DNA from: Flavobacteriales bacterium
GTDB lineage: Bacteria; Bacteroidota; Bacteroidia; Flavobacteriales; Schleiferiaceae
Reading direction: 5' to 3'
NCBI GenBank assembly: GCA_017795025.1
Contig: CP051243.1
Location: 2,814,897 to 2,878,896 of the forward strand
DNA length: 64,000 nucleotides
The notes beneath the pieces are model-generated. The model was not told the origin of the DNA and ran no database searches. It saw only the letters and a list, made by a program, of their open reading frames with translations. Below, piece after piece: positions 1-64,000 of the stretch. The position numbers were made by a program, and so were the translations under genes. Each line of letters opens with the position of its first letter. The first letter of the stretch is position 1.

Positions 1-273
1 GCCTTGGGCGGTCGCTTTGATGCCGGTGGTGTTATTCCCCCGCAAAGCGACTGGAACGGCAGCGCAAAGGTGGTTTGGCTGGCCTTGGAGCATATTAAAG
101 AGGTATTGGCCGACCTTAAAAATAATGGCCCCGAGCTAAATCGCTTGGCTAAGGCTTGGGAGCTTTGCAACGAAGATTTACAGGAACAGCTCTTAACTGA
201 CTTCCCAAATCTTATGGCTTTTGAACGTCCCGGTTTTGAGAGCTTGGGAGGGAAGCGCATTGGGATGCAATAA
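1..273 (+). CDS. C-terminal part of an unidentified protein (cut by left edge)
   Basis: The reading frame is open from the first base and ends with TAA at 271-273, so only the last 90 or so residues are visible and the start lies outside the window. The visible part is soluble and mostly helical, with no membrane segment and no recognisable motif; it ends in a basic tail. The TTG at position 4 could in principle be a start, but nothing precedes it to support one. I do not recognise the family. The next gene begins about 60 bases downstream on the same strand. Confidence 0.6.
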   Translation, partial: ALGGRFDAGGVIPPQSDWNGSAKVVWLALEHIKEVLADLKNNGPELNRLAKAWELCNEDLQEQLLTDFPNLMAFERPGFESLGGKRIGMQ

Positions 274-331
274 ATTGATTTTCGGCCATTAAACTTTTCC
301 GACATTAGAGGTCTAAGTTCCAAAAGAGACT

Positions 332-1588
332 ATGCTTCGTTATTTCCTTCTTGTACTTTTCCTTCCTTTAGCCACTATAAAGGCACAGTATTACTATCCC
401 AGCAATGGGCAATGGGATACCCTCAGCCCCAGCGCCTTAAACTGGTGTCCACAGGAAGTTGCCCGGCTCGATAGCTTTTTATTGGCCAGCAACTCCAAGT
501 CATTCATCATCCTAAAAAATGGCAAAATTGCCCACGAAGCTTATTATGGCAGTTTTACCCAAGATTCGGTTTGGTATTGGGCTTCCGCCGCCAAAACCCT
601 CACCGCCTTCTTAATTGGCAAAGCCCAGGAGGATGGACTCTTAACTATTAATGATTCTACTTCCCAGTACTTAGGTAGTGGCTGGACCAATGCTCCCGCA
701 AATAAGGAAGCCTTAATCACGATTAAGCATCAGCTGCAAATGACCACCGGCCTCGATTACCAGGTGGCCGACTTAGATTGTACCGCCGATACTTGCCTAC
801 TGTACCGCGCGGATGCCGGCAGTCAGTGGTATTACCACAATGCCCCTTATTTATTGCTTCGCGATGTATTGCAAACGGCTACCAATAGAGGCTTAAACAA
901 TTATACCCAACAAGTTTTGGCGGGTAGTATTGGCTTTAGGGGGATATGGTTGGATAATCTCTACATCTCCAATGCCCGCCAAATGGCCCGCTTTGGTTTA
1001 TTGCTACTTTCTGAGGGACAATGGAATGGTAATGTGGTTTTAGGCGATACCGCTTACCTCCGACAAATGACCAGCCCTAGTCAGAACTTAAATCCCGCCT
1101 ATGGCTACCTCACCTGGCTTAACGGCCAGAGTAGCTTTATTCAGCCCGGTTTACCCTGGTCCTTTTCTGGGATGATTATTCCCAGTGCTCCGGCCGATTT
1201 ATATATGGCCGCTGGAAAGAATGATCAACGTATTTACGTGGTACCTTCTTTAGATATGGTGGTGGTTAGGCAGGGCAATGCGGCAGATTCGGTAAGCTTA
1301 GCCCTCTCGGGATTTGATGATCAACTGTGGACCTATATCATGAACTTGAATTGCCAAGGTATTGCCTTGCAAGAGGAGGAGCTGAAATCAGATTATATCT
1401 ATCCTAATCCTTCTCAGGGGATTTTCCATCTGCCGCAAGGCAAGGTAGTGCGTGCCGTACTAAACGCTCGTGGGCAGACGCTAAGACGAGCGGCCAACTC
1501 AAGCCTAAACCTCAGTGGGCTTCCTCCGGGCATGTATATGGTGGTGTTTGAGGATGGTAGCTCACAAAGGATTCTACTAAGTCCTTGA
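332..1588 (+). CDS. Secreted serine hydrolase (beta-lactamase class C / penicillin-binding fold) with T9SS sorting domain
   Basis: The protein has an N-terminal signal peptide (about residues 1-18, ending A-Q). A class C beta-lactamase-like serine hydrolase domain follows: the S-x-x-K motif is S85-A-A-K88, the Y-x-N motif is Y168-H-N170, and a G-K-N-D-Q region around residue 290 is where the K-T-G-like strand is expected. From about residue 356 a T9SS type A sorting domain begins with Y-P-N-P and ends with the usual short strands, so the protein should be exported and sorted to the surface by the gliding/T9SS machinery. Substrate is unknown; this family includes esterases and D-aminopeptidase-like enzymes. 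The 3' end (from about 1382) has a near-identical, gene-less second copy at 8211-8407. Confidence 0.85.
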   Translation: MLRYFLLVLFLPLATIKAQYYYPSNGQWDTLSPSALNWCPQEVARLDSFLLASNSKSFIILKNGKIAHEAYYGSFTQDSVWYWASAAKTLTAFLIGKAQEDGLLTINDSTSQYLGSGWTNAPANKEALITIKHQLQMTTGLDYQVADLDCTADTCLLYRADAGSQWYYHNAPYLLLRDVLQTATNRGLNNYTQQVLAGSIGFRGIWLDNLYISNARQMARFGLLLLSEGQWNGNVVLGDTAYLRQMTSPSQNLNPAYGYLTWLNGQSSFIQPGLPWSFSGMIIPSAPADLYMAAGKNDQRIYVVPSLDMVVVRQGNAADSVSLALSGFDDQLWTYIMNLNCQGIALQEEELKSDYIYPNPSQGIFHLPQGKVVRAVLNARGQTLRRAANSSLNLSGLPPGMYMVVFEDGSSQRILLSP

Positions 1589-1721
1589 GTCTTGTCAGAA
1601 CTTCGCAAGTGTTATCTACCCAAGTGATGATTTCTTATAGAACATATTCTTCCGCCATCCTTATGATTATGAAAGAAGATGAGAATTAACTACCTCTGAC
1701 TACTTTTTGACAAACTGCCAA

Positions 1722-3095
1722 TTAAGATTTAAAATTAACTCTTGAGCTCATCGGATTTAATCCTCTCTGCTGAAGGACCTTTACATTTTGATATACGAGG
1801 ACTAAAGCTAGAGCGGTACTGAGAATTTCGGTAATTAGTGTAGCGTAAAAAATCCAGTGAAAACCATAGTGAGGACCACCAAAATAGACTAGGGGCAAGA
1901 AAAAGAGAAACTGCCTGGCCATTCCTATGATCATGCTGTGCTTATCTTTTTTTAGCGCTGTAACAAAGCTTAAGCCATTAAACAAATAAGGATATAAGAG
2001 CAGCGTACTCAAGAAAGAGAGTGCTGCTAATTGGGTCTTTGAGCTTAGTTCATAACCGTCTCCCATAAATAGTGAGCCAAGAAATGGCGTCAGAGCTACA
2101 CTTAATAGAATGAAAATAATCATCAGCCCCAAGCCTTTATGACTGAAATACCAAAAGCTTTCATTCAGTCGATCTATTTTTTGCGCTCCGAAATTGATGC
2201 CAATTACGGGAGAAAGGGCTCGCATAATACCAACTAAAGGCATTAAAAGAAAGAGCAGCATTCGATTAAGGCTGGTGTATAGGGCTATTTCCTCCAAGCT
2301 TGCAACTGCACCTAAAACAGAATACACGACCAAAGCTTGTAAAATGGACATTATCATGTTCAAGAAAGAGGGAAAGCCTAGTCGGATTACTTCATGTGCT
2401 TTTCGAATATTGGGCATAGACCAGCTTGGCCATTCCCAATGTAGTGTGCGATAATGGAAAACGTGTACTAGGCTTGTGAGAAGCATTCCCGCATTCGTGC
2501 CCCATGCAGCGGCAATAAGACCAAGGCTTGTATATTCTAAGAGAATCGGAGTTAAGATAAGATTGAGAATCAAGCCAGGGAGCATTAGCCATGCTGCTTT
2601 TTTTACTTTTCCCTCTGCACGAACGGTGTAGTTTAATCCAAAGCCAATAATCCATACCGGCGCAGCATATAGGCATGTATCTAGGTATTGAAGGGCTAGG
2701 TCGGTAAGCTCCGGGTCGAATCCAAAGGTTCTCAAGCTAAGATCGCTAAAGAATAAAATGGACCAACCCACTAGGCTGCCAAGAATAAAAAGATAAAAGC
2801 CAATTCCATTAAGTTGGGCTATGTCCTCGTCCTCTTTAGAACCTAAAGCGAATGAAACCAGCGTACCGAGACCCGTTCCGAGCCAAGAGCCTAATCCCAT
2901 TAAAAGACTACTAAATGGTGCCGCAATTCCAATAGCAGCGAGGGCTTGGGGATTAAGAAAGACTCCCACCCATAAGGTATCCATAAAGGTATTTAGCCCA
3001 AAGATGAGCAAGGCCAGCATGGAGGCTGGGGCGATTTTACGGAAGACCTTCGAGATGGGAGCTGAAACTATAAAGTCTCGTTCACGATCGTCCAT
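1722..3095 (-). CDS. MATE family efflux transporter
   Basis: This is a polytopic inner-membrane protein of 457 residues with about twelve hydrophobic segments arranged as two similar halves, the usual size for the multidrug and toxic compound extrusion family. The N-terminal half contains the characteristic stretch P-A-S-M-L-A then F-M-D-T-L-W-V-G, typical of MATE helix 1-2. It probably exports an organic cation or drug in exchange for Na+ or H+. It is the last gene of a compact minus-strand operon starting at 4696; only two bases separate it from the MDR oxidoreductase upstream, so the two are likely co-translated. Substrate cannot be read from sequence. Confidence 0.88.
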   Translation of the reverse strand: MDDRERDFIVSAPISKVFRKIAPASMLALLIFGLNTFMDTLWVGVFLNPQALAAIGIAAPFSSLLMGLGSWLGTGLGTLVSFALGSKEDEDIAQLNGIGFYLFILGSLVGWSILFFSDLSLRTFGFDPELTDLALQYLDTCLYAAPVWIIGFGLNYTVRAEGKVKKAAWLMLPGLILNLILTPILLEYTSLGLIAAAWGTNAGMLLTSLVHVFHYRTLHWEWPSWSMPNIRKAHEVIRLGFPSFLNMIMSILQALVVYSVLGAVASLEEIALYTSLNRMLLFLLMPLVGIMRALSPVIGINFGAQKIDRLNESFWYFSHKGLGLMIIFILLSVALTPFLGSLFMGDGYELSSKTQLAALSFLSTLLLYPYLFNGLSFVTALKKDKHSMIIGMARQFLFFLPLVYFGGPHYGFHWIFYATLITEILSTALALVLVYQNVKVLQQRGLNPMSSRVNFKS

Positions 3096-3097
3096 TC

Positions 3098-4054
3098 TTA
3101 GGTACGTAAAATGAGTTTCCCATATTGATAGGGAGCACAGAGAACCTCAAAGGCTTCGGGGGATTTTTCCAAGGGAAATACTTCACCGATACGGGGCTTT
3201 ACTTTTTTATCGGCAATAAGTTGAAGTATAACTTTAAGGCGCTCCGGGTTGGCCTCAGCATTTAAAATGTGCATTTGCTTTCCTTCAGCGCGTTTACCCT
3301 TGCGAAGCAACCAGCCCATTGTACGGCTTAGGCTTTGATAGCCAACCATTACAGCACAGCCATTAGGTTTTAGTTGTTTCAGGATACTTTTAGCGGACCA
3401 ATTGCCAACCAAATCGATGATAATATCATAGGTCTCATTTAGCTCTTCAAGAGAAGTGAATAAATAATCATGAGCCTTATTAAGACCTAGGCTTTTAAGG
3501 TAACCGAAGTTGGCCGAACTCCCAAAACCATCAACGGTAGCCTTAGTATTTCGTGCCAACTGAGTAGCCATAATCCCAATGCCTCCCGTTACACCATTAA
3601 TAAGAACTTTTTCTTTGGGCTTGACAAGAGCTAGCTCTACTAAGGCTTGGTATGCCGTGACCCCGGTAAGAATACTAGCTGCTGCATCTAAATCATCAAC
3701 ATTCGCTGGGATTAAACATACTTCCTGGGCATTTAAAGCTGTAAATTCTGCTAATGCTTGGCCTTTGGTGCGCGTCGCCACTCGGTCTCCAACTTTAATA
3801 CCTCTTACATCTCGACCAATTTGCACTACTTCCCCCACAATATCACCTCCCAAAATATTCTGCTTTGGGCGGAGGATTCCGCTCTCTAAGCGAGCAATCC
3901 AAATTTTTCCTTGTAAGGTGATGGCTTCGGAAGGGTTTAAGCCGATGTAGAGGTTTTTAATAAGTACTTCATGTTTTGCAGGCTCCGGTACCGGCTGGTC
4001 TTTTATATTAAGTACCTCGGTTCCACCGTATTGATTGTAGCTAATTACTTTCAT
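3098..4054 (-). CDS. Zinc-independent medium-chain dehydrogenase/reductase (quinone oxidoreductase-like)
   Basis: The 318-residue protein has the MDR layout: an N-terminal GroES-like domain (G-G-D-I-V-G-E-V near residue 70) and a Rossmann domain with the nucleotide-binding motif G154-V-T-G-G-I-G160. The cysteine/histidine ligands of zinc alcohol dehydrogenases are absent, which places it with NAD(P)H:quinone oxidoreductase or enoyl reductase-like members. It probably reduces a quinone or other electrophile in the cytoplasm. One base separates it from the small HMA-like gene upstream and two from the MATE exporter downstream, suggesting a common stress or detoxification role for the operon. 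Substrate is inferred only at family level. Confidence 0.85.
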   Translation of the reverse strand: MKVISYNQYGGTEVLNIKDQPVPEPAKHEVLIKNLYIGLNPSEAITLQGKIWIARLESGILRPKQNILGGDIVGEVVQIGRDVRGIKVGDRVATRTKGQALAEFTALNAQEVCLIPANVDDLDAAASILTGVTAYQALVELALVKPKEKVLINGVTGGIGIMATQLARNTKATVDGFGSSANFGYLKSLGLNKAHDYLFTSLEELNETYDIIIDLVGNWSAKSILKQLKPNGCAVMVGYQSLSRTMGWLLRKGKRAEGKQMHILNAEANPERLKVILQLIADKKVKPRIGEVFPLEKSPEAFEVLCAPYQYGKLILRT

Positions 4055-4055
4055 C

Positions 4056-4277
4056 TTAGTCTTCTAGGGGTTCGTTTATAATCCCAATTTTATTGAGCTT
4101 ATGAGTGAGCTCTATTTCACTTATATAATGCGCTACCTCGAGCCGTAAAACACGATCCTGATCTTCCCAGTCAACGGTCCATTTAAGAATGCCTCGCCGC
4201 TTATTTAAATAAGGTTCTAGGAGATATCGATACAAGGTTGGGTTAAGATGAGTACGTAAAATTATAATTTGACTCAT
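4056..4277 (-). CDS. Small protein with heavy-metal-associated (HMA)-like fold, no metal-binding cysteines
   Basis: This 73-residue protein shows an alternating strand/helix pattern (strand at 2-7, helix 13-24, strands 30-36 and 41-47, helix 53-63, final strand) that resembles the beta-alpha-beta-beta-alpha-beta ferredoxin-like fold of HMA domains. The C-x-x-C metal site is missing, so copper binding is unlikely. Its start overlaps the end of the DUF6326 gene by four bases and its stop is one base from the MDR gene, so it is almost certainly translated as part of this operon. Fold assignment is inference; function unknown. Confidence 0.7.
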   Translation of the reverse strand: MSQIIILRTHLNPTLYRYLLEPYLNKRRGILKWTVDWEDQDRVLRLEVAHYISEIELTHKLNKIGIINEPLED

Positions 4278-4696
4278 GCTAAAGCAGCTTCATTTTCTTG
4301 CTTCCAGCGAGCTGCGTATACCATTATGAATATCATGCTGCTACATTCCACTATTGCGAAAAAGACGTATGAGATAGGCGTACTGCCTAGGGAAGTCATT
4401 AATGCTGGAACAACCACCCATAAAATGGAAAGACTAGAAAAAGCGTAATTGAAAATGCGATTCCATTTGCGTGTAACAAAGCGGGATATTGGAATCATAA
4501 TTATGGGTACTTCCATTAAAACCGAAAAGAGAAGGATCACTTCCGGACTTAAGGTGGTACTCAGTTCCTGCAGGCTTTCTACATATCCAGGCTTAAGGGT
4601 GCCAAGAATATCAGCATAGATCATGTTCATCATTACAAAGACCCAAAGGGTGCTAAGAACAATGCGTGGATTTTTTGGTAATTGGATATTTGTCAT
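4274..4696 (-). CDS. DUF6326-type four-helix membrane protein
   Basis: The 140-residue protein has four predicted membrane segments (about 11-31, 52-72, 83-103 and 110-130). It shares the pattern S-x-L-W-V-F, then E-x-P-I, then R-x-x-x-R-x-x-N with the protein at 5774-6160, so the two are paralogues; I recognise the family as DUF6326. Function is unknown. It is the first gene of the minus-strand operon that continues with the HMA-like protein, the MDR oxidoreductase and the MATE exporter. Its upstream region carries the same direct-repeat/promoter arrangement as the paralogue's (see the entries at 4718-4773 and 5704-5759), so both are probably targets of the neighbouring AraC regulator. Confidence 0.8.
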   Translation of the reverse strand: MTNIQLPKNPRIVLSTLWVFVMMNMIYADILGTLKPGYVESLQELSTTLSPEVILLFSVLMEVPIIMIPISRFVTRKWNRIFNYAFSSLSILWVVVPALMTSLGSTPISYVFFAIVECSSMIFIMVYAARWKQENEAALA

Positions 4697-4717
4697 TTCT
4701 AATAAGTTTTATTCGGG

Positions 4718-4773
4718 GCAAAGGTGCTGCTGAACCGAACTAAAGGCTTGACGCTAAAGCTCAAAGAATTGAC
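4718..4773 (-). promoter_or_regulatory. Candidate AraC operator and promoter of the DUF6326-MATE operon
   Basis: Read on the minus strand there are two GTCAA direct repeats (plus-strand TTGAC at 4769-4773 and 4748-4752) whose starts are 21 bases apart. After a further 21 bases comes CACCTTTGC (plus 4718-4726), which ends 21 bases before the ATG at 4696. The TTTG core fits the -7 box of Bacteroidota promoters, though the first base departs from TAnnTTTG. Exactly the same spacing occurs upstream of the paralogue at 5774. Two half-sites two helical turns apart is usual for AraC-family binding. Confidence 0.6.
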
Positions 4774-4796
4774 AAGGAAGGTCTAAGGACTAGAAA

Positions 4797-5642
4797 TTAA
4801 TTTTTCCGATAGTTAAGGCGATAAGTAGAAGGACTTAAGCCGTATTTCTTTTTAAAGGCACGAGAAACTTGTTCGGGGCTGTTAAAACCACATTCATATC
4901 CCAGCACAGCCACAGGCTCTTCACGTAGTCGGATAAGCGTGGCTAGTTTTTCTAAGCGTTTATTTAGCAGCCAACGTGCGGGGCTTTCCCCATAAATTTC
5001 TTGAAACTGACGCTTAAAGCTCGATAGGCTCATATTTGTTATTGCGGCCAAACTGTTAAGGCTAATCGGTTCGTAGATATGAGCTTCAACTATCTCCCTA
5101 AAACTGAATTGTCGATCTGAAAAGAGACTTCGAAGAATGAGAAGGATGTCTTTGGAAGAGGAGGTTTTGAGAAGCAGTACTATAAGCTCCTTTAACTTTA
5201 AACCCAATAAAGTCTCATCCACCACTTGATGGTCGAAGAGCGTTTTCAGCGATGCGAAAAAACCTTGAATTAAGGCATTGGCACTTTCCGCAGCTAAGTA
5301 TTTACTAACCGGTCGATCTAATTCTTGCCAGAACTCCGGCTTGGTATCAGCAAAAATTTCCTTTAGGAAAGTAGGATCTAGATGAGCAACTATAGAGCTT
5401 ACTTTACCTGCTTCTTGTTGGGCAATAACATTCCCTAAGGTAAGTCCACATAAGGATGCAATGACCTGATCTTTCAAGGCTCGGATTCCGTAAGGGGCCG
5501 CCAAATCTTGGCCCTCTCCTTTAAAAATGTATGCATAGCAGGCACCAGGCCTTAAGGGAATCCCTTCATCGTTTGGCGTTTCGCTCTGGAAGTAACTAAA
5601 AATAGCTTTGCCTTTGTATTGAAGACTTTGAATGGCTGACAT
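4797..5642 (-). CDS. AraC family transcriptional regulator
   Basis: The 281-residue protein ends (about residues 190-281) in a double helix-turn-helix typical of AraC/XylS: L-A-A-I-T-N-M-S-L-S-S-F-K-R-Q-F for the first HTH and G-F-N-S-P-E-Q-V-S-R-A-F-K for the second. The N-terminal about 150 residues form a putative sensor domain I cannot name. It sits between two paralogous DUF6326 genes, and both of those have matching direct-repeat operators, so it probably controls the MDR/MATE operon and the divergent gene. Its own start is preceded almost immediately by a TACTTTTG box (minus strand, plus 5647-5654), suggesting a very short or absent leader. The inducer is unknown. Confidence 0.88.
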   Translation of the reverse strand: MSAIQSLQYKGKAIFSYFQSETPNDEGIPLRPGACYAYIFKGEGQDLAAPYGIRALKDQVIASLCGLTLGNVIAQQEAGKVSSIVAHLDPTFLKEIFADTKPEFWQELDRPVSKYLAAESANALIQGFFASLKTLFDHQVVDETLLGLKLKELIVLLLKTSSSKDILLILRSLFSDRQFSFREIVEAHIYEPISLNSLAAITNMSLSSFKRQFQEIYGESPARWLLNKRLEKLATLIRLREEPVAVLGYECGFNSPEQVSRAFKKKYGLSPSTYRLNYRKN

Positions 5643-5703
5643 GGCTCAAAAGTAGAGATTGAAATTAATTAAAAAAGGGATAGTCTAAGGCTTGGTCCAA
5701 AGC

Positions 5704-5759
5704 GTCAATAAATTGGCCTATTGTGTCAAGTTATGAGGGGTAGCTAGCCGCACCTTTGC
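5704..5759 (+). promoter_or_regulatory. Candidate AraC operator and promoter of the second DUF6326 gene
   Basis: GTCAA direct repeats at 5704-5708 and 5725-5729 have starts 21 bases apart. They are followed after exactly 21 bases by CACCTTTGC at 5751-5759, 14 bases before the ATG at 5774. This repeats, base for base in spacing, the arrangement at 4718-4773. The region is also the divergent upstream region of the AraC gene, so it may mediate autoregulation. Confidence 0.6.
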
Positions 5760-5773
5760 TCAAAATACAGAAC

Positions 5774-6160
5774 ATGGACCAAAGCATAGATCGAAGAGTT
5801 CTACTATCCAGTTTATGGGTTTTCATTTTAATCAATATCATTTTTAGAGATATTCATCAGATGACCTTAAAGAGTCATTTGGAGATGCTCTTAACGGGTT
5901 TTTATCACGGGCAGAAGATTACTGACCTTATTATTTTAATTGGCGGAATTGTACTGGAAATTCCCATTCTAATGATTGTTCTTGCCCGTGTGTTGAAACA
6001 ACGTTTCAACCGTCCCCTCAATTTAGGAGCTGCGGTAATCACATTTGCCCTTATACAGTATGAAATGCCTACTGATATGGACGATTACTTCTTCCGTATT
6101 ATTGAGAGCCTAGCTTTGGTGGTAATCTTTTGGAAAAGCTGGACCTGGAAAGAAGGGTAG
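5774..6160 (+). CDS. DUF6326-type four-helix membrane protein (paralogue)
   Basis: The protein is about 128 residues from the ATG at 5774; a TTG at 5756 would add six residues but lies inside the candidate promoter box, so the ATG is preferred. It has four hydrophobic segments and shares S-S-L-W-V-F, L-E-I-P-I-L-M-I and R-F-N-R-P with the protein at 4274-4696. It is divergent from the AraC regulator and has its own likely promoter/operator. A strong intrinsic terminator lies at 6247-6277. Function unknown. Confidence 0.8.
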   Translation: MDQSIDRRVLLSSLWVFILINIIFRDIHQMTLKSHLEMLLTGFYHGQKITDLIILIGGIVLEIPILMIVLARVLKQRFNRPLNLGAAVITFALIQYEMPTDMDDYFFRIIESLALVVIFWKSWTWKEG

Positions 6161-6246
6161 GGGAAGTAGGGCCTATGGATATCTTTAAGGGACATTAAGA
6201 TTGGTTAATCCTTTATACGAAAACTAAAACCATGGGTCTACTGTGG

Positions 6247-6277
6247 GGCCCCTAGAAAGTCTAGGGGCCTTTTTTTT
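6247..6277 (+). terminator. Rho-independent terminator after the DUF6326 gene
   Basis: A perfect 10-bp stem (6247-6256 with 6260-6269, loop AAG) is followed immediately by eight T residues. It terminates the plus-strand transcript from 5774. Its T run ends three bases from the stop of the convergent DUF5367 gene. Confidence 0.9.
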
Positions 6278-6279
6278 CT

Positions 6280-6663
6280 TTAGTCTTCCTTAGCTTTTAA
6301 AAGAAATGGACTAATTAATACAAGAACGTACGCCCAGAGGACCCAGGCGCCTAAGTTGCTAACCTGGGCAAGATTAAGGCCGGGAAAAACCAGATCGTGA
6401 AATGAGATGCTAATCACATCGGCCAACATGCCCGGGATAGCGAGAGCTAAAGCACTTGTAGCTCGCTTACAATTACTTAAGCTCAACCTGGAGAATACAA
6501 TCTGGCAAATCAGAAAAATTAGCGGAATTGTGAAGGCATAGAAGCTCAACATCAGCAGCTTATTTTCGACTAAGAAGAAGAGTGGTCCCCACCATCTAAA
6601 AGCGAGTGTGGCCATAAGCCACACACTAAGGCCGGTTAAGGCGCTGTATATTTTGTAGTTCAT
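6280..6663 (-). CDS. DUF5367 family membrane protein
   Basis: The 127-residue protein has four hydrophobic helices and the R-W-W-G-P-L motif near residue 23 followed by a helix rich in phenylalanine and leucine, matching my memory of the DUF5367 family of small integral membrane proteins. Function is unknown. It lies 53 bases downstream of the Crp-like regulator on the same strand, and the pairing suggests that the regulator controls it or that they respond to a common signal. Confidence 0.72.
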   Translation of the reverse strand: MNYKIYSALTGLSVWLMATLAFRWWGPLFFLVENKLLMLSFYAFTIPLIFLICQIVFSRLSLSNCKRATSALALAIPGMLADVISISFHDLVFPGLNLAQVSNLGAWVLWAYVLVLISPFLLKAKED

Positions 6664-6716
6664 GGTTTATTTACCACAAAACTAGGGGGGCATGAAGAGG
6701 GAAGAATTGACTTAAG

Positions 6717-7301
6717 TTAATTTCGCTTAGCAATACGTTTCCGGATACGGCTTAGGCTTTCTGGACTAATGCCTAGGAAAGTGGCAAGGTGTTTTAGGCT
6801 TACCCGTTGTAACAGTGCCTTATGGTTTTTAGTTAATTCCAAATACCGTTCTTCTGGATTTAGGAATATTTGGTTAGAGAGCATCACTTGATAATTACCA
6901 AGCTCTTCTTCCAAAACCAATCGTGCAAAACGTTCCATTTTTGGAAAGGTATCTAAGAGCTCCTTTTCAATGGAGTTGGTAATGGGGATTAAAATGCAAT
7001 CTTCGAGGCATTCCAGGTAGTGGTCTGCTGGACTTTTATTAACGAAGCTTCGCATAGAGCTTATGAATTGTGATTCTAAGTAAAAGGCAGTAGATTTTTC
7101 ATTACCCTCAACCAAGTAGAATTGACGAACGCAGCCTTTAAGGTTGAAATAGGATACCCTGGCGGTTTGTCCTTCCCTAAGTAAAATGGTACCCGCCTTC
7201 TTTTTCTCTACCTTAAGGTAATTTGAAATCGACTCAATTTCTTCGGTATTAAGCTCGATGAACCGGGCCACGTAATCGAAAAAAGGCTGTAATTTATTCA
7301 T
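6717..7301 (-). CDS. Crp/Fnr family transcriptional regulator
   Basis: The 194-residue protein has an N-terminal cyclic-nucleotide-binding-like beta roll (about 20-115, with G-T-I-L-L-R-E-G-Q-T and Y-F-N-L-K-G). A C-terminal helix-turn-helix (about 150-190) includes L-A-T-F-L-G-I-S-P-E-S-L-S-R-I-R-K, typical of the Bacteroidota subgroup that usually regulates a neighbouring membrane or oxidoreductase gene. The ligand is not predictable. Only 18 bases separate its ATG from the T tract of the terminator of the upstream gene, so its own promoter must overlap that hairpin or it depends on read-through. Confidence 0.87.
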   Translation of the reverse strand: MNKLQPFFDYVARFIELNTEEIESISNYLKVEKKKAGTILLREGQTARVSYFNLKGCVRQFYLVEGNEKSTAFYLESQFISSMRSFVNKSPADHYLECLEDCILIPITNSIEKELLDTFPKMERFARLVLEEELGNYQVMLSNQIFLNPEERYLELTKNHKALLQRVSLKHLATFLGISPESLSRIRKRIAKRN

Positions 7302-7319
7302 ATAATCAAGGAAGACTTC

Positions 7320-7359
7320 AAAAAATAAGAAGGGTAGCTCGATGCACTCGAGCTACCCT
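7320..7359 (-). terminator. Terminator (or attenuator) between the outer-membrane protein gene and the Crp-like regulator
   Basis: A perfect 12-bp stem (7331-7342 with 7348-7359, 5-base loop) is followed on the minus strand by a short spacer and six T residues (plus-strand A run 7320-7325). It lies 43 bases after the stop of the barrel protein gene and ends only 18 bases before the Crp-like gene's ATG, so it could also limit read-through into that gene. Confidence 0.8.
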
Positions 7360-7402
7360 AAACTGAGAATGGAATCTTAACACTATACTACTTCTCAGGT
7401 TT

Positions 7403-8050
7403 TTAAAAACGGTACCCCAACCGGATACTTAAATTTTGAGCCTCTTGTTTATGCTCAAACTTGGAGTTTGTAGGATCTAAGCCTATTGCTTGTGCATCAG
7501 AAGTGAAATCCCCTAAGTACTGGTAGTGGACACCAAGGAGGTAATGCTCGGCGAAAGTAAACTCTAAGCCTGCATGGAAGCCGGCTGCAAATGCTGGATC
7601 AAACTCGACCCTTCGGTTGGCGGCGATTTCCCAATCACTAAGCTGCATATAACTAAAGCTAAAGCCGGCTAAGACAGAACCTCTGAATTTTTGACCAAGC
7701 GCCAGGCCTGCTTCAAGTCCTGTTTCTAATGGAATAAAGAAGTAGTTCGATGCATTTTCGTCGGCATCATTAAACAGGCGATCAAAATTACCTAAGCGGA
7801 TTTGGTCGATGGCATTCCAGTGAAAGCCAAGTCTGTTACGCCACATCAGGGTTTCTTGGATTATATGAAGGCGATGAACAGCATTTACATTTAAGCCGCT
7901 TAAGGCACCTCCGCTGCCCATGGCTAAATCATTTTCCGCAAAGGCCCCTAACGGTAGGCTAAGACCCACTGTAGCGCTAAAATCATTTTGTGCAATAAGT
8001 CCGCTCATACTGCTCAGGCTAAGCAGCAGCGCTAATACTGTTTTTTTCAT
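7403..8050 (-). CDS. Outer-membrane beta-barrel protein (porin/OmpW-like, unassigned)
   Basis: The 215-residue protein has a signal peptide (1-20, cleavage after A-Q), alternating aromatic/polar strands throughout, and a final segment L-S-I-R-L-G-Y-R-F ending in phenylalanine, the usual signal for outer-membrane insertion. The size suits an eight-stranded barrel of the OmpX/OmpW-like type common in Bacteroidota. No functional residues can be assigned. A strong terminator follows it. Confidence 0.75.
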   Translation of the reverse strand: MKKTVLALLLSLSSMSGLIAQNDFSATVGLSLPLGAFAENDLAMGSGGALSGLNVNAVHRLHIIQETLMWRNRLGFHWNAIDQIRLGNFDRLFNDADENASNYFFIPLETGLEAGLALGQKFRGSVLAGFSFSYMQLSDWEIAANRRVEFDPAFAAGFHAGLEFTFAEHYLLGVHYQYLGDFTSDAQAIGLDPTNSKFEHKQEAQNLSIRLGYRF

Positions 8051-8210
8051 TTTTATGTTTTTAATTTAGAATTAGGTCTACTAGACATATCGAATAGCCT
8101 TACTAGACGGGTCAAAACTAGACCCTTTAATTCCCTTCTTTTTGATGGATTAGGCCAAGAAATTGATGATTTGGCTTGAGCAGCCATAAGATCACTCAGC
8201 CATAATAGGA

Positions 8211-8407
8211 ACCTAAATCAGATTAACCCTTCTCAAGGGATTTTCCATCTGCCGCAAGGCAAGGTAGTGCGTGCCGTATTAAACGCTCGTGGGGAGAAGC
8301 TAAGACGAGCGGCCGAATCAAGCCTAAACCTCAGGGGGCTTCCTCCGGGCATGTATATGGTGGTGTTTGAGGATGGTAGTGCCCAAGCTGTTATGCTAAG
8401 TTATTGA
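8211..8407 (+). pseudogene. Orphan copy of a T9SS C-terminal sorting domain
   Basis: Bases 8225-8377 match 1406-1558 of the serine hydrolase gene with 8 mismatches in the 153 positions I aligned by hand, and no gap. The matching frame runs to TGA at 8405-8407 and encodes a complete sorting-domain tail. Upstream the match extends to about 8211 but with an 11-base deletion relative to the original, which breaks the frame, and the frame has a stop at 8177-8179 and no start. No catalytic domain precedes it. It is a relic or a donor cassette for T9SS tails, not an expressed gene. Confidence 0.85.
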
Positions 8408-8590
8408 ATTTGAGAGTCGTTTTAGCGTCAACCAGCAGGATAGAGCAGTAAACCCCTTGTACCGACTTACAGCAATTAAGGCATTGTGAGGTGCAGAGTT
8501 GTGAGTGAGGAAAAGGCTGGTTCGGAGAATATACCATTACGCATCAGAATAAGATTTGGTTAGACGTGTAAGTGAGCAAAGCTTGGCGCT

Positions 8591-9187
8591 TTAGCCTTTT
8601 GCAAATTCAATGAGGGGTTTAATATTTCCCTGGTCAGCTTCTTTTAGGGCCAGGATATACTCCTTTCTAATGGAATTTGCTTTAACCATATTTGACTGAT
8701 GCCACGAGAATATTTCATGGCCAAAGATGGACTCCATAATTATGTCGGCCATTATTCTAGAGTGTCTGCCATTACCATTTGGGAAGCAATGAATGGATAC
8801 CAATCGGTGTTTGAATCTAATGGCTATTTCCTCAGGCGGGTAGGACTTGTTTTCTACCCAAAAGTTAGTATCGTCTAATAGGTTTTTTAATTCGAGTCCT
8901 ATTTTGGTCCATGGAATTCCGATGTTTTTTTCCGTTCTCCTAAATTCGCCGGCCCATTTCCATACATCACTATACATTCTTTTATGTAGGTCTTTGATGA
9001 ACTTTTCGGTCAAGATGTTTCTGGGTTTGAAGCTTGTGTGAATGGTCCATTCGACCGCCTTTTCTATGTTCAGTTGCTCAAATTCATCTAACTCGCCATG
9101 AGTGGTGATGGATTTTATTTTAAGACCATCCTTTTCTTCATCCTCTAGTGGTGTTTGTCCATCTTTGTACTGGAAATCTAATCCCAT
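8591..9187 (-). CDS. Fic/DOC domain protein (mobile mystery protein B)
   Basis: The 198-residue protein carries the Fic catalytic motif H-C-F-P-N-G-N-G-R (about residues 141-149), complete for AMP-transfer chemistry, preceded by W-K-W-A-G-E-F-R-R-T-E. The size and the pairing with the HTH gene immediately upstream match the pair known as mobile mystery proteins A and B, found scattered with mobile DNA. Its start overlaps the HTH gene by 10 bases, so translation is coupled. The pair is probably a toxin-antitoxin-like module, with Fic modifying a host protein; the target is not known. No obvious S/T-x-x-x-E-G inhibitory helix was seen. Confidence 0.87.
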   Translation of the reverse strand: MGLDFQYKDGQTPLEDEEKDGLKIKSITTHGELDEFEQLNIEKAVEWTIHTSFKPRNILTEKFIKDLHKRMYSDVWKWAGEFRRTEKNIGIPWTKIGLELKNLLDDTNFWVENKSYPPEEIAIRFKHRLVSIHCFPNGNGRHSRIMADIIMESIFGHEIFSWHQSNMVKANSIRKEYILALKEADQGNIKPLIEFAKG

Positions 9188-9639
9188 AAAGACTTTCTCA
9201 TTTCTCGTTTTATTTCACTAGCTAGTTCCTTTATTGATTCGGCTAGCTTGTCATTTCCAATACCCTGATCTTCTAATTTCATATTTTGATTGGTCCGCGA
9301 CACTATTTTTTGAGCCAAATGATTTGCTTTTGCCTCGATTAAGTCGTCTATGGTTCCTGCTCTAGGGACTAATGCATATACCAGTTTTAAATCGAGTGCT
9401 GAGGCAACATCCTTCAAGGACTTAAGCGTTATCGTGCCATTGGCTTCACTTTCTTCAATCCTTTTTACGCCTTGTCGGGTAATGTTTAGTTTGGCACCAA
9501 GCTGGGCCATAGTCATGTTAAGGGCGGTTCGAATGGTATTAACCCATCCACGTTCTGGAACTATGACCATTCTGCTATTAGAGAACGGTTTCAGCTTTTG
9601 GTCAAGTTGCTCGACTAAAAGTTTTCGCTTGTTTCTCAT
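9178..9639 (-). CDS. HTH protein (mobile mystery protein A), partner of the Fic protein
   Basis: The 153-residue protein has an XRE-type helix-turn-helix at about residues 36-80, including M-A-Q-L-G-A-K-L-N-I-T-R-Q-G-V-K-R-I-E. A helical tail follows that probably contacts the Fic partner. It is the first gene of a two-gene operon. Upstream of and overlapping its start are three GTTTAC half-sites exactly 32 bases apart (9657-9726), a likely autoregulatory operator. Identification rests on the HTH, the order and overlap with the Fic gene, and recognition of the family. Confidence 0.85.
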   Translation of the reverse strand: MRNKRKLLVEQLDQKLKPFSNSRMVIVPERGWVNTIRTALNMTMAQLGAKLNITRQGVKRIEESEANGTITLKSLKDVASALDLKLVYALVPRAGTIDDLIEAKANHLAQKIVSRTNQNMKLEDQGIGNDKLAESIKELASEIKREMRKSLWD

Positions 9640-9656
9640 TTTTTGTAATCAATTAG

Positions 9657-9726
9657 GTTTACAAATCTATTGAAAAGTTAACCTATGTGTTTACAAAAAG
9701 AGATAAAAGTTAACTTATGTGTTTAC
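9657..9726 (-). promoter_or_regulatory. Phased repeats upstream of the HTH/Fic operon, probable operator
   Basis: Two 22-base repeats (9673-9694 and 9705-9726) differ at one position and begin 32 bases apart. A third copy of their last six bases, GTTTAC, lies at 9657-9662, again 32 bases away, with weaker similarity beyond it. Thirty-two bases is three helical turns, so a repressor could bind all three on one face of the helix. The partner HTH protein is the obvious candidate. Confidence 0.65.
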
Positions 9727-10009
9727 GAATATGGTTGATTTTGCTTGCGAAGCCGGTACTAAAGGGAAGGCCTTAATTGCACCCATAGCCTCCGATATAC
9801 TGCACAGCAGTTTTAGAGTTGTGCTATTAATTTCATGGGGCGGCCGCATCGTGATAGTATCATTTGATAGTATCAAACTTAGAAGTTTTTAGGATAGGGC
9901 CTCTTTAAATAGGCTTCATTTCCAAATTCGATGCAGCATTGGCCTTAAATAGGCGAGTGGTTGAGGAATAATTTAAGGGCGCCTTGAGAGGGTGGTGGAA
10001 AAGGTCTTT
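9727..10009. other. Non-coding stretch with two palindromes
   Basis: No credible gene is visible. Two copies of the 11-base palindrome TGATAGTATCA lie at 9852-9862 and 9865-9875, starts 13 bases apart; the second extends to TTTGATAGTATCAAA. They look like paired operator sites, but no adjacent promoter is clear. A NotI-like GC-rich octamer lies at 9840-9847. Confidence 0.5.
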
Positions 10010-10633
10010 CTATTGCAGATCTTTCAATTTAATATCTCCATTAATAACGATAAACGTTTTTGTACCTATTAGTCTCTCGGCCCCATTAATCATGGTATAA
10101 CTTGATATTTTAATCGTGTCCTCTTTCATTGGCGCTAAAAGATACTCCCCTGGACTGATTAATTGTAAACTTCCTTTATCCGATTCTAGCTTTAAGTCAT
10201 CTCTTATCTGACCATTAGATGAAACAGATAAATAATTCTCTTGATTAGCAATAAGAAACTCTCCAAAGCGACTACTAATAACGGAGCTTGGTGGTCTAAT
10301 CTTGATTGTATCAATCAACAGATAGGAGTGGCCATTTGAATATAGTTTAGCTTTAAACGGGAAGTCTCCAACTTTCATAAGTCTTGTGGCAATTTTCCCC
10401 TTATAGAGTTCAAGTTGAAAGTCAGGGTATTTAGTTGGCTTTTCGATTAGTTTTAAAGAATCGATATTCTTTAAGGGGAGGCTTACTATTCCTACTGTTG
10501 GGTCTCCAATAAATGAAATCCTTGATTCAGTTCCTAAACGAACTACTTGAACCTCTTGCCCTTTAGGATGATCAGCTGAATTATTACACCCTAAAAGCCC
10601 TATACCGAATATTAGGCTAATTATTCTTTTCAT
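10010..10633 (-). CDS. Lipoprotein of unknown function
   Basis: From the ATG at 10633 (an upstream in-frame ATG at 10645 would add four residues before the signal peptide) the protein is about 207 residues. It has a lipoprotein signal ending G-L-L-G-C followed by N-N-S, so it should be anchored in the envelope. The remainder is beta-rich with no known motif. It is one of several small lipoproteins in this accessory stretch. A GC-rich element at about 10671-10697 separates it from the next gene. Confidence 0.65.
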   Translation of the reverse strand: MKRIISLIFGIGLLGCNNSADHPKGQEVQVVRLGTESRISFIGDPTVGIVSLPLKNIDSLKLIEKPTKYPDFQLELYKGKIATRLMKVGDFPFKAKLYSNGHSYLLIDTIKIRPPSSVISSRFGEFLIANQENYLSVSSNGQIRDDLKLESDKGSLQLISPGEYLLAPMKEDTIKISSYTMINGAERLIGTKTFIVINGDIKLKDLQ

Positions 10634-10718
10634 AATAAGTTTCAATAGGCACCAGCGGTATTAATAATTGCGGCGTGGCACCGTCCGCCGTGTCGTAAAG
10701 AAACGGAAGGTTTCTCTG

Positions 10719-11402
10719 TCAACCGAATAGCCAATGACGAAGACGTGTTAATACCGACATGCGTTTATTTTTTGTCGCCAGCAGTGGTTCTTCTTTTTCT
10801 TCAATCTTAATTGTTTCAACTGTCCTGAGATTTTTTTCGGAGTCCGTTCTTTTATCAAGATATTGATAATGACCGAGGTCGTCTTTTTCGCCAGTGGGGA
10901 CAATTTTCTCTTCGACCAGCCATTTCAAGACTAATTGCGCTTCTCTTTTAACACCGGGATGAATTCGGTCAATTCGATTGTTTTTCTCCTTAATGCTTAA
11001 GTTTTCCCAGTTACTGTAGTCCCAAAAGTCTTCCGAGAAGGTTAAGCCGTAACCAAAGCCAAGATTGTTAAAGAAAAAGTAACCTAAACAATATAAGTTA
11101 TAAGTGTCAATCAGTGACTTAGCGAAATCATCTGTCCGCTCAATGAGGTCGGTGAGAACCTTCTTTATTTTTCTTTCCTCAAATTTCCCCAAGTCCAAAA
11201 AAGGGTCTATTATTTTTCCCAGCTCATACTTGGCATGGCGCTCTTTGTAATTCAATGATATTAAATCGATATAGGTGTCGTGGTCGAGAAGTTGTTCGAG
11301 TTCCTTTTTTGAATAGAGCCACTTTTCAAACTCCTCTACGGAAATCTCCTTATTATAGACTTTGAAGAACTCAATTTGTATGTCAAGTGGCAATTTGCTC
11401 AA
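10719..11402 (-). CDS. Hypothetical cytoplasmic protein
   Basis: The 227-residue protein has no signal peptide or membrane segment. It is acidic and helical, rich in aromatic residues (a Y-F-F-F-N-N-L-G-F-G-Y-G segment near 110), with a basic C-terminal tail R-L-R-H-W-L-F-G. The N-terminal 50 residues, E-F-F-K-V-Y-N-K-E-I-S then W-L-Y, resemble starts I associate with bacterial immunity-like proteins, but the match is not firm enough to name a family. It lies among accessory genes of unknown function. Confidence 0.55.
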   Translation of the reverse strand: MSKLPLDIQIEFFKVYNKEISVEEFEKWLYSKKELEQLLDHDTYIDLISLNYKERHAKYELGKIIDPFLDLGKFEERKIKKVLTDLIERTDDFAKSLIDTYNLYCLGYFFFNNLGFGYGLTFSEDFWDYSNWENLSIKEKNNRIDRIHPGVKREAQLVLKWLVEEKIVPTGEKDDLGHYQYLDKRTDSEKNLRTVETIKIEEKEEPLLATKNKRMSVLTRLRHWLFG

Positions 11403-11524
11403 AGGGGTCTTTTTTTACATTGCTTAAAAAGGCTTGGACAAGTCCATTTGAAAGAACCTGAAACAGGCCTTCGTGAATTCGGGTTATAGGAGGCTTCAGC
11501 AAAGGCACCTTTTCTACAGTCGTT

Positions 11525-12955
11525 TTATTTTACCTTTTTCTGCTCTAAGGTTCTTTTTCCCACGGTATATGCATATGCGGAAGCGGGCATAAATTGAAAT
11601 GATTTTTCCTTGTACTTAACAATTCCTTCTTTGTTTATGGAAGTCACGATAGGACGGTCTAAATTATTCTCCGTACAAAACTTGTGGAGACTTTTCAATT
11701 CGGAAGGTTTCTCGAAATACCGATTGGACCATTTGATTTCTAGAGCCCAAATGGGTTTAAGGGTGGAGTCACTGAGTCCGACCATATCCACTTCCCCTTG
11801 AGGCCAACGTGCGTACCAGGGGGTAAACCAATCGCGATGCATCCATTGAGCAAACACGGCAGTCTCTACCATATTCCCAATCATCTCGTCATCGGAGGTA
11901 ATGGGAGAAAAAAGGGCACTTCTCAAAGAAGGATTGGTTAAATAAATCTTGAAGAAGTTATCTCTTTTGAATCGCTTGCCGCTTTGGTCAATCCTGCGGA
12001 CTTGTTTAATTAAATATGCAGCTTCGAGATACTCTATGTACTTTTTAAGGGTGTTCTTGGGTACCTGCGACTGTCTACTCAATGTTTCAAGCGAAAACTC
12101 GGCTCCACTGTTGTAAGCAATAGTTGTGAAAAGGGAGTTTAGCTCTCTCGTGTCACTAATCCCGTAAAGGCTTGGCAAATCCCTAAGTAGCACTTTGTCA
12201 ACAATATCTTGTCGAATATATCGACCCGGGTTGGCTTGCATTTTCTGCGAGAAAATGACCTCAGGATATCCTCCAAAGTTGATATAATCGATGAAGTGTT
12301 TGTTTAGCTCATCAAGATGGGTAGAGGTGTAAAAGTCTGTTTGCTGATCATTCCAAATGACGCCAAGGGGCTTAATGATTCGATCTAAACCTTTGAGCGA
12401 GATATATTCATTAAAGGTTAATGGTGGTAGTAAGAAGTCGGTGAAGCGGCCAGCACCACTTTCTGTGCTAGCAAATTTCAAGGCCGCCGCTGCAGACCCT
12501 GATACGATAAACTTATCCTTGCGATAGCTGTCCACCAGGGTTTTTAAGTGAACTTCCCAGTCTCGGCAGTATTGGATTTCATCAAATATCACGAACCATC
12601 CACTTTTATCCTCAAGGCCTGATGCCTCTTTCGCAAGTTCAAAGAGCTGTTCAAGTCCAATATTGTTATAGATCGGATTCTCAATCGTAATGAAGATGAT
12701 TTTTTTGGGATCGATAGAACTATCAATGAGGTCCTTGATCAGGTGGTGTAGCATAACCGTCTTTCCAACTCGCCGGGGTCCCATTAAAACAACCGCGCGG
12801 CGGATATCGCGTTCGTAAACAAGGGGCTTGAAAAGGTCGAAGTAAAGTCGTCGAGGCATGGAATCAAAGTCCTCTTCGATTTCACCGTTTACCCACCAAG
12901 GGTTCTCAAATCGGATCCTGTCTAAAACCTGCTTCTTAGATATTTCGCGTATCAA
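11525..12955 (-). CDS. AAA ATPase with C-terminal DUF4143 domain
   Basis: The 476-residue protein has a Walker A motif G-P-R-R-V-G-K-T (about residues 59-66) and a Walker B/arginine region F-V-I-F-D-E-I-Q-Y near 120, the AAA_14 type. A winged-helix-like segment follows, then a C-terminal DUF4143 domain with the nuclease-like E-V-D-M-V-G and E-I-K-W motif near 400-415. Such proteins are abundant in accessory regions of Bacteroidota; their role is not established, though the DUF4143 motif resembles a PD-(D/E)xK nuclease core. It stands alone, with gaps on both sides. Confidence 0.85.
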   Translation of the reverse strand: MIREISKKQVLDRIRFENPWWVNGEIEEDFDSMPRRLYFDLFKPLVYERDIRRAVVLMGPRRVGKTVMLHHLIKDLIDSSIDPKKIIFITIENPIYNNIGLEQLFELAKEASGLEDKSGWFVIFDEIQYCRDWEVHLKTLVDSYRKDKFIVSGSAAAALKFASTESGAGRFTDFLLPPLTFNEYISLKGLDRIIKPLGVIWNDQQTDFYTSTHLDELNKHFIDYINFGGYPEVIFSQKMQANPGRYIRQDIVDKVLLRDLPSLYGISDTRELNSLFTTIAYNSGAEFSLETLSRQSQVPKNTLKKYIEYLEAAYLIKQVRRIDQSGKRFKRDNFFKIYLTNPSLRSALFSPITSDDEMIGNMVETAVFAQWMHRDWFTPWYARWPQGEVDMVGLSDSTLKPIWALEIKWSNRYFEKPSELKSLHKFCTENNLDRPIVTSINKEGIVKYKEKSFQFMPASAYAYTVGKRTLEQKKVK

Positions 12956-13423
12956 AAATTTCTTATTTCAACCAAAAATACTAAAATAAGGTCAAATGAT
13001 TGACTTTAAGTGGACGAAGTGTTTAATATAAGAGCAGGGTAAGGGGTGTATTTAAATAGCGGCTAACTTGTTTTATACCCTAGGCGGTATCTTGTAATAG
13101 GATCAGCTGCTAAGAATTAATAAAGGACTTCTTGTGCAGGTACTTTAAGCTGATCTGCGCTTTTGAGAATTGCGCTGATTAAATAGTGATTGCGTTTAAC
13201 ATCAACTTAGAAAAATCCTGATGATGTCATCGAGTCCGTCTCCAAGTTCGTCAATTAGTACTCGTATCATGTTTTTTCAAATGGCCGCTAACGGCTTGCA
13301 AATGGCTTGTGGCGGTTTCAAAGCACTTTTGTGTCCATCGAAACTAAAGCTAGCTATGGCTCGAAAATCTTGCTGGTAGCCGTTTACGCACCATAAGCTA
13401 TGTCCTTCGTTACAAAACGTATT
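12956..13423. other. Non-coding stretch between accessory genes, with structured sequence
   Basis: No gene is seen. The right half (about 13275-13420) has a short stem GCCGCTAACGGC at about 13285-13296, a repeated CAAATGGC, and GTTACAAAACG next to the following gene. The look is of a long folded element at the 3' side of the gene at 13424-14113, as seen between small accessory genes in other Bacteroidota. I could not establish a recombination-site consensus. Confidence 0.4.
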
Positions 13424-14113
13424 TTATTCTTCAAATAGACGTTCATTCTTATCAATGTCAATTTCCTTTTTCAGAACAACATATTTCAACCATTTCACCA
13501 TTTTGTTTCTTAGTTTAAGAATCAATGCTTTGCTATTGTATTGGTACACTAAACAATCTTTTTTAATAAAATCCGGTGCCCCAAATTTTCCTATTATTTC
13601 AACGGAGTCTAATCCAACTAAGGCTAATTCTGGTAAATCAAAATCATTAAATTTTGCTTTTACTTGAATTAGTTCTTCAGTAGGGTCAATAAATTCATAC
13701 TGGTATTTACCGAACTCCTTATAAACCGTAATTTCAAGTCCATCTTCCTTGCGGATAATTTTATCCTTATTAGTTCCTAGATATCCTTGAATTCGTGAAA
13801 AAAGGAAGTATCGATAATACATTCCTTTTTTAGTTGGTTTAAAAAAGTAGTCTTCGGGACTGCCACCACCACTATTAGACATCCTTTTTATCTTTTTAAA
13901 TTGGTAAAGGTCAAAAGGGTTGTCCAGAAATTCATTAATCGAATCTCTATTTATGGATAAATCTTGATTTTCATTATCCATCAATTTTACTTTTTCCACT
14001 ATGTCCCTTTTTGAAGAAGTTTCTGTAGAATCTTGATTAGTTTTTATCTCTTGATTTTGCTGACAGGACTGTAAAAAAATAATTGCTGATAATATGAAAA
14101 TTAGGTTCTTCAA
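13424..14113 (-). CDS. Lipoprotein of unknown function
   Basis: The 229-residue protein has a lipoprotein signal ending F-L-Q-S-C (Cys at 17) followed by Q-Q-N-Q, then a serine/threonine-rich linker and a mixed alpha/beta domain with no known motif. It probably sits in the periplasm, anchored to a membrane. It is bounded on its 5' side by the hairpin at 14133-14162 and on its 3' side by the structured stretch ending at 13423. Confidence 0.65.
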   Translation of the reverse strand: MKNLIFILSAIIFLQSCQQNQEIKTNQDSTETSSKRDIVEKVKLMDNENQDLSINRDSINEFLDNPFDLYQFKKIKRMSNSGGGSPEDYFFKPTKKGMYYRYFLFSRIQGYLGTNKDKIIRKEDGLEITVYKEFGKYQYEFIDPTEELIQVKAKFNDFDLPELALVGLDSVEIIGKFGAPDFIKKDCLVYQYNSKALILKLRNKMVKWLKYVVLKKEIDIDKNERLFEE

Positions 14114-14132
14114 TATGTTTGGTAAAGGTCCC

Positions 14133-14172
14133 GCATAAAATGCGTTTTAATGCATTTTATGCAGTGTTGGGC
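14133..14172. repeat. Palindromic element next to a gene, cassette-boundary-like
   Basis: An 11-bp perfect inverted repeat (14133-14143 with 14152-14162) is followed at 14166-14172 by GTTGGGC, directly abutting the stop codon of the next gene. The heptamer fits the GTTRRRY form of integron-type core sites. The complement, GCCCAAC, occurs at 14737-14743 just beyond the other end of the same gene. There is no T tract, so it is not a convincing terminator. Confidence 0.5.
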
Positions 14173-14727
14173 TTAGTTTATTTTATTAAATTCATAACTA
14201 GCGAAAGAGTCACCTCCTCCGGAAAAAAGGAAAATATTTCCAAAGTCACTTTTCCCTTGTTTCAAAATTAAATTACCACCCTTCGATATTGAAAGGATAA
14301 TTTTTCTTTCTCGAGATGTGAAATAAATGAATGGAACTCCAATTACTTTTAATTTCCTTCTTACTTCAAAGTAGTCGTCTTTAATTTTTCCCTGAATTTC
14401 AACCTCACAACAAAGTGAATCAGCCTTCCATAGCTGGACTTGTAATCTTGATGAACTTAATGACTTAATTTTAACAAGTCCCTCCAAGTCTATATTCTCA
14501 CCCCATTCATAAACTTTAAACGGAGCAAAAAAGAACTTTCCTAGAGGTTCACCTCCATTTTGGTTCAAAGTAATTGGTCTATTAGCAAAACTGCCATTTA
14601 GATCTTCTATCGAAAAATCTTGTTTCGGAACGTATCGTGATGCACTTTCATTTATCTTGTTTACCGTAATGCAGCTGCACAATAGGCTGAGAGAAACGAT
14701 TGGTATACTAAGATTTTTTATTCTCAT
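14173..14727 (-). CDS. Lipoprotein of unknown function, flanked by short inverted repeats
   Basis: Starting at the ATG at 14727 (an upstream ATG at 14778 would put 17 residues before the signal peptide) the protein is about 184 residues with a lipoprotein signal ending L-L-C-S-C. The rest is beta-rich and not recognised. The gene is bracketed by 13-base inverted repeats (14166-14178 and 14731-14743, one mismatch), the first overlapping the stop codon and the second four bases before the ATG. This compact arrangement, with no room for a separate promoter, is cassette-like. Confidence 0.62.
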   Translation of the reverse strand: MRIKNLSIPIVSLSLLCSCITVNKINESASRYVPKQDFSIEDLNGSFANRPITLNQNGGEPLGKFFFAPFKVYEWGENIDLEGLVKIKSLSSSRLQVQLWKADSLCCEVEIQGKIKDDYFEVRRKLKVIGVPFIYFTSRERKIILSISKGGNLILKQGKSDFGNIFLFSGGGDSFASYEFNKIN

Positions 14728-14759
14728 TTTAATTAAGCCCAACTTGTTTATATCTTGAA

Positions 14760-14882
14760 CAAAACGCAGCAATAACAACTCAAAATGCGGGGATATGCGG
14801 AAGTAAAGACTACGATTAAATTCAGGTCGACGGTCCCTCTAAACTACGCATTTTTAAAACTTCCCTTCAGCCCCTAAAAGCC
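14760..14882. repeat. Long direct repeat, copy A
   Basis: About 123 bases here match 16916-17039 in the same orientation, with scattered substitutions and at least one single-base gap. Long identical runs include CTCTAAACTACGCATTTTTA. Copy A lies upstream of the gene at 14173-14727, and copy B lies upstream of the gene at 16326-16856. The interval between the copies holds four minus-strand genes. Confidence 0.8.
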
Positions 14883-14901
14883 TTTTGCTTTTTCTTGGAT
14901 T

Positions 14902-15327
14902 TTAGTTCCCGTCTTTCAATAATCCAAATCGTATTGTAATCACATACTTCGCGGTAACCGGTTCGCCATTACAAAGTGCGGGATTCCAATTAGGCATGTT
15001 CTTAAATGCACTTACGACCTTTTGATTGACAAGTTCATTTTTTGAATTCTGATAAAGACTTACCTGATCCATTTGACCATTTCGGTTTATGGTGAAGGTC
15101 ACTACAATCCATTCTTTGTCTTTGTAATGATGCGGATATTCGATGTTATTCTTGAGATATTCCTGGGTCGTTTGTTCCGATCCACCGATGTTGGGCGGCT
15201 GATCATAACTCGTATAGATCTTTTCTCCCGTCAAGGAGTCGATCTCGAAATCACAGTCCTCATTTTGTCCCATGGAAAACATGGGGAATGACAGAATCAT
15301 CAGGCTGAAAAGGAATCGAATGATCAT
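14902..15327 (-). CDS. Secreted protein with TonB C-terminal domain (energy transducer TonB-like)
   Basis: Taking the ATG at 15327 gives about 141 residues beginning with a signal peptide (cleavage near S-M-G-Q). After a short linker comes the TonB C-terminal domain from about residue 50: P-P-N-I-G-G then Y-P then V-V-T-F-T-I-N-R-N-G-Q-M-D, ending W-N-P-A then V-T-A-K-Y-V-I-T-I-R-F. It lacks the long proline-rich periplasm-spanning region and the membrane anchor of a true TonB, so it is one of the stand-alone secreted TonB_C proteins common in Bacteroidota, not an energiser of transport. Confidence 0.75.
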   Translation of the reverse strand: MIIRFLFSLMILSFPMFSMGQNEDCDFEIDSLTGEKIYTSYDQPPNIGGSEQTTQEYLKNNIEYPHHYKDKEWIVVTFTINRNGQMDQVSLYQNSKNELVNQKVVSAFKNMPNWNPALCNGEPVTAKYVITIRFGLLKDGN

Positions 15328-15410
15328 TGGTTTAAAAGTGTGTCCTTGTTGTTCTGGAAGCTTACAAAGGGGGTTACTATTCCTAGATGCCAATGTTCTT
15401 TTTCCTCAGG

Positions 15411-15863
15411 TCAAAATGAACACCAACTTGGGTATGGGTGACCTTCCGGTGATTGAGAACTGAGGAAATCTGCAATCTGTTTTCCTAAGGTTGATTTTTC
15501 ATTACAGCAGTAAGTTGAGCTATTGGAAATCTTTGCTGGTAAACAAGCCAGGTCTGAATGAAGGTATTTGGTTAGAACCTCTTTTTGCACTTCTGATAAC
15601 CAGTCTTTTGGGGTGTTCTTGTTCCAGATTAAGCAGCAAATGCGTTGCATTACGGTGTCATTTATAGAGTAGTAAAGGCAACCACTTTTGTTAACTGAAA
15701 TAGCCAAGCTAAAGTAGTCGGTTGGTTCCAATGCATTGAAATCATATTTAAGGACAATGCTCATTAAACTATCTATTTCGGATTGATTTAAACGGTGAAT
15801 TTCTTGTCCACGCAGTGGATTAAATGTCCATAGAAATAGTATAGTGAGTCCAAGTGTTTTCAT
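15411..15863 (-). CDS. Secreted protein of unknown function
   Basis: The 150-residue protein has a signal peptide (1-19, ending R-G-Q). The mature part contains six cysteines (including C-C pairs near 75 and 119), unusual for this window and compatible with disulfides in the periplasm. No family recognised. It lies in a run of minus-strand accessory genes between the two long direct repeats. Confidence 0.58.
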   Translation of the reverse strand: MKTLGLTILFLWTFNPLRGQEIHRLNQSEIDSLMSIVLKYDFNALEPTDYFSLAISVNKSGCLYYSINDTVMQRICCLIWNKNTPKDWLSEVQKEVLTKYLHSDLACLPAKISNSSTYCCNEKSTLGKQIADFLSSQSPEGHPYPSWCSF

Positions 15864-15898
15864 AATTATAGATGCTTATACCTAAGTGTAGCACGAGT

Positions 15899-16306
15899 TT
15901 ATTCAAAATCGGTTTTGCTCAGTTTCAGTAGGTATTCAACTTCATCTGTCAAGAAAGTTCCGCTTTTCAGCACTTTATACTCCCAGTTTTTTCGGTCATA
16001 TATGTCCTTGATCAAAGTCCGATTATTCATTTTTACAATTATAGTATCGATTCCAGAAAGAAAACCTTCTCCTTTATCGTGAGCCCTACCAATTTCGCCA
16101 TATTCCGTAATTATTGTTGCCGCTTCAGGTTTTAGTTCAACCTTATCAACGGAATCTTTTTTGTTTACACTTCTATGTACAAAATTTAGCTTCGATTCAA
16201 TTCTTAATACAGAATCGGTTTGATTTTCAACAACATATTTATTTACAACTCCGGGGTCGCAAGAAGTGAATACAATTAAAATCAAAATTGGAACTATTCT
16301 TTTCAT
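15899..16306 (-). CDS. Small lipoprotein of unknown function
   Basis: The 135-residue protein has a lipoprotein signal ending V-F-T-S-C (Cys at 16) then D-P-G, and a small beta-rich domain (Y-V-V-E-N-Q-T-D-S motif near residue 24). It begins only 19 bases after the stop of the gene at 16326-16856, so the two are probably one transcript. Function unknown. Confidence 0.62.
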   Translation of the reverse strand: MKRIVPILILIVFTSCDPGVVNKYVVENQTDSVLRIESKLNFVHRSVNKKDSVDKVELKPEAATIITEYGEIGRAHDKGEGFLSGIDTIIVKMNNRTLIKDIYDRKNWEYKVLKSGTFLTDEVEYLLKLSKTDFE

Positions 16307-16325
16307 TTGTTGGAAGCATCATAGT

Positions 16326-16856
16326 TTAATCAAAATCATTTTTTTTCCATTCCCTAGTGTAACTATCAAATCTCATCTGCACCCAAAAGCCTTTCCAATA
16401 ACATATTGAATAGGTCTGGTTATTTTCGTTAACCAATATAGATACTCCTTCTCTGAAGGAATTAAACTCTTCGGCTGTACAAAACTCCAAGCCTTGGAGG
16501 CCTGAGTCTTCATCTGGTAGTTTATTGTTTGTCCTTATAAAGGTTTCAATATCGTCAATCATGCTTTCTGCATTACTCTTTAATGCCATTTGGTCTACTC
16601 TATAGGTGAAGTACTTTAATGCTGATGGTAGTATTGCCGAAAACGAAAGAATCGAAAGTGCAACACAGATGTTGAATGTCCTGAGGTTCTTTTTTAGAAT
16701 AGCAGCTTTTGCCAACACAAGGAATACTAAGCCACACAAAACCGCCAATAATAAGCCGCCAAGACGATGGATAAAGTGCATATGGTTTATCAGAAGTATT
16801 CCAAGGATAATACCCATCATTGCAAAACTTACCCCAACAATAATCCTATTCTTCAT
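16326..16856 (-). CDS. Membrane protein of unknown function
   Basis: The 176-residue protein has three hydrophobic helices (about 5-23, 31-50, 60-83) followed by a soluble C-terminal domain of about 90 residues with E-x-x-I then G-L-Q-G-L-E and ending W-K-K-N-D-F-D. The layout suggests a membrane-anchored sensor or effector partner, but no family is recognised. It is the first gene of a short minus-strand run; copy B of the long direct repeat lies 60 bases upstream of the start. Confidence 0.6.
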   Translation of the reverse strand: MKNRIIVGVSFAMMGIILGILLINHMHFIHRLGGLLLAVLCGLVFLVLAKAAILKKNLRTFNICVALSILSFSAILPSALKYFTYRVDQMALKSNAESMIDDIETFIRTNNKLPDEDSGLQGLEFCTAEEFNSFREGVSILVNENNQTYSICYWKGFWVQMRFDSYTREWKKNDFD

Positions 16857-16915
16857 ATTGGTGCTAGCGGTTTCATTTTAAGTAAGCGGGCTTTACACTT
16901 TCTTATCAGTCGAGC

Positions 16916-17039
16916 CAAAACGCAGCAACAACAACTCAAAATACAGGGAAAATCCAGAAGTAAGCACTACGGTTAAATTCAGGTCAACAGTCCCTCTAAA
17001 CTACGCATTTTTAAAACTTGCTTTCAGCTCCTAAAGGCC
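16916..17039. repeat. Long direct repeat, copy B
   Basis: This is the second copy of the 123-base repeat at 14760-14882, same orientation, starts 2,156 bases apart. It lies directly between the first gene of the preceding minus-strand run and the 22-base-period array. Confidence 0.8.
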
Positions 17040-17150
17040 AATCGCTTCCGCTTAGCAAAATGCACGGAACGGCTGGGATATTCTTAAAGGGAATAATCTG
17101 TGCGTCAAGGGAGTGGCAATTTCCGCTTTCGATAGCCATTTTAAGAATCT

Positions 17151-17260
17151 TGCGGAAGAAATTCCCGATTCATGCGGAAGAACTTCCTTCTTCTTGCGGA
17201 TGTTTTGCTCGGTTCATGCGGAAGAAACTCCTCCTTTATGCGGAAGTTTTAGGCCCAGAA
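17151..17260. repeat. Five-unit direct-repeat array with exact 22-base period
   Basis: TGCGGAAG starts at 17151, 17173, 17217 and 17239, and the one-base variant TGCGGATG at 17195, giving four successive intervals of exactly 22 bases. The 14 bases between cores are variable, though units 1, 2 and 4 continue with AA[A/C]T[T/C]CC-like sequence and units 3 and 5 with TTTT. Twenty-two bases is about two helical turns. Confidence 0.85.
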
Positions 17261-17272
17261 GCGTATAAACCC

Positions 17273-17311
17273 AAAAAAAGCGCCCCTGCTTTGGTATCAG
17301 CAAGGGCGCTT
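17273..17311 (-). terminator. Terminator downstream of the RDD gene
   Basis: A 13-bp stem with one G-T pair (17278-17290 with 17299-17311, 8-base loop) is followed on the minus strand by a run of T residues (plus-strand A run 17273-17279). It is about 200 bases beyond the stop of the RDD gene, in the correct orientation. Confidence 0.8.
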
Positions 17312-17508
17312 CGAATATTAGAGGCTTTTAATTATCGCCTTGGTCTATAGTAGGAAGACTATCCGCCAAGTTTTTTTCGGAATAGTCTTAAAGGGAATAC
17401 GGTATCAAGCGGGCTTTGGAATATCATGGCTAAGGCTTTTAAGTCAAACGCTCGCTTTGCTGGCCTATTGCCAGATTCGCAGCTAAAAGGCGAATGCTGC
17501 CTGTAGAG

Positions 17509-18294
17509 CTAAACCTGCGCTTGGTCTTCTTCGGGACTTGTGCTGATGCCGGTGCCCATTTTTAGTTTTTCCTCGGCTAGCTGACTGTAATACACATAAT
17601 CCTTCTCAATGATGTCCATAAACTTAATGGGGTGCAAGTCACTTTCAATGCCCAATCGTTTTTCCACCATTTCCTTGGCGAGCTCCATAGGCTGACGATC
17701 TTGTCGTAAACGGAATAAGCGTACGGTGCGGCGGCAGATTTCAATTTCCTTGTCCGATAGGTCAAGTACATTGCTGTAACTGGGCTCATAATCATCGGGT
17801 AATTTTGGTCGACGGGCCAAATTCTGTTTCAATTGGCCTATGCTATTGCGGGTGCGAATCACCGTAGTGCCAGCCGCCATATCTCCTAATCTTTGTCCTT
17901 TGGGGTTTAAGGCCACCACCAAAGTAGCCAGACCGCCATAGGTCATAAAAATTTCAATTAAGGAGAGCAGCCAGCGCAAAAGCACATCGCCCACTCCTAA
18001 GGCACTGCCATCAATTTTAACCACTCGTAAGCGCATAATACGCTTGCCAATGGATACCCCATTAAAAAACAGTTCACTCAAGGGGTGATAGGTCAAAATC
18101 AATACATTATACCCAATAATCAGCCATACCTGAAGGCTCGAATCCACTAAGGCCCCAATAATGGAACTGCCAATTAAGGCCACAATAACCTGAATAATTA
18201 AATCTAAAAATCCAGCCACTATGCGGTCGCCTACCCCCGCTAAGGGTTGTTCGATTGTTACATTTTGTGCCGTTTGAATGCGAATGCTGTCCAT
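17509..18294 (-). CDS. RDD family membrane protein
   Basis: The 261-residue protein begins with the RDD domain: R-I-V-A-G-F-L-D-L near residue 23, three membrane helices, and G-x-S-I-G-K-R-I-M-R-L-R-V near 80. A cytoplasmic C-terminal part of about 100 residues follows. It is transcribed divergently from the SpoIIM-like gene with only 32 bases between the start codons, so the two share a promoter region. In Bacteroidota this pair borders the DUF4129/MoxR/DUF58 cluster. Function is unknown; some RDD proteins have been linked to ion exchange. Confidence 0.88.
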   Translation of the reverse strand: MDSIRIQTAQNVTIEQPLAGVGDRIVAGFLDLIIQVIVALIGSSIIGALVDSSLQVWLIIGYNVLILTYHPLSELFFNGVSIGKRIMRLRVVKIDGSALGVGDVLLRWLLSLIEIFMTYGGLATLVVALNPKGQRLGDMAAGTTVIRTRNSIGQLKQNLARRPKLPDDYEPSYSNVLDLSDKEIEICRRTVRLFRLRQDRQPMELAKEMVEKRLGIESDLHPIKFMDIIEKDYVYYSQLAEEKLKMGTGISTSPEEDQAQV

Positions 18295-18326
18295 TTTTGG
18301 TATTTTTCGAAGCCTTTAACTACCCC

Positions 18327-19298
18327 ATGACGGAGTCTGCGTTTATTCGTGCTAATATAAACCGCTGGCAAGAATTTGAAGCCAGTTTAAAAGAGGCTAA
18401 TGCCGAAAGTCCGGATCACCTCAAGAATTTATTTCTTCAGGCCACGGATGATTTGTCCTATGCCCAAACTTTTTTCCCCGGTGGCGAGGCGGCCTCCTAC
18501 CTGCAACAGCTCACTTTTAAGCTGCAAAGTTCGGTGCATAAGCGACGCTCTTATCGCCTTCAAAAAATCAAGCACTTTTGGTCGGTCGAGCTGCCTTTAG
18601 TTTCCTACCGATACCGCCGCACCCTCCTGTATTCTTTCTTAATCTTTAGCCTTAGTATACTTATTGGCGCTTTTTCGGCCGCCAAGGATCCTACCTATAC
18701 CCGCCTTATTATGGGCGATTATTATGTGGATATGACCGAAAGCAATATCGCTAACGATGATCCCATGGCGGTGTATAAGCATCAGGGACGAACCGAAATG
18801 TTTTTAGGCATCACCTTTAACAATGTGATGGTTTCCTTTTGGGCCTTTGTTTTAGGCTTATTTACCGCCGCCGGAACGATATACATCATGCTGAGCAATG
18901 GCATTATGCTGGGCGCCTTTCAATACTTTTTCTATTCTAAAGGTCTGCTTTGGACTTCCTTTTTAACCATCTGGATTCACGGAACGCTGGAAATTTCGGC
19001 GATTATTATTGCTGGAGCGGCCGGAATGATCTTAGGGAATAGCTTTATGTTCCCCGGCTCCTTTACCCGTTCCGAGAGTTTTAAATATGGGGCCCGGCAG
19101 GGCATGAAGCTGGTTATTGGCCTAGTACCGGTTTTTATTGCCGCTGGATTTTTAGAGGGTTTTGTTACCCGTTTAACCGGCATGCCCACCGCCCTTAAGC
19201 TCTTTATTATCCTAAGCTCCTTAGCTTTTATCCTATTTTATTTTTCTGTTTATCCACGAATGATACACCGCAGCTATGCCGCAAAAGACCTTTCTTAA
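18327..19298 (+). CDS. Stage II sporulation protein M-like membrane protein (SpoIIM domain)
   Basis: The protein is about 323 residues from the ATG at 18327; a longer frame from 18255 would run back into the divergent RDD gene and is unlikely. After a cytoplasmic N-terminal domain of about 95 residues come roughly six membrane helices, with the SpoIIM signatures F-L-G-I-T-F-N-N-V-M-V-S-F and I-H-G-T-L-E-I-S-A-I. The organism's context gives no sign of sporulation; such proteins occur in non-spore-formers within this conserved locus. Its end overlaps the next gene by 23 bases. Confidence 0.87.
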   Translation: MTESAFIRANINRWQEFEASLKEANAESPDHLKNLFLQATDDLSYAQTFFPGGEAASYLQQLTFKLQSSVHKRRSYRLQKIKHFWSVELPLVSYRYRRTLLYSFLIFSLSILIGAFSAAKDPTYTRLIMGDYYVDMTESNIANDDPMAVYKHQGRTEMFLGITFNNVMVSFWAFVLGLFTAAGTIYIMLSNGIMLGAFQYFFYSKGLLWTSFLTIWIHGTLEISAIIIAGAAGMILGNSFMFPGSFTRSESFKYGARQGMKLVIGLVPVFIAAGFLEGFVTRLTGMPTALKLFIILSSLAFILFYFSVYPRMIHRSYAAKDLS

Positions 19299-20214
19299 AC
19301 AAGATATTTATCAGTACCGCAGTATTGGCGAGGCCATTAATCAAAGCTTTACCATTTTACGCTCCCATGGATTTTCACTAATTGGAGCTATGCTAAAGGT
19401 GAGTGGGGTTTTGGCTGGCGCCTATTTTATCTTCGGCTACTTATCGCAACAAGAATTGATGGGGAATTTGGAGTCGCCTAACTTCGGTGGGGGTCTATCT
19501 TCCTTTTTCACCCTTACCCAATTGCTCAATGTTTTACTGTCGCTCCTCTTTAGTTTTTTAGCGCAAATGGCCGTTTATGCCTGGATTCGCGCCGCCCAAG
19601 AACAGGAGGAGGCCCCCCAGCTTAATCAGGTTTGGAAATACATTGGTAGTCGTATTCCCACTTTATTGGGGGTCGGTTTGGCTTTAATTGTGGTGTACGG
19701 TCTTTTGGTGGCTTTGTTCGTTAGCATGGGTGCAGCGGCCGCCATTCTCGTCTTCGTTTTACTTATTCCCTTTCTCTATGTTTTTGTCCGCCTGGGCCTT
19801 TTCTTTCCCGCGCTTATTTTAGAAGACAATCGACTTTCGGCTTTGCGTCGGAGCTGGAACCTGGTTAAAGAGGAGTGGTTTTCCACCTTTGGTTTTTTTA
19901 TCGTTTTAGGGATCATAAGCTATGTGCTGATGATTGTGGTGAGTATTCCCTTTCTCGTAGCCGCGGGGGCCATCGCCTATTTTCAGCTGGGCGAGAGTCA
20001 GGGCTTTGAATCGATTTTTCTTTCCGACGCCTATTTTATGGCCAACAACATTTCGGGGGTATTAACGGTTTTTCTCAATGCCTTACTGGCGGGAGTGGGA
20101 AGCAGTGTTTGGTTTGGAAGCCTAGTTGATAAAAAGGAATCCGTACACATCAAAAAACAAATTGCCGAAGCGGCAGAAGAACACAATCAGACCGAACAAG
20201 AGGGTGAATATTAG
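19276..20214 (+). CDS. Multi-pass membrane protein of the MoxR/DUF58 locus
   Basis: The 312-residue protein has about six hydrophobic helices and G-x-x-x-L-x-V-G-L-A-L-I-V-V-Y-G and F-V-R-L-G-L-F-F-P-A-L-I-L-E-D-N segments, similar to the glycerophosphodiester phosphodiesterase membrane-domain-like/DUF7847 group. The C-terminus is charged and cytoplasmic. It overlaps both neighbours, so it belongs to the operon running to 24396. Function unknown. Confidence 0.75.
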   Translation: MPQKTFLKQDIYQYRSIGEAINQSFTILRSHGFSLIGAMLKVSGVLAGAYFIFGYLSQQELMGNLESPNFGGGLSSFFTLTQLLNVLLSLLFSFLAQMAVYAWIRAAQEQEEAPQLNQVWKYIGSRIPTLLGVGLALIVVYGLLVALFVSMGAAAAILVFVLLIPFLYVFVRLGLFFPALILEDNRLSALRRSWNLVKEEWFSTFGFFIVLGIISYVLMIVVSIPFLVAAGAIAYFQLGESQGFESIFLSDAYFMANNISGVLTVFLNALLAGVGSSVWFGSLVDKKESVHIKKQIAEAAEEHNQTEQEGEY

Positions 20215-20869
20215 AGTACTGCTTTTAGTTATTGGGCTTTCTTTTTCCGCTTTCGCTGAAGATAGCATTCCTCCGTATCGGGAGGTATCGACGGAGCTCG
20301 CCCAGGAATTGCAAGAGGATAGCGATTTCGAATACAAGTTGCATGTTCCCTCCGAGCAAATGGGGCTGAGCGATTTGCTGCAACGTCGTATTCAAGAATT
20401 TTTGCGAGGGCTTTGGAGTGGCCTGGGCAGTGATGCGGGGCGGGCCTTGGTTTATGGGCTTGGCGCCTTTTTGATTCTCTATGTGCTCTATCGCTTAATG
20501 GGCCCCGATCGGATTGGGCTCGCCACTAACAAGGAAATCCGGAACAGCGATGAATTTAAACACTGGGAAAAGAGTGTCGAAAGCTTGGAATCCCTCCTTT
20601 TGCGAGCTGAGCAAAATTCAGATTGGCGGGAGTTTATTCGCCTGCAGTTTTTAATGGGACTTAAAACTATGGATGCGGCCGGTTATCTGAAATTAAGCCC
20701 TAAAAAAACCGCCCTCGACTACAGCTATGAGATCAAGGATCGAGACTTAGCCCAGCAGTTTTTACACTTTAGCCGAACCTTCGAATACGTTTGGTACGGT
20801 GGCTTTGAAGCCAATAAGTCCAGGGCCCTAAACTACCGCCGTGAATTCCGTAAGCTCCCCGAACGATGA
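20204..20869 (+). CDS. DUF4129 domain-containing protein
   Basis: The GTG at 20204 is chosen as start: it overlaps the end of the preceding gene by 11 bases and is followed directly by a signal peptide (cleavage near S-A-F-A). The ATG at 20126 would place 26 charged residues in front. The product of about 221 residues has one membrane helix near residue 88 and the C-terminal DUF4129 region, with Y-V-W-Y-G-G-F near residue 200 matching the family's conserved Y-x-W-Y-G. In this locus it is thought to work with the MoxR ATPase and DUF58 protein, but the process is not established. Confidence 0.83.
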   Translation: MNIRVLLLVIGLSFSAFAEDSIPPYREVSTELAQELQEDSDFEYKLHVPSEQMGLSDLLQRRIQEFLRGLWSGLGSDAGRALVYGLGAFLILYVLYRLMGPDRIGLATNKEIRNSDEFKHWEKSVESLESLLLRAEQNSDWREFIRLQFLMGLKTMDAAGYLKLSPKKTALDYSYEIKDRDLAQQFLHFSRTFEYVWYGGFEANKSRALNYRREFRKLPER

Positions 20870-22089
20870 AGCAGTTTTTAGGTAGATACGGCTTTTTTAT
20901 CGGTCTTGCTTTCGTAATCGGCCTGGCCTGGTACATCACTCCCGAGGAGGTGCCACCGGAAACCTGGCATGAGGACGATAAACGGGCTTTTGGCGGCTAT
21001 ATCCTACACGAATTTTTAGCCGATTATACATCCGACGAAGTAACCTCGGTATACCAGCCCATCAATGAATACTTTGCAGAAGAGGAGGATTTTGCGGCCA
21101 ATCTGGTTTTGGTTTCCGATTATCTGGAGTTCAGCCGACAAGACTGGATCCGGCTCGAAAGTATGATAGAGGCTGGTAGCACGGTAATCATGGCCACGAA
21201 GGATGCCAGCTTTTTCTTAAGGCATTACCTCAATGCCAATATGAACACGTATAACTTTTATGGTCCCTTAGATGAAATCTTGGAAAGTCGAGAATCTTTA
21301 CAATTCGAAAAGGCGCTCAATTTTCCGGATAAGCCCATAGAGGTGCCCGAGAAAGCGGCTTCCAATTATTTTGTGGAGGCCGACCTCGATGCCGACAGTG
21401 TATTGGTACCGCAAGTTTTAGCGCGCAACAAAGACCTTGATCCCGTCCTCCTGCGACATAAAATAGGTAAGGGACAACTGATTCTAAGTTCCATGCCTTC
21501 CTTGCTCAACAATTACTTTTTAATGGATGCGGCCTCTAGGGAATTTAGTCAGGGGATCTTCTCTTTCCTAAAACCCAATACCCCCGTTTACCATTTTGAA
21601 TTTTACCACCTCGGCCGATTGGAAAGCCGCTCCCCTTTGCGGGCCACCCTTAAAGAGCCTGCTTTGCGAAATGCGGTGTACATCCTGGCCTTCTTAGCCC
21701 TTATTTACATTCTGCTGGGCGGTAAGCGTCGGCAAAAGGCCGTGCCCGAAAAGGTGGTGTGGTACAATGATAATCTCGATTTTTTAGAGAAGCTTAGTTT
21801 CCTTTACCATCGCAATGGTCACCATCGCAACTTACTGCAAAAGCGCATGCAGTTTTTCCAAGAGTTCTTAGAGCTGAATTACCGCATTCGCTTACGCCCC
21901 AATCAGCCAGAAGTTTTCGAAGAAATTATCCGCAAACTCGAGCCCCAAGCTCAGCTTATGGGCACCATCCGAAAGGCTTACGAAAAGCTTTACCAATCCG
22001 AGCAAAGCATTAGCGCCAACGAACTTTTACGAACCGAACAAGCCCTACACGAATTTTATCAAACATATCGACATGGAAGAAAACACTAA
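20866..22089 (+). CDS. DUF4350 domain-containing protein
   Basis: The 407-residue protein has an N-terminal membrane anchor (about 8-24) and a periplasmic DUF4350 domain of about 240 residues, starting around the R-A-F-G-G-Y-I-L segment. A second helix (N-A-V-Y-I-L-A-F-L-A-L-I-Y-I-L-L-G, near 270-286) and a cytoplasmic tail follow. It overlaps the DUF4129 gene by four bases and the MoxR gene by 17 bases, so expression is coupled. The molecular role is unknown. Confidence 0.83.
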   Translation: MKQFLGRYGFFIGLAFVIGLAWYITPEEVPPETWHEDDKRAFGGYILHEFLADYTSDEVTSVYQPINEYFAEEEDFAANLVLVSDYLEFSRQDWIRLESMIEAGSTVIMATKDASFFLRHYLNANMNTYNFYGPLDEILESRESLQFEKALNFPDKPIEVPEKAASNYFVEADLDADSVLVPQVLARNKDLDPVLLRHKIGKGQLILSSMPSLLNNYFLMDAASREFSQGIFSFLKPNTPVYHFEFYHLGRLESRSPLRATLKEPALRNAVYILAFLALIYILLGGKRRQKAVPEKVVWYNDNLDFLEKLSFLYHRNGHHRNLLQKRMQFFQEFLELNYRIRLRPNQPEVFEEIIRKLEPQAQLMGTIRKAYEKLYQSEQSISANELLRTEQALHEFYQTYRHGRKH

Positions 22090-23068
22090 TCCGGAAGAAG
22101 GAGAATTTAAGGCCCGCATCGACCTCAGTAAGTTTCAAGAGGGCATGCAAGCCGTAAGCGATCAGATTGCCCGGTATATTGTGGGCCAGCGTAAAGCGGT
22201 GGAGTTATTACAAGTGGCGCTTATCGCAGATGGTCATGTGCTGATTGAGGGCGTTCCCGGAATTGCCAAAACCCAGCTCGCGAAACTCATGGCGAGCTCC
22301 CTCGATTTACAGTTTTCGAGAGTGCAGTTTACGCCCGACTTAATGCCTTCCGATATTTTAGGAACTTCGGTATACAGTCCAAAATCGGGTGACTTTGAAT
22401 TTAAGCAAGGCCCCATCTTCTCCAATTTGGTTTTGGTGGATGAGGTAAACCGCGCCCCAGCCAAAACACAGGCCGCCCTCTTCGAGGTGATGGAGGAACG
22501 TCAGGTAACCAAGGACGGGCAACGCTTTCCCATGGCCGAGCCGTATCTCATTTTAGCTACGCAAAACCCAATCGAGCAAGAAGGAACCTATCGTTTACCC
22601 GAAGCCCAGCTCGACCGCTTCATGTTTAAGGTCAATATGGATTACCCTTCGGCGGAGGAGGAGTTTGATATTCTAAAGCTGCATCGCGATTTAGCGGTTC
22701 CAGCCAGCGAGTCGGCCCAGCCGGTGCTTGGCGCAGAGGAGCTTAAAGCCCTGCGAGAAGTAGCCCGAAAAATTCATGTGGAAGATGCTATCCTCCAATA
22801 CATCGCTTCCATTATTGATGCCACCCGAAACAGTGGCTCCTTGTACTTAGGGGCTTCCCCTAGAGCCTCCCTGGCTTTATTGCATGCCTCCCGAGCCCTG
22901 GCCGCCCTACATAATCGCGACTTTGTAAGCCCCGACGATATAAAATTCCTTGCACCCGCGGTATTGGCGCATCGGGTAATACTAAGCCCCGAGCGCGAAA
23001 TGGAAGGATTGAGCAGCCTCGAAGTGATCAATCAAGTCGTACGTTCTATTGAAGTTCCTGGAAATTGA
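22073..23068 (+). CDS. MoxR family AAA+ ATPase
   Basis: The 331-residue protein has Walker A G-V-P-G-I-A-K-T (about 62-69), Walker B L-V-L-V-D-E-V-N-R-A (about 119-128) and the sensor-1 A-T-Q-N-P segment, all characteristic of MoxR ATPases, which act as chaperones for partner complexes with von Willebrand-type or DUF58 proteins. It is cytoplasmic. Its stop overlaps the start of the DUF58 gene by four bases, as is usual for this pair. Confidence 0.92.
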   Translation: MEENTNPEEGEFKARIDLSKFQEGMQAVSDQIARYIVGQRKAVELLQVALIADGHVLIEGVPGIAKTQLAKLMASSLDLQFSRVQFTPDLMPSDILGTSVYSPKSGDFEFKQGPIFSNLVLVDEVNRAPAKTQAALFEVMEERQVTKDGQRFPMAEPYLILATQNPIEQEGTYRLPEAQLDRFMFKVNMDYPSAEEEFDILKLHRDLAVPASESAQPVLGAEELKALREVARKIHVEDAILQYIASIIDATRNSGSLYLGASPRASLALLHASRALAALHNRDFVSPDDIKFLAPAVLAHRVILSPEREMEGLSSLEVINQVVRSIEVPGN

Positions 23069-24396
23069 AAATCTTAGGTAGCCTCTATTTTCATCCGAAC
23101 TTTTTTCGCATTGGTGGCGGCTTTATTGCGGCTTGGGTAGCGGCCTATATCCTGCCCTTTCTCTTTGTGCCGGTAGCCCTGCTAAGTTGGGCTTATCTAT
23201 TGATTTTATTAGGGGAGCTGTATTTCCTCTTTCGGAAGTCGGCCCTAGTGGAAGCCCAGCGCAGTGTTAGTGAACGACTGTCTAATGGAGATCTCAATCC
23301 GGTGCAGATTGTGGTGGAGAATCGCTTGGCCATTCGAGCCCAAATACAGCTTATTGATGAGGTTCCGGATCAGTTCCAGTGGCGAGGGCAGTCCTTCTCC
23401 TTCTCCTTAGAAGCCGGGCAACAGCATCAAATAAACTACCAACTAAGACCCCAAAAACGCGGTCCCTATAATTTTGGGAAGATGCATTGCTATGCTTCGG
23501 TCTTAAGTCACTCCTTGCAGCGGAACTTCCAGCAAGAGGCCGAAGAAGCCTGCAAAACCTATCCTTCTTTCCTCGACCTGCATCGCTACGAATTAATGGC
23601 CTTTAGTGAGCATTTGCGTTTTCAAGGCCAAAAACGGGTGCGCCAAATTGCGATTAGTCAGGAGTTCGAAAAAATCGACAAGTATGTGGAGGGCGATGAT
23701 TACCGTCGCATTAACTGGAAGGCCACGGCTCGCACCGGCGAATTAATGGTAAACCATTATCGCGATGAGCGCAGTCAGAATGTAGTAGCCGCCATCGACA
23801 AAGGTAGGGCCATGAAAATGCCTTTCGGCGGATTAACCCTTTTGGATCATGCCATCAACGCCAGTTTGATGATTGCCAATGTAGCCTTAAAAAAGGGAGA
23901 CCGTGTGGGTTTAGTTACGGCCCAGCATAAAATTCAGGGAGAGGTTTTACCCTCGGGGCGGAATGCGCAAATGATGCATATTATGGAGCGCCTTTACGCC
24001 GAGAAAACCGCCTATAAGGAAACCGATTATTCGGCCCTTTACCGCTGGTGTAGCTATCGCTTAAAGGAGCGCAGCCTGGTGATGTTGTACACCAATTTCG
24101 AAACCCTTCACGGCTTACACCGCCAACTGCCTTATTTAAAGCTGATAAACCGGCACCACCGACTGCTAGTCATCTTCTTCTTAAATGAAGAGATTGAAGA
24201 CCTAAGCTTTCAAGCGGCACAAAACCTGCAGGAGGTATACCGCAAAGGCTTGGCCGAAGATTTCTTATTGGAGAAGCAGCGCATTGCCAAAACACTAAGG
24301 CGACATGGTATTCAAACCCTCTTAACGCGCCCCGAACATCTAAACATTAAGGCTTTAAACAAGTACTTGGAAATTAAGCACCGGGGTTTGATTTAA
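23065..24396 (+). CDS. DUF58 domain-containing protein
   Basis: The 443-residue protein starts with TTG at 23065, overlapping the MoxR stop by four bases; no better start is present. It has two N-terminal membrane helices, then a DUF58 region with G-D-D-Y-R-R-I-N-W-K-A-T-A-R (about residues 210-223), the family hallmark, and a von Willebrand A-like C-terminal part. It is the last gene of the operon and the likely partner of the MoxR ATPase. Confidence 0.9.
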   Translation: MKILGSLYFHPNFFRIGGGFIAAWVAAYILPFLFVPVALLSWAYLLILLGELYFLFRKSALVEAQRSVSERLSNGDLNPVQIVVENRLAIRAQIQLIDEVPDQFQWRGQSFSFSLEAGQQHQINYQLRPQKRGPYNFGKMHCYASVLSHSLQRNFQQEAEEACKTYPSFLDLHRYELMAFSEHLRFQGQKRVRQIAISQEFEKIDKYVEGDDYRRINWKATARTGELMVNHYRDERSQNVVAAIDKGRAMKMPFGGLTLLDHAINASLMIANVALKKGDRVGLVTAQHKIQGEVLPSGRNAQMMHIMERLYAEKTAYKETDYSALYRWCSYRLKERSLVMLYTNFETLHGLHRQLPYLKLINRHHRLLVIFFLNEEIEDLSFQAAQNLQEVYRKGLAEDFLLEKQRIAKTLRRHGIQTLLTRPEHLNIKALNKYLEIKHRGLI

Positions 24397-24466
24397 TGAA
24401 TGGAAGCTAGGAGCACACAAGTAGGAAATTGTGTTTATTCCACGGTTAGGGGAGTAGGAGCCTTAA

Positions 24467-25261
24467 TCACCTCATTCTTTCAATTATTTCAGTCTTTAGC
24501 CATTCAAAAGCTTTAGGCTGATTATATCCTATTTCAGGTCTTAAAAGGGCCTCCATATCTCCGGAGAAGTTTGGGTCCTTTTCCTTGGCTTCGATATTTT
24601 CCAAGAACTCCTTTTTAGAAGGTGCTCTTTTTCCGGTTGTAAACTCGATGTATTTATAAAAGCATTCCAATATTTCATCGAGATTAAGCTCCAAGTTTAC
24701 CCATGCATAGTAAAGGTCAAATAAATCACGCCCTTTACTTCGCTGATACAATGCCCTCAGTTTAGTACCGAGGAGTTCATTTATATTGTAGGTTCTTATT
24801 TTACATTGGCCATGGAACCAGTCGCTCTCCACTTTATATGGGAAATCTGTCCATCCCAAAACATTGAAATGTTCACGACAATTGATCTCCAATTTTAGCC
24901 GCATGCGTATTTCTTCGTGCTCCGAAGTAAATCGATAAAGAGCTTTTACCCCGTGACCACGATTTTGTGTTTTACGGTCTTCTTCAAAAAAGGTAATTAC
25001 TTCTGCAATACGCTGCAAGATGGGTTTAATTGGACCTGACTTTATCTGAACCAAATCAATATCCTCAGAATATCTTGGAGCCGGATTTAAGTACAGTTTA
25101 TGTAGGGCGGTACCACCTCTAAATGCCAGATGTTCTCGCAGGAAGTCATCAGCGAAAATAGCTACCAATACTCTACTCATAATAAGGTCTTGTTCCACTT
25201 GGCCAAACTCCTTCCAGGGAGCCTGTTCCTGCCATTTTGCTATGTGCGGTTTGGCAATCAT
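24467..25261 (-). CDS. AbiEii/AbiGii nucleotidyltransferase (toxin of a type IV toxin-antitoxin system)
   Basis: The 264-residue protein has the nucleotidyltransferase motif F-R-G-G-T-A-L-H-K followed by R-Y-S-E-D-I-D-L (about residues 42-64), diagnostic of the AbiEii family. A later R-x-K-L-R-A-L-Y-Q-R-S-K-G-R-D-L-F-D-L-Y region is the second conserved block. AbiEii is a GTP-binding nucleotidyltransferase that arrests growth unless balanced by its partner and can cause abortive infection of phage. It overlaps the AbiEi gene by four bases. Confidence 0.9.
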   Translation of the reverse strand: MIAKPHIAKWQEQAPWKEFGQVEQDLIMSRVLVAIFADDFLREHLAFRGGTALHKLYLNPAPRYSEDIDLVQIKSGPIKPILQRIAEVITFFEEDRKTQNRGHGVKALYRFTSEHEEIRMRLKLEINCREHFNVLGWTDFPYKVESDWFHGQCKIRTYNINELLGTKLRALYQRSKGRDLFDLYYAWVNLELNLDEILECFYKYIEFTTGKRAPSKKEFLENIEAKEKDPNFSGDMEALLRPEIGYNQPKAFEWLKTEIIERMR

Positions 25262-26097
25262 AGGTCGGATTCAAGTACTAGATTAAGATCAATTTTCCAG
25301 CGATTATCCGTACTGCCAGGTTTGTTGTCATTCTCTGGGCTCAAGAGGGTTGGATAAAAAGGTTCTCGCTTTAGTCTGTCAAAAATTAAATCCGAATAGC
25401 GGTTGGAGCCCAAAATCTCCTCTAAAAGAAACCCGGCTCGCTGTAAAGTACTTTTATGCTCGTACCAGGCCAATAATGCCTCCAGATCATGCTCCGAAAA
25501 TGCTTCTGTAAGTTCTTCTAAAGAGGCCATCATACGATTGATTCCGCCAAGTTTAGACTGATAGTGGATGAGGTCAATAAAGGTGAGTTCGGGAGAGGCT
25601 ACTTTATAAGCTCCCGCATCCGACCGTTTCTTTACAATATTGTTTCTGGGCCAATGCACCGTTGTATGAAATTGAAGGAGAAGGTTCTTTTTCCGAACCG
25701 TATTTAACTTGGGCGTCTCAATGATGATATAATCTCCATGTATTTGCTGATGACTGGCCCCGTGAATTTTGGCCGCAGAGTACAGTCCGATATAGTAATC
25801 TCGATTGAGGTAGGCAAAAAGCTTATGTACATATAAGGCTAGCGGAAGCTTTCCTATTTTGGAGTACCGGGGCGGGATAATGAGATAAAAGCCTCTTCTG
25901 AGGTTTACAATCTCTTTCTTTTCAATCAAACGGCTAAGCTCTCGTCTTACTGCCGTGATGTGTTTGGAAGTATTATCTAATACTTCATCAAGAGAAAATG
26001 AATACTCCTCTATTGAAAGTAAATGTTTGGTGTATTCCGCTACGGTCAACTTTAGTAAAATTTCGAGTAAGTTACGGTTTTTCGGTATAAATCTCAA
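25258..26097 (-). CDS. AbiEi antitoxin (type IV) transcriptional regulator
   Basis: The 279-residue protein starts with a winged-helix segment (about 10-65, including I-T-A-V-R-R-E-L-S-R-L-I-E-K-K-E-I) followed by the AbiEi C-terminal domain (Y-L-N-R-D-Y-Y-I-G-L-Y-S-A-A and E-L-T-F-I-D-L-I). It precedes the AbiEii gene in the usual antitoxin-first order and probably represses the operon. The module is inserted between the DUF58 operon and an unrelated lipoprotein gene. Confidence 0.88.
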   Translation of the reverse strand: MRFIPKNRNLLEILLKLTVAEYTKHLLSIEEYSFSLDEVLDNTSKHITAVRRELSRLIEKKEIVNLRRGFYLIIPPRYSKIGKLPLALYVHKLFAYLNRDYYIGLYSAAKIHGASHQQIHGDYIIIETPKLNTVRKKNLLLQFHTTVHWPRNNIVKKRSDAGAYKVASPELTFIDLIHYQSKLGGINRMMASLEELTEAFSEHDLEALLAWYEHKSTLQRAGFLLEEILGSNRYSDLIFDRLKREPFYPTLLSPENDNKPGSTDNRWKIDLNLVLESDL

Positions 26098-26178
26098 AAA
26101 AGTACTAAAAGATAAGGACTGAGAAGAGGCCGTCAGCTAGAACTTCAACCAAGCTCAAAGTCCGCTAGGAAACCCAGG

Positions 26179-26934
26179 TTAAATCACCGTAAAGGTGCTA
26201 ATGACGTAATGGTCAGTCTTATTTCCGGCTTTATCAAAAACCAATAGGCGTATCCTAAAGTCCTGACCCGACATAAAGGAAGCTTGTCCGGGAATGAGCT
26301 CAATGCCAGACTTCGATTGGGCTCCGCCTAAATCAACAGTGGTTTGATACATTAGGTTCCCAGCCGAATTGTTGTTCCACTCAATCAAGCTCAGTTCCAT
26401 TCGATCGAGGGCAACATTATCGCTTAGTTGGTAAGCCACTTCAAAAGCAACATTAGGGTCTGAACTTAAAACACCCAAGGCCCCTGAGTTTAAAACTTGC
26501 GGTGCCTCCGTGTCAACCTGCCGAACGATAAAGGTCTTCTCCTTAATTTGTTCATTGCCGTCTTCATCGCGGCATTTTACCAAAATGTAATTGGTTCCTT
26601 TAATGTCTAATATTACTGGGTTGGGAACTGCAACCTGAAATTCCAATTCGTCGTTTAAACCCGCTAGCCCTCTCTGGGAGTTGTGATATACAGTATTGCC
26701 ACCACTTTGGGTACCCAAACTCAGTTCGGTAAAAGTGAGTCCGCTGTTATCGCTGTAAACCACTTTTACGTCTATGCTGTCGCTGAGGTCTACCGTGTCT
26801 AAAGGATACACGATTTGGATTTGAGGCAATTCGGACTGCTGATTGTCACTATCACCATCGCTACCGCCACAACTGCCAAGGCTTAGCGCTAGGGTTACCA
26901 CACAAAAAAGGTAAGTAAAATTAGGCTTCATCAT
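26179..26934 (-). CDS. DUF4625 domain-containing lipoprotein
   Basis: The start is taken at one of two adjacent ATG codons at 26934/26931; a longer frame from 26994 lies inside the rmuC coding region and delays the signal peptide. The product (about 251 residues) has a lipoprotein signal ending L-G-S-C-G-G. Two similar beta-sandwich halves then carry I-x-I-V-Y-P-L-D and V-D-T-E-A-P-Q-V, the DUF4625 layout found in Bacteroidota. The start overlaps the end of rmuC by 14 bases, suggesting read-through translation. Function unknown. Confidence 0.75.
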   Translation of the reverse strand: MMKPNFTYLFCVVTLALSLGSCGGSDGDSDNQQSELPQIQIVYPLDTVDLSDSIDVKVVYSDNSGLTFTELSLGTQSGGNTVYHNSQRGLAGLNDELEFQVAVPNPVILDIKGTNYILVKCRDEDGNEQIKEKTFIVRQVDTEAPQVLNSGALGVLSSDPNVAFEVAYQLSDNVALDRMELSLIEWNNNSAGNLMYQTTVDLGGAQSKSGIELIPGQASFMSGQDFRIRLLVFDKAGNKTDHYVISTFTVI

Positions 26935-28246
26935 CAAAGGTATCTTGAAGGCGATTGTCCAGTTTTTTCGAAGACTGTCGGCCGCCCAGTTCATCCAACT
27001 TTAAGGCCCGGCTAATTAGATTACCACGACCTTCCTTCAGCTTATTCATAGCCGCATCATAGGTTTTACGGGTGGTATCCATCTGCTGACCAAGCTTTAT
27101 AAGGTCGTCCGTGAAGTTCACAAACTTATCGTACATCTTCCCGGCCTGACTGGCAATTTCCTCGGCGTTTCTGTTTTGCGCTTCTTGCCGCCAAATGTAG
27201 CCGATTGTCCGTAGGGTAGCCAATAGGGTGGAAGTGCTCACCAAAACGATGTTCTTTTTAAGGGCTTTATCAAAAAGCTCGGAATCCTGTGCTAAGGCAA
27301 GGTGTAAGGCGGGCTCATTGGCCACAAAGAGCATCACGTAGTCTGGCTGATTGGTACCGGGTAAGTCTTGGTAATTACGCTTACTTAAACCGTCGATATG
27401 GGTTTTTAAGCTAAGCAGATGTTCTTGTAAGTATTGGGCCTTTTCGCTTTCCACTTCGGTTTCGCTGTAGCGCAGATAAGCGGTAAGGGAGACTTTCGAG
27501 TCTAGGATTAAATGTTTGCCGTCGGGGAGATCCAAGATAAAATCAGGACGTTGATTCTGGTTTTCTTCGTTTTTAAAATTGGCTTCCTTCCGGTAGTGGA
27601 TGTCTTTTTGCAAGCCGGCCGCCTCTAAAATGCCTTCCAATTGATATTCGCCCCAATTACCTTGGGTTTTACTTTCCCCGCGTAAGGCTTTGGTTAAGGA
27701 CTGCGCCTCGGCCCGTAAGTTGGTATTGAGCTCTTGCAAACTTTTTATCTGCTGCACTAGGGCCGAATTGCGCTCGGCATCTTCCAAATTCGTGCGCTGC
27801 ACCTTTTCCTGGAAGTCTTTAATCTTTTCGCTCAGGGGCTTGAGGATCCCCTCAATATTCTCTTTGTTCGCCTGGGTAAACTTGGCGCTTTTTTCCTCCA
27901 GAATTTTTTGCGCCAGGTTTTGAAATTCCTCTTTGAATTGTTTCTGCAGGTCGCTGAGCTCTCCCTTTTGTTCCTCGAGCCGCTGCTGCATATTTTCGAG
28001 CTTGGCCTCAAGCCGACTTTTTTCCTGTAAACTTTCGGCTAGCTTAGTTTGACTTTCTTGCGCATTTTTCTGCCAGTTTTGGCCTTGCGTTTGGACATTA
28101 GCCAACTGACTTTGCAGCACCTTTACTTCGGATTGAAGTTCTTGATTTTCGGCCTGAGCTTTGGGGTCCCCTTGTTTTTTGGCCAGCAACCACGAAAGGC
28201 CAAAGCCGAGGATAAAAGCCAAAAGAATGAAGATGTAACTAAGCAT
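26921..28246 (-). CDS. rmuC: DNA recombination protein RmuC
   Basis: The 441-residue protein has an N-terminal membrane anchor, a long coiled coil (about 30-185), and the RmuC nuclease-like domain: G-N-W-G-E-Y-Q-L-E-G-I-L near residue 208, R-P-D-F-I-L-D-L-P-D-G, and D-S-K-V-S-L-T-A-Y. RmuC limits inverted-repeat-associated recombination and is a predicted nuclease of the restriction-endonuclease fold. It overlaps the MarC gene by one base. Confidence 0.92.
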   Translation of the reverse strand: MLSYIFILLAFILGFGLSWLLAKKQGDPKAQAENQELQSEVKVLQSQLANVQTQGQNWQKNAQESQTKLAESLQEKSRLEAKLENMQQRLEEQKGELSDLQKQFKEEFQNLAQKILEEKSAKFTQANKENIEGILKPLSEKIKDFQEKVQRTNLEDAERNSALVQQIKSLQELNTNLRAEAQSLTKALRGESKTQGNWGEYQLEGILEAAGLQKDIHYRKEANFKNEENQNQRPDFILDLPDGKHLILDSKVSLTAYLRYSETEVESEKAQYLQEHLLSLKTHIDGLSKRNYQDLPGTNQPDYVMLFVANEPALHLALAQDSELFDKALKKNIVLVSTSTLLATLRTIGYIWRQEAQNRNAEEIASQAGKMYDKFVNFTDDLIKLGQQMDTTRKTYDAAMNKLKEGRGNLISRALKLDELGGRQSSKKLDNRLQDTFDDEA

Positions 28247-28890
28247 TAAGCAAGGTGATTTTCATAGAGTGAAAATAGGCCTTTTAAAAACATTTGTGCT
28301 GCTAAGGAACCTACCACCAAGCCCATAATGCGGTTAAAAACCTTGAGGCCATTATCCCCTAAGGTTTTTTTAATAAAGGGCATGCGACGTAAAATAAGGA
28401 GGGCCGCAATACTACAGATAATGATGGCGATGATGCCACTTACATAGTCTTGCCAAGTGGCGGCGGCAATACTCATATTAATGAGGGTGGTAAGCAATCC
28501 GGCGCCCACCATTACCGGAATGGCCAATGGAACAATGGCAATGTCGTCGCGCTTCTCGGCCGCCTTTTGGTCCTTCTCATTATGGTTCACTTTTTTGCCG
28601 TGCCCCTGCACCATGTTAAGGCCCATCATAAAGAGGATAGTGCCCCCAAAGATGCGCAGTCCATCGGGAGAAATCCCGAAGAATTGGAAAATGTAGGTCC
28701 CTAATAAAAAGGCCACCATCATCGCTAAAAAGGAGGCCCGGGCGGTTTTACCGGAAACCTGACGAATTTCTGATTTTGGCGCACCCTCATCCAATAAGCC
28801 CAACATAATTACCCCTACCGAAAGCGGGTTCATAATGGTGAAAATGGAGATGGTGTCGGATAAAATACTTCGGAGCAAGTCCAAGATCAT
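28246..28890 (-). CDS. MarC family integral membrane protein
   Basis: The 214-residue protein has six hydrophobic helices and the MarC patterns F-T-I-M-N-P-L-S-V-G near residue 17, G-I-S-P-D-G-L-R-I-F-G-G and A-I-P-V-M-V-G-A-G. Despite the historical name, MarC proteins are not shown to act in multiple antibiotic resistance. The stop codon shares its last base with the start of rmuC (TAATG). Confidence 0.88.
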   Translation of the reverse strand: MILDLLRSILSDTISIFTIMNPLSVGVIMLGLLDEGAPKSEIRQVSGKTARASFLAMMVAFLLGTYIFQFFGISPDGLRIFGGTILFMMGLNMVQGHGKKVNHNEKDQKAAEKRDDIAIVPLAIPVMVGAGLLTTLINMSIAAATWQDYVSGIIAIIICSIAALLILRRMPFIKKTLGDNGLKVFNRIMGLVVGSLAAQMFLKGLFSLYENHLA

Positions 28891-29031
28891 AGGTCAAATT
28901 TGAAGCCCCAAATTTAGACATATTAAGGCAGGCCCTAAGGGAGTGCTTAAAAGATTAGCTCAGCAGAAATATTATAAGGCTGAAGGGCTAAGCCTGCCGA
29001 AGATATTGGCGCATTACGTATTTTTGAAACG

Positions 29032-29907
29032 ATGGATTTTGAGTTCCCCAATCTGATCAATCAGGCGATTCCCTTTTTTGTGGCCTTTGTACTGCTGGAA
29101 GTGGTCTTAACCGCTTGGCGCCGTATTCCTACCTATCAGGCTAAAGATGCCTTAAGCAGCATCGCCATGGGACTGGGAAATGTGGCGGTGGGCCTCCTTA
29201 GCAAGGGACTTATTTTAGGAGCCTATGTTATCGTGTATCAGTACCGTTTTTTCACTTTGGAAAACACCTGGTATATGTGGCTCTTACTTTTCTTGGGCGA
29301 CGATTTATCCTATTACTGGTATCATCGATCGGCCCATAATATCCGCTATTTCTGGGCGAGCCATGTGGTTCATCATAGCTCTCAGAACTACAATTTAGCT
29401 ACCGCTTTACGGCAAACCTGGACCGGCGGCATCACCGGTAGTTTTATTTTTTACCTCTGGTTACCGCTTTTAGGCTTTAACCCGCTCGCCATCTTGTTTA
29501 TGCACAGCATTAGCCTCCTTTATCAGTTTTGGATTCACACTGAACTAATTGACCGTATGCCCGCCTGGTTCGAATTCATTTTCAATACACCTTCCCACCA
29601 CCGGGTGCATCACTCCAGCGATGCCAAGTATTTAGATCGAAACCATGCCGGAATTTTAATTATTTGGGATCGGATGTTTGGCACCTTTCAACAGGAAGAG
29701 GAGCATCCAAACTATGGCCTTACTGCCAATATCAAAAGCTTTAATCCCTTGTATATCGCCACCCATGAGTGGATAGCGATCTTTAAAGACCTCCGTCGCC
29801 ACCCCAAATATTTTTGGTCCTACCTCTTTGGACCTCCCGGTTGGAGTCATGATGGATCTCGGAAAACCAGTGAGCAATTACGGGCTGAAATGCAAAAGAG
29901 CGAATGA
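29032..29907 (+). CDS. Sterol desaturase / fatty acid hydroxylase family protein
   Basis: The 291-residue protein has about four membrane helices and the three histidine clusters of the family: H-R-S-A-H, H-V-V-H-H and H-H-R-V-H-H (around residues 101, 113 and 188). These bind the di-iron centre for hydroxylation or desaturation of a lipid. The substrate in Bacteroidota is not known. A TATTTTTG box at 29019-29026 lies directly before the start. The stop overlaps the protease gene by four bases. Confidence 0.88.
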   Translation: MDFEFPNLINQAIPFFVAFVLLEVVLTAWRRIPTYQAKDALSSIAMGLGNVAVGLLSKGLILGAYVIVYQYRFFTLENTWYMWLLLFLGDDLSYYWYHRSAHNIRYFWASHVVHHSSQNYNLATALRQTWTGGITGSFIFYLWLPLLGFNPLAILFMHSISLLYQFWIHTELIDRMPAWFEFIFNTPSHHRVHHSSDAKYLDRNHAGILIIWDRMFGTFQQEEEHPNYGLTANIKSFNPLYIATHEWIAIFKDLRRHPKYFWSYLFGPPGWSHDGSRKTSEQLRAEMQKSE

Positions 29908-30869
29908 GATTTTTGCTCCCCTTCATACTGCTCTCCTTTAGCTTAAATATTTGGGCTGCTAATCCTCCACGAGCCGAAATACAATCGGGCTTTAACCGTC
30001 GCTTGATTATGCAGCGTCCCGTCCCCAAAGGGGATTTCGACCGCGTGGTAATTCCGGTAAAACGGGTGGGAAACTTATTAGTGGTTGAGGCCACGGTCGA
30101 CGGGATTAGGGGCAACTTTATTTTCGACACGGGCGCTCCTTACCTGGTTTTAAACGCCACCTATTTTAGAGATTACAAGGAAGAAAGCAGTCATGTCGCT
30201 ACCGATGTAACCGGGAACCTCAGTCCACAGCGCACCACCGAGGTAGAGCGCCTGAAGATGATGGATATGTACTACGAGAATCTGGAGGCGGATGTAAGCG
30301 ATTTGTCTGCCATCGAGAACCGCAGGGGTATTCAGGTCTTAGGATTATTAGGCGTAAATCTATTTATGCGCATGGAGGTCGAAATCAACTTGCGTGATGA
30401 GCAAATAATCTTATACCGAACCGATCGGGAAGGACACCGCTTGAGCCTACCCCGTAATTTTGGGAATAATGGCATTCTTAAAACCTTCGAACTGCGCAAC
30501 AATGCGATTATTTCGAACGGAAGTATAGGGGGTGTTGACCTGGATATTTGCTTTGATACTGGGGCAGAGGCTCTGCTTCTGGACAATAACCTACCCGCCG
30601 AAGTATTTGAAAACCTTCGCATCATTCGCCGAACCCAGCTTACCGGTGCAGGTGGCCGCAGTACCGAGGTGCTATTTGGCGCTTTACGAGCGCTCAACTT
30701 TGGTTTGAAACTACAAAATTGTCAGATGATGATTGCCGACCTCGAGGAAATTGGGAAGGCCTATGGCTATCCGGTAGACGTATTTTTAGGCTACGATTTA
30801 CTCAATAAAGGGGTGGTTACCATTAACTTTAAGAACAAGGAACTTTTCATCCATGCTTTTGATTCGTAA
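29904..30869 (+). CDS. Secreted retropepsin-like aspartyl protease
   Basis: The 321-residue protein has a signal peptide (1-19) and two copies of the aspartate motif, F-D-T-G-A-P near residue 77 and F-D-T-G-A-E near residue 216. The fold is therefore a two-lobed pepsin/retropepsin type on one chain, as in the aspartyl protease family of Bacteroidota. It probably acts in the periplasm; the substrate is unknown. The gene is linked to the sterol desaturase gene upstream (4-base overlap) and the CBM48 gene downstream (17-base overlap). Confidence 0.82.
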   Translation: MRFLLPFILLSFSLNIWAANPPRAEIQSGFNRRLIMQRPVPKGDFDRVVIPVKRVGNLLVVEATVDGIRGNFIFDTGAPYLVLNATYFRDYKEESSHVATDVTGNLSPQRTTEVERLKMMDMYYENLEADVSDLSAIENRRGIQVLGLLGVNLFMRMEVEINLRDEQIILYRTDREGHRLSLPRNFGNNGILKTFELRNNAIISNGSIGGVDLDICFDTGAEALLLDNNLPAEVFENLRIIRRTQLTGAGGRSTEVLFGALRALNFGLKLQNCQMMIADLEEIGKAYGYPVDVFLGYDLLNKGVVTINFKNKELFIHAFDS

Positions 30870-32289
30870 ATCCATATACCGAAACTTTATAGTAGCCCTC
30901 TTGCTTTTGATGAGCGGCTTGCTTTCGGCCCAAGAAAAGGGAATCGAATACAAAATTGTGGGAACCGATTTGTATTGTGTAGTAGATCGTTCCTTGGCCA
31001 CCAGTGTTATTGATAGTGTTTTAGGCACCTGTGAAATAAAACTTGAGGACTTGGAGAAAATGCATGCCGAAGGGAGCTTAAGTCCTGATAATTGGCAGGT
31101 GGATGACCTCAACGAAAAGCGCATTGTATTACGTAAATCGCTACATAGTTTAAAGGGAAAAGCCAAGGACCAACGGGAGCTCATTGCCTTAATTGACAAT
31201 AAGAAAGCCCCCTCGGCAGCCGACTACAATTTTGGTTATAATCAATTTAAAAAGCCGGCGGTTACCGAACTCGAGAATGGCAAAACCCGGTTTTTCCTCA
31301 AGGTAGAGGGTGATCCCAAATCGATATTGATTAGCGGTACCTTTAACGAATGGAGTACCAGTGCCAACCCAATGACGCCCTGCGATAGTGGCTTTTATGT
31401 GGACCTTTCCCTTTCGGAAGGGGTGCACTATTACAAATACATTGTGAATGGCTACTGGTTGCTCGATCCGCGCAATTTACTTACCGAATCGGATTGGGAA
31501 GGAAACACCAATTCCGTTTATTTTAAAACCAATCACCGCTTTACCTTAAAAGGATTTTTAGATGCCCATCAGGTTAATTTGGCGGGCTCCTTTAACAACT
31601 GGAATGATGCGGATTATACTTTAGAAAAGAAGGATTGGGGCTGGGCGCGTGATTGCTACATCCGTCCCGGAACGCATGCTTATAAGTATGTGGTGGATGG
31701 AGAATGGTTTTTAGACCCTGGTAATGATGTGATTCGCGAAGATGGTATGGGGCATCAAAACTCTTTTATGGCCGTGGGCGACACCTTCTATTTCTATTTC
31801 CCCATCCACCTCGATGCAGACTTTGTAGTGGTGAGTGGCGATTTTAACGCCTGGAATCCGGAGGAGCTGCGCATGCAGAAAACCGACACCGGTTGGGTAT
31901 TACCCTATGTATTGGCGCCCGGCAATTACGAGTACCGTTTTCGCGTAGCGGATCAAGAAACGTGGAAGCTTGACCCTTTAAACCCATTAAAGAGTGGACC
32001 GTCAGAGACCGCCAATTCTATAAAAGTGGTTGGTGCGAACCACCATTTCTTTTATCCCGCCAATCGTTCGGTAGAAGAAGTGATTGTAACCGGTGATTTT
32101 AATAATTGGAGCGAATGGGGTATTCAAATGGAACGACGCTCCGATGGTTGGCATGCGGATCTCCATCTGCCGAAAGGCAAAACCCGCTACAAGTTTATTT
32201 TAGATGGCGATTGGGTTCGAGACCCCTCCAATCCCCTTTTTGAGCCTAATGAATACGACGGTTATAATTCGGTTCTTTGGATAAAGTAA
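30853..32289 (+). CDS. Secreted protein with four tandem glycogen-binding-like (CBM48/AMPK) modules
   Basis: The 478-residue protein has a signal peptide (1-26), a unique N-terminal region to about 140, and then four similar modules at about 146-225, 230-307, 313-391 and 396-478. Each has V-x-G-x-F-N-x-W near its start and a Y-x-Y/F-x-V-x-G/D-x-W-x-x-D-P core, the signature of the AMPK-type glycogen-binding domain. No catalytic domain is present. It may bind alpha-glucan at the cell surface or in the periplasm, but the ligand is inferred only from the fold. Confidence 0.8.
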   Translation: MLLIRKSIYRNFIVALLLLMSGLLSAQEKGIEYKIVGTDLYCVVDRSLATSVIDSVLGTCEIKLEDLEKMHAEGSLSPDNWQVDDLNEKRIVLRKSLHSLKGKAKDQRELIALIDNKKAPSAADYNFGYNQFKKPAVTELENGKTRFFLKVEGDPKSILISGTFNEWSTSANPMTPCDSGFYVDLSLSEGVHYYKYIVNGYWLLDPRNLLTESDWEGNTNSVYFKTNHRFTLKGFLDAHQVNLAGSFNNWNDADYTLEKKDWGWARDCYIRPGTHAYKYVVDGEWFLDPGNDVIREDGMGHQNSFMAVGDTFYFYFPIHLDADFVVVSGDFNAWNPEELRMQKTDTGWVLPYVLAPGNYEYRFRVADQETWKLDPLNPLKSGPSETANSIKVVGANHHFFYPANRSVEEVIVTGDFNNWSEWGIQMERRSDGWHADLHLPKGKTRYKFILDGDWVRDPSNPLFEPNEYDGYNSVLWIK

Positions 32290-32324
32290 AGGCCCGGCCT
32301 GACTTGTAAAATCAGACCAAGCCT
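32290..32324. terminator. Imperfect hairpin between two convergent genes
   Basis: Bases 32290-32302 and 32312-32324 form an interrupted stem directly after the stop of the CBM48-module gene. It could terminate transcripts from both sides, but neither side has a strong T tract. Confidence 0.4.
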
Positions 32325-32337
32325 CTTTAATTCTAAA

Positions 32338-33645
32338 TCAATAAAGTCGAATATTGGTTTCGTAACCATTTACCAGGATGCTATAGGCTTGTCCCGCTTT
32401 GCTCGCCTTACTTTTAAGGTTGGCTGAGGTATTGGAGCCATTTTTCATCACATTGGCCGTGTACTGCTCTTCGGGGTAATCCAAGTCCCCATATTGCAAG
32501 GAAGCTTGCAATTCGATAACCGCTTCCTCGGTATGAATTTCCGCTTTTAGGTATTTGCCATTAATGCTGATTGTTCCACCGGGTCCACTGAGTTTTTCAA
32601 TTTGCAGTTCACACTCATAGCCTTGTAGGCTGTAGTCTTTTTCCAAGTCCTGAATACGATGCTCGCAGTATTTACTATTCCCCGCATCAAAGGATTGCAC
32701 TTTCCGGATCCGCATTTGGTCTTCGTAGGCCTGACCGACGGTTATGGTTTGCACCAATTCTATCTCATAACGACTGTATTTGCTGTTTTTAAGCTGGGCC
32801 GATTTTAAGGTGTTGATGTTATAACGGCTTTCGTAGCTCGTGACTGCTAAGGCGTTCATTTGATTACATCGAAGGTCGGAGTACTTTAAATTACCACTTA
32901 AACTAACCACCTTTTGGAATTGCGCTTCGCTTTCGTAAGCGGTGAACTCTAGGCCGTCAATTTCATTAATCCGCAGTTGACTGTATTTCGCGTTGAGGTT
33001 CAGTTTACCGAATTGATTGCCACTGAGTTCATTTTCGTAGAGATAGATTTTACCAGCTAAAAAACGGCGGATATTCGCCTCGCCGTATTTCATGCTGAGG
33101 TCACCCTCATTAATTTGATCGGCGGCAAAACGACCGCTATACTGCTCTAAATTAAGCTTGTAAAGCGTACCAATAACGCGCAGATCGCGATAGGAATGGC
33201 GAATATTTACCTGCCCCTGAGCGGGCATTTTGATGTAGTACTGTAACTGTACTTCCTCGCGGGAAAAGGTGTATTGCACAATGGAGAAGTCCTCCCAGCC
33301 GATATTCACTTTTTTGGGAAGGGTGCGATAGGTTTGCAAACGCATCGACTCGGAACTTACCGATATCCCTTCCTTCACTTTTGCATCGAAGTCCTTTAAA
33401 AACTCCTCAATTTTTTCGCGGTGTTCTTTACCTCTAAAGCGGAAGGCTACTTCAATCTCCACTTTGGCTTGATCCCAAACTTCAATTTTAAGATCGGTAT
33501 TGCTGGCATCAATATCAATTTGGGCATTGCGATTAAGGTCGTACTGGAGTTTGACCTTTTTCTCAATCGGATCCAGCTTGGCGGCCTCAAGGCTAAATAA
33601 GCCCAGGCTTAAGATTAGGCTATAAATTAATGTTCTCATTTTCAA
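32338..33645 (-). CDS. Secreted adhesin-like beta-helix protein (DUF4097-like)
   Basis: The 435-residue protein has a signal peptide (1-21) and then many short repeated strands of about 20 residues (x-L-N-L-N-x-K-Y-S-x-L-R-I, x-L-x-G-N-L-K-Y-S-D-L). The pattern suggests a right-handed beta-solenoid like that of DUF4097 'adhesin' proteins. It is the third gene of an operon with an ECF sigma factor and its putative anti-sigma factor, overlapping the latter by 26 bases. It may sense or mark envelope state; function unproven. Confidence 0.7.
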   Translation of the reverse strand: MKMRTLIYSLILSLGLFSLEAAKLDPIEKKVKLQYDLNRNAQIDIDASNTDLKIEVWDQAKVEIEVAFRFRGKEHREKIEEFLKDFDAKVKEGISVSSESMRLQTYRTLPKKVNIGWEDFSIVQYTFSREEVQLQYYIKMPAQGQVNIRHSYRDLRVIGTLYKLNLEQYSGRFAADQINEGDLSMKYGEANIRRFLAGKIYLYENELSGNQFGKLNLNAKYSQLRINEIDGLEFTAYESEAQFQKVVSLSGNLKYSDLRCNQMNALAVTSYESRYNINTLKSAQLKNSKYSRYEIELVQTITVGQAYEDQMRIRKVQSFDAGNSKYCEHRIQDLEKDYSLQGYECELQIEKLSGPGGTISINGKYLKAEIHTEEAVIELQASLQYGDLDYPEEQYTANVMKNGSNTSANLKSKASKAGQAYSILVNGYETNIRLY

Positions 33646-34141
33646 GGTGATTTTGTTTTCGTTCTATTTCCATTTGAAGGCGTTGCAAGAGGCGCAAACG
33701 CTTTTCGTAGTAATCGATTAACACGGTTAAGAGCTCTTCTTGAGGGGCTAGGGCACCCAGGTCGGAGCGGTATTGTTTATTGATGGACTCGAGTTCGGCT
33801 AACTCTTCAAAAACCCAGGCGTATTCGGGGTCTTCGGCGAGCGATTGCAGATTAATATGCGACTCCATAAGCTTCAGGTCTTGCTGATATTCCGCTTCTT
33901 GGGCAAGGAAATTGGCGGGTAGGCTACACTCTTCCACTACTGCAGGCAATGAAGCCTCTTGGGGTTTAAACCACCAGCTAGCACCCAAAATAAGAATGGC
34001 CGCGGCCGACCACCAAAGCCAGGTTGAGGAACGTTTTTGGGGAGCAGGAACCGCTTTTTGGATTTCTGTCCACAGTCCTTCGGGGGCTTCTTCCTGATCA
34101 AAAGATGCCCGATTCTCCTTCATCCAATCATCGAGTTTCAT
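33620..34141 (-). CDS. Putative anti-sigma factor
   Basis: The 173-residue protein has an N-terminal cytoplasmic segment of about 40 residues, one membrane helix (about 43-57, W-W-S-A-A-A-I-L-I-L-G), and a periplasmic helical part rich in glutamate, ending in a coiled region. That layout and its position directly after the sigma factor (14-base overlap) suit a membrane anti-sigma factor, but no conserved zinc-binding H-x-x-x-C-x-x-C is seen, so the label is from context. Confidence 0.68.
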   Translation of the reverse strand: MKLDDWMKENRASFDQEEAPEGLWTEIQKAVPAPQKRSSTWLWWSAAAILILGASWWFKPQEASLPAVVEECSLPANFLAQEAEYQQDLKLMESHINLQSLAEDPEYAWVFEELAELESINKQYRSDLGALAPQEELLTVLIDYYEKRLRLLQRLQMEIERKQNHLENENINL

Positions 34142-34676
34142 AGGCAGACTTTAATTGTTCTTGCAAAAGCTTTTTGGCGTAGCGTAGTTGCGTTTTCGAG
34201 TTTGAGATAGAGGTGCTAAGCTGTTTTGCAATTTCCTCGTGACGAAATTCTTCGAGGTAAAACAGTTGAAACACCATGCGGCATCCGGGGGGCAGTTGTT
34301 GGATTGCGCTCAGAATTTGCTCGAAGGCAATACTGGGGAGCTCCGGTTCTTCTTCCGGCAAGCCCATCACCAATTGTTCTTCGAGGCTTGGCAAAGCATT
34401 TTTTTCTTTGCGCAAGTTTTGCAAAGCTAGGTTGATGGCTATGCGCTTCAACCAGGCTCCAAAGGCCCCTTCGTTTTCGAGAGTATCAATTTTTTCAAAG
34501 GCTTGAATAAAGCTTTCCTGTAAAATATCCGACGCCAGATCTTCCTTAGTTACAATTCTAAGGATACTGTTATAGGTGGCTTTAGCATAAGCTTGATACA
34601 GCTGGAAGCCCGCCAATTGATTTCCCTTGCGTAGGGCGCGGATAGTTTTTTTAAGGTCGATACTCTCGGCGTTCAT
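34128..34676 (-). CDS. ECF RNA polymerase sigma factor
   Basis: The 182-residue protein has region 2 (A-S-D-I-L-Q-E-S-F-I-Q-A-F, about 42-54, followed by A-W-L-K-R-I-A) and region 4 (Q-Q-L-P-P-G-C-R-M-V-F-Q-L-F-Y-L-E-E-F-R-H-E-E-I with S-I-S-N-S-K-T-Q-L-R-Y-A-K), with no region 1 or 3. It probably directs transcription of its own operon, including the downstream solenoid protein. It starts a three-gene overlapping operon. Confidence 0.9.
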   Translation of the reverse strand: MNAESIDLKKTIRALRKGNQLAGFQLYQAYAKATYNSILRIVTKEDLASDILQESFIQAFEKIDTLENEGAFGAWLKRIAINLALQNLRKEKNALPSLEEQLVMGLPEEEPELPSIAFEQILSAIQQLPPGCRMVFQLFYLEEFRHEEIAKQLSTSISNSKTQLRYAKKLLQEQLKSAYETR

Positions 34677-34983
34677 TCACCTTTAGGATGCGGCTGGTTT
34701 CCAAAGGTTGTAAATATTTACAGGCTTTTTTTAGGATAAGAGGCATTTTAAGCCGGCACTCATAGAAAGGGACACTTTGAAGCGGATAAGAATGTTTCGA
34801 ATAAGAAAAGAGCTTAAATACAAATGATTCTTAAGGCTGCACGAAGGGCTCTGGCATTAATATGAGACCTTTTTTGGGGAATTTGAGTCCCCTTATTTTC
34901 GAGCAGTTCTGAGTTTCGCAGCGTCCTAATGAGGCCGCTATTTTTGAGGGCTTTAAAGCCATTAGGTTTCCTATCTTTCGCTT
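34677..34983. other. Divergent intergenic stretch between the sigma operon and an AraC gene
   Basis: About 300 bases with no gene. It must hold both promoters. An AACCTTTG box on the minus strand (plus CAAAGGTT at 34699-34706) could serve the sigma operon. No clear operator palindrome or RNA gene was seen. Confidence 0.5.
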
Positions 34984-36090
34984 GTGAGTTTATACAGTAC
35001 GCCATTACAGTTTGCTTATCTATTTTGCTTGTTGCTTGCGGGGGTCTTCTTGATCCGTGGTTGGCGAAGGGAGCAATTAAATTTAAAGCTCTTGGCTCTC
35101 CTGATGCTCATTTTTGCTTTAGAGTTGCAGGATTACACCTTTGGCTTCTCGGGCATTAATTTTTTGTGGGAGGAAATGAACGGTTTTCCTAGGGGGGTGG
35201 CTTTACTCTTTGGACCCAGCTTGCTCTTTTATTTGAAGGCCCAGGTAAATCGCAAGTTCAGCTTTCAGCGTAAAGATCTTGTGCATCTCCTTCCTTGGCT
35301 GCTGTTTTTTGTGCCCGATGTGCTCACCTTTAGCTTTGGTCCTGATGCCGTAGCCGCCGCTTCTGCGAGTCTTTATGGGGAGATTAGAGGTATAGTTTCT
35401 ATGCCCATTCGCTGGCTTTCCTATGCCTACTATTTCTTTCAGGCCTGGGTTCTATTAAGGAAGTATCGCCATTGGCTACAGCACCGTTTTTCGCAATTGG
35501 AAACCGTGCAGCTTTCTTGGTTTCGGAACTTCCTTTTGTTGATGTCTTTTTGGATTGTTTTTCGGGAGGTGATGAACCTGATTGATGCCTATTTAGATTT
35601 ACCCTTCTCCCAAGATTGGTGGTGGAATTTAGCCTTAGCCGCTGCCGCTATTTATGTGGGGATTAGTGGACTTAGTCAGTCGCAACCAGCCGATATGCTC
35701 TTTGAAGGCGAAGAATTGAAGGGCCTCGAGGAGGAGCAGGATCAAAAATCCGGACTAATGGAGCAGGTAGATAAGCGCATGAAATCGGAGCGTTATTATT
35801 TGCAGCCCGAACTGAGCATCCGAGAATTGGCGGCCCAATTAAAAATACCTTTATCGGAACTGTCGCAGGCGATTAACCAAGAGCGAAACATCAATTTCAA
35901 TGATTATATCAATGCTTGGCGTATTGACGAGTTTATAAGAGAGTATCCCAAGCCAGAGAATAGCGCTTACACGATCTTGTCGATTGCTTTAGACTGCGGC
36001 TTTAATTCTAAAGCCACCTTTAACCGCGCTTTTAAGAAACATACCGGGCAATCGCCCAAAGATTATTTCAGTGCTCAGGAATCGGAATAA
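34984..36090 (+). CDS. AraC family regulator with N-terminal membrane domain
   Basis: The 368-residue protein starts with GTG at 34984. Seven hydrophobic segments occupy about residues 5-235. The C-terminal about 100 residues are an AraC-type double helix-turn-helix (L-A-A-Q-L-K-I-P-L-S-E-L-S-Q-A-I and G-F-N-S-K-A-T-F-N-R-A-F-K-K-H-T-G). Membrane-bound regulators of this kind are common in Bacteroidota; the signal is unknown. Its 3' end overlaps the convergent Dabb gene by 16 bases. Confidence 0.85.
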   Translation: MSLYSTPLQFAYLFCLLLAGVFLIRGWRREQLNLKLLALLMLIFALELQDYTFGFSGINFLWEEMNGFPRGVALLFGPSLLFYLKAQVNRKFSFQRKDLVHLLPWLLFFVPDVLTFSFGPDAVAAASASLYGEIRGIVSMPIRWLSYAYYFFQAWVLLRKYRHWLQHRFSQLETVQLSWFRNFLLLMSFWIVFREVMNLIDAYLDLPFSQDWWWNLALAAAAIYVGISGLSQSQPADMLFEGEELKGLEEEQDQKSGLMEQVDKRMKSERYYLQPELSIRELAAQLKIPLSELSQAINQERNINFNDYINAWRIDEFIREYPKPENSAYTILSIALDCGFNSKATFNRAFKKHTGQSPKDYFSAQESE

Positions 36091-36443
36091 TCATATTTGG
36101 TGAGGCTTACTAGTAAAGACTTAGCCAGGGCTTTAATCCGCAGGTGGTCTTCATGTTCTTGATAAGCATCGAGGGCTTCATGATTGGTAAAGGTCATGAT
36201 GACCACTTCATCAAAGTTGGCATTGGAAAGGATGACCTTTTTAAAGCGGATGCTTTCAAATCCCTCAATTTTACCGGGCAGGTTTTCAAATAGGGCATAC
36301 ACCTCTGCTTGGGCGGTGGAGTCGGGGTTTTCCACCCAATCTAAAAGTAAAACATGTTTAATGGGCACGCTTTGACTTTGGGCTATTGCGTTGCCCCCTA
36401 AAAGAAGGAGCGTTCCGAAAAGAATGGTTTTAAGACGATTCAT
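36075..36443 (-). CDS. Secreted Dabb (stress-responsive A/B barrel) domain protein
   Basis: The 122-residue protein has a signal peptide (1-21) followed by one dimeric A/B barrel domain beginning I-K-H-V-L-L-L-D-W and containing the histidine-rich E-A-L-D-A-Y-Q-E-H-E-D-H motif typical of Dabb proteins. Most Dabb proteins are cytoplasmic, so the export signal is noteworthy. Function unknown. Confidence 0.82.
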   Translation of the reverse strand: MNRLKTILFGTLLLLGGNAIAQSQSVPIKHVLLLDWVENPDSTAQAEVYALFENLPGKIEGFESIRFKKVILSNANFDEVVIMTFTNHEALDAYQEHEDHLRIKALAKSLLVSLTKYDYSDS

Positions 36444-36524
36444 GGGCTTGACGTTTTAACCAATGGTGATAACTGCGGTTTAAGGTAGGTCCTTTCCAAC
36501 AATGTCTGGGTTTTTGATGGCCAT

Positions 36525-36558
36525 AAAAAACCCCGACACTCTCTTCAGAATGTCGGGG
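36525..36558 (-). terminator. Rho-independent terminator of the T9SS repeat protein gene
   Basis: An 8-bp stem (36531-36538 with 36551-36558) is followed on the minus strand by six T residues (plus A run 36525-36530). It lies 26 bases after the stop of the gene at 36584-38797. Confidence 0.85.
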
Positions 36559-36583
36559 CTACCAAATGTAACCTACTAATGAA

Positions 36584-38797
36584 CTATTTGGTGATGATCA
36601 GTTTACGGCTTTCTGAGTAAAACTCGTTCGCTACCGTAATAAGGTAAATTCCATTATTGAGCATGCTTAAGTTCAACTCATTATTATTGAGCTCAGAAGC
36701 ATTTACTTTAAGAATGCTACGACCGTTTAAGTCGGTAACTACCACTTGGAAGTCTTGTCCGTTAAGACCTTCTAGACGAACTAAACCATTACTTGGGTTA
36801 GGCGCTAAGGTCCAGTTTTGAGCCCAGCTAGCTTCGCTAATACCTACATTGGCATCGAACTCAATATCGTCGATGTAATAGGTTTTAGCACCCGCGGCAA
36901 TACCAGGCGTACCAAAGTTCGGGAATACCACCACTACATCGTAATTGGCAGCTGGATCGAAGGCTGGGGTACCCGTAGGAGTGTTCGATAAGTCGAAGCT
37001 CAAGGTTTCCCAGGCGCCGGCCATAGTGGTAGTGGCAATGGTTTCGGCCGAAACAGTAGCGTCAGTAGCGTCTTCTACTTTAAGTAGGAAGTCGGTACCT
37101 GCATCTGGAGACCAAACACGCATAGTCATACCTGTTTCGGTAGCGGTGAAAGGAATCTTATTCTTCATACCACCAGCAGTTACAACAATACCACCCCAGG
37201 TTTCCGCGCTTCCGCTTTTAATAATGCGCATTACATTATTGGTGGGGTCGGTAGGGTCTACCATTAGGGTATCTGTACAACCCCCAAAAGCACCAGTAAC
37301 CGCGTAATTTACGTTAGGGTCGTCGAAGGTAATCGGTAAATCTATAGTGTCAAGGTTCGGATTCGTTCCGCTACCCATCATCATAATATCATCTACATAA
37401 TAGGTTTCGGCGGCGGTTGGGCTTGTTCCGAAATTCGGGAATACCGATACCATATCGTAGGTGTTCGCAAAATTGATAGCTGAGGTACCCGAAACATGTT
37501 GGGTAAAGTCGAATGTTAAGGTATCCCAGGCTCCAGCTTGAGTAGTGTTAACACTTACTTCTACGGAAATAGTTGGATCTGTTTTGTCTTCAACCTTCAT
37601 AAGGAAAGGAGTACCAGCAGTTGGCGACCAAACGCGCATAGTAACGGTAGTAGCGTTAGCATTAAATGGGAAAGGATTCGCTAATCCAGTTCCACCGCCG
37701 CCAACAGAAACACCGCCCCAAGTTTGGGCACCGGCTCCTTTTTCGAGTTCCAATACATTGTTGTTAGGATCGGTAGGATCTACAACAATAGCACCCATCG
37801 CACCACCGAAATCGGTTAACGCATGATTTAAAGTAGTATCAGTGAAAGTAAGGGGAAGATCAGCTAAAGAAGCTACCGGAGCACCCATCATCATGATATC
37901 GTCTACATAATAGTCTACGTTGCTGGTAGGACTAGTTCCGAAGTCGGGGAATACCGATACCATATCGTAGGTATTGGCAAAGTTAATAGCAGCGGTTCCA
38001 GAAACTTGCTGTGAAAAATCGAAGCTTAAAGTTTCCCAAGTACTAGCTTGAGTGGTATTCACACTTACCTCTACGGAGATGGTAGGGTCGGTTTTGTCTT
38101 CCACCTTCATTAAGAAAGGAGTACCCGCGGTTGGAGACCAAACTCGCATAGTAACAATGGTATTACCCGCAGAAAATGGGAAAGGACTGGCTAATCCAGC
38201 ACCGCCGCCACCAATAGAAACTCCACCCCAAGTTTGAGCACCGGAGGTTTTCTCCAACTCCAACACATTGTTGTTAGGGTCGGTAGGGTCTACGACAATG
38301 GCTCCATTGGCACCACCAAAACCAGTAAGCGCATGGTTTAAGGTAGTGTCGGAGAAAGTAAGTGGTAAGCCGGCATTAGTGGCACCACCACCACCGCTAG
38401 AACCACAGCTAGAGCATGATTCCCAACATACTACCGGTAAGATAGTATCACCCGCAGGGGTAAATACACGGTTGGTAAATCCACTAGTGGTAAGTACACA
38501 AGGGTCACCAGGAGTTAGGTTTTCTTGCGAGTTCCAACCATCTACGGTGAATTTGTATTCGATTTGAGTACCGCTAGTAAGCGCTAGAGTAATTTCCCAA
38601 ACACCATCACCATCGGCATCCGACATTTGATTACAAGCACCGCACCAAGCGTTAAAAGTGCCGTTAAGGTCAGCGCTCGTGCCAATGGTCCCGGTAAAAC
38701 CGGCCATATCTACACGGAACGTTACGCTGTCCGTTGTTTGCGCCGAGAGGGTGAAGGCGGCAAACAAAAAAGTAAATAATAAGGTAATCTTTTTCAT
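36584..38797 (-). CDS. T9SS-sorted protein with three tandem glucan-binding-like domains
   Basis: The 737-residue protein has a signal peptide (1-19) and a small AMPK/CBM-like domain (about 25-122, D-L-N-G-T-F-N-A-W). A glycine/serine linker with cysteines follows, then three copies of a domain of about 165 residues beginning near 144, 314 and 484. Each copy has L-P-x-T-F-x-D, a V-D-P-T-D-P-x-N-N-V core, W-G-G and a closing Y-Y-V/I-D-D-I. A T9SS sorting domain (about 665-737, A-P-N-P-S-N-G) ends it. The same domain closes the binding lipoprotein at 54532-55887, so this is probably a secreted beta-glucan-binding protein of the laminarin locus. No catalytic residues are evident. It is divergent from the NUDIX regulator. 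Confidence 0.82.
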   Translation of the reverse strand: MKKITLLFTFLFAAFTLSAQTTDSVTFRVDMAGFTGTIGTSADLNGTFNAWCGACNQMSDADGDGVWEITLALTSGTQIEYKFTVDGWNSQENLTPGDPCVLTTSGFTNRVFTPAGDTILPVVCWESCSSCGSSGGGGATNAGLPLTFSDTTLNHALTGFGGANGAIVVDPTDPNNNVLELEKTSGAQTWGGVSIGGGGAGLASPFPFSAGNTIVTMRVWSPTAGTPFLMKVEDKTDPTISVEVSVNTTQASTWETLSFDFSQQVSGTAAINFANTYDMVSVFPDFGTSPTSNVDYYVDDIMMMGAPVASLADLPLTFTDTTLNHALTDFGGAMGAIVVDPTDPNNNVLELEKGAGAQTWGGVSVGGGGTGLANPFPFNANATTVTMRVWSPTAGTPFLMKVEDKTDPTISVEVSVNTTQAGAWDTLTFDFTQHVSGTSAINFANTYDMVSVFPNFGTSPTAAETYYVDDIMMMGSGTNPNLDTIDLPITFDDPNVNYAVTGAFGGCTDTLMVDPTDPTNNVMRIIKSGSAETWGGIVVTAGGMKNKIPFTATETGMTMRVWSPDAGTDFLLKVEDATDATVSAETIATTTMAGAWETLSFDLSNTPTGTPAFDPAANYDVVVVFPNFGTPGIAAGAKTYYIDDIEFDANVGISEASWAQNWTLAPNPSNGLVRLEGLNGQDFQVVVTDLNGRSILKVNASELNNNELNLSMLNNGIYLITVANEFYSESRKLIITK

Positions 38798-38826
38798 TAG
38801 TATTTGAATTTGACGACTAAAATATA

Positions 38827-38951
38827 ACTTTTGGTAAAAATGACATTAAGTATAGGTAAAAACTTTTCTAGGTGCTGAAAATGAGCACCTATCCTAAAAT
38901 GTGAATCTCACACTTTTGGTAGGTTTTACTAAATGAAAATTTGTACTTTTG
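38827..38951. promoter_or_regulatory. Divergent regulatory region with ACTTTTGG half-sites and a palindrome
   Basis: ACTTTTGGTA lies at 38827-38836 and again at 38912-38921, and a third ACTTTTGG at 38945-38952 forms part of a TACTTTTG (-7-like) box at 38944-38951. Between them is a perfect palindrome with 8-base arms (38869-38876 and 38884-38891) and a 7-base spacer. The SusC promoter carries CTTTTGGT in an inverted repeat of the same 8-7-8 shape. These are candidate binding sites for the NUDIX-type regulator. Confidence 0.55.
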
Positions 38952-38972
38952 GCTACCTTCTAAATTCCGACT

Positions 38973-39728
38973 ATGGCTGAAAAGACTATTGACCGACCCT
39001 TAACTGAAGTGAAATCGCAGTTTGCGGTACCTTATTATGAAATATCCTACGACAAGTTTTTTCAGTTTGGCGTATCGGTAGACTGTGTCGTTTTTGGATA
39101 CCACGAGAATCGCCTAAAGATACTATTAATTAAGCGAGGGGCCGAACCTTATAAAGGAATGTGGGCTCTTCCGGGTGATTTAGTGTATCCCAATGAAAAT
39201 ATTGAGGTTGCGGCCCAGCGAATCCTGCGCGACCTTACCGGCATCGAAGACCTTTACATGGAGCAAACCAAAGTATATGGTAAGGTCGATCGTCACCCCG
39301 CCGGGCGCGTTATTACCACCGCCTATTACTCCTTAATTGATATTGCTAAACATGATCCCCATGCTTCGGCTTGGGCCGAAGGTGTTTATTGGCTCGACTT
39401 AGCCGAAATGCCTAAACTCGCTTTTGATCACAGCGAAATATTAAAAGACGCCTTAGTTGTTTTACAACAGAGGGTGCGGCATCAACCCGTAGGATTCGAG
39501 CTGCTTCCCGAAAAATTTGCTTTAGCCGATTTACAAGCCCTTTACGAAGCCTTGCTAAATGAAACTTACGATAAGGCCAACTTCCGAAAGCGCATTTTAA
39601 GCATGAATCTTTTAATCTCTTTAAAAGAGAATCAAAAGGATGTGCCGCACCGACCGGCCCGTTTGTATAAGTTCGATAAGCAACGTTATGATGAGCTCAT
39701 TTCTAAGGGTTTCTCCTTTGAGCTCTAG
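38973..39728 (+). CDS. NUDIX-domain transcriptional regulator (NrtR/AraR-like)
   Basis: The 251-residue protein has an N-terminal NUDIX domain (about 25-155) in which the catalytic box is degenerate (R-I-L-R-D-L-T-G-I-E-D-L in place of R-E-x-x-E-E-x-G), so it is likely a sensor, not a hydrolase. A C-terminal winged-helix domain follows (about 170-245). This is the layout of NrtR-family regulators, which in Bacteroidota control sugar-use genes. It lies at the head of the laminarin locus, 31 bases before the MFS gene, and between likely target promoters; it is the only regulator in the locus. Confidence 0.83.
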   Translation: MAEKTIDRPLTEVKSQFAVPYYEISYDKFFQFGVSVDCVVFGYHENRLKILLIKRGAEPYKGMWALPGDLVYPNENIEVAAQRILRDLTGIEDLYMEQTKVYGKVDRHPAGRVITTAYYSLIDIAKHDPHASAWAEGVYWLDLAEMPKLAFDHSEILKDALVVLQQRVRHQPVGFELLPEKFALADLQALYEALLNETYDKANFRKRILSMNLLISLKENQKDVPHRPARLYKFDKQRYDELISKGFSFEL

Positions 39729-39759
39729 TTCCCCCACATCAACCAAATAAGTACGCTGT

Positions 39760-41313
39760 ATGAACCAATCGTATTCGAGAATTATTTTCATAATTGCCTT
39801 GATTGTAGCCCTGGGTGGCTTATTAATGGGGTTCGATGCCTCCGTAATTTCTGGGGTGGTTAAATTTATTGAAGCGGAGTTTGAACTCACTAAACTGCAA
39901 TTAGGTTGGTCTGTGGCCTCCTTAACGCTAACCTCCACCGCGGCGATGATGATTGCCGGTCCTTTAAGTGATCGCTTTGGCCGTCGTTCGGTGTTACGCG
40001 TAGCCGCCATACTATATGCTATATCCGCAATAGCCTCGGCCTTGGCGCCAAGTTTTATCGCCCTAGTGATTGCGCGAATGATTGGCGGGTTTGGCGTTGG
40101 GGCATCCCTTATTCTTGCTCCCATGTATATCGCCGAAATTTCACCCAAGGAACTTCGCGGTCGACTGGTATCCTTTAATCAGCTCAACATCGTAATTGGT
40201 ATTTCATTAGCCTTTTTTAGTAACTATTGGATCCTACAATTGGGGAAAAGCAGTGCCGATTGGGTGGCTAGCTTAGGCATTGCAGAGCATAATTGGCGCT
40301 GGATGCTGGGCTTAGAAACCATTCCAGCCGTGCTTTATTTCTTTGGTTTGTTCTTTGTTCCGCGCAGTCCGCGTTGGTTAATGATGCATGGTCAGCCCCA
40401 AGAAGCGAAGAAAGTGATGATTCGCATTACGGGAGAAGAACGCGCTGAAAGCGAGCTCAACCGGATTCAAGAAAACATTGAGCAAGACAAGGACCGCGAT
40501 AGTGGTAGTATAGCGGAGCTTTTTAAACCGGCCATGAAGCTGGTAATTAGCATTGGAATTGTGGTTGCCGTTTTGCAGCAGATTACCGGAATCAATTCGG
40601 TTTTCTTTTATGCCCCCATGATTTTTGAGCAGAGTGGACTGGGTACCGATGCTTCCTTTATGCAAGCTATTTTGGTGGGCCTCGTTAATTTGGTCTTTAC
40701 CATTTTAGCCATACTCTTTATCGATCGACTCGGTCGAAAACCCCTGCTTACCTTTGGGGTCGCGGGGATTGTGATTTCCATGTCGGTACTGGCCTATGGC
40801 TTTAATGCGGCGACCTACGAAATAAAGCAAGATGATATCGAAGCCCTTAAACTAGAGTCGGATATCAGCGCTATGCTGGGCACGAACTATGCTAAATCGG
40901 CCGATTTTGAAACCGCACTTTTAGAGTATGTGCAGGCCGAAGAATGGGAGAATAAGCGTCAGGATATTCTCAATGCCAGTATTGAGCTTAATACCATATT
41001 AATTTTAGGGGCCATCCTGGCCTTCGTTGCTTCTTTCGCAATTTCTATCGGACCAGTGATGTGGGTGCTCTTTTCGGAGTTGTTCCCCAACCGAATTAGA
41101 GGAATTGCCATATCCTTCGTGGGTTTAATTAATTCGGCGGTAAGCTTCATTGTGCAGTGGGTCTTCCCTTGGGAATTAGAAGTCCTCGGCAGTTCTACCA
41201 CCTTCCTTATTTACGGATTGTTTGCCCTGGCGGGACTCATCTTTATCATTCGCGTAGTGCCCGAAACAAAGGGTAAGTCGCTTGAAGAGCTCGAAAGAAC
41301 CCTAGTAAAATAA
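39760..41313 (+). CDS. Sugar porter family MFS transporter
   Basis: The 517-residue protein has twelve membrane helices and sugar-porter motifs: D-R-F-G-R-R between helices 2 and 3, P-R-S-P-R-W-L at the centre, D-R-L-G-R-K and P-E-T-K-G-K-S-L-E-E-L-E at the C-terminus. A charged insertion (about residues 355-405) between late helices is longer than usual. It probably carries glucose or small beta-glucan oligosaccharides across the inner membrane with H+. It follows the regulator and precedes the lyase-free hydrolase series, so it belongs to the laminarin operon. Confidence 0.9.
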   Translation: MNQSYSRIIFIIALIVALGGLLMGFDASVISGVVKFIEAEFELTKLQLGWSVASLTLTSTAAMMIAGPLSDRFGRRSVLRVAAILYAISAIASALAPSFIALVIARMIGGFGVGASLILAPMYIAEISPKELRGRLVSFNQLNIVIGISLAFFSNYWILQLGKSSADWVASLGIAEHNWRWMLGLETIPAVLYFFGLFFVPRSPRWLMMHGQPQEAKKVMIRITGEERAESELNRIQENIEQDKDRDSGSIAELFKPAMKLVISIGIVVAVLQQITGINSVFFYAPMIFEQSGLGTDASFMQAILVGLVNLVFTILAILFIDRLGRKPLLTFGVAGIVISMSVLAYGFNAATYEIKQDDIEALKLESDISAMLGTNYAKSADFETALLEYVQAEEWENKRQDILNASIELNTILILGAILAFVASFAISIGPVMWVLFSELFPNRIRGIAISFVGLINSAVSFIVQWVFPWELEVLGSSTTFLIYGLFALAGLIFIIRVVPETKGKSLEELERTLVK

Positions 41314-41319
41314 GACCTT

Positions 41320-42546
41320 ATGAAACGTATCTGGATAGCTAGCCTCCTGCTAGCCACTTGGGCCTGTAATTCCAATCAAGAAGCGGAAGTGCTCGAGGTA
41401 GAAAAAGACCCCCTACATTTTTTAGCCTCGGATTTAAGTGATGCAGGCGATAGCCTTTTAACCTTTAGTGCTGGAGATGAGTTTGAGTTCCAGGTGCCCA
41501 TCACGGAAACGGGTCGGTACCGCGTAAGTGTAGAAATGCAAAGTGCCGATTCGGCCTTGGTTTGGTTAGAAGACTACATTCTGAATACCGACGACCGAAG
41601 CTATAATATTACCGGCGACCTTTTAGCAAAACCCGAAATGAGCGTGGTGCATATCGACGGGAGTCCACTCGACACCGGCAGCCATCCCATTAGCCTTCAC
41701 GTAAAGCAAGGCAGTGTAGCGATTAAGTCCATTCAGTTTAAGCTTCTACGCAAGTGGAAGGAGACTCCCCATTTTCACAAACAAGAAACAGAAGGGGATA
41801 GCTGGGAATTGGTATGGAGCGATGAGTTTAATGGTGAAGGCTTACCCGACACCAGTAAATGGTCGTACAACCTCGGTAATTGGGGTTGGGGGAATAACGA
41901 ACCGCAGTACTATACCGAAGGACGCCTAGAAAACGCCAGACAAGAGAACGGTACCCTAATTATTGAGGCCCGTAAAAATGATATGGGGCAGGATTGGACC
42001 TCGGCCCGATTAAGTACCCAAGGCAAACATGCTTTTACCTACGGAAGGGTAGAGTTTAGAGCCAAAGTGCCTGTAGGCAGAGGAACTTGGGCTGCAGGTT
42101 GGTTGTTAGGCGATGCTTATCGCGATGAAATTTCCTGGCCTTATTGCGGTGAAATCGACGTCCTCGAATGTGTGGGATACGAAATAAACGATACTACCGG
42201 AAAGGGTTTAAATCACGCCACTTGTCATACCCGCGCCTATTATTTTAAACAAGGGAATCAAATTGGCTCCGAAATCGAAGTGGATAGCATGAACTCCGTT
42301 TTCCATACCTATGCCATTGAGTGGTACCCCGATCGAATTGAGGCCTATTTGGATGAAGAGCATTACTTCACCTACGATAAGAATGCAAATGAATTGGAAT
42401 GGCCTTTCCATAACCCTCAGAATATCATCTTAAATCTTGCTGTTGGCGGAGGTTGGGGGGGTGCAAAAGGTATCGACCCCAATTGGGATAAGCATCAGTA
42501 TATTTTGGATTATGTCCGCGTGTACCAACGAAAAGCAGCGGAATAA
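41320..42546 (+). CDS. GH16 family endo-beta-1,3-glucanase lipoprotein
   Basis: The 408-residue protein has a lipoprotein signal (Cys at 16), an N-terminal beta-sandwich of about 110 residues resembling a CBM6-like module, and a GH16 catalytic domain from about 162. The active-site motif is E278-I-D-V-L-E283 (nucleophile and acid/base). It is probably a surface laminarinase cutting beta-1,3-glucan. It overlaps the GH30 gene by one base (TAATG). Confidence 0.9.
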   Translation: MKRIWIASLLLATWACNSNQEAEVLEVEKDPLHFLASDLSDAGDSLLTFSAGDEFEFQVPITETGRYRVSVEMQSADSALVWLEDYILNTDDRSYNITGDLLAKPEMSVVHIDGSPLDTGSHPISLHVKQGSVAIKSIQFKLLRKWKETPHFHKQETEGDSWELVWSDEFNGEGLPDTSKWSYNLGNWGWGNNEPQYYTEGRLENARQENGTLIIEARKNDMGQDWTSARLSTQGKHAFTYGRVEFRAKVPVGRGTWAAGWLLGDAYRDEISWPYCGEIDVLECVGYEINDTTGKGLNHATCHTRAYYFKQGNQIGSEIEVDSMNSVFHTYAIEWYPDRIEAYLDEEHYFTYDKNANELEWPFHNPQNIILNLAVGGGWGGAKGIDPNWDKHQYILDYVRVYQRKAAE

Positions 42547-44039
42547 TGCGGAAGCTGAGTCTGGTTTTAATCTCCCTAGCGCTAATGGCTTGCAATAAGG
42601 AAAAGCCCGCGGCTGATATCGAAGTTTGGCAAAGCACTGCCCAAGGGGATAGATTGCTTAAACTCGAGCCCCAACAGGCTCCTGAAACCAGATTGGCCAT
42701 CAACCTGAAGCCCGAAACGCGATTTCAGGAAATCGATGGTTTTGGTGGAGCCCTTACCGAATCCAGCTCGCATTTACTGCAACAGCTTCCGGCCGAGCAA
42801 AGAGCCGAGGTGCTAAAGGCCTACTTTGATCCTAATGAAGGCGCTTATACCATTGCGCGCTTACATATTAATTCCTGCGACTTTTCCCTTAATTCCTACG
42901 ATTATATCGAAGAAGGGGATACCAGTTTAAGCACCTTCGACCTTGCGCCAGATCGAGAAGATATTATTCCCATTGCCCGGCAGGCTCTGGAAGCGGCTCA
43001 GGGTAATTTGCGCTTTTTTGCTTCTCCCTGGACCGCCTCTCCCTGGATGAAGGATAATAATGCTTGGTTTGGCGGTAAGCTCCTACCCGAGTACTACGAC
43101 CTCTGGGCGCGCTACTTTGTGCGCTACGCTCAGGAGTATCAAAAAGAAGGTATTCCCATTTGGGGCTTTACCGTAGAGAATGAACCTTTGGGCAATGATG
43201 CCAACTGGGAAAGCATGCATTTTAGTCCGGAAGAAATGGCCCACTTCGTGAAGCATTTCTTAGCTCCGCGACTGCAAGAAGCCGGCTTAGATGCCGAGAT
43301 TATGGTATACGATCAAAACCGCGGTGAGGAATTGGTGGAATGGGCCGAAGTGCTGCTTCAGGATGAAGAATTAAAGCCCTTGATTTTTGGCACCGCCGTA
43401 CATTGGTATACTAGTACTTTTAAATGGTTCCCCGAATCGCTTCAAGCCACGCATAAGCTGGCTCCGGAGAAGAAGATTTGGAATACCGAGGCTTGTGTAG
43501 ATGCCGAAGTACCCCATTGGCAAGATGATGCCTGGTATTGGAAAAAAGAAGCCACCGACTGGGGATATACCTGGGCGCCAGAGGAAGATAAAGCCGACCA
43601 CCCCAAGTACGTACCGGTTTATCGCTACGCTCGGGATATTATTGGCTGTTTAAATAATCGTGTATCCGCCTGGGTAGATTGGAACATCGTTTTAGATCGA
43701 GAGGGAGGACCTAATCATGCCTCCAATTGGTGTGTGGCCCCGGTAATTGCCGATACCACCGCGGGAGAGGTATACTTTACCCCCTTGTACGATGCCCTGC
43801 GTCATTTTAGTCATTTTATTAAACCGGGTGCCTATGCCATCGATTGGCGGGGAACTATTCCAGAGGGTCTTCACCTCTGCGCCGTTCAGAATCCGGATGG
43901 AAGCTTGATTATTCCTATCTTAAATACATCAAACCAAGATCTTTCATTTAGTTGGAAAATGGATTCCAAGTCCTTAGGCCAGAGTAGTATTCCTGCCGGT
44001 GCCTTACAAACACTTGTGATTCAGTTAAAGGAGCAATAG
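42546..44039 (+). CDS. GH30 family beta-glucanase lipoprotein (probable beta-1,6-glucanase)
   Basis: The 497-residue protein has a lipoprotein signal (Cys at 16) and a GH30 TIM barrel plus side beta-domain. The acid/base is E213 in T-V-E-N-E-P and the nucleophile E315 in W-N-T-E-A. Marine Bacteroidota use GH30 enzymes to remove beta-1,6-linked glucose branches from laminarin; that role is inferred from the locus. It lies between GH16 and the phosphorylase-like gene in one operon. Confidence 0.88.
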   Translation: MRKLSLVLISLALMACNKEKPAADIEVWQSTAQGDRLLKLEPQQAPETRLAINLKPETRFQEIDGFGGALTESSSHLLQQLPAEQRAEVLKAYFDPNEGAYTIARLHINSCDFSLNSYDYIEEGDTSLSTFDLAPDREDIIPIARQALEAAQGNLRFFASPWTASPWMKDNNAWFGGKLLPEYYDLWARYFVRYAQEYQKEGIPIWGFTVENEPLGNDANWESMHFSPEEMAHFVKHFLAPRLQEAGLDAEIMVYDQNRGEELVEWAEVLLQDEELKPLIFGTAVHWYTSTFKWFPESLQATHKLAPEKKIWNTEACVDAEVPHWQDDAWYWKKEATDWGYTWAPEEDKADHPKYVPVYRYARDIIGCLNNRVSAWVDWNIVLDREGGPNHASNWCVAPVIADTTAGEVYFTPLYDALRHFSHFIKPGAYAIDWRGTIPEGLHLCAVQNPDGSLIIPILNTSNQDLSFSWKMDSKSLGQSSIPAGALQTLVIQLKEQ

Positions 44040-44043
44040 TATT

Positions 44044-47000
44044 ATGATGCAGATTAAAATCGGCCAACAAAGCTTAAACGCCACCGAGGCTAATGTTGAA
44101 GGCGATTTCACAACTTTAAACGGTGTTGACTTTTACCGTATCAAGCGGGTAGATGAGATGCCTCCATTCTTTATGACTCTGGTGAGTCCCTTCGATCACT
44201 GGCTATTTATTGGTAGCAACGGGGGCCTATCAGCCGGAAGGCAAAACGCGGATAAAGCCTTATTCCCTTACTATACCGACGATAAGATTATTGACAATGC
44301 CGCTTTCACGGGTCCAAAAACGATTATTCGCTTACGCGATCCTCAAAATTCAGATTCGGCTTTCCTTTGGGAACCCTTTGATGATCGCGCCAAGGGAATG
44401 TACCGCATTGAGCGTAACCTCTACAAGAGTTTACGGGCCGAGCAATTGCATTTTGAAGAGATAAACCACGACCTCCAATTACGCTTTGCTTACCGCTGGT
44501 CTTTCTCTCAAAACTATGGCTTTGTGCGTCAGTGCTGGCTGGAGAACCTAGCCGATACCGAGCGGGATTTGGAATGCCTAGATGGCCTTGAAAATATTTT
44601 GCCTTTTGGGGTAGATGGCCTGATGCAAGATAGCCGCAGTAACCTGGTAGATGCTTACAAGAAGAACGAATTAGACCCCGAGAGTGGTCTCGCCATTTTT
44701 AGCCTAAGCTCCAATATTGTAGATAAGGCCGAGCCGAGCGAAGCCCTTCGCGCCAATGTAGTTTGGTCTACGGGTGCTAAGGAAGAACAATTGTTAAGTA
44801 GCCGTCAGGTAGAAAACTTCCGCATGGGAGGGGGCCTGGAAATGGAAACCTTTACCAAGGCTTCAAAAGCGGCTTACTTTGGCTTGCGCCGGATGCAACT
44901 TAAAGCCCAGGCCGGAAATAGCTGGTACGTAGTGGCCGATGTGGGTCTCTCTAGTGCAAAGGTGATTGATTTGCGCCACAAAATTATGGCCGAGGACCTC
45001 AGCGATGTTTTGGATGCGGAGATTAGAAATAGTCAGAACGAATTGGAAACCTTAGTGGCTAAGGCCGATGGTTTGCAATGTAGTGCCGATCGCTTGGTGC
45101 AAACACGTCACTATGGTAATGTGCTTTACAACATCATGCGTGGGGGAATTTTTGAAGAAACCTATCAACTGGATCGCAGCGACTTTAAAGATTACCTTAA
45201 AAAGAGCAATAAAGAATTATACGAGGGGCTAAGCGCCGAGCTCGAAGGCTTACCCGAGCAGTTTGATTACAACTGGTTACAGAATTGGTTGGTGGAAAAG
45301 GGCAATGCCGACTTACGCCGCTTAGGGGTTGAGTATTTACCCCTCAGTTTTAGCCGCCGTCACGGCGATCCTTCCCGACCTTGGAATCGCTTTAATATTC
45401 AGCGCTACAACCCCCGAGGCGAGCGTATCTTAAACTACGAAGGAAACTGGCGCGATATCTTCCAAAACTGGGAGGCCTTGGCGTATTCCTACCCTCGCTT
45501 TATAGAGGGCATGATTTTCAAGTTTTTAAACGCCTCCACCATTGATGGTTACAATCCTTATCGTATCGAAAAGAACGGTATCGACTGGGAGGTTATTGAA
45601 CCACATGACCCTTGGTCGTTTATCGGCTACTGGGGCGACCATCAGCTTATTTATTTACTGCGCTTACTGGAGCACTGCGAGGCCCATTATCCTGGGATGT
45701 TAAAAGCCATGACCAAGGAGTTTAGCTTTGTTTATGCCGATGTTCCTTATCGCATTAAGCCTTACACGGAGATTTTAAAGGACCCGCAGGATACCATCCT
45801 TTTTGATGAGGCCCAAAATCGAGCGGCTGATGCTCGCTACGCCAAAATAGGCACCGATGGAAAGCTAATATGGACCGAGGAGGGCAGTCCTCTGAGGGCG
45901 AACCTGGCGGAGAAGATTTTACTTACGGTCTTAACCAAGATGTCCAATTTAGTTCCGGGAGGTGGCGTGTGGATGAACACCCAACGTCCGGAATGGAACG
46001 ATGCCAATAATGCCCTCGTTGGAAACGGGCTTAGTATGGTAACCCTTTATTACCTGCGCCGTTTCATGCGCTTTATGGAAGGATGGTTAGCGGATCAAGA
46101 AGAAGATCTATACGTTAATGGGGCCCTTATGAATATGTTCCTTTCCGTTTCTGAAGTGGTAGAGGACTACTTCCAAAAGGAGACCTACACTGAGAAAGAA
46201 CGCAAGGACTTTGTAGACCGAATGGGGCAGGCTGGCGAGCGTTATCGCGAAGCGGCCTATAGCATGGACTTAGGGGCTTCCCAATCCTTGGGTATAATCG
46301 AATCCCGCGAGTTCTGTGCCCGCACGATTCGCATGCTCGACCGCTGGATTGCCGAGAACGAAAAAGACAATGGACTGTACCATGCCTATAATTTGCTGAA
46401 GCAATCCGAAAAAGGCCTGGAGCTGGAATACCTCTACGAAATGCTGGAAGGCCAGGTAGGTGTATTAACCTCCCAATATTTAAGCCCTGAGAAGGCGGTG
46501 AGTGTTTTAGATGGTTTAAAGGCCTCGGCGATGTTCCGAGCCGATCAATACTCCTACATGCTTTACCCCAACCGGGATTTGGGAACCTTCCTCGATAAAA
46601 ACAAGATTAAGGCCGCCAGCGTAGCGGGGAAAAAATTAAGTCCCTACCTACTCGAAAAAGACAGCTTAGGCGATTATCATTTCCGAGGACATTTTAATAA
46701 TGCTAAGGATTTAAAACAGGACCTTGAGCAATTAGCAGCGTCCGGTTACCAAGCGGAAGTGGAGGCCGAAACGCAATTTTGGCTTGATTTATACGAAGAC
46801 AATTTTGTACACCGGGCTTTTACCGGACGCTCTGGTACTTTCTATGGTTTTGAGGGCTTAGGCAGTATTTACTGGCATATGGTTTCTAAACTCCTTTTAG
46901 CCGTACAGGAGAATCTACGCTATGCTAAGAAGGTAAAGGCTTCGCCCGAAACAATTGGTCGATTAACGGATCACTACTACGAAATTAGAGCGGGTATTGG

Positions 47001-47457
47001 TGCCAATAAACCACCACAACTTTACGGAGCCTTCCCATTCGATGCCTATTCGCACACGCCATCCACCGCAGGTGCTAAGCAACCGGGTATGACCGGGCAG
47101 GTGAAGGAAGATATTATCAGCCGTTGGGCCGAGCTCGGAATGGAAGTGCAAAATGGTCAAATACACATTGATCCCTTCTTCTTGTCGGAGGACGAATTTT
47201 TAAAGGAGGAGCGTCAATTCCGCTACCTCGATGCCGAGGGCGTTTGGCAAGAGATTAGTCTTTCTGCCGGAGAATTAGCTTTTACCTATTGTTGTGTTCC
47301 TATCGTGTTTAAGCGAGCAGAGAAGCCGCAGCTTAGTATTAGCCTGGCCAATGGGGAAAGTGTAAAATTAGATGTACTGAAAGTTCCCGCAGCCCAAAGT
47401 GCGGAGATCTTTAAACGCAATAACCAAGTACGATTGATACGGGCTATGCTAGCCTAG
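44044..47457 (+). CDS. Large glycoside phosphorylase-like protein (GH94/GH149/GH161-related), probable beta-1,3-glucan phosphorylase
   Basis: The 1137-residue protein has no signal peptide and so is cytoplasmic. Its N-terminal beta-sandwich (about 1-300) and central (alpha/alpha)6-like helical region match the overall layout of inverting cellobiose/beta-glucan phosphorylases. The segment P-E650-W-N-D653-A-N-N-A is where the D-W-N-D catalytic aspartate motif of GH94 is expected. Families GH94, GH149 and GH161 all include beta-1,3-glucan phosphorylases, and size favours GH149 or GH161, but I cannot decide without a search. In the locus it would cleave imported oligosaccharides with phosphate to give glucose-1-phosphate. 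There is no GH3 enzyme beside it. Confidence 0.68.
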   Translation: MMQIKIGQQSLNATEANVEGDFTTLNGVDFYRIKRVDEMPPFFMTLVSPFDHWLFIGSNGGLSAGRQNADKALFPYYTDDKIIDNAAFTGPKTIIRLRDPQNSDSAFLWEPFDDRAKGMYRIERNLYKSLRAEQLHFEEINHDLQLRFAYRWSFSQNYGFVRQCWLENLADTERDLECLDGLENILPFGVDGLMQDSRSNLVDAYKKNELDPESGLAIFSLSSNIVDKAEPSEALRANVVWSTGAKEEQLLSSRQVENFRMGGGLEMETFTKASKAAYFGLRRMQLKAQAGNSWYVVADVGLSSAKVIDLRHKIMAEDLSDVLDAEIRNSQNELETLVAKADGLQCSADRLVQTRHYGNVLYNIMRGGIFEETYQLDRSDFKDYLKKSNKELYEGLSAELEGLPEQFDYNWLQNWLVEKGNADLRRLGVEYLPLSFSRRHGDPSRPWNRFNIQRYNPRGERILNYEGNWRDIFQNWEALAYSYPRFIEGMIFKFLNASTIDGYNPYRIEKNGIDWEVIEPHDPWSFIGYWGDHQLIYLLRLLEHCEAHYPGMLKAMTKEFSFVYADVPYRIKPYTEILKDPQDTILFDEAQNRAADARYAKIGTDGKLIWTEEGSPLRANLAEKILLTVLTKMSNLVPGGGVWMNTQRPEWNDANNALVGNGLSMVTLYYLRRFMRFMEGWLADQEEDLYVNGALMNMFLSVSEVVEDYFQKETYTEKERKDFVDRMGQAGERYREAAYSMDLGASQSLGIIESREFCARTIRMLDRWIAENEKDNGLYHAYNLLKQSEKGLELEYLYEMLEGQVGVLTSQYLSPEKAVSVLDGLKASAMFRADQYSYMLYPNRDLGTFLDKNKIKAASVAGKKLSPYLLEKDSLGDYHFRGHFNNAKDLKQDLEQLAASGYQAEVEAETQFWLDLYEDNFVHRAFTGRSGTFYGFEGLGSIYWHMVSKLLLAVQENLRYAKKVKASPETIGRLTDHYYEIRAGIGANKPPQLYGAFPFDAYSHTPSTAGAKQPGMTGQVKEDIISRWAELGMEVQNGQIHIDPFFLSEDEFLKEERQFRYLDAEGVWQEISLSAGELAFTYCCVPIVFKRAEKPQLSISLANGESVKLDVLKVPAAQSAEIFKRNNQVRLIRAMLA

Positions 47458-47494
47458 ATGTACGCACCTTTAAAGGTGAACTAAAATTAAGATA

Positions 47495-50400
47495 ATGACT
47501 AAGACCTCTATCCTAAAAACATGGATGCTTAGCTGTTTGATGCTACTTGGAGGTCTGGTTCAGGCTCAGGTAGTTCAAACAGGCGCAGGCTCCTACACGA
47601 CCAATTTCCCAGGCACAGATGCGGCGGGACGAAACGGCTACCCTGGTGGTAATCCCTTTGTAACTGGAGTGGCAGCGAATAAACCCGTGCCCACCAATGA
47701 GTGGTGGTCGCATAAGGTGAAGAACGCGCATTCCTCCAATCTCTTTAATTATCCCTTTACCCTAAAAACGGTAAATCAAGGATTGGTAGCCACTTATATT
47801 CCTTGGGGCCCAATCGACAATATCGAACCTGTGGTAGTGGGGGTTTCGGGCTTAAATGCCTCGGCGGCAAATGTTGCCGACCACGACGATTGGATGATTC
47901 GTTTGGATTGGCAAAGTGGAAACCGCCATTTTCAAGCACGAACCGGCGTAGGCATGCCTTTTTTGTATTTTGACAAGGACAGCAATAGCACCGCTCAGGT
48001 AGTGATTAATCAAGGGGCAGTAACCGACTCGGGCTCCTTCCTCATTGTTAAGGGAGTACGCAACGGAGCCGATTTTGTGATTTACGGCCCCTCAGGCAGT
48101 ACCTGGCAGAAAAGCGGAAACACCTATACCTCTAGTCTAAATGGCAAAAATTATTGGTCCTTACTTTTCCTGCCACCGGGAGGAAATGTCGATCAAAAGG
48201 CTTCCAATATGCGGAAGTATGCTTTTGTTTTTCCTACGCAATGTATTGCAGATTGGAACTATAATGAGCAAACCTCGGTTGTGCATACGGATTTTATCAT
48301 CCAAACCGAGGTAAAGGAAGGAACCGATACTTTATTCCTACAAGGTTTATTACCCCATCATTGGGATAATCTAGCCGCCGGAAGTATAGTAAATACCAAC
48401 CATGTATTCAGCACCGTACGGGGCGATTTAAAGTTAAGGGAAGGAAACGCCTTTGCGGTAGAAAACACCTTTCATGGCATCTTACCAACCTTACCCAATG
48501 TAAATTGCCGCAGTGCCAGTTTCGATCCTTCGGCACTACAAGAAAAAATTGACCTTCTAAAAAATGAAGGTTTAGCCACTTGGACCGACTCTTACAACGA
48601 GGGGCAGGCGATGAATCGCTTAATTCAGACGGCACGTATAGCCGAGCAAATTGGCGACACCTCTGCCTTAAACAGTATTTTACAAACCATTCAAAGCCGT
48701 TTAGAAGATTGGTTATCCTACCAATCTGGGGAGGTGGCCTTCCTGTTTTATTACAATCAAACTTGGGATGCGCTAATTGGTTATCCAGCCGGGCACGGGC
48801 AGGACGTTAATATTAATGATCACCATTTTCACTGGGGGTACTTTATTCATGCGGCCTCCTTTTTGGAGCAGTATAATCCGGGCTGGGCTTCTAATTGGGG
48901 ACCGATGATTCGGATATTGATTCGCGATGCAGCCAGCGCCGACCGTAGTGATAACCTTTTCCCCTACCTACGCAACTTTAGCCCCTATGCCGGGCATTGC
49001 TGGGCCAATGGCTTTGCGAGCTTCCCGCAGGGAAATGACCAGGAGTCAACCTCGGAGAGCATGCAGTTTAACTCCTCGCTTATTCACTGGGGAGCGGTAA
49101 CCGGTAACGATTCTATTCGCGATTTAGGAATTTACCTGTATACCACCGAGCAATCGGCGGTAGAGGAGTATTGGTTCGATATGCATCAGCGTAATTTTGG
49201 TGCCAATCAGCAATACGGTTTAGTCTCCCGCGTATGGGGGAATAGCTATGACAATGGCACCTTTTGGACCGCCGATATTGCCGCCTCCTATGGCATTGAG
49301 CTTTATCCTATTCACGGAGGCTCTTTGTATTTGGGTCATAACCCAACCTATGCCGCTTCCATTTGGTCGGAAATTGAACAGCATACCGGTATTTTAAGCA
49401 ATGCTCCCAATGTTAACCTTTGGCATGATATCATGTATCAGTATTTGGCCTTCACCGATCCGGATAAGGCCCTAAACCTTTACGATAATTACCCCAATCG
49501 CTCTTTAAAGTTTGGGGTTTCTGACGCCCAAACGTATTACTGGCTACATAGCATGAAAGTGCTTGGCACTCCAGATGCCGCGGTTACCGCCGACCATCCT
49601 TTGGCCGCCGCATTTATGGGCGATGGTAACCGGGTATACGTGGCTCAAAATTATGGTAGTAGTCCCCTAACCGTTAATTTTTCGGATGGACAGCAGCTTA
49701 CCGTTGCTCCCGGTAAATTGGGAACTTCTCTTGATGCCAATTTGGAAGGGGAACTCTCGGTTTTATTCGACCGGGCCTACACTTGGGGGAATGCCCAGCT
49801 AACTTTTAACCTGCAACAAGGCAGTCCCGACTATATGGTGCTTTATCAAAACGGCGACAGTATTGCCACCTTGCAACAAGCGCCTTATCAGTATACGGTA
49901 GACAGTCTGCCTGCCGGGGTGCATGGCTTTTATGTGCAGATGTATCAAGGTGCAAATTGTGCGGTATCTAACCTCGTGCATGTAACCGTAGGGGAACAAG
50001 TGCCTTACCATGGAACGCCAGCCTTGATTCCTGGGAGCATTTTTGCTGGGGAATACGATCTTTTCGAAGGAGGTTTTGCCAATGGAATTAGCTATCAAGA
50101 CCTAAGTCCGGGTAATAACGGGGACTTCCGCCTAAGCGAATGGGCAGATGCCTCTAACCATAATGCCGAAGGCGCGGTAGTAGGCTGGATAAACGCGGGT
50201 GAGTGGTTGGAGTTCACGGTGGATGTGCAGCAAGCAGGCAACTATGATGTAGATATTCGCTTTGCGAGTGGCAACAATGCCGGTGGTGGGCCTATGCGCA
50301 TCGAGTCGGATGGTCAGATCGTAAAATCCGGGATTAGCTTTAATTATACTTCCGACTGGAATACCTGGAATACCAAAACAGTTACTAATGTCCCGCTCAA

Positions 50401-51607
50401 GTCGGGGGAGCAAATTCTTCGCCTGTATTTCGAGTCGGGAGAATTTAATCTTGGAGAGCTCGACTTTAAACTCAGTAGCCCTTTAAATTACAATCAGCCT
50501 ATTGCCGATGCCGGACCTAATCAGGTGATTGTATTACCCACTAACCAAGCTAGTCTTGATGCAACAGCCAGTACGAACCCTGGCGGGGGATCTTTGAGCT
50601 ATTCCTGGACCCAAGTATATGGTCCTAGCGCCGCCGCTCCGGCAAGTCCTAATGCCGCCTTAAGTAGCCTTAGCAATTTGCAAAGAGGAGTGTATAAATA
50701 CCGTTTGCAAGTGGATAATGGTAGCTATCAGGATCAGGATGAGCTTTTCATTATTGTAGGTGATAATGCGAATGTTCCACCTACCGCTAGCTTTTTGGCA
50801 CCTGCGCAGGGAAGCCGCTTTTTTGAAGGGGAGCAAATGGATATTTTAGGCACGGCTAATGACCTAAACGATAGTGTTCAAAAGGTCGACTTTTACCTCA
50901 ATGGGCAGTTGGTGCAGTCGGTGGCCTCTCGGCCTTATAGTTTAAACTGGACGGCCGTTCTTGGGCCGGCCGAGTGGAAGTTATTGGCTTATGATTATCT
51001 GGGCGACTCCGCTTGGTCTGCACCCTTAAACTTGCAAATCGACACCGCACCATCCTGCGAAGGAAGCAGTCATAATGGGGATTTTAGTTGGAAGTTTTCG
51101 GCTGATGATAATAATCCGACCCTAACTTTTATTCCTTCTCAAACTGGTGTTGGCGTTCCCACCTGCATTTTATACTATGGCACCGACCCTAATGGCATGC
51201 CGGGCTATCCGGTAACGCCTAATGTGCCTTATCAAATCAACGCGTCCAAAGGAGATCACATCTATTTTTACTACACCTATTCCTTCCCTGGAGCAGGCGA
51301 ACGAAACAATGCGGCCCATAAAGACAGTTATGTGATTGGCACCTGTAGTGATATCGGTTTAGATCCCTATTGGGAACAAAAAGTTGAGGTTTATCCTAAT
51401 CCTACTCAAGGACAGATTAAGGTTGAGCTACCCTCGGCGGGAGCCCAATTAAGAATGTATGACGCTTGGGGAAGATTGGTATTGCAAAAGGACAATGCTG
51501 AATTACAGGAGCAGCTATCCTTCCCTTATCTAGGGGCCGGAATTTATTTCTTAAATGTTACTTATGAAGGCCATTCAGCGAATTACAAGATTATGCACCG
51601 GCCCTAA
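47495..51607 (+). CDS. Modular GH81 endo-beta-1,3-glucanase with CBM6, CBM56 and T9SS sorting domain
   Basis: The 1370-residue protein has a signal peptide (1-24) and a GH81 catalytic domain from about 25 to 720. The domain shows P-T-N-E-W-W-S near 66, D442-H-H-F-H-W-G-Y and N-D-Q-E517-S-T-S-E521, the family's acidic pair. After an Ig-like segment come a CBM6-like module (about 840-990), a PKD-like domain (about 1000-1090) and an Ig-like domain (about 1095-1185). A module of about 1190-1285 with N-G-D-F-S-W-K-F and Y-F-Y-Y-T-Y resembles CBM56, a beta-1,3-glucan binder. A T9SS sorting domain (Y-P-N-P) closes it. It is probably a secreted or cell-surface enzyme acting on insoluble laminarin. 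Confidence 0.87.
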   Translation: MTKTSILKTWMLSCLMLLGGLVQAQVVQTGAGSYTTNFPGTDAAGRNGYPGGNPFVTGVAANKPVPTNEWWSHKVKNAHSSNLFNYPFTLKTVNQGLVATYIPWGPIDNIEPVVVGVSGLNASAANVADHDDWMIRLDWQSGNRHFQARTGVGMPFLYFDKDSNSTAQVVINQGAVTDSGSFLIVKGVRNGADFVIYGPSGSTWQKSGNTYTSSLNGKNYWSLLFLPPGGNVDQKASNMRKYAFVFPTQCIADWNYNEQTSVVHTDFIIQTEVKEGTDTLFLQGLLPHHWDNLAAGSIVNTNHVFSTVRGDLKLREGNAFAVENTFHGILPTLPNVNCRSASFDPSALQEKIDLLKNEGLATWTDSYNEGQAMNRLIQTARIAEQIGDTSALNSILQTIQSRLEDWLSYQSGEVAFLFYYNQTWDALIGYPAGHGQDVNINDHHFHWGYFIHAASFLEQYNPGWASNWGPMIRILIRDAASADRSDNLFPYLRNFSPYAGHCWANGFASFPQGNDQESTSESMQFNSSLIHWGAVTGNDSIRDLGIYLYTTEQSAVEEYWFDMHQRNFGANQQYGLVSRVWGNSYDNGTFWTADIAASYGIELYPIHGGSLYLGHNPTYAASIWSEIEQHTGILSNAPNVNLWHDIMYQYLAFTDPDKALNLYDNYPNRSLKFGVSDAQTYYWLHSMKVLGTPDAAVTADHPLAAAFMGDGNRVYVAQNYGSSPLTVNFSDGQQLTVAPGKLGTSLDANLEGELSVLFDRAYTWGNAQLTFNLQQGSPDYMVLYQNGDSIATLQQAPYQYTVDSLPAGVHGFYVQMYQGANCAVSNLVHVTVGEQVPYHGTPALIPGSIFAGEYDLFEGGFANGISYQDLSPGNNGDFRLSEWADASNHNAEGAVVGWINAGEWLEFTVDVQQAGNYDVDIRFASGNNAGGGPMRIESDGQIVKSGISFNYTSDWNTWNTKTVTNVPLKSGEQILRLYFESGEFNLGELDFKLSSPLNYNQPIADAGPNQVIVLPTNQASLDATASTNPGGGSLSYSWTQVYGPSAAAPASPNAALSSLSNLQRGVYKYRLQVDNGSYQDQDELFIIVGDNANVPPTASFLAPAQGSRFFEGEQMDILGTANDLNDSVQKVDFYLNGQLVQSVASRPYSLNWTAVLGPAEWKLLAYDYLGDSAWSAPLNLQIDTAPSCEGSSHNGDFSWKFSADDNNPTLTFIPSQTGVGVPTCILYYGTDPNGMPGYPVTPNVPYQINASKGDHIYFYYTYSFPGAGERNNAAHKDSYVIGTCSDIGLDPYWEQKVEVYPNPTQGQIKVELPSAGAQLRMYDAWGRLVLQKDNAELQEQLSFPYLGAGIYFLNVTYEGHSANYKIMHRP

Positions 51608-53348
51608 AATTATTGGGCTTTCCTTAATTCTAATCCTAACGGCTTCTTGCATGCAACAGCCTAAAGCGAAAACTGCCCGTGAAATTTTGGGAAACCCTCA
51701 ATATCCCGCCATTGCTTTTGGTGGCTATCGCAATGCCGATCGGTCCGATGCACCAACGGTGGCGCAGTTAAAAGAAGATGTTAGCATCCTACACGCCATG
51801 GGGATTCGCATTCTTCGTACCTATCATGCCCGATTGTACGATCATGCCCCCAATCTCTTAAAGGCCATCGCCGAGATTAAAACGGAGGATCCCAATTTTG
51901 AGATGTATGTGATGCTTGGTGCCTGGATGCAATGCGAGGGAGCTTGGACCGATAGTCCCAATCACAACCAAGGAGACCAAGAGGAGAATAGTGCCGAAAT
52001 CGCTAAGGCGGTTGAACTGGCCCAAAAGTACCCGGATATCGTGAAGGTGATTGCGGTGGGTAACGAGTCTATGGTACATTGGGCGGCAAGCTATTATGTG
52101 CATCCTCGTATCATTTTAAAAGAGGTAGATTATTTACAGGCGCTCAAGGCAGATGGTAAATTGGATTCAAGCTTATGGATTACCTCTTCCGATAATTTTG
52201 CCTCCTGGGGAGGGGAAGGGCCGGAGTACCACTTGCCCGCTTTAGATTCCTTAATAGAGGCGGTAGATTATCTGTCGGTACACGTTTACCCTTTCCATGA
52301 TACGCATTACAATCCCGATTGGTGGTGGACACGACCTGAGGAAGAAGGCTTGGAGAAGGCCGCGAAAATTGATGCTTCGATGCAAAGGGGTTTAGCACGC
52401 GCCCAAAATCAGGTAGCCGCCGTAAAAGCCTACTTAAAAGATAAAGCCCTTGTTAAGCCCATTCATATTGGAGAAACCGGTTGGGCCAGTGCTGATAATC
52501 ACTTGTATGGCCAGGACGCCTCTGGAGCGGCAGATGAGTATAAGCAGGCTTGGTTTTACCATAAGATGCGGGCCTACTGCTCCGCAGAGCAAATGGCCTG
52601 TTTCTATTTTGAAGCCTTTGATGAGCCCTGGAAAGATGGCGATAACCCCGGAGGTTCGGAGAATCATTTTGGACTTTTTACGGTAGACGGTGTGGCTAAA
52701 ATGCCCATTTGGTCTTTAGTAGATCAAGGAATATTTGAAGGATTAAGTCGCGGTGCTAAGCCCATTCGCAAAAGCTTAGATGGCGATAGTGCCAAGGCCT
52801 TAATGCTCGCTGGAATTCCTACCAAACAATCCGATCAAGCGGCATTACGCATTTCCGATTCGAGCGCAGAGGCCTTGGTAATTGGCCCTAAAGATCTTCA
52901 TTCGGATTTTAAGATTGAGCAGCTTATTACCCTAAACCCTTGGGAGGGAAGCTGTGCGGCTCGCCTTGCAGACGATGGAAGCTTAATTATCCAAACCGGA
53001 ACGGGTGATTGGTGGGGTGCCTCTCTCGACCTGAAAGAGCCCTGGGATATGCGCGCTTGGGAAGATGGAGAGTTGATTCTGGAGATATCCGGAGATAGTG
53101 ATTGCCGCTTTCAAATGGGCTTTCAAAGCGGCTTGTTTGCCGATGGCAGTCAAAAGGCAGCTATTCTTAATCTCGGGCCAGGCACCAAGTTTAAGATAGA
53201 TGAGGAGCCCAGGCGCATTAGAATACCCTTAAGAATGATAAAAGCGGAGGCAAACCTAGATGATGTTCGCGCTCCGCTTTATATAAAAGGTATTTACGGT
53301 TTTGATGGCAAAGAAATTCGGATTCACCGCTTTGCCTATCGTTCCTAG
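51555..53348 (+). CDS. GH17 family beta-1,3-glucanase lipoprotein
   Basis: The 597-residue protein (an ATG nine bases further on is an equally possible start) has a lipoprotein signal ending L-T-A-S-C (Cys at 32). The GH17 TIM barrel has acid/base E171 in V-G-N-E-S and nucleophile E307 in H-I-G-E-T-G-W. A C-terminal galactose-binding-like domain of about 160 residues follows (about 440-597). The gene overlaps the GH81 gene by about 50 bases. Its stop is three bases from that of the convergent GH16 gene. It probably acts on laminarin chains at the cell surface or in the periplasm. Confidence 0.88.
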   Translation: MLLMKAIQRITRLCTGPKIIGLSLILILTASCMQQPKAKTAREILGNPQYPAIAFGGYRNADRSDAPTVAQLKEDVSILHAMGIRILRTYHARLYDHAPNLLKAIAEIKTEDPNFEMYVMLGAWMQCEGAWTDSPNHNQGDQEENSAEIAKAVELAQKYPDIVKVIAVGNESMVHWAASYYVHPRIILKEVDYLQALKADGKLDSSLWITSSDNFASWGGEGPEYHLPALDSLIEAVDYLSVHVYPFHDTHYNPDWWWTRPEEEGLEKAAKIDASMQRGLARAQNQVAAVKAYLKDKALVKPIHIGETGWASADNHLYGQDASGAADEYKQAWFYHKMRAYCSAEQMACFYFEAFDEPWKDGDNPGGSENHFGLFTVDGVAKMPIWSLVDQGIFEGLSRGAKPIRKSLDGDSAKALMLAGIPTKQSDQAALRISDSSAEALVIGPKDLHSDFKIEQLITLNPWEGSCAARLADDGSLIIQTGTGDWWGASLDLKEPWDMRAWEDGELILEISGDSDCRFQMGFQSGLFADGSQKAAILNLGPGTKFKIDEEPRRIRIPLRMIKAEANLDDVRAPLYIKGIYGFDGKEIRIHRFAYRS

Positions 53349-53351
53349 TGT

Positions 53352-54473
53352 TTATTGAAATACCCGCACATAGTCTACTGTCATTTGCTGTGGGAATACG
53401 GTACTCGCATCCGGACTACCGGGCCAAATACCACCCACGGCAACATTAAAGATAAAGAAGAAGTTTTCTTTAAACTCATCTAATGCCGCTGGAGTAATAT
53501 CGATTTGGTGGTACTGTACATCATCAAAATACCAAGTAATAGCATTTTGATCCCAAATAATCGTGTACACGTGGAATTCTTCGGATAACTTCCCATCTGT
53601 AGATCGAATAGATCCTCCAAAGTCGGCCTTGGTGCCATTATTATCCCAGTGCGCGGTACCAAAACAATATTCATCGCCACGATTTGGACCAGGACCTCCC
53701 ACCATTTCCATGATGTCGATTTCCCCACATTGAGGCCAGCCAATGGTATTAAAGCTATCCCCTAACATCCACAAGGCAGGCCATAAGCCTTGACCTTCCG
53801 GCATGGCCGCACGAATGTCGATTCGACCGTATTTAAAGCTTTGTTGTCCGGCGCTAATAATTCGAGAGGAAGTGTAATTACGACCGCCAAAAGCCTCGTC
53901 GGTGGCTTTAATGATGAGGTAGCCATCGCGTACCTCGGTGTTCTCGGGGCGGTAATATTGTAATTCTTGGTTTCCCCAACCATTCTGACCCGTACCCACC
54001 TCATGGGTCCAGTCACTAGAGAGGGAATTGCCATCAAATTCATCGTTCCACACTAAGGTATAGCCCGGATAAGACATGGGGGTAGAATAACCTGAAGTTG
54101 GGATGCCGCCAGGACTTCCCTGACTTACCTCAACGGTTACGGAGTCGATTTGCTCGATATAGTATTCAAAGCTAGCATAAGCACGACTACGAATAGCGTA
54201 AGTGCCACTTTCGGAGAAGTTATAGCTTATTTTACCATCCTTTGCTTCGATGGTTACCTCTTCGTCCACGTCAAAAAAGGTTGCGCGGTAGAAATTGGCA
54301 AAATTGGCGCTTAATTCAACATCCACTCTTCCTTCAATGGTAGTGGAATTTTGGATATCGACCTGCAGGTTTGTAGGACGAATAATTTGGACCGTGCTGG
54401 AATCTTCCTCCCCGCAAGAAGCCAATATTAGCCCGAGGGCAAGAAATTTAAAATAGCGTAGGTAGTAGTTCAT
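53352..54473 (-). CDS. GH16 family laminarinase lipoprotein (second)
   Basis: The 373-residue protein has a lipoprotein signal (Cys at 20), an N-terminal Ig/PKD-like domain (about 30-117), and a GH16 catalytic domain with E251-I-D-I-M-E256. It is the last gene of the SusC-SusD arm and differs from the GH16 at 41320 in its N-terminal module, so the two may act at different places or on different chain lengths. A terminator-like hairpin lies between it and the preceding gene. Confidence 0.9.
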   Translation of the reverse strand: MNYYLRYFKFLALGLILASCGEEDSSTVQIIRPTNLQVDIQNSTTIEGRVDVELSANFANFYRATFFDVDEEVTIEAKDGKISYNFSESGTYAIRSRAYASFEYYIEQIDSVTVEVSQGSPGGIPTSGYSTPMSYPGYTLVWNDEFDGNSLSSDWTHEVGTGQNGWGNQELQYYRPENTEVRDGYLIIKATDEAFGGRNYTSSRIISAGQQSFKYGRIDIRAAMPEGQGLWPALWMLGDSFNTIGWPQCGEIDIMEMVGGPGPNRGDEYCFGTAHWDNNGTKADFGGSIRSTDGKLSEEFHVYTIIWDQNAITWYFDDVQYHQIDITPAALDEFKENFFFIFNVAVGGIWPGSPDASTVFPQQMTVDYVRVFQ

Positions 54474-54490
54474 AAGCAGTGTTTTTAAGG

Positions 54491-54520
54491 AAAAAAAGGG
54501 GTGACAAATTTGCCACCCCT
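54491..54520 (-). terminator. Terminator or attenuator between the binding lipoprotein and GH16 genes
   Basis: A 7-bp stem (54497-54503 with 54514-54520) with a semi-palindromic loop is followed on the minus strand by seven T residues (plus A run 54491-54497). It lies 12 bases after the stop of the lipoprotein gene and 18 bases before the GH16 start. Confidence 0.75.
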
Positions 54521-54531
54521 CAATTTAGGAA

Positions 54532-55887
54532 TTATTCCTGTTTAATATCATCAACATAGAAGATGTCTGGCGTAGTAATACCCCATCCTGGGAAAATTAC
54601 CAAGCGGTCAAAATCAGCTGGTGAACCGCTGAAATCGAAAGTAAGCTCTTGCCAAGTATTAGTTTGGGTAATAGAAGCGTCTACCTCAACAAAGTTGTTA
54701 GAGTTAGCTTGCTCCTCTAATTTCATGCGGAAAGTACCGGTATCAGAAGCCCAAACTTTTAACTTAATCATGGTTTGGCTGCTGAAGTCTAATTTGTCTT
54801 TCAAGTTCACAAACTGACCGGCCCAAGTTTCGTTACCATGCGTAACTTCCATAACGTTGCCACTAGTGTTAATACCACTGGCATCGGGGTTAGCGATGTA
54901 CTGGTAACCACCATTACCGAAGGTAGTCCAAGAAGGAGTTACACTTTCGAAATCTAATGGAAGGTTAGGATCTTCGGCAGGATTAGGGTTACTGTTGTAA
55001 CCTTCGGGTACAAAGCGTACGTACCAAGTAAGTCCTGGGTTAGCAGCTTTAGTATCTACAAAGCTCAACCAAAGCTCGTTCTCTTTCAAGCTTACGATTT
55101 TATAGGTACGGGTACCAGCCCAGTAGCCCATCATCGCATCACCACTAATGGTAAGAGTAGTATCTGCACCACTGTCGTCTAAGGTCCAAGTTTCACCCAT
55201 TTGATCGGGGAAAGCTGCGATAAAGTCGGCAACCGGAGAAGCAGTAGTATCGTCGAATGGGGGAATACCAGCATGTTCAGCGTTTACGTAAACACCTCCA
55301 CCTGTTACTTGGTCAAAACCAAAACCGTTTAAGTGGAAAGTATAACGGTCGTTATACATATCGGCACCAGCCTTTTCATTGGCATTGGCCGCATACCACT
55401 CAGGATAGTTACCTGCCGCACCAATTGGATCGGGACCTACACCAAAGTGGGCATCCGCGGCGGAGTCAACCGCCCAAGTCTTACTGGATCCACCAGTTAA
55501 TAGGGTGAATAATGGATTGTTTACCAAGTTAGGATCATCCTGAGCGATGGTAATGGTTTGCGTGCTAGAAGCGCTACCACCAGAGTTTTGCACAGTAAGG
55601 GTAACATCATAGTCACCGGCAAAAGGGTAGGTGGCACTTACATTGGTACCGGTTCCGGTAGAGCCGTTACCGAAGTCCCAGCTTGCAGCGAGACTACCAT
55701 TACTGGCGGTAAACTCAATTACATTGTCGCTGTTTGCAGATGCAGCATAGGTAAAGGCAGCATCAGCCGAGGTAGGAGGTTGTCCTAGGGTCGGGTTGTC
55801 GTCATCTTCTTTACAGGAAGTGGCGAATGCAATCAAGCCAATACCCATCCAAAGGCTCGATTTTCTGAAGAATGAATTAATGTTCAT
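54532..55887 (-). CDS. PKD-domain lipoprotein with C-terminal glucan-binding-like domain (SusE/F position)
   Basis: The 451-residue protein has a lipoprotein signal ending F-A-T-S-C (Cys at 25), a PKD domain (about 35-115, ending T-L-T-V), a middle domain of about 180 residues not otherwise recognised, and a C-terminal domain (about 305-451). The C-terminal domain shares the L-P-L-D-F opening, the W-x-x-x-F-V-x-L segment and the closing Y-V-D-D-I with the triple-repeat T9SS protein at 36584. Its place after SusC and SusD suggests a surface glycan-binding protein for laminarin. Confidence 0.83.
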   Translation of the reverse strand: MNINSFFRKSSLWMGIGLIAFATSCKEDDDNPTLGQPPTSADAAFTYAASANSDNVIEFTASNGSLAASWDFGNGSTGTGTNVSATYPFAGDYDVTLTVQNSGGSASSTQTITIAQDDPNLVNNPLFTLLTGGSSKTWAVDSAADAHFGVGPDPIGAAGNYPEWYAANANEKAGADMYNDRYTFHLNGFGFDQVTGGGVYVNAEHAGIPPFDDTTASPVADFIAAFPDQMGETWTLDDSGADTTLTISGDAMMGYWAGTRTYKIVSLKENELWLSFVDTKAANPGLTWYVRFVPEGYNSNPNPAEDPNLPLDFESVTPSWTTFGNGGYQYIANPDASGINTSGNVMEVTHGNETWAGQFVNLKDKLDFSSQTMIKLKVWASDTGTFRMKLEEQANSNNFVEVDASITQTNTWQELTFDFSGSPADFDRLVIFPGWGITTPDIFYVDDIKQE

Positions 55888-55931
55888 TATTTGAGGTTTA
55901 AACGTTAGGATTTACAAATTCAAGGAAGCGA

Positions 55932-57401
55932 TTAATAGCCGGGGTTTTGACTCCAGTTACCACCAGAGAGGTCAATCTCTACTTGTGGAATAGGGAATAA
56001 TTCGTGTTTACCGGTTTGGAAGCCATCAATCTCGTCAGCCGCTTTTCCGGTACGAACCAAATCGAAGAAACGATGTCCTTCACAAGCTAATTCAAGATTT
56101 CTTTCTTTCCAAATATCTTCGGTTAAGGCGGTACCGCTAGAGCTTAAGGCTGGCATTCCAACCCGAGCACGTACTTGGTTTACATAAGTAAGGGCGGGGC
56201 CATCATTACCATTACGGTTATGGGCCTCGGCGGCCATTAGCAATACATCTGCATAACGAATCACCTTGTAGTTTAAGGGACTGGTTAAGTCATCATCAGG
56301 TAAACCAATTTCGGCCTGACGCTTAATGTATTTATTGTTGTAATAACCGGTATGACCTCCACCACCAATGGCGTAACTAATATCGTTAGGATTGGGCTGA
56401 AGGTTGATGAAGGAATCAAGGTTTAGAACCGTGATATCACGACGAGGGTCGTTTAAGCTGAAGCTGTTGTAAAGCTTGGCGGTAGGCAGGTTGTAAGAGT
56501 TACCATCGCCGTAAACCGGACCTTCGTACTGACGAATACCGTGGAAGCCAGCGGCAGCGTTTCCTTCTAAACAGATTAAGCATTCATAGCTACCTCCTTC
56601 GAGGTTACTGTATTCTACATCGAAAACAGTTTCCGAATTGTTCTCATTGGCTTCGGGCCAAATGTCTTCGAAGTTTTGCAATAAGCTGTAACCGCCTTCA
56701 TTAATCACTCGATCTAAAACCGTTGCGGCCTGAGCAAATTTATTTTGGTAGAGGTAAACTTTACCTAATAAAGAGAGGGCAGCTCCTTTTTCGGCCTTTC
56801 CTTTTACGGATTGCGACCAAGGAAGATTATCTACCGCATAGCGCAAGTCCGCTTCAATTTGAGCATATACATCAGCTTTAGAAGCCCGCTCAATTTCAGT
56901 TACCTGTTGAGCACCAATTCGCTCATCAATAATCAAGGGCACTCCACCGAAATAGCGCACCAATTCAAAGTAGTAATAAGCCCGTAAAAAGCGGGTTTCG
57001 GCAAGGATAACCTCTTTGCCATCAAAGTTGGTTTTGTCCTTGTACTCCATAATAAAGTTACAACGGGCAATACCGGCATAATTAAACCGTAAAACGCTAC
57101 GGAGCTCATTATTTACCCCGTCGTGGGTCATATTATCGATTTGGTGTAAACCTTCGGTATCGGTTACCGATTCACCACCGGCAATCGAGTTATCAGAGGC
57201 AATTTCCCCAATCCATTGGGTGAGGTAAGAGGCCTGCAGAAGGTCGTAAGCGCCAATTAGGGCTAACTCATAATCTTCTTGAGAGTTGAAATAATTTTCA
57301 GCATCCTGAGCATAGGGAGGTTGCACATCCAAGTACTTTTCGCAGGAGGAAAAGGAGAACAGAACGATGAAAATGCTTAAAAATATTCTTGTTGATTTCA
57401 T
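55932..57401 (-). CDS. susD: SusD/RagB family outer-membrane lipoprotein
   Basis: The 489-residue protein has a lipoprotein signal ending F-S-S-C, the SusD N-terminal pattern (N-Y-F-N-S-Q-E-D-Y-E-L-A-L-I-G-A-Y-D) and the C-terminal block R-N-L-E-L-A-C-E-G-H-R-F-F-D-L-V-R, typical of SusD. It caps the SusC transporter and binds glycan at the cell surface. Twelve bases separate it from susC. The substrate is inferred as laminarin from the surrounding hydrolases. Confidence 0.92.
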   Translation of the reverse strand: MKSTRIFLSIFIVLFSFSSCEKYLDVQPPYAQDAENYFNSQEDYELALIGAYDLLQASYLTQWIGEIASDNSIAGGESVTDTEGLHQIDNMTHDGVNNELRSVLRFNYAGIARCNFIMEYKDKTNFDGKEVILAETRFLRAYYYFELVRYFGGVPLIIDERIGAQQVTEIERASKADVYAQIEADLRYAVDNLPWSQSVKGKAEKGAALSLLGKVYLYQNKFAQAATVLDRVINEGGYSLLQNFEDIWPEANENNSETVFDVEYSNLEGGSYECLICLEGNAAAGFHGIRQYEGPVYGDGNSYNLPTAKLYNSFSLNDPRRDITVLNLDSFINLQPNPNDISYAIGGGGHTGYYNNKYIKRQAEIGLPDDDLTSPLNYKVIRYADVLLMAAEAHNRNGNDGPALTYVNQVRARVGMPALSSSGTALTEDIWKERNLELACEGHRFFDLVRTGKAADEIDGFQTGKHELFPIPQVEIDLSGGNWSQNPGY

Positions 57402-57413
57402 GATGCGTTTCCT

Positions 57414-60400
57414 TTAAAATTTCAAACTAAATCCACCCATAATGGTACGTGCTTGTGGGTAGAAACCATAATCTACTCCGGCCGCTAAGGCGCCACCAAA
57501 GTTTCCAATGTCGGGGTCGTAACCCAAGTAGTTGGTAAAGGTTACTAGGTTATTGGCACTTACGTAGATGCGTAAGGCTTCCACCTTAGCTGTTTTTAAC
57601 CAAGTTTTAGGAAGGGTATAACCAAATTGGATATTACGAAGACGTACAAAGGAACCATCCTCCACATAGAAATCGGAGAATACATTGTTACGGGTGCTAC
57701 CGGTAGTTAAACGTGGGTAGATGTCGGTAGAACCAGGACCGGTCCAACGGTTAATCACGTAACTCAACTGGTTGGCATAAGGCTGCTGACGCTCGTAGTT
57801 ACGAATAATCTCCTGACCTAAAGCAGCGTATACATTACCGGAAAGGTCGAAGTTTTTGTAGGAGATATTAAAGTTGAATCCAATGGTGAAATCAGGGATG
57901 GGTGATCCAATACGCACGCGGTCGGAGTCGTCGCTAAAGCTAATTACGCCATCACCGTTTTGATCCACAAAGCGAAGGTCGCCTACTTGGGCACCGGCTT
58001 GAGTAACGGGTGCATTGTCGATCTCGGCTTGTGTTTGGTAAATTCCGTCGGTTTCAAAACCAATGAAGTATCCAATGGGCTGACCTACCTCGAAACGGGT
58101 GGCCGTTACCCCACCAACTCCAAAGGCCGCACCTGGGATAAAGTCAACCCCATCTGGTACCGAAGTTACTTCGTTGGTAAGCATAGTAACATTCACCATA
58201 GCATTAAATACCCAATCTAAAGCTGGGTTACTGTGGTATCCCAATTCGAATTCCATACCGCGGTTAGATACATCACCAGCGTTTACGAAAGGTGGGAAAC
58301 CACCGGCACCATAAGTACCCAAAAGCGCGGAAACATCTGGCTGGAATAAAAGGTCGTTGGTATTTTTAATGAAGTAGTTAAAGGTGAAATTGAAATCCTT
58401 TAAGAAGTTGAAGTCTACCCCAAGGTTAAACTGATGGGTTGTTTCCCATTTCAAATCGGGGTTAGCGCCACGACCAATGGCCACACCATTGGTGATGATG
58501 TTATTGAATACATAAGCACCTTCTCCATTTAGAAGCGCACGGTAGGCGAAGTTCGGAATTTGGTCGTTACCGGAAATTCCGTAGCTCGCTCTCAGTTTAC
58601 CGAAGTCTACCCAGTCGAGATTAAGTCCTTCCCAAAATACCTCGTCGCTAAACACCCAGGCACCAGAGAAAGCGGGGAAAATACCCCAGCGATTATTGGC
58701 ACCAAAGCGGGAAGATCCATCCCGACGTACTAAGGCTGAGAATACATAGCGATTGCGATAGCTGTACTCGGCCCGAAGGAAGGCGGATAATAAGCGCTCT
58801 TCAAACTCGAAGGAACCTGCATTATTTAGGAACCCTCCATCAGCTTGGTTGGCTGAGATATCGGCGAAGTCTACCGAGTTGTTGGGGATGTTAAAGGCAG
58901 TGGCATTTAAGCCTTCACCGCTTCGGTTAAATACCGAAACCCCTAAGGTGCTCTTCACCTTATGAATTTTATTAAAGGTTTCCTCGTAGTTTAAGAAGCC
59001 CTCGTAAGTAAGGTCTACATAGGTGTCGCGGTTTTCATAAACGCTGGCACCACGCTCAATAAATACGCTATCGGCAATCTCTACTACCGGAGCATCTAAA
59101 TCTTCATTGGCGGCGGTGTTTTGCGCCTTACCGGGGCCATACCAGGTTAGAGGGGAGAAGGTTTTACCGTCTACCATCGCGATGTTATAGTTAAAGCGAT
59201 TGGTGAAGGTGAAGTTTTCGTTGATGGTAAACACCAGTTCTTCTTTACCTACAAATTTGTTTACGGTTGAACGGTTGTAGGTATTCTCCATCTGCGCAAG
59301 CGGGTTGATGATGTCGTTTACCAAGTTGAGGTAGCTGTAACGACCATCTTCCTGACGTAAAGGCTCGGTTGGATAGGCATTAATAGTATTGTAAAGAACT
59401 GAGCCAATTCCGTTTTCGGCGAGAGCACTACGTCCCTCATTAGTGTAAAGAAGTACACTATTTAAACGGAAGCGAGGATCAATTTCGAAGGATACGTTTA
59501 ACCGCGCGTTGTAACGGCGGAAGTTGGCTTTATCGCCGCCTACGATTCCATCTTGATTGAAGTAAGAACCCCCAATAGAATAGCGGGTACTTTTATTACC
59601 ACCGTTGATGCTGATGTTGTAGGACTCGATGGGTGCATTTTGAAAAACAGCCCCTTGCCAATCGGTTCCCTCTCCTAACGCTGTGTTGGCAAAAGGCTGT
59701 GTTTGCCCGCCGTTTAGGAAGGCATTGTTTTTAATTACGGCGTATTCGGTAGCGTTTAATAAGTTCAGCTGACGCGCCGTGCTTTGCATACCGTAGAATC
59801 CACTGAATTCAATTTGAGGCTTACTGTTAAGCTTACCCTTTTTAGTTTCAATAATGATTACCCCATTGGCCGCTCGCACCCCATAGATACCAGCGGTACC
59901 ATCTTTAAGTACGTTTACCGACTCAATATCGGCGGGGTTTAAGGCATTAAGACCTTCGGAGTCGTATACAATACCATCTACTAGGATTAGGGGGTCGTTA
60001 TCTCCAAAGGTGGATAATCCTCGAATACGAATGGAGCTAGAGCCCCCGGGCGATCCCGAGTTCGTATTAATGGTTACTCCCGAAACCTGACCTTGCAAGG
60101 CGGCATCGACCCGGGAAATGTTTAGCTTCTTAAGTTCGGCCCCTTCTACTTTGGCGGCCGCACCGGTTAATTCCTTCTTGGTAGAAGAACCATAACCCAC
60201 CACCACGATTTCATCTAAAACGGAAGATTCCTCTTCCAGTTTAACGTCGAGGCTACGCGATTCATTAACCTGAATCTCAATGTTCTTAAAGCCCACAAAT
60301 GAAAAAACAAGGGTGGCGCCCTTGTTGACTTTAATACTGTACTTACCATCCATGTCGGTGGTCGTTCCCTGGGTGGTACCTTTTACCACGATGTTCGCGC

Positions 60401-60536
60401 CAGGAATACTCATTCCGTTCGCCGCCTCGGTTACTTGTCCGGTTATGGTAAGCTCTTGCGCGAAGGCATTGGCGCCTAAAAAGAGCAAAACCGGCAGAAA
60501 CAGGCCGCGTACTGCGCTGAGGTACACTTGCTTCAT
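57414..60536 (-). CDS. susC: SusC/RagA family TonB-linked outer-membrane transporter
   Basis: The 1040-residue protein has a signal peptide (1-26), an N-terminal carboxypeptidase-regulatory-like domain (G-Q-V-T-E-A...G-A-N-I-V-V-K-G-T), a TonB box-like D-E-I-V-V-V-G-Y-G near residue 110, a plug domain, and a beta-barrel ending in phenylalanine. It imports oligosaccharides bound by SusD, powered by TonB. It is the first gene of the minus-strand arm; its promoter carries an inverted repeat shared in part with the regulator's intergenic region. Confidence 0.93.
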   Translation of the reverse strand: MKQVYLSAVRGLFLPVLLFLGANAFAQELTITGQVTEAANGMSIPGANIVVKGTTQGTTTDMDGKYSIKVNKGATLVFSFVGFKNIEIQVNESRSLDVKLEEESSVLDEIVVVGYGSSTKKELTGAAAKVEGAELKKLNISRVDAALQGQVSGVTINTNSGSPGGSSSIRIRGLSTFGDNDPLILVDGIVYDSEGLNALNPADIESVNVLKDGTAGIYGVRAANGVIIIETKKGKLNSKPQIEFSGFYGMQSTARQLNLLNATEYAVIKNNAFLNGGQTQPFANTALGEGTDWQGAVFQNAPIESYNISINGGNKSTRYSIGGSYFNQDGIVGGDKANFRRYNARLNVSFEIDPRFRLNSVLLYTNEGRSALAENGIGSVLYNTINAYPTEPLRQEDGRYSYLNLVNDIINPLAQMENTYNRSTVNKFVGKEELVFTINENFTFTNRFNYNIAMVDGKTFSPLTWYGPGKAQNTAANEDLDAPVVEIADSVFIERGASVYENRDTYVDLTYEGFLNYEETFNKIHKVKSTLGVSVFNRSGEGLNATAFNIPNNSVDFADISANQADGGFLNNAGSFEFEERLLSAFLRAEYSYRNRYVFSALVRRDGSSRFGANNRWGIFPAFSGAWVFSDEVFWEGLNLDWVDFGKLRASYGISGNDQIPNFAYRALLNGEGAYVFNNIITNGVAIGRGANPDLKWETTHQFNLGVDFNFLKDFNFTFNYFIKNTNDLLFQPDVSALLGTYGAGGFPPFVNAGDVSNRGMEFELGYHSNPALDWVFNAMVNVTMLTNEVTSVPDGVDFIPGAAFGVGGVTATRFEVGQPIGYFIGFETDGIYQTQAEIDNAPVTQAGAQVGDLRFVDQNGDGVISFSDDSDRVRIGSPIPDFTIGFNFNISYKNFDLSGNVYAALGQEIIRNYERQQPYANQLSYVINRWTGPGSTDIYPRLTTGSTRNNVFSDFYVEDGSFVRLRNIQFGYTLPKTWLKTAKVEALRIYVSANNLVTFTNYLGYDPDIGNFGGALAAGVDYGFYPQARTIMGGFSLKF

Positions 60537-60618
60537 AGTCTATTTAATTGGTTGTTATACAAATAGTTAATCTTGAGAGTAGGTTTAATAAATGTTGGTT
60601 TAACATTTTATTAGCAAT

Positions 60619-60652
60619 CAAATGTAGTTCTTTTGGTTAAATGTACCAAAAG
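60619..60652 (-). promoter_or_regulatory. SusC promoter with overlapping palindromic operator
   Basis: On the minus strand TACATTTG (plus 60619-60626) fits the TAnnTTTG -7 box. A TTTG -33 box lies 20 bases upstream (plus CAAA 60647-60650). A perfect palindrome (60630-60637 and 60645-60652, 7-base spacer) overlaps the -33 box, so a bound protein would block polymerase. The leader to the ATG is roughly 75 bases. Confidence 0.7.
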
Positions 60653-60832
60653 CATATTTTGAAAAAAGTGCATTATGTCTTGCAAATAAGCATGGTGGCC
60701 TGTATAATCTTCCACTAATGGTTTGTTGAACTATTAGTAAGCCGAGCTTAGGGTCTCCTTCTAAGGAGAGCACCTTTCAAAAGGGAAAACCGAGGCTTTA
60801 GGGCAACAATTCCAAAAAGTAGAAATTAATAA
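60653..60832. other. Intergenic stretch between the susC promoter and the tRNA promoter
   Basis: About 180 bases containing no gene and no clear hairpin. Confidence 0.5.
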
Positions 60833-60861
60833 TTGGGCGAATGAAATTTGCTTTATATTTG
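60833..60861 (+). promoter_or_regulatory. Promoter of tRNA-Ala
   Basis: TATATTTG at 60854-60861 is a perfect TAnnTTTG -7 box, with TTG at 60833-60835 (18-base gap) as the -33 element. Transcription would start a few bases before the tRNA. Confidence 0.75.
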
Positions 60862-60875
60862 CCATCCCAATTTTA

Positions 60876-60949
60876 GGGGCATTAGCTCAGCTGGCTAGAG
60901 CGCTACACTGGCAGTGTAGAGGTCATCGGTTCGACTCCGATATGCTCCA
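60876..60949 (+). tRNA. tRNA-Ala (anticodon GGC)
   Basis: A 74-base cloverleaf folds with acceptor GGGGCAT pairing ATGCTCC, including the G3-U70 pair that marks alanine tRNAs. The anticodon stem CTACA/TGTAG encloses a loop with anticodon GGC, and the T-loop is TTCGACT. The 3' CCA is not encoded. It is followed by an intrinsic terminator. Confidence 0.97.
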
Positions 60950-60955
60950 CAAATC

Positions 60956-60989
60956 AACCCCCAACAAAAAGCTGTCTGGGGGTTTTTTT
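60956..60989 (+). terminator. Terminator of tRNA-Ala
   Basis: A 7-bp stem (60956-60962 with 60978-60984) is followed by a run of T residues to 60989. Confidence 0.85.
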
Positions 60990-61189
60990 ATGGGTGTTTT
61001 GCATTGGCGTCCCGAAGGCGTTCAATATACTTCGAACCTTTGCTCCACGATTCATTGCCCCATGGTTCGCATTTGAGTTAGCACTAGCCGAACACTTTCT
61101 AGTTTTATATCTACCGCTTTTAACCTGCAATTATCAAGTTAATTGGTCAATATGGAGAGAGCCAATTCTTATTGTGCGATATGGCGCAA

Positions 61190-61375
61190 TTACTTCTCTT
61201 TGAGTAGCGTTATGGTTAGCTTGTAAGGCTTTTGATTAATTAGAATTATGTTCCCTTCCTCAAATCCCAGGTTTGCCAACCATTTTCCTTCAAGCCTAAT
61301 TTCGGGAACGTTCGTGTAATTCAATTTCCTGTGACGATATTTCCGGTTTATTTTTAGCTTTCTGAGTACACTCAT
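61190..61375 (-). CDS. SymE-like toxin (type I toxin-antitoxin family)
   Basis: The 61-residue basic protein has P-E-I-R-L-E-G-K-W-L then G-F-E-E-G-N-I-I-L-I, the conserved core of SymE toxins, which have an AbrB-like fold and slow growth by acting on RNA or DNA. In type I systems an antisense RNA holds the toxin in check; I could not identify one here. A palindrome at 61427-61445 lies about 50 bases upstream. It neighbours a methyltransferase system, a frequent setting for this family. Confidence 0.75.
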   Translation of the reverse strand: MSVLRKLKINRKYRHRKLNYTNVPEIRLEGKWLANLGFEEGNIILINQKPYKLTITLLKEK

Positions 61376-61426
61376 TGACCTTCTTGGTCCATTGGGATGA
61401 CTATCTGGCTTTTAATGTTGGGATAA

Positions 61427-61445
61427 ATTGATAAATATTATCAAT
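61427..61445 (-). promoter_or_regulatory. Palindrome upstream of the SymE-like gene
   Basis: ATTGATA and TATCAAT are separated by five bases, about 50 bases upstream of the ATG at 61375. It is a plausible operator; the binding protein is unknown. Confidence 0.45.
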
Positions 61446-61719
61446 CTGTTGGAGGCTAGGAGCTTTTGAGATAATCCTGTCTTGAAGTTAGTTTTTACTT
61501 TTTTTAGATATCTGCTGTTAAGGTTGGTCGGTTAATCTGTAGGATTTTAGGTTAATAAGACTAATTTTCGCGAGTCTGTTCATAAGGAGATTTAGCATTA
61601 AGTAAACTGATTAATCACTTTTGCTAGTAATCAATGAAGACTTGAAGTTTTCGATTTTTTCATCAAGCTGCAGTCAATTCATGTTAAACATATAATAACT
61701 ATACTTACAAACCCATTGT

Positions 61720-61738
61720 CAAGTACCAATATTACTTG
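61720..61738 (+). promoter_or_regulatory. Palindrome upstream of the methyltransferase gene
   Basis: CAAGTA and TACTTG are separated by seven bases, about 60 bases upstream of the start. TACTTAC a few bases upstream (about 61702-61708) may be a further half-site. It resembles operators of HTH control proteins found with restriction-modification genes. Confidence 0.45.
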
Positions 61739-61796
61739 AGATTATCAAAGTAAAACCGATATTTATAGAAGCAACAGCTATATGTTGCTAATGCTT

Positions 61797-62969
61797 ATGT
61801 CTGAAGAAAGAATCAATAGAATCAAGGAAATTCTGGTTATTCAGGGAAAAACTCAAAAGTGGCTGTCTGAGAACATTGAGAAAACTCCAACCACAATCGC
61901 AGCCATGAATGATTATGCAGTAGTTGATTTGTTCTGTGGTGTAGGAGGCCTAACACACGGTTTCGAACGAGAGGGATTCAACGTTGTTGCAGGTATTGAT
62001 TTTGACAAGAGCTGTCAATATGCTTACGATACAAACAACCAAGCCCATTTCCTTCATCGAGACATTGGAGCAATGAGCAAGGAAGAATTAGAGAGTCTTT
62101 TCCCTGCTGGCTCGAAGAAAGTATTGATTGGATGTGCTCCATGCCAGCCTTTCTCTATTTTCAATCGGAGGAATGGAGGGAAGATGAGTAAGACGAATGA
62201 TCAACGTTGGAAACTACTTTCTGCCTTTGCTGATCTTATTGTTAAGACTAAGCCGGAAATTATTTCCATGGAGAATGTTCCTCACCTCCTAGGATTTAAA
62301 AGAGGGGAGGTTTTTAATGACTTCGTCTCTAAATTGGAAAATGCTGGATATCATGTTTCCTATGAAATTCATGACGCCCAGCATTATGGGGTCCCTCAAA
62401 GGCGGCATAGATTAGTACTTTTAGGTTCACTTCATGGAGAAATAGAAATGATAGCTCCAACACATCGAGAGTGTCCCGTGACAGTGAGAGATGCAATCGG
62501 TGAGCTGCAGCCAATTTCTGCGGGACAAATAGCACAAGATGATACTTTACACAGAGCACGAAATTTAACAGAACTTAGCTTAAAGCGAATAAGAGCTACT
62601 CCTGAAGGGGGAGGCTGGCAAGATTGGGATGAGGAATTGGTTGCTGATTGTCATAAAAAGGAAGGAGGAAAAGCTTTTGGTAGTGCTTATGGTAGAATGA
62701 GTTGGGATAAAGTAGCTCCGACCATGACGACTTATTGCATTGGTTATAACAATGGCCGTTTTGGACACCCAGATCAAGATAGACCAATATCCATAAGGGA
62801 AGCAGCTCTGATTCAATCATTTCCTGCACACTATGATTTTGTAGACCCAGAGGTTGACTTTTCTTCAGGGCGATTAGCTAGGCATATTGGGAACGCTGTA
62901 CCTGTCTTGCTCGGACAGGCCGTTGCAAAGAGCGTAATAGAACATATTCAAAAGATGGAGAATGCTTGA
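61797..62969 (+). CDS. C5 cytosine DNA methyltransferase with N-terminal HTH remnant
   Basis: About 390 residues from the ATG at 61797 (two more in-frame ATG codons lie just upstream; a later ATG at 61905 would start exactly at the methyltransferase domain). The first 35 or so residues (R-I-N-R-I-K-E-I-L, then T-Q-K-W-L-S-E-N-I, then P-T-T-I) match the first half of an XRE-type helix-turn-helix and then stop abruptly. The methyltransferase has motif I D-L-F-C-G-V-G-G, the catalytic P-C-Q (Cys at about 116), E-N-V-P, Q-R-R-H-R and C-terminal G-N-A-V-P. It overlaps the GHKL ATPase gene by eight bases, so the pair is one operon. Confidence 0.9.
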   Translation: MSEERINRIKEILVIQGKTQKWLSENIEKTPTTIAAMNDYAVVDLFCGVGGLTHGFEREGFNVVAGIDFDKSCQYAYDTNNQAHFLHRDIGAMSKEELESLFPAGSKKVLIGCAPCQPFSIFNRRNGGKMSKTNDQRWKLLSAFADLIVKTKPEIISMENVPHLLGFKRGEVFNDFVSKLENAGYHVSYEIHDAQHYGVPQRRHRLVLLGSLHGEIEMIAPTHRECPVTVRDAIGELQPISAGQIAQDDTLHRARNLTELSLKRIRATPEGGGWQDWDEELVADCHKKEGGKAFGSAYGRMSWDKVAPTMTTYCIGYNNGRFGHPDQDRPISIREAALIQSFPAHYDFVDPEVDFSSGRLARHIGNAVPVLLGQAVAKSVIEHIQKMENA

Positions 62970-64000
62970 TAGCCAGAAAACACTAAAATGGAGATTTGAT
63001 GTAAATACGTTTAGGTTGCTTGGCAGAGAGCTTATTACAGATCGAATCACCGCTGTTTATGAGCTGGTGAAAAATTGCTATGACGCTAATGCAAAGAAGG
63101 TAACAGTTTCTTTTGAAAATGTGGGGAGGAATGCAGAAGGAAAAGCTGTCATTACCATTGAAGACGATGGTCACGGAATGTCTTTTGAGGATATTCGCGA
63201 CAAATGGATGGTGGTAGGGACGGCTAGCAAGCGAGCTGAAACGTTTTCTCCAGCACCATTTAATCGAAGGTATGTAGGAGAAAAAGGTATTGGAAGATTT
63301 GCAGTTGATAAATTAGGGGGTAGGGTTCGTATTATCACAAAACAAGCCGGATCAGATAAAAGGCTTGTTGTGGTCATAGATTGGGATGAATACGAACGAT
63401 TATCAAGAGAACCTCAATTAGAGTTATTTACAGATGTTCCCAATGACTTCCATTGGGAAAAAGCTCCTGTGGAAGAACAAGGAACGATATTAGAGATTTC
63501 TTCAATTCCGGAGCATGAGGTGTGGACCGATTTAGATATTAGGAGACTGGAACGTGAATTAGAAAAAATAGTTTCACCATTTTTCCCTTTAAATCCCCCT
63601 TTCAACATTTGGATTAAATCCAATGAAAACCAAGAATTTAATAAGAAATTAATTCAAGCTGAAACAGTCAAGTTTTCGAGTCACGAGTTTTCAATTGGAT
63701 TCAACTCAGAGGAAGGGATTCAAGAAACTTTAACTTTTGATAAGGATAAAAGGGCTATTACAATTGCTGAGACCCCCTTAAGGTCTTTTGGGCCGGTTAA
63801 GCTTCATATTTTCTATTTTAATGAAAGGGCAAAAAAGAAATATAACGCAGCATATAAGAATGATGACTATCGAGTAGATGGGGTAAAAATTTATCGGGAT
63901 GGTTTAATAACTACGCCCTTTGCTGAATTCGAACAAAGTAGGGATAAAAAAAGAGACATTCTTGGAATAGAAAAACGAAGATGGTCAGGTGCTTTTGATA
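62962..64000 (+). CDS. GHKL-fold (Hsp90/MutL/MORC-like) ATPase, cut by right edge
   Basis: The frame from ATG 62962 is open to the end of the window, giving at least 346 residues; the C-terminal part is missing. The Bergerat ATP-binding fold is clear: N-box E34-L-V-K-N38-C-Y-D41-A, G1 box D-D69-G-H-G72, and G2 box G106-E-K-G-I-G111-R-F. A second domain with K-K-Y-N-A-A-Y and R-D-G-L follows, as in the MutL/MORC transducer region. It overlaps the methyltransferase by eight bases. C5 methyltransferases paired with such ATPases are known from restriction-like systems that also encode a Z1 helicase-like protein, a PD-(D/E)xK nuclease and AIPR proteins; none of those is visible here. Confidence 0.85.
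   Translation, partial: MLDSQKTLKWRFDVNTFRLLGRELITDRITAVYELVKNCYDANAKKVTVSFENVGRNAEGKAVITIEDDGHGMSFEDIRDKWMVVGTASKRAETFSPAPFNRRYVGEKGIGRFAVDKLGGRVRIITKQAGSDKRLVVVIDWDEYERLSREPQLELFTDVPNDFHWEKAPVEEQGTILEISSIPEHEVWTDLDIRRLERELEKIVSPFFPLNPPFNIWIKSNENQEFNKKLIQAETVKFSSHEFSIGFNSEEGIQETLTFDKDKRAITIAETPLRSFGPVKLHIFYFNERAKKKYNAAYKNDDYRVDGVKIYRDGLITTPFAEFEQSRDKKRDILGIEKRRWSGAFD

Follow-up and report, generated by a model that had tools for sequence, protein, structure and literature searches.

The window (the whole stretch of DNA analysed, 64,000 nucleotides from the Flavobacteriales bacterium contig CP051243.1) carries a putative laminarin locus in two arms, with a close-packed MFS-GH16-GH30-GH149-GH81-GH17 series on the + strand and a facing SusC-SusD-PKD-GH16 series on the - strand. 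The first gene of the + run encodes a Nudix-type transcriptional regulator of the NrtR/AraR family (38973-39728), and is followed by an MFS sugar porter of the SP family (39760-41313) that resembles XylE and GlcP (TIGR00879, 358.7 bits; XylE structure 4gby, 278.1 bits). Downstream lie a GH16 enzyme, likely a beta-1,3-glucanase (41320-42546; PF00722, 74.9 bits), and a GH30 enzyme, likely a laminarin-debranching beta-1,6-glucosidase or glucanase (42546-44039; PF02055, 220.6 bits; endo-1,6-beta-glucanase model NF053856, 228.8 bits, under the cut-off of 700), which was the only GH30 found in a search of the genome. The next genes encode a GH149 phosphorylase (44044-47457) and a GH81 enzyme with a CBM6 and a C-terminal T9SS-type sorting domain (47495-51607; PF17652, 159.5 bits; PF03422, 57.3 bits; PF18962, 43.1 bits). 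Last in the run is an endolaminarinase-like GH17 with a C-terminal extension (51555-53348), whose open reading frame begins at 51555 or 51564, overlapping the end of the GH81 gene; its Pfam match was slightly below the cut-off (27.4 against 28.2 bits), and its fragment at 51639-53345 matched the solved GH17 6fcg with 505.7 bits. From the Nudix gene to the GH81 gene, the intergenic distances are 31, 6, -1, 4 and 37 bases. The - strand holds a second GH16 (53352-54473; PF00722, 80.1 bits), a PKD/CBM4_9 protein (54532-55887; PF18911, PF02018), SusD (55932-57401; PF07980, 123.6 bits) and the TonB-dependent transporter SusC (57414-60536; PF13715, PF07715, PF00593). Judged by eye, both GH16 proteins, GH30 and GH17 are lipoproteins, with lipobox-like N-termini in those of the + run. 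The hydrolases, SusCD and MFS porter named in the first-pass annotation of this DNA were thus all recovered, with families and reading frames as given there.

By sequence, the 1137-amino-acid protein encoded at 44044-47457 is a GH149 beta-1,3-glucan phosphorylase, and its activity on beta-1,3-oligosaccharides is inferred from this assignment. It matched the GH149 equivalog model NF058639 with 1545.6 bits (cut-off 1150), residues 15-1134 covering positions 2-1131 of the 1134 in the model, and a Pfam search of the protein returned no match. Against the solved relative Pro_7066 (PDB 6hq6) the score was 1163.5 bits, compared with 52.1 bits for the GH161 structure 9qqk and 53 bits for 9h8v, annotated as a cellobiose phosphorylase, so that neither GH161 nor GH94 is closer than GH149. 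The active-site residues reported for Pro_7066 are W651 N652 D653, R470 D471, E951 and H959 (PMC6771811). In a residue register derived by hand from the printed alignments, W651 N652 D653 and R470 D471 of our protein align with the WND and RD motifs of 6hq6, and E937 and H945 correspond to E951 and H959. At the surface oligosaccharide site, which is described as not strictly conserved (PMC6771811), the YE motif (Y979 E980) is retained, whereas E990 of Pro_7066 is replaced by D976. The N-terminus (MMQIKIGQQSLNATEANVEG...) has no hydrophobic leader as judged by eye, and the enzyme is presumably cytoplasmic. The "phosphorylase-like layout" that had been noted for this leaderless protein was therefore correct, and both the equivalog model and the solved relative place it in a known phosphorylase family. 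With Pro_7066 (PMC5827456, PMC6771811), it shares a full-length match, the catalytic residues, the lack of a leader and a setting in a Bacteroidota polysaccharide utilisation locus; activity is demonstrated for Pro_7066 and for EgP1, and is predicted from sequence here.

We then looked for a beta-glucosidase that could finish laminarin breakdown by hydrolysis. The near-complete genome encodes two GH3 proteins (PF00933), both outside the window, in agreement with the first-pass annotation, which had seen no GH3 at the locus and had proposed phosphorolysis in its place. Both had their best match to the beta-N-acetylhexosaminidase model NF003740 (166.5 and 156.8 bits, below the cut-off of 207) and fell far short of the cut-offs of the glucosidase models, the exo-beta-1,3/1,6-glucosidase model giving 115 and 59.6 bits (cut-off 1330); they look like NagZ-type hexosaminidases, with scores under that model's own cut-off. 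The GH3_C domain (PF01915) appeared in the genome only at 29.8 bits (cut-off 31), in a 976-amino-acid protein, and we found no GH3 protein that combined a GH3_C domain with a best match to a glucosidase model. A search of the genome for GH1 gave no match. As this search of GH3 and GH1 turned up no beta-glucosidase, the final step probably runs mainly through GH149; families that could also hydrolyse laminaribiose are GH2, GH5, GH116 and a second GH17 of FbGH17B type. Together with the GH149 assignment, this supports the proposal that phosphorolysis takes the place of a GH3 beta-glucosidase in this genome.

To place the locus among relatives, we used one draw of genomes from the same order and one from the phylum. 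The companion GH17 was present in 31 of 296 genomes of the order draw and 35 of 395 of the phylum draw, and GH149 was present in all 31 and all 35 of these, pooling to 60 distinct genomes with GH17, 60 of them with GH149; among the 258 order-draw genomes without GH149, none had GH17. The gene order Nudix-MFS-GH16-GH30-GH149 recurred in 8 of 34 loci of relatives. A locus with a phosphorylase and no GH3 is not the oddity that had been implied: 34 of the 50 long GH149 loci in the samples had no GH3 nearby, and examples have been published (PMC10108472, PMC13188888). For GH3 glucosidase status, the order draw's 38 genomes with GH149 were sorted into 15 strong, 2 medium, 3 ambiguous and 18 without, by hand on score and frame length, given that PF01915 also matches long NagZ-plus-beta-lactamase proteins, and another cut would shift a few. 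In a tree of 30 GH149 sequences, that of a genome of the same genus (G033) grouped with family f14 (100/100), a placement that points to cassette transfer, and the nine cassette-type sequences grouped weakly (82/44).

With good confidence, we read the locus as a phosphorolytic laminarin utilisation locus combining surface hydrolases, SusC/SusD uptake, an MFS porter, cytoplasmic GH149 as the probable main last step, and probable Nudix control. Going by families and N-termini, secreted GH81, together with the GH16, GH17 and GH30 lipoproteins, would cut and debranch laminarin outside the cell and at its surface, and SusC/SusD would take up the pieces. At the inner membrane, the MFS porter would import either glucose or short laminari-oligosaccharides. 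In the cytoplasm, GH149 would use phosphate to split beta-1,3-oligosaccharides, releasing glucose-1-phosphate and leaving a progressively shorter chain until glucose remains, and the Nudix-type repressor would govern both arms through shared palindromes. The step at the inner membrane is where another reading enters, in which the lipoprotein hydrolases release glucose in the periplasm, the XylE-like porter imports glucose only, and GH149 handles minor leftover oligosaccharides. The porter's match to the monosaccharide symporters XylE and GlcP, which counts against oligosaccharide import, and the lipobox-like N-termini (by eye) of GH16, GH30 and GH17 both favour it. We nevertheless consider it unlikely, as GH149 sits inside the tight run and accompanies GH17 in all 60 GH17-positive genomes of the two draws, the genome search yielded neither a GH3 nor a GH1 glucosidase, and some porters of this superfamily do transport oligosaccharides.

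It is highly improbable that GH149 acts in the synthetic direction in vivo, making beta-1,3-glucan out of glucose-1-phosphate, because the locus around its gene is catabolic, with SusCD and hydrolases of four families, and cellular phosphate levels usually favour breakdown; the reaction itself is described as freely reversible in vitro (PMC5827456). A third explanation is compatible with the phosphorolytic reading and takes the missing GH3 glucosidase as a trait of the lineage and not as a substitution by GH149. Of the 20 GH149-negative genomes listed for the same family we took 13, and 11 of these also had no strong GH3_C match (exceptions G082 and G183), so that absence of GH3 need not follow from GH149. 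Laminarin may, however, not be a substrate of such relatives in the first place, as the absence of GH17 from the GH149-negative genomes of the order draw suggests, and the 18 of 38 GH149-positive genomes in which, on our hand sorting, no GH3_C match went further than the long NagZ/beta-lactamase proteins belong to several families. We regard the lineage explanation as possible but doubtful. This near-complete genome, with no GH3 or GH1 glucosidase found beside GH149, offers a clean test case of how far phosphorolysis alone supports growth on laminarin. Laminarin accounts for a major pool of carbon in the sea, and the choice between hydrolysis and phosphorolysis as the finishing step is worth about one ATP for each bond.

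The phosphorolytic laminarin locus is not new; it is common and previously described, GH149 in laminarin loci of Bacteroidota having been published since 2018. "Variant 1" laminarin loci are listed as GH149-GH30-GH17, and their gene set (SusCD with GH16/GH17/GH30 and GH149) is present here. With the variant 1 loci described for Formosa sp. Hel1_33_131 and Cd. Prosiliicoccus (PMC6246565, PMC10108472), our locus has SusCD, GH16, GH30, GH17, GH149 and an MFS porter in common, but it carries an additional GH81, and its MFS protein, an SP-family porter, stands free, in contrast to the MFS-GH17 fusion of most variant 1 loci. For laminarin loci of Muricauda, a 2026 report describes some clusters as having GH3 in place of GH149 (PMC13188888), an exchange that parallels the present case; the gene order differs from ours, and the regulator named there is LuxR, compared with a Nudix-type protein here. 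According to PMC10108472, bacteroidetal loci, unlike those of SAR92, are not flanked by regulators, whereas here a Nudix regulator heads the run.

The proposed control by this regulator and paired palindromes is the less expected part of the locus. The protein combines a Nudix-like domain (NUDIX, 45.4 bits; AraR_C PF19368, 52 bits) with an NrtR winged helix (PF21906 NrtR_WHD, 87.2 bits), the architecture of the NrtR-family sugar-sensing repressor BtAraR (PMC4666351; 5bs6, 186.6 bits), from which it differs by its place in a laminarin locus. Before its gene lie two candidate operators on the + strand, CTTTTGGT-N7-ACATTAAG (38828-38850) and, 85 bases away, CTTTTGGT-N7-ACTAAATG (38913-38935). Before SusC, on the - strand, are CTTTTGGT-N7-ACCAAAAG (60630-60652), whose arms are unchanged in all 7 genomes compared, and, 85 bases further upstream, a second palindrome, CTAATAGT-N7-ACCATTAG (60715-60737). 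Palindromes of the form CTTTTGGT-N7-ACCAAAAG were present upstream of the Nudix gene in all 9 genomes and upstream of SusC in all 7, most of them paired and 85-87 bases apart at both promoters. A looser palindrome alphabet used in this comparison was drawn up after the sites were seen. The scan pattern was likewise written from two sites of the window, which it matches with 0 mismatches by construction; genome-wide, it gave 53 matches with up to 3 mismatches against 42 in a reversed control, so weak matches alone mean nothing. Palindromes in general are no rarity upstream of SusC, the seven 300-base regions there holding ten more 8-7-8 inverted repeats (at most 1 mismatch) besides the two described sites.

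The regulator probably binds these palindromes and controls both arms as a repressor. Gene spacing and the shared candidate operators support co-regulation of the locus, including that of the phosphorylase gene, which the first-pass annotation had expected. We lean slightly towards a fuller version, made more likely by the site before the Nudix gene in all 9 genomes and by the equal spacing at both promoters, in which a Nudix repressor of laminarin use binds the pairs, set about eight helical turns apart, before its own operon and SusC, perhaps looping the DNA, and is freed by a pathway sugar or sugar phosphate such as the glucose-1-phosphate released by GH149. If true, uptake and phosphorolysis would be coupled to a single signal, and the regulator with its conserved paired palindromes offers a way into how such loci are switched.

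Among further matches in the genome, we rejected PEPCK as a regulon member. Its match (2 mismatches) falls within the end of the adjacent DUF423 gene and, of 26 genomes queried, 24 had PEPCK, with only G059 and G160 among the 23 other upstream regions coming within 3 mismatches of the full palindrome; against this rejection, only 12 of 4800 shuffled upstream regions came that close. Two 2-mismatch matches, one close to an IS1 transposase and one at a TPP enzyme, appear coincidental. Another 2-mismatch match stands before another CBM48 protein. By eye, a different palindrome, near AGTGTA-N5-TACACT, precedes PEPCK in several relatives.

Against the NCBIfam GH149 equivalog model (cut-off 1150), the 1137-residue protein encoded at 44044-47457 (+) scored 1545.6 bits over nearly its full length; it had no match in Pfam. 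Its sole strong solved relative was Pro_7066 (PDB 6hq6, 1163.5 bits), and chains from GH161 and from an enzyme labelled cellobiose phosphorylase scored only 52-53 bits, so the phosphorylase similarity proposed in the first-pass annotation was borne out. Using the active-site residues of Pro_7066 named in the available text of PMC6771811 and a residue register worked out by hand from printed alignments, we found W651, N652 and D653, R470 and D471, E937 (equivalent to E951) and H945 (equivalent to H959) to be conserved; the surface-site pair Y993 E994 of Pro_7066 is also kept, whereas its E990 is replaced by D. Since no leader was seen by eye, we took the protein to be a putative cytoplasmic beta-1,3-glucan phosphorylase, the activity being predicted from sequence. 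According to the portion of PMC6484121 available, glucose can serve as an acceptor for characterised GH149 enzymes, so their reverse direction should reach laminaribiose, unlike that of GH161.

The laminarin locus consists of two arms on opposite strands. The forward arm (38973-53348, +) encodes a Nudix regulator (38973-39728), an MFS sugar porter, GH16, GH30, the 1137-residue protein, GH81 and GH17, with intergenic gaps of 31, 6, -1, 4 and 37 bases as far as GH81, whose end is overlapped by the GH17 frame. The reverse arm (from 60536 down to 53352, -) encodes SusC, SusD, a PKD/CBM4_9 protein and a second GH16. This agrees with the gene content annotated at first pass, to which we add the regulator. 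Divergent from the Nudix gene lies a gene (36584-38797) whose product combines CBM48 with a secretion sorting domain at its C-terminus, and the two genes adjoin in all 8 relatives' loci with the gene order Nudix-MFS-GH16-GH30-GH149 (hereafter cassette loci). A C-5 cytosine DNA methylase gene (61782-62969) adjoins the SusC end.

The locus had been read as using phosphorolysis in place of a GH3 beta-glucosidase. It does carry GH149, and GH3 is absent from the window. To survey the rest of the genome (one contig, 3.44 Mb, 99.97% complete), we searched it with PF00933; two GH3 proteins came up, neither of them encoded in the window. The first (976 residues), beta-lactamase-like in its second half, matched beta-N-acetylhexosaminidase best in NCBIfam (166.5 bits, below the cut-off of 207). 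With the exo-beta-1,3/1,6-glucosidase model, whose cut-off is 1330, it scored 115 bits; for the second (385 residues) the two scores were 156.8 and 59.6 bits, 853 residues of the first protein and 373 of the second having been submitted. The GH3 C-terminal domain scored 29.8 bits in the first (cut-off 31), with no match reported for the second. Both contain KHFPGH...DSH stretches, which we take to be NagZ-like. The genome search found no GH1, and no GH30 other than that of the locus. The GH149 match, the preference of both GH3 proteins for the hexosaminidase model and the lack of GH1 hits support the proposed reading.

GH149 was present in 38 of 296 genomes drawn from the order and 70 of 395 from the phylum. 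From 33 of 37 GH149-positive relatives we retrieved 34 loci, each 20 kb long at most and several of them cut short by contig ends, and saw a GH3 gene in 7. Among the best 80 of 570 loci from titled records, GH3 occurred in 22, including 16 of the 50 loci of at least 21.4 kb (one a weak match in a 1006-residue frame of NagZ-like size). The GH3_C domain (PF01915) gave 15 strong, 2 medium and 3 ambiguous cases among the 38 order-draw GH149 genomes, and 18 had no match except of the long NagZ/beta-lactamase type. A simple exchange of GH149 for GH3 is opposed by the GH149-negative family members, because 11 of the 13 examined also lacked a strong GH3_C match. GH3 is thus an optional component of GH149 loci. 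Loci L080, L087, L088, L120, L128 and others have a short GH3-like frame (about 580-620 residues) directly 3' of GH149.

The GH17 of the locus scored 505.7 bits against 6fcg, which we infer to be Formosa FbGH17A, and was counted (E-value up to 1e-40) in 31 of 296 order-draw and 35 of 395 phylum-draw genomes. All 60 distinct GH17-positive genomes of both draws carried GH149, none having GH17 without it, although these genomes share kinship and Fisher values overstate their independence. The two matches lay within 300 bases in 42 genomes, within 6000 in 13 and on different contigs in 5. GH149 occurred without this GH17 in 7 of 38 (order) and 35 of 70 (phylum) genomes. A strict GH17-with-GH149 rule is opposed, at least at cluster level, by some Muricauda clusters in which, in the part of PMC13188888 available, GH3 substitutes for GH149 and two GH17 genes are retained.

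The accessible text of the GH149 founding paper (PMC5827456) describes Bacteroidetes GH149 loci that contain GH3 and/or GH30_1 and, in addition, GH17 and/or GH16. In the sections seen of PMC10108472, one variant 1 laminarin locus is listed as GH149-GH0-GH30_1-GH17, the same MAG holding a separate GH16_3-GH3 locus, and most variant 1 loci have an MFS-GH17 fusion. Excerpts of PMC6246565, PMC10811738 and PMC11573768 place GH149 in laminarin loci or report its increase with blooms, the last terming phosphorylases in Bacteroidota unexpected. The central idea is therefore already known, and the value of this locus lies mostly in its regulator and in a genome where phosphorolysis may be the sole route.

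The nearest PDB relative of the Nudix protein is BtAraR, a regulator in which arabinose relieves binding to DNA (PMC4666351, available text). We identified a candidate operator before SusC, CTTTTGGT-N7-ACCAAAAG (60630-60652, -), a second palindrome 85 bases from it (60715-60737, -) and a pair, also 85 bases apart, before the Nudix gene (38828-38850 and 38913-38935, +), all of which the Nudix protein would bind. Across seven SusC upstream regions (this genome, G033, G059, G067, G160, G278 and G090, with G059 and G160 close kin), 16 of 16 arm positions and 2 of 7 spacer positions were invariant, with 7 of 100 invariant upstream and 17 of 93 downstream; family f14 does not enter this comparison because the stretches fetched for its loci contain no SusC. 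In all nine cassette genomes, f14 included, the region preceding the Nudix gene holds a best match to the SusC palindrome with 1 to 4 mismatches; this match was equalled by 0 of 300 shuffles in eight of the genomes and by 4 of 300 in G278. With a site alphabet loosened post hoc, the sites being already known, each of 16 upstream stretches from the nine genomes had at least one site, and 11 had a pair at 85-87 bases (5 of the 9 Nudix stretches and 6 of the 7 SusC stretches); the pair before Nudix in G090 was spaced at 99 bases, and four stretches had a single site. Among 3200 shuffled stretches, the same alphabet found one site in 81 and two in 1. A literature search combining laminarin with Nudix or NrtR returned no paper on such regulation, although both terms occurred in one plant paper on an unrelated subject, and the part of PMC10108472 seen describes bacteroidetal laminarin loci without flanking regulators, in contrast to SAR92 loci. 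In another part of the genome, an operator-like match also lies upstream of a further CBM48 protein (locus L112), and PEPCK in several relatives (loci L199, L197, L204, L209 and L214) is preceded by a different palindrome, AGTGTA-N5-TACACT in form, that was seen by eye.

The cassette order was found in 8 of the 34 relatives' loci (five from the same genus, one from another genus of the family and two from f14), with GH81 next in 6. The GH149 of G033, a genome of the same genus (locus L064), clustered with those of f14 (L077-L078; genomes G014 and G026) at 100/100, and its locus has the same gene order as the f14 loci, pointing to a likely transfer of the cassette.
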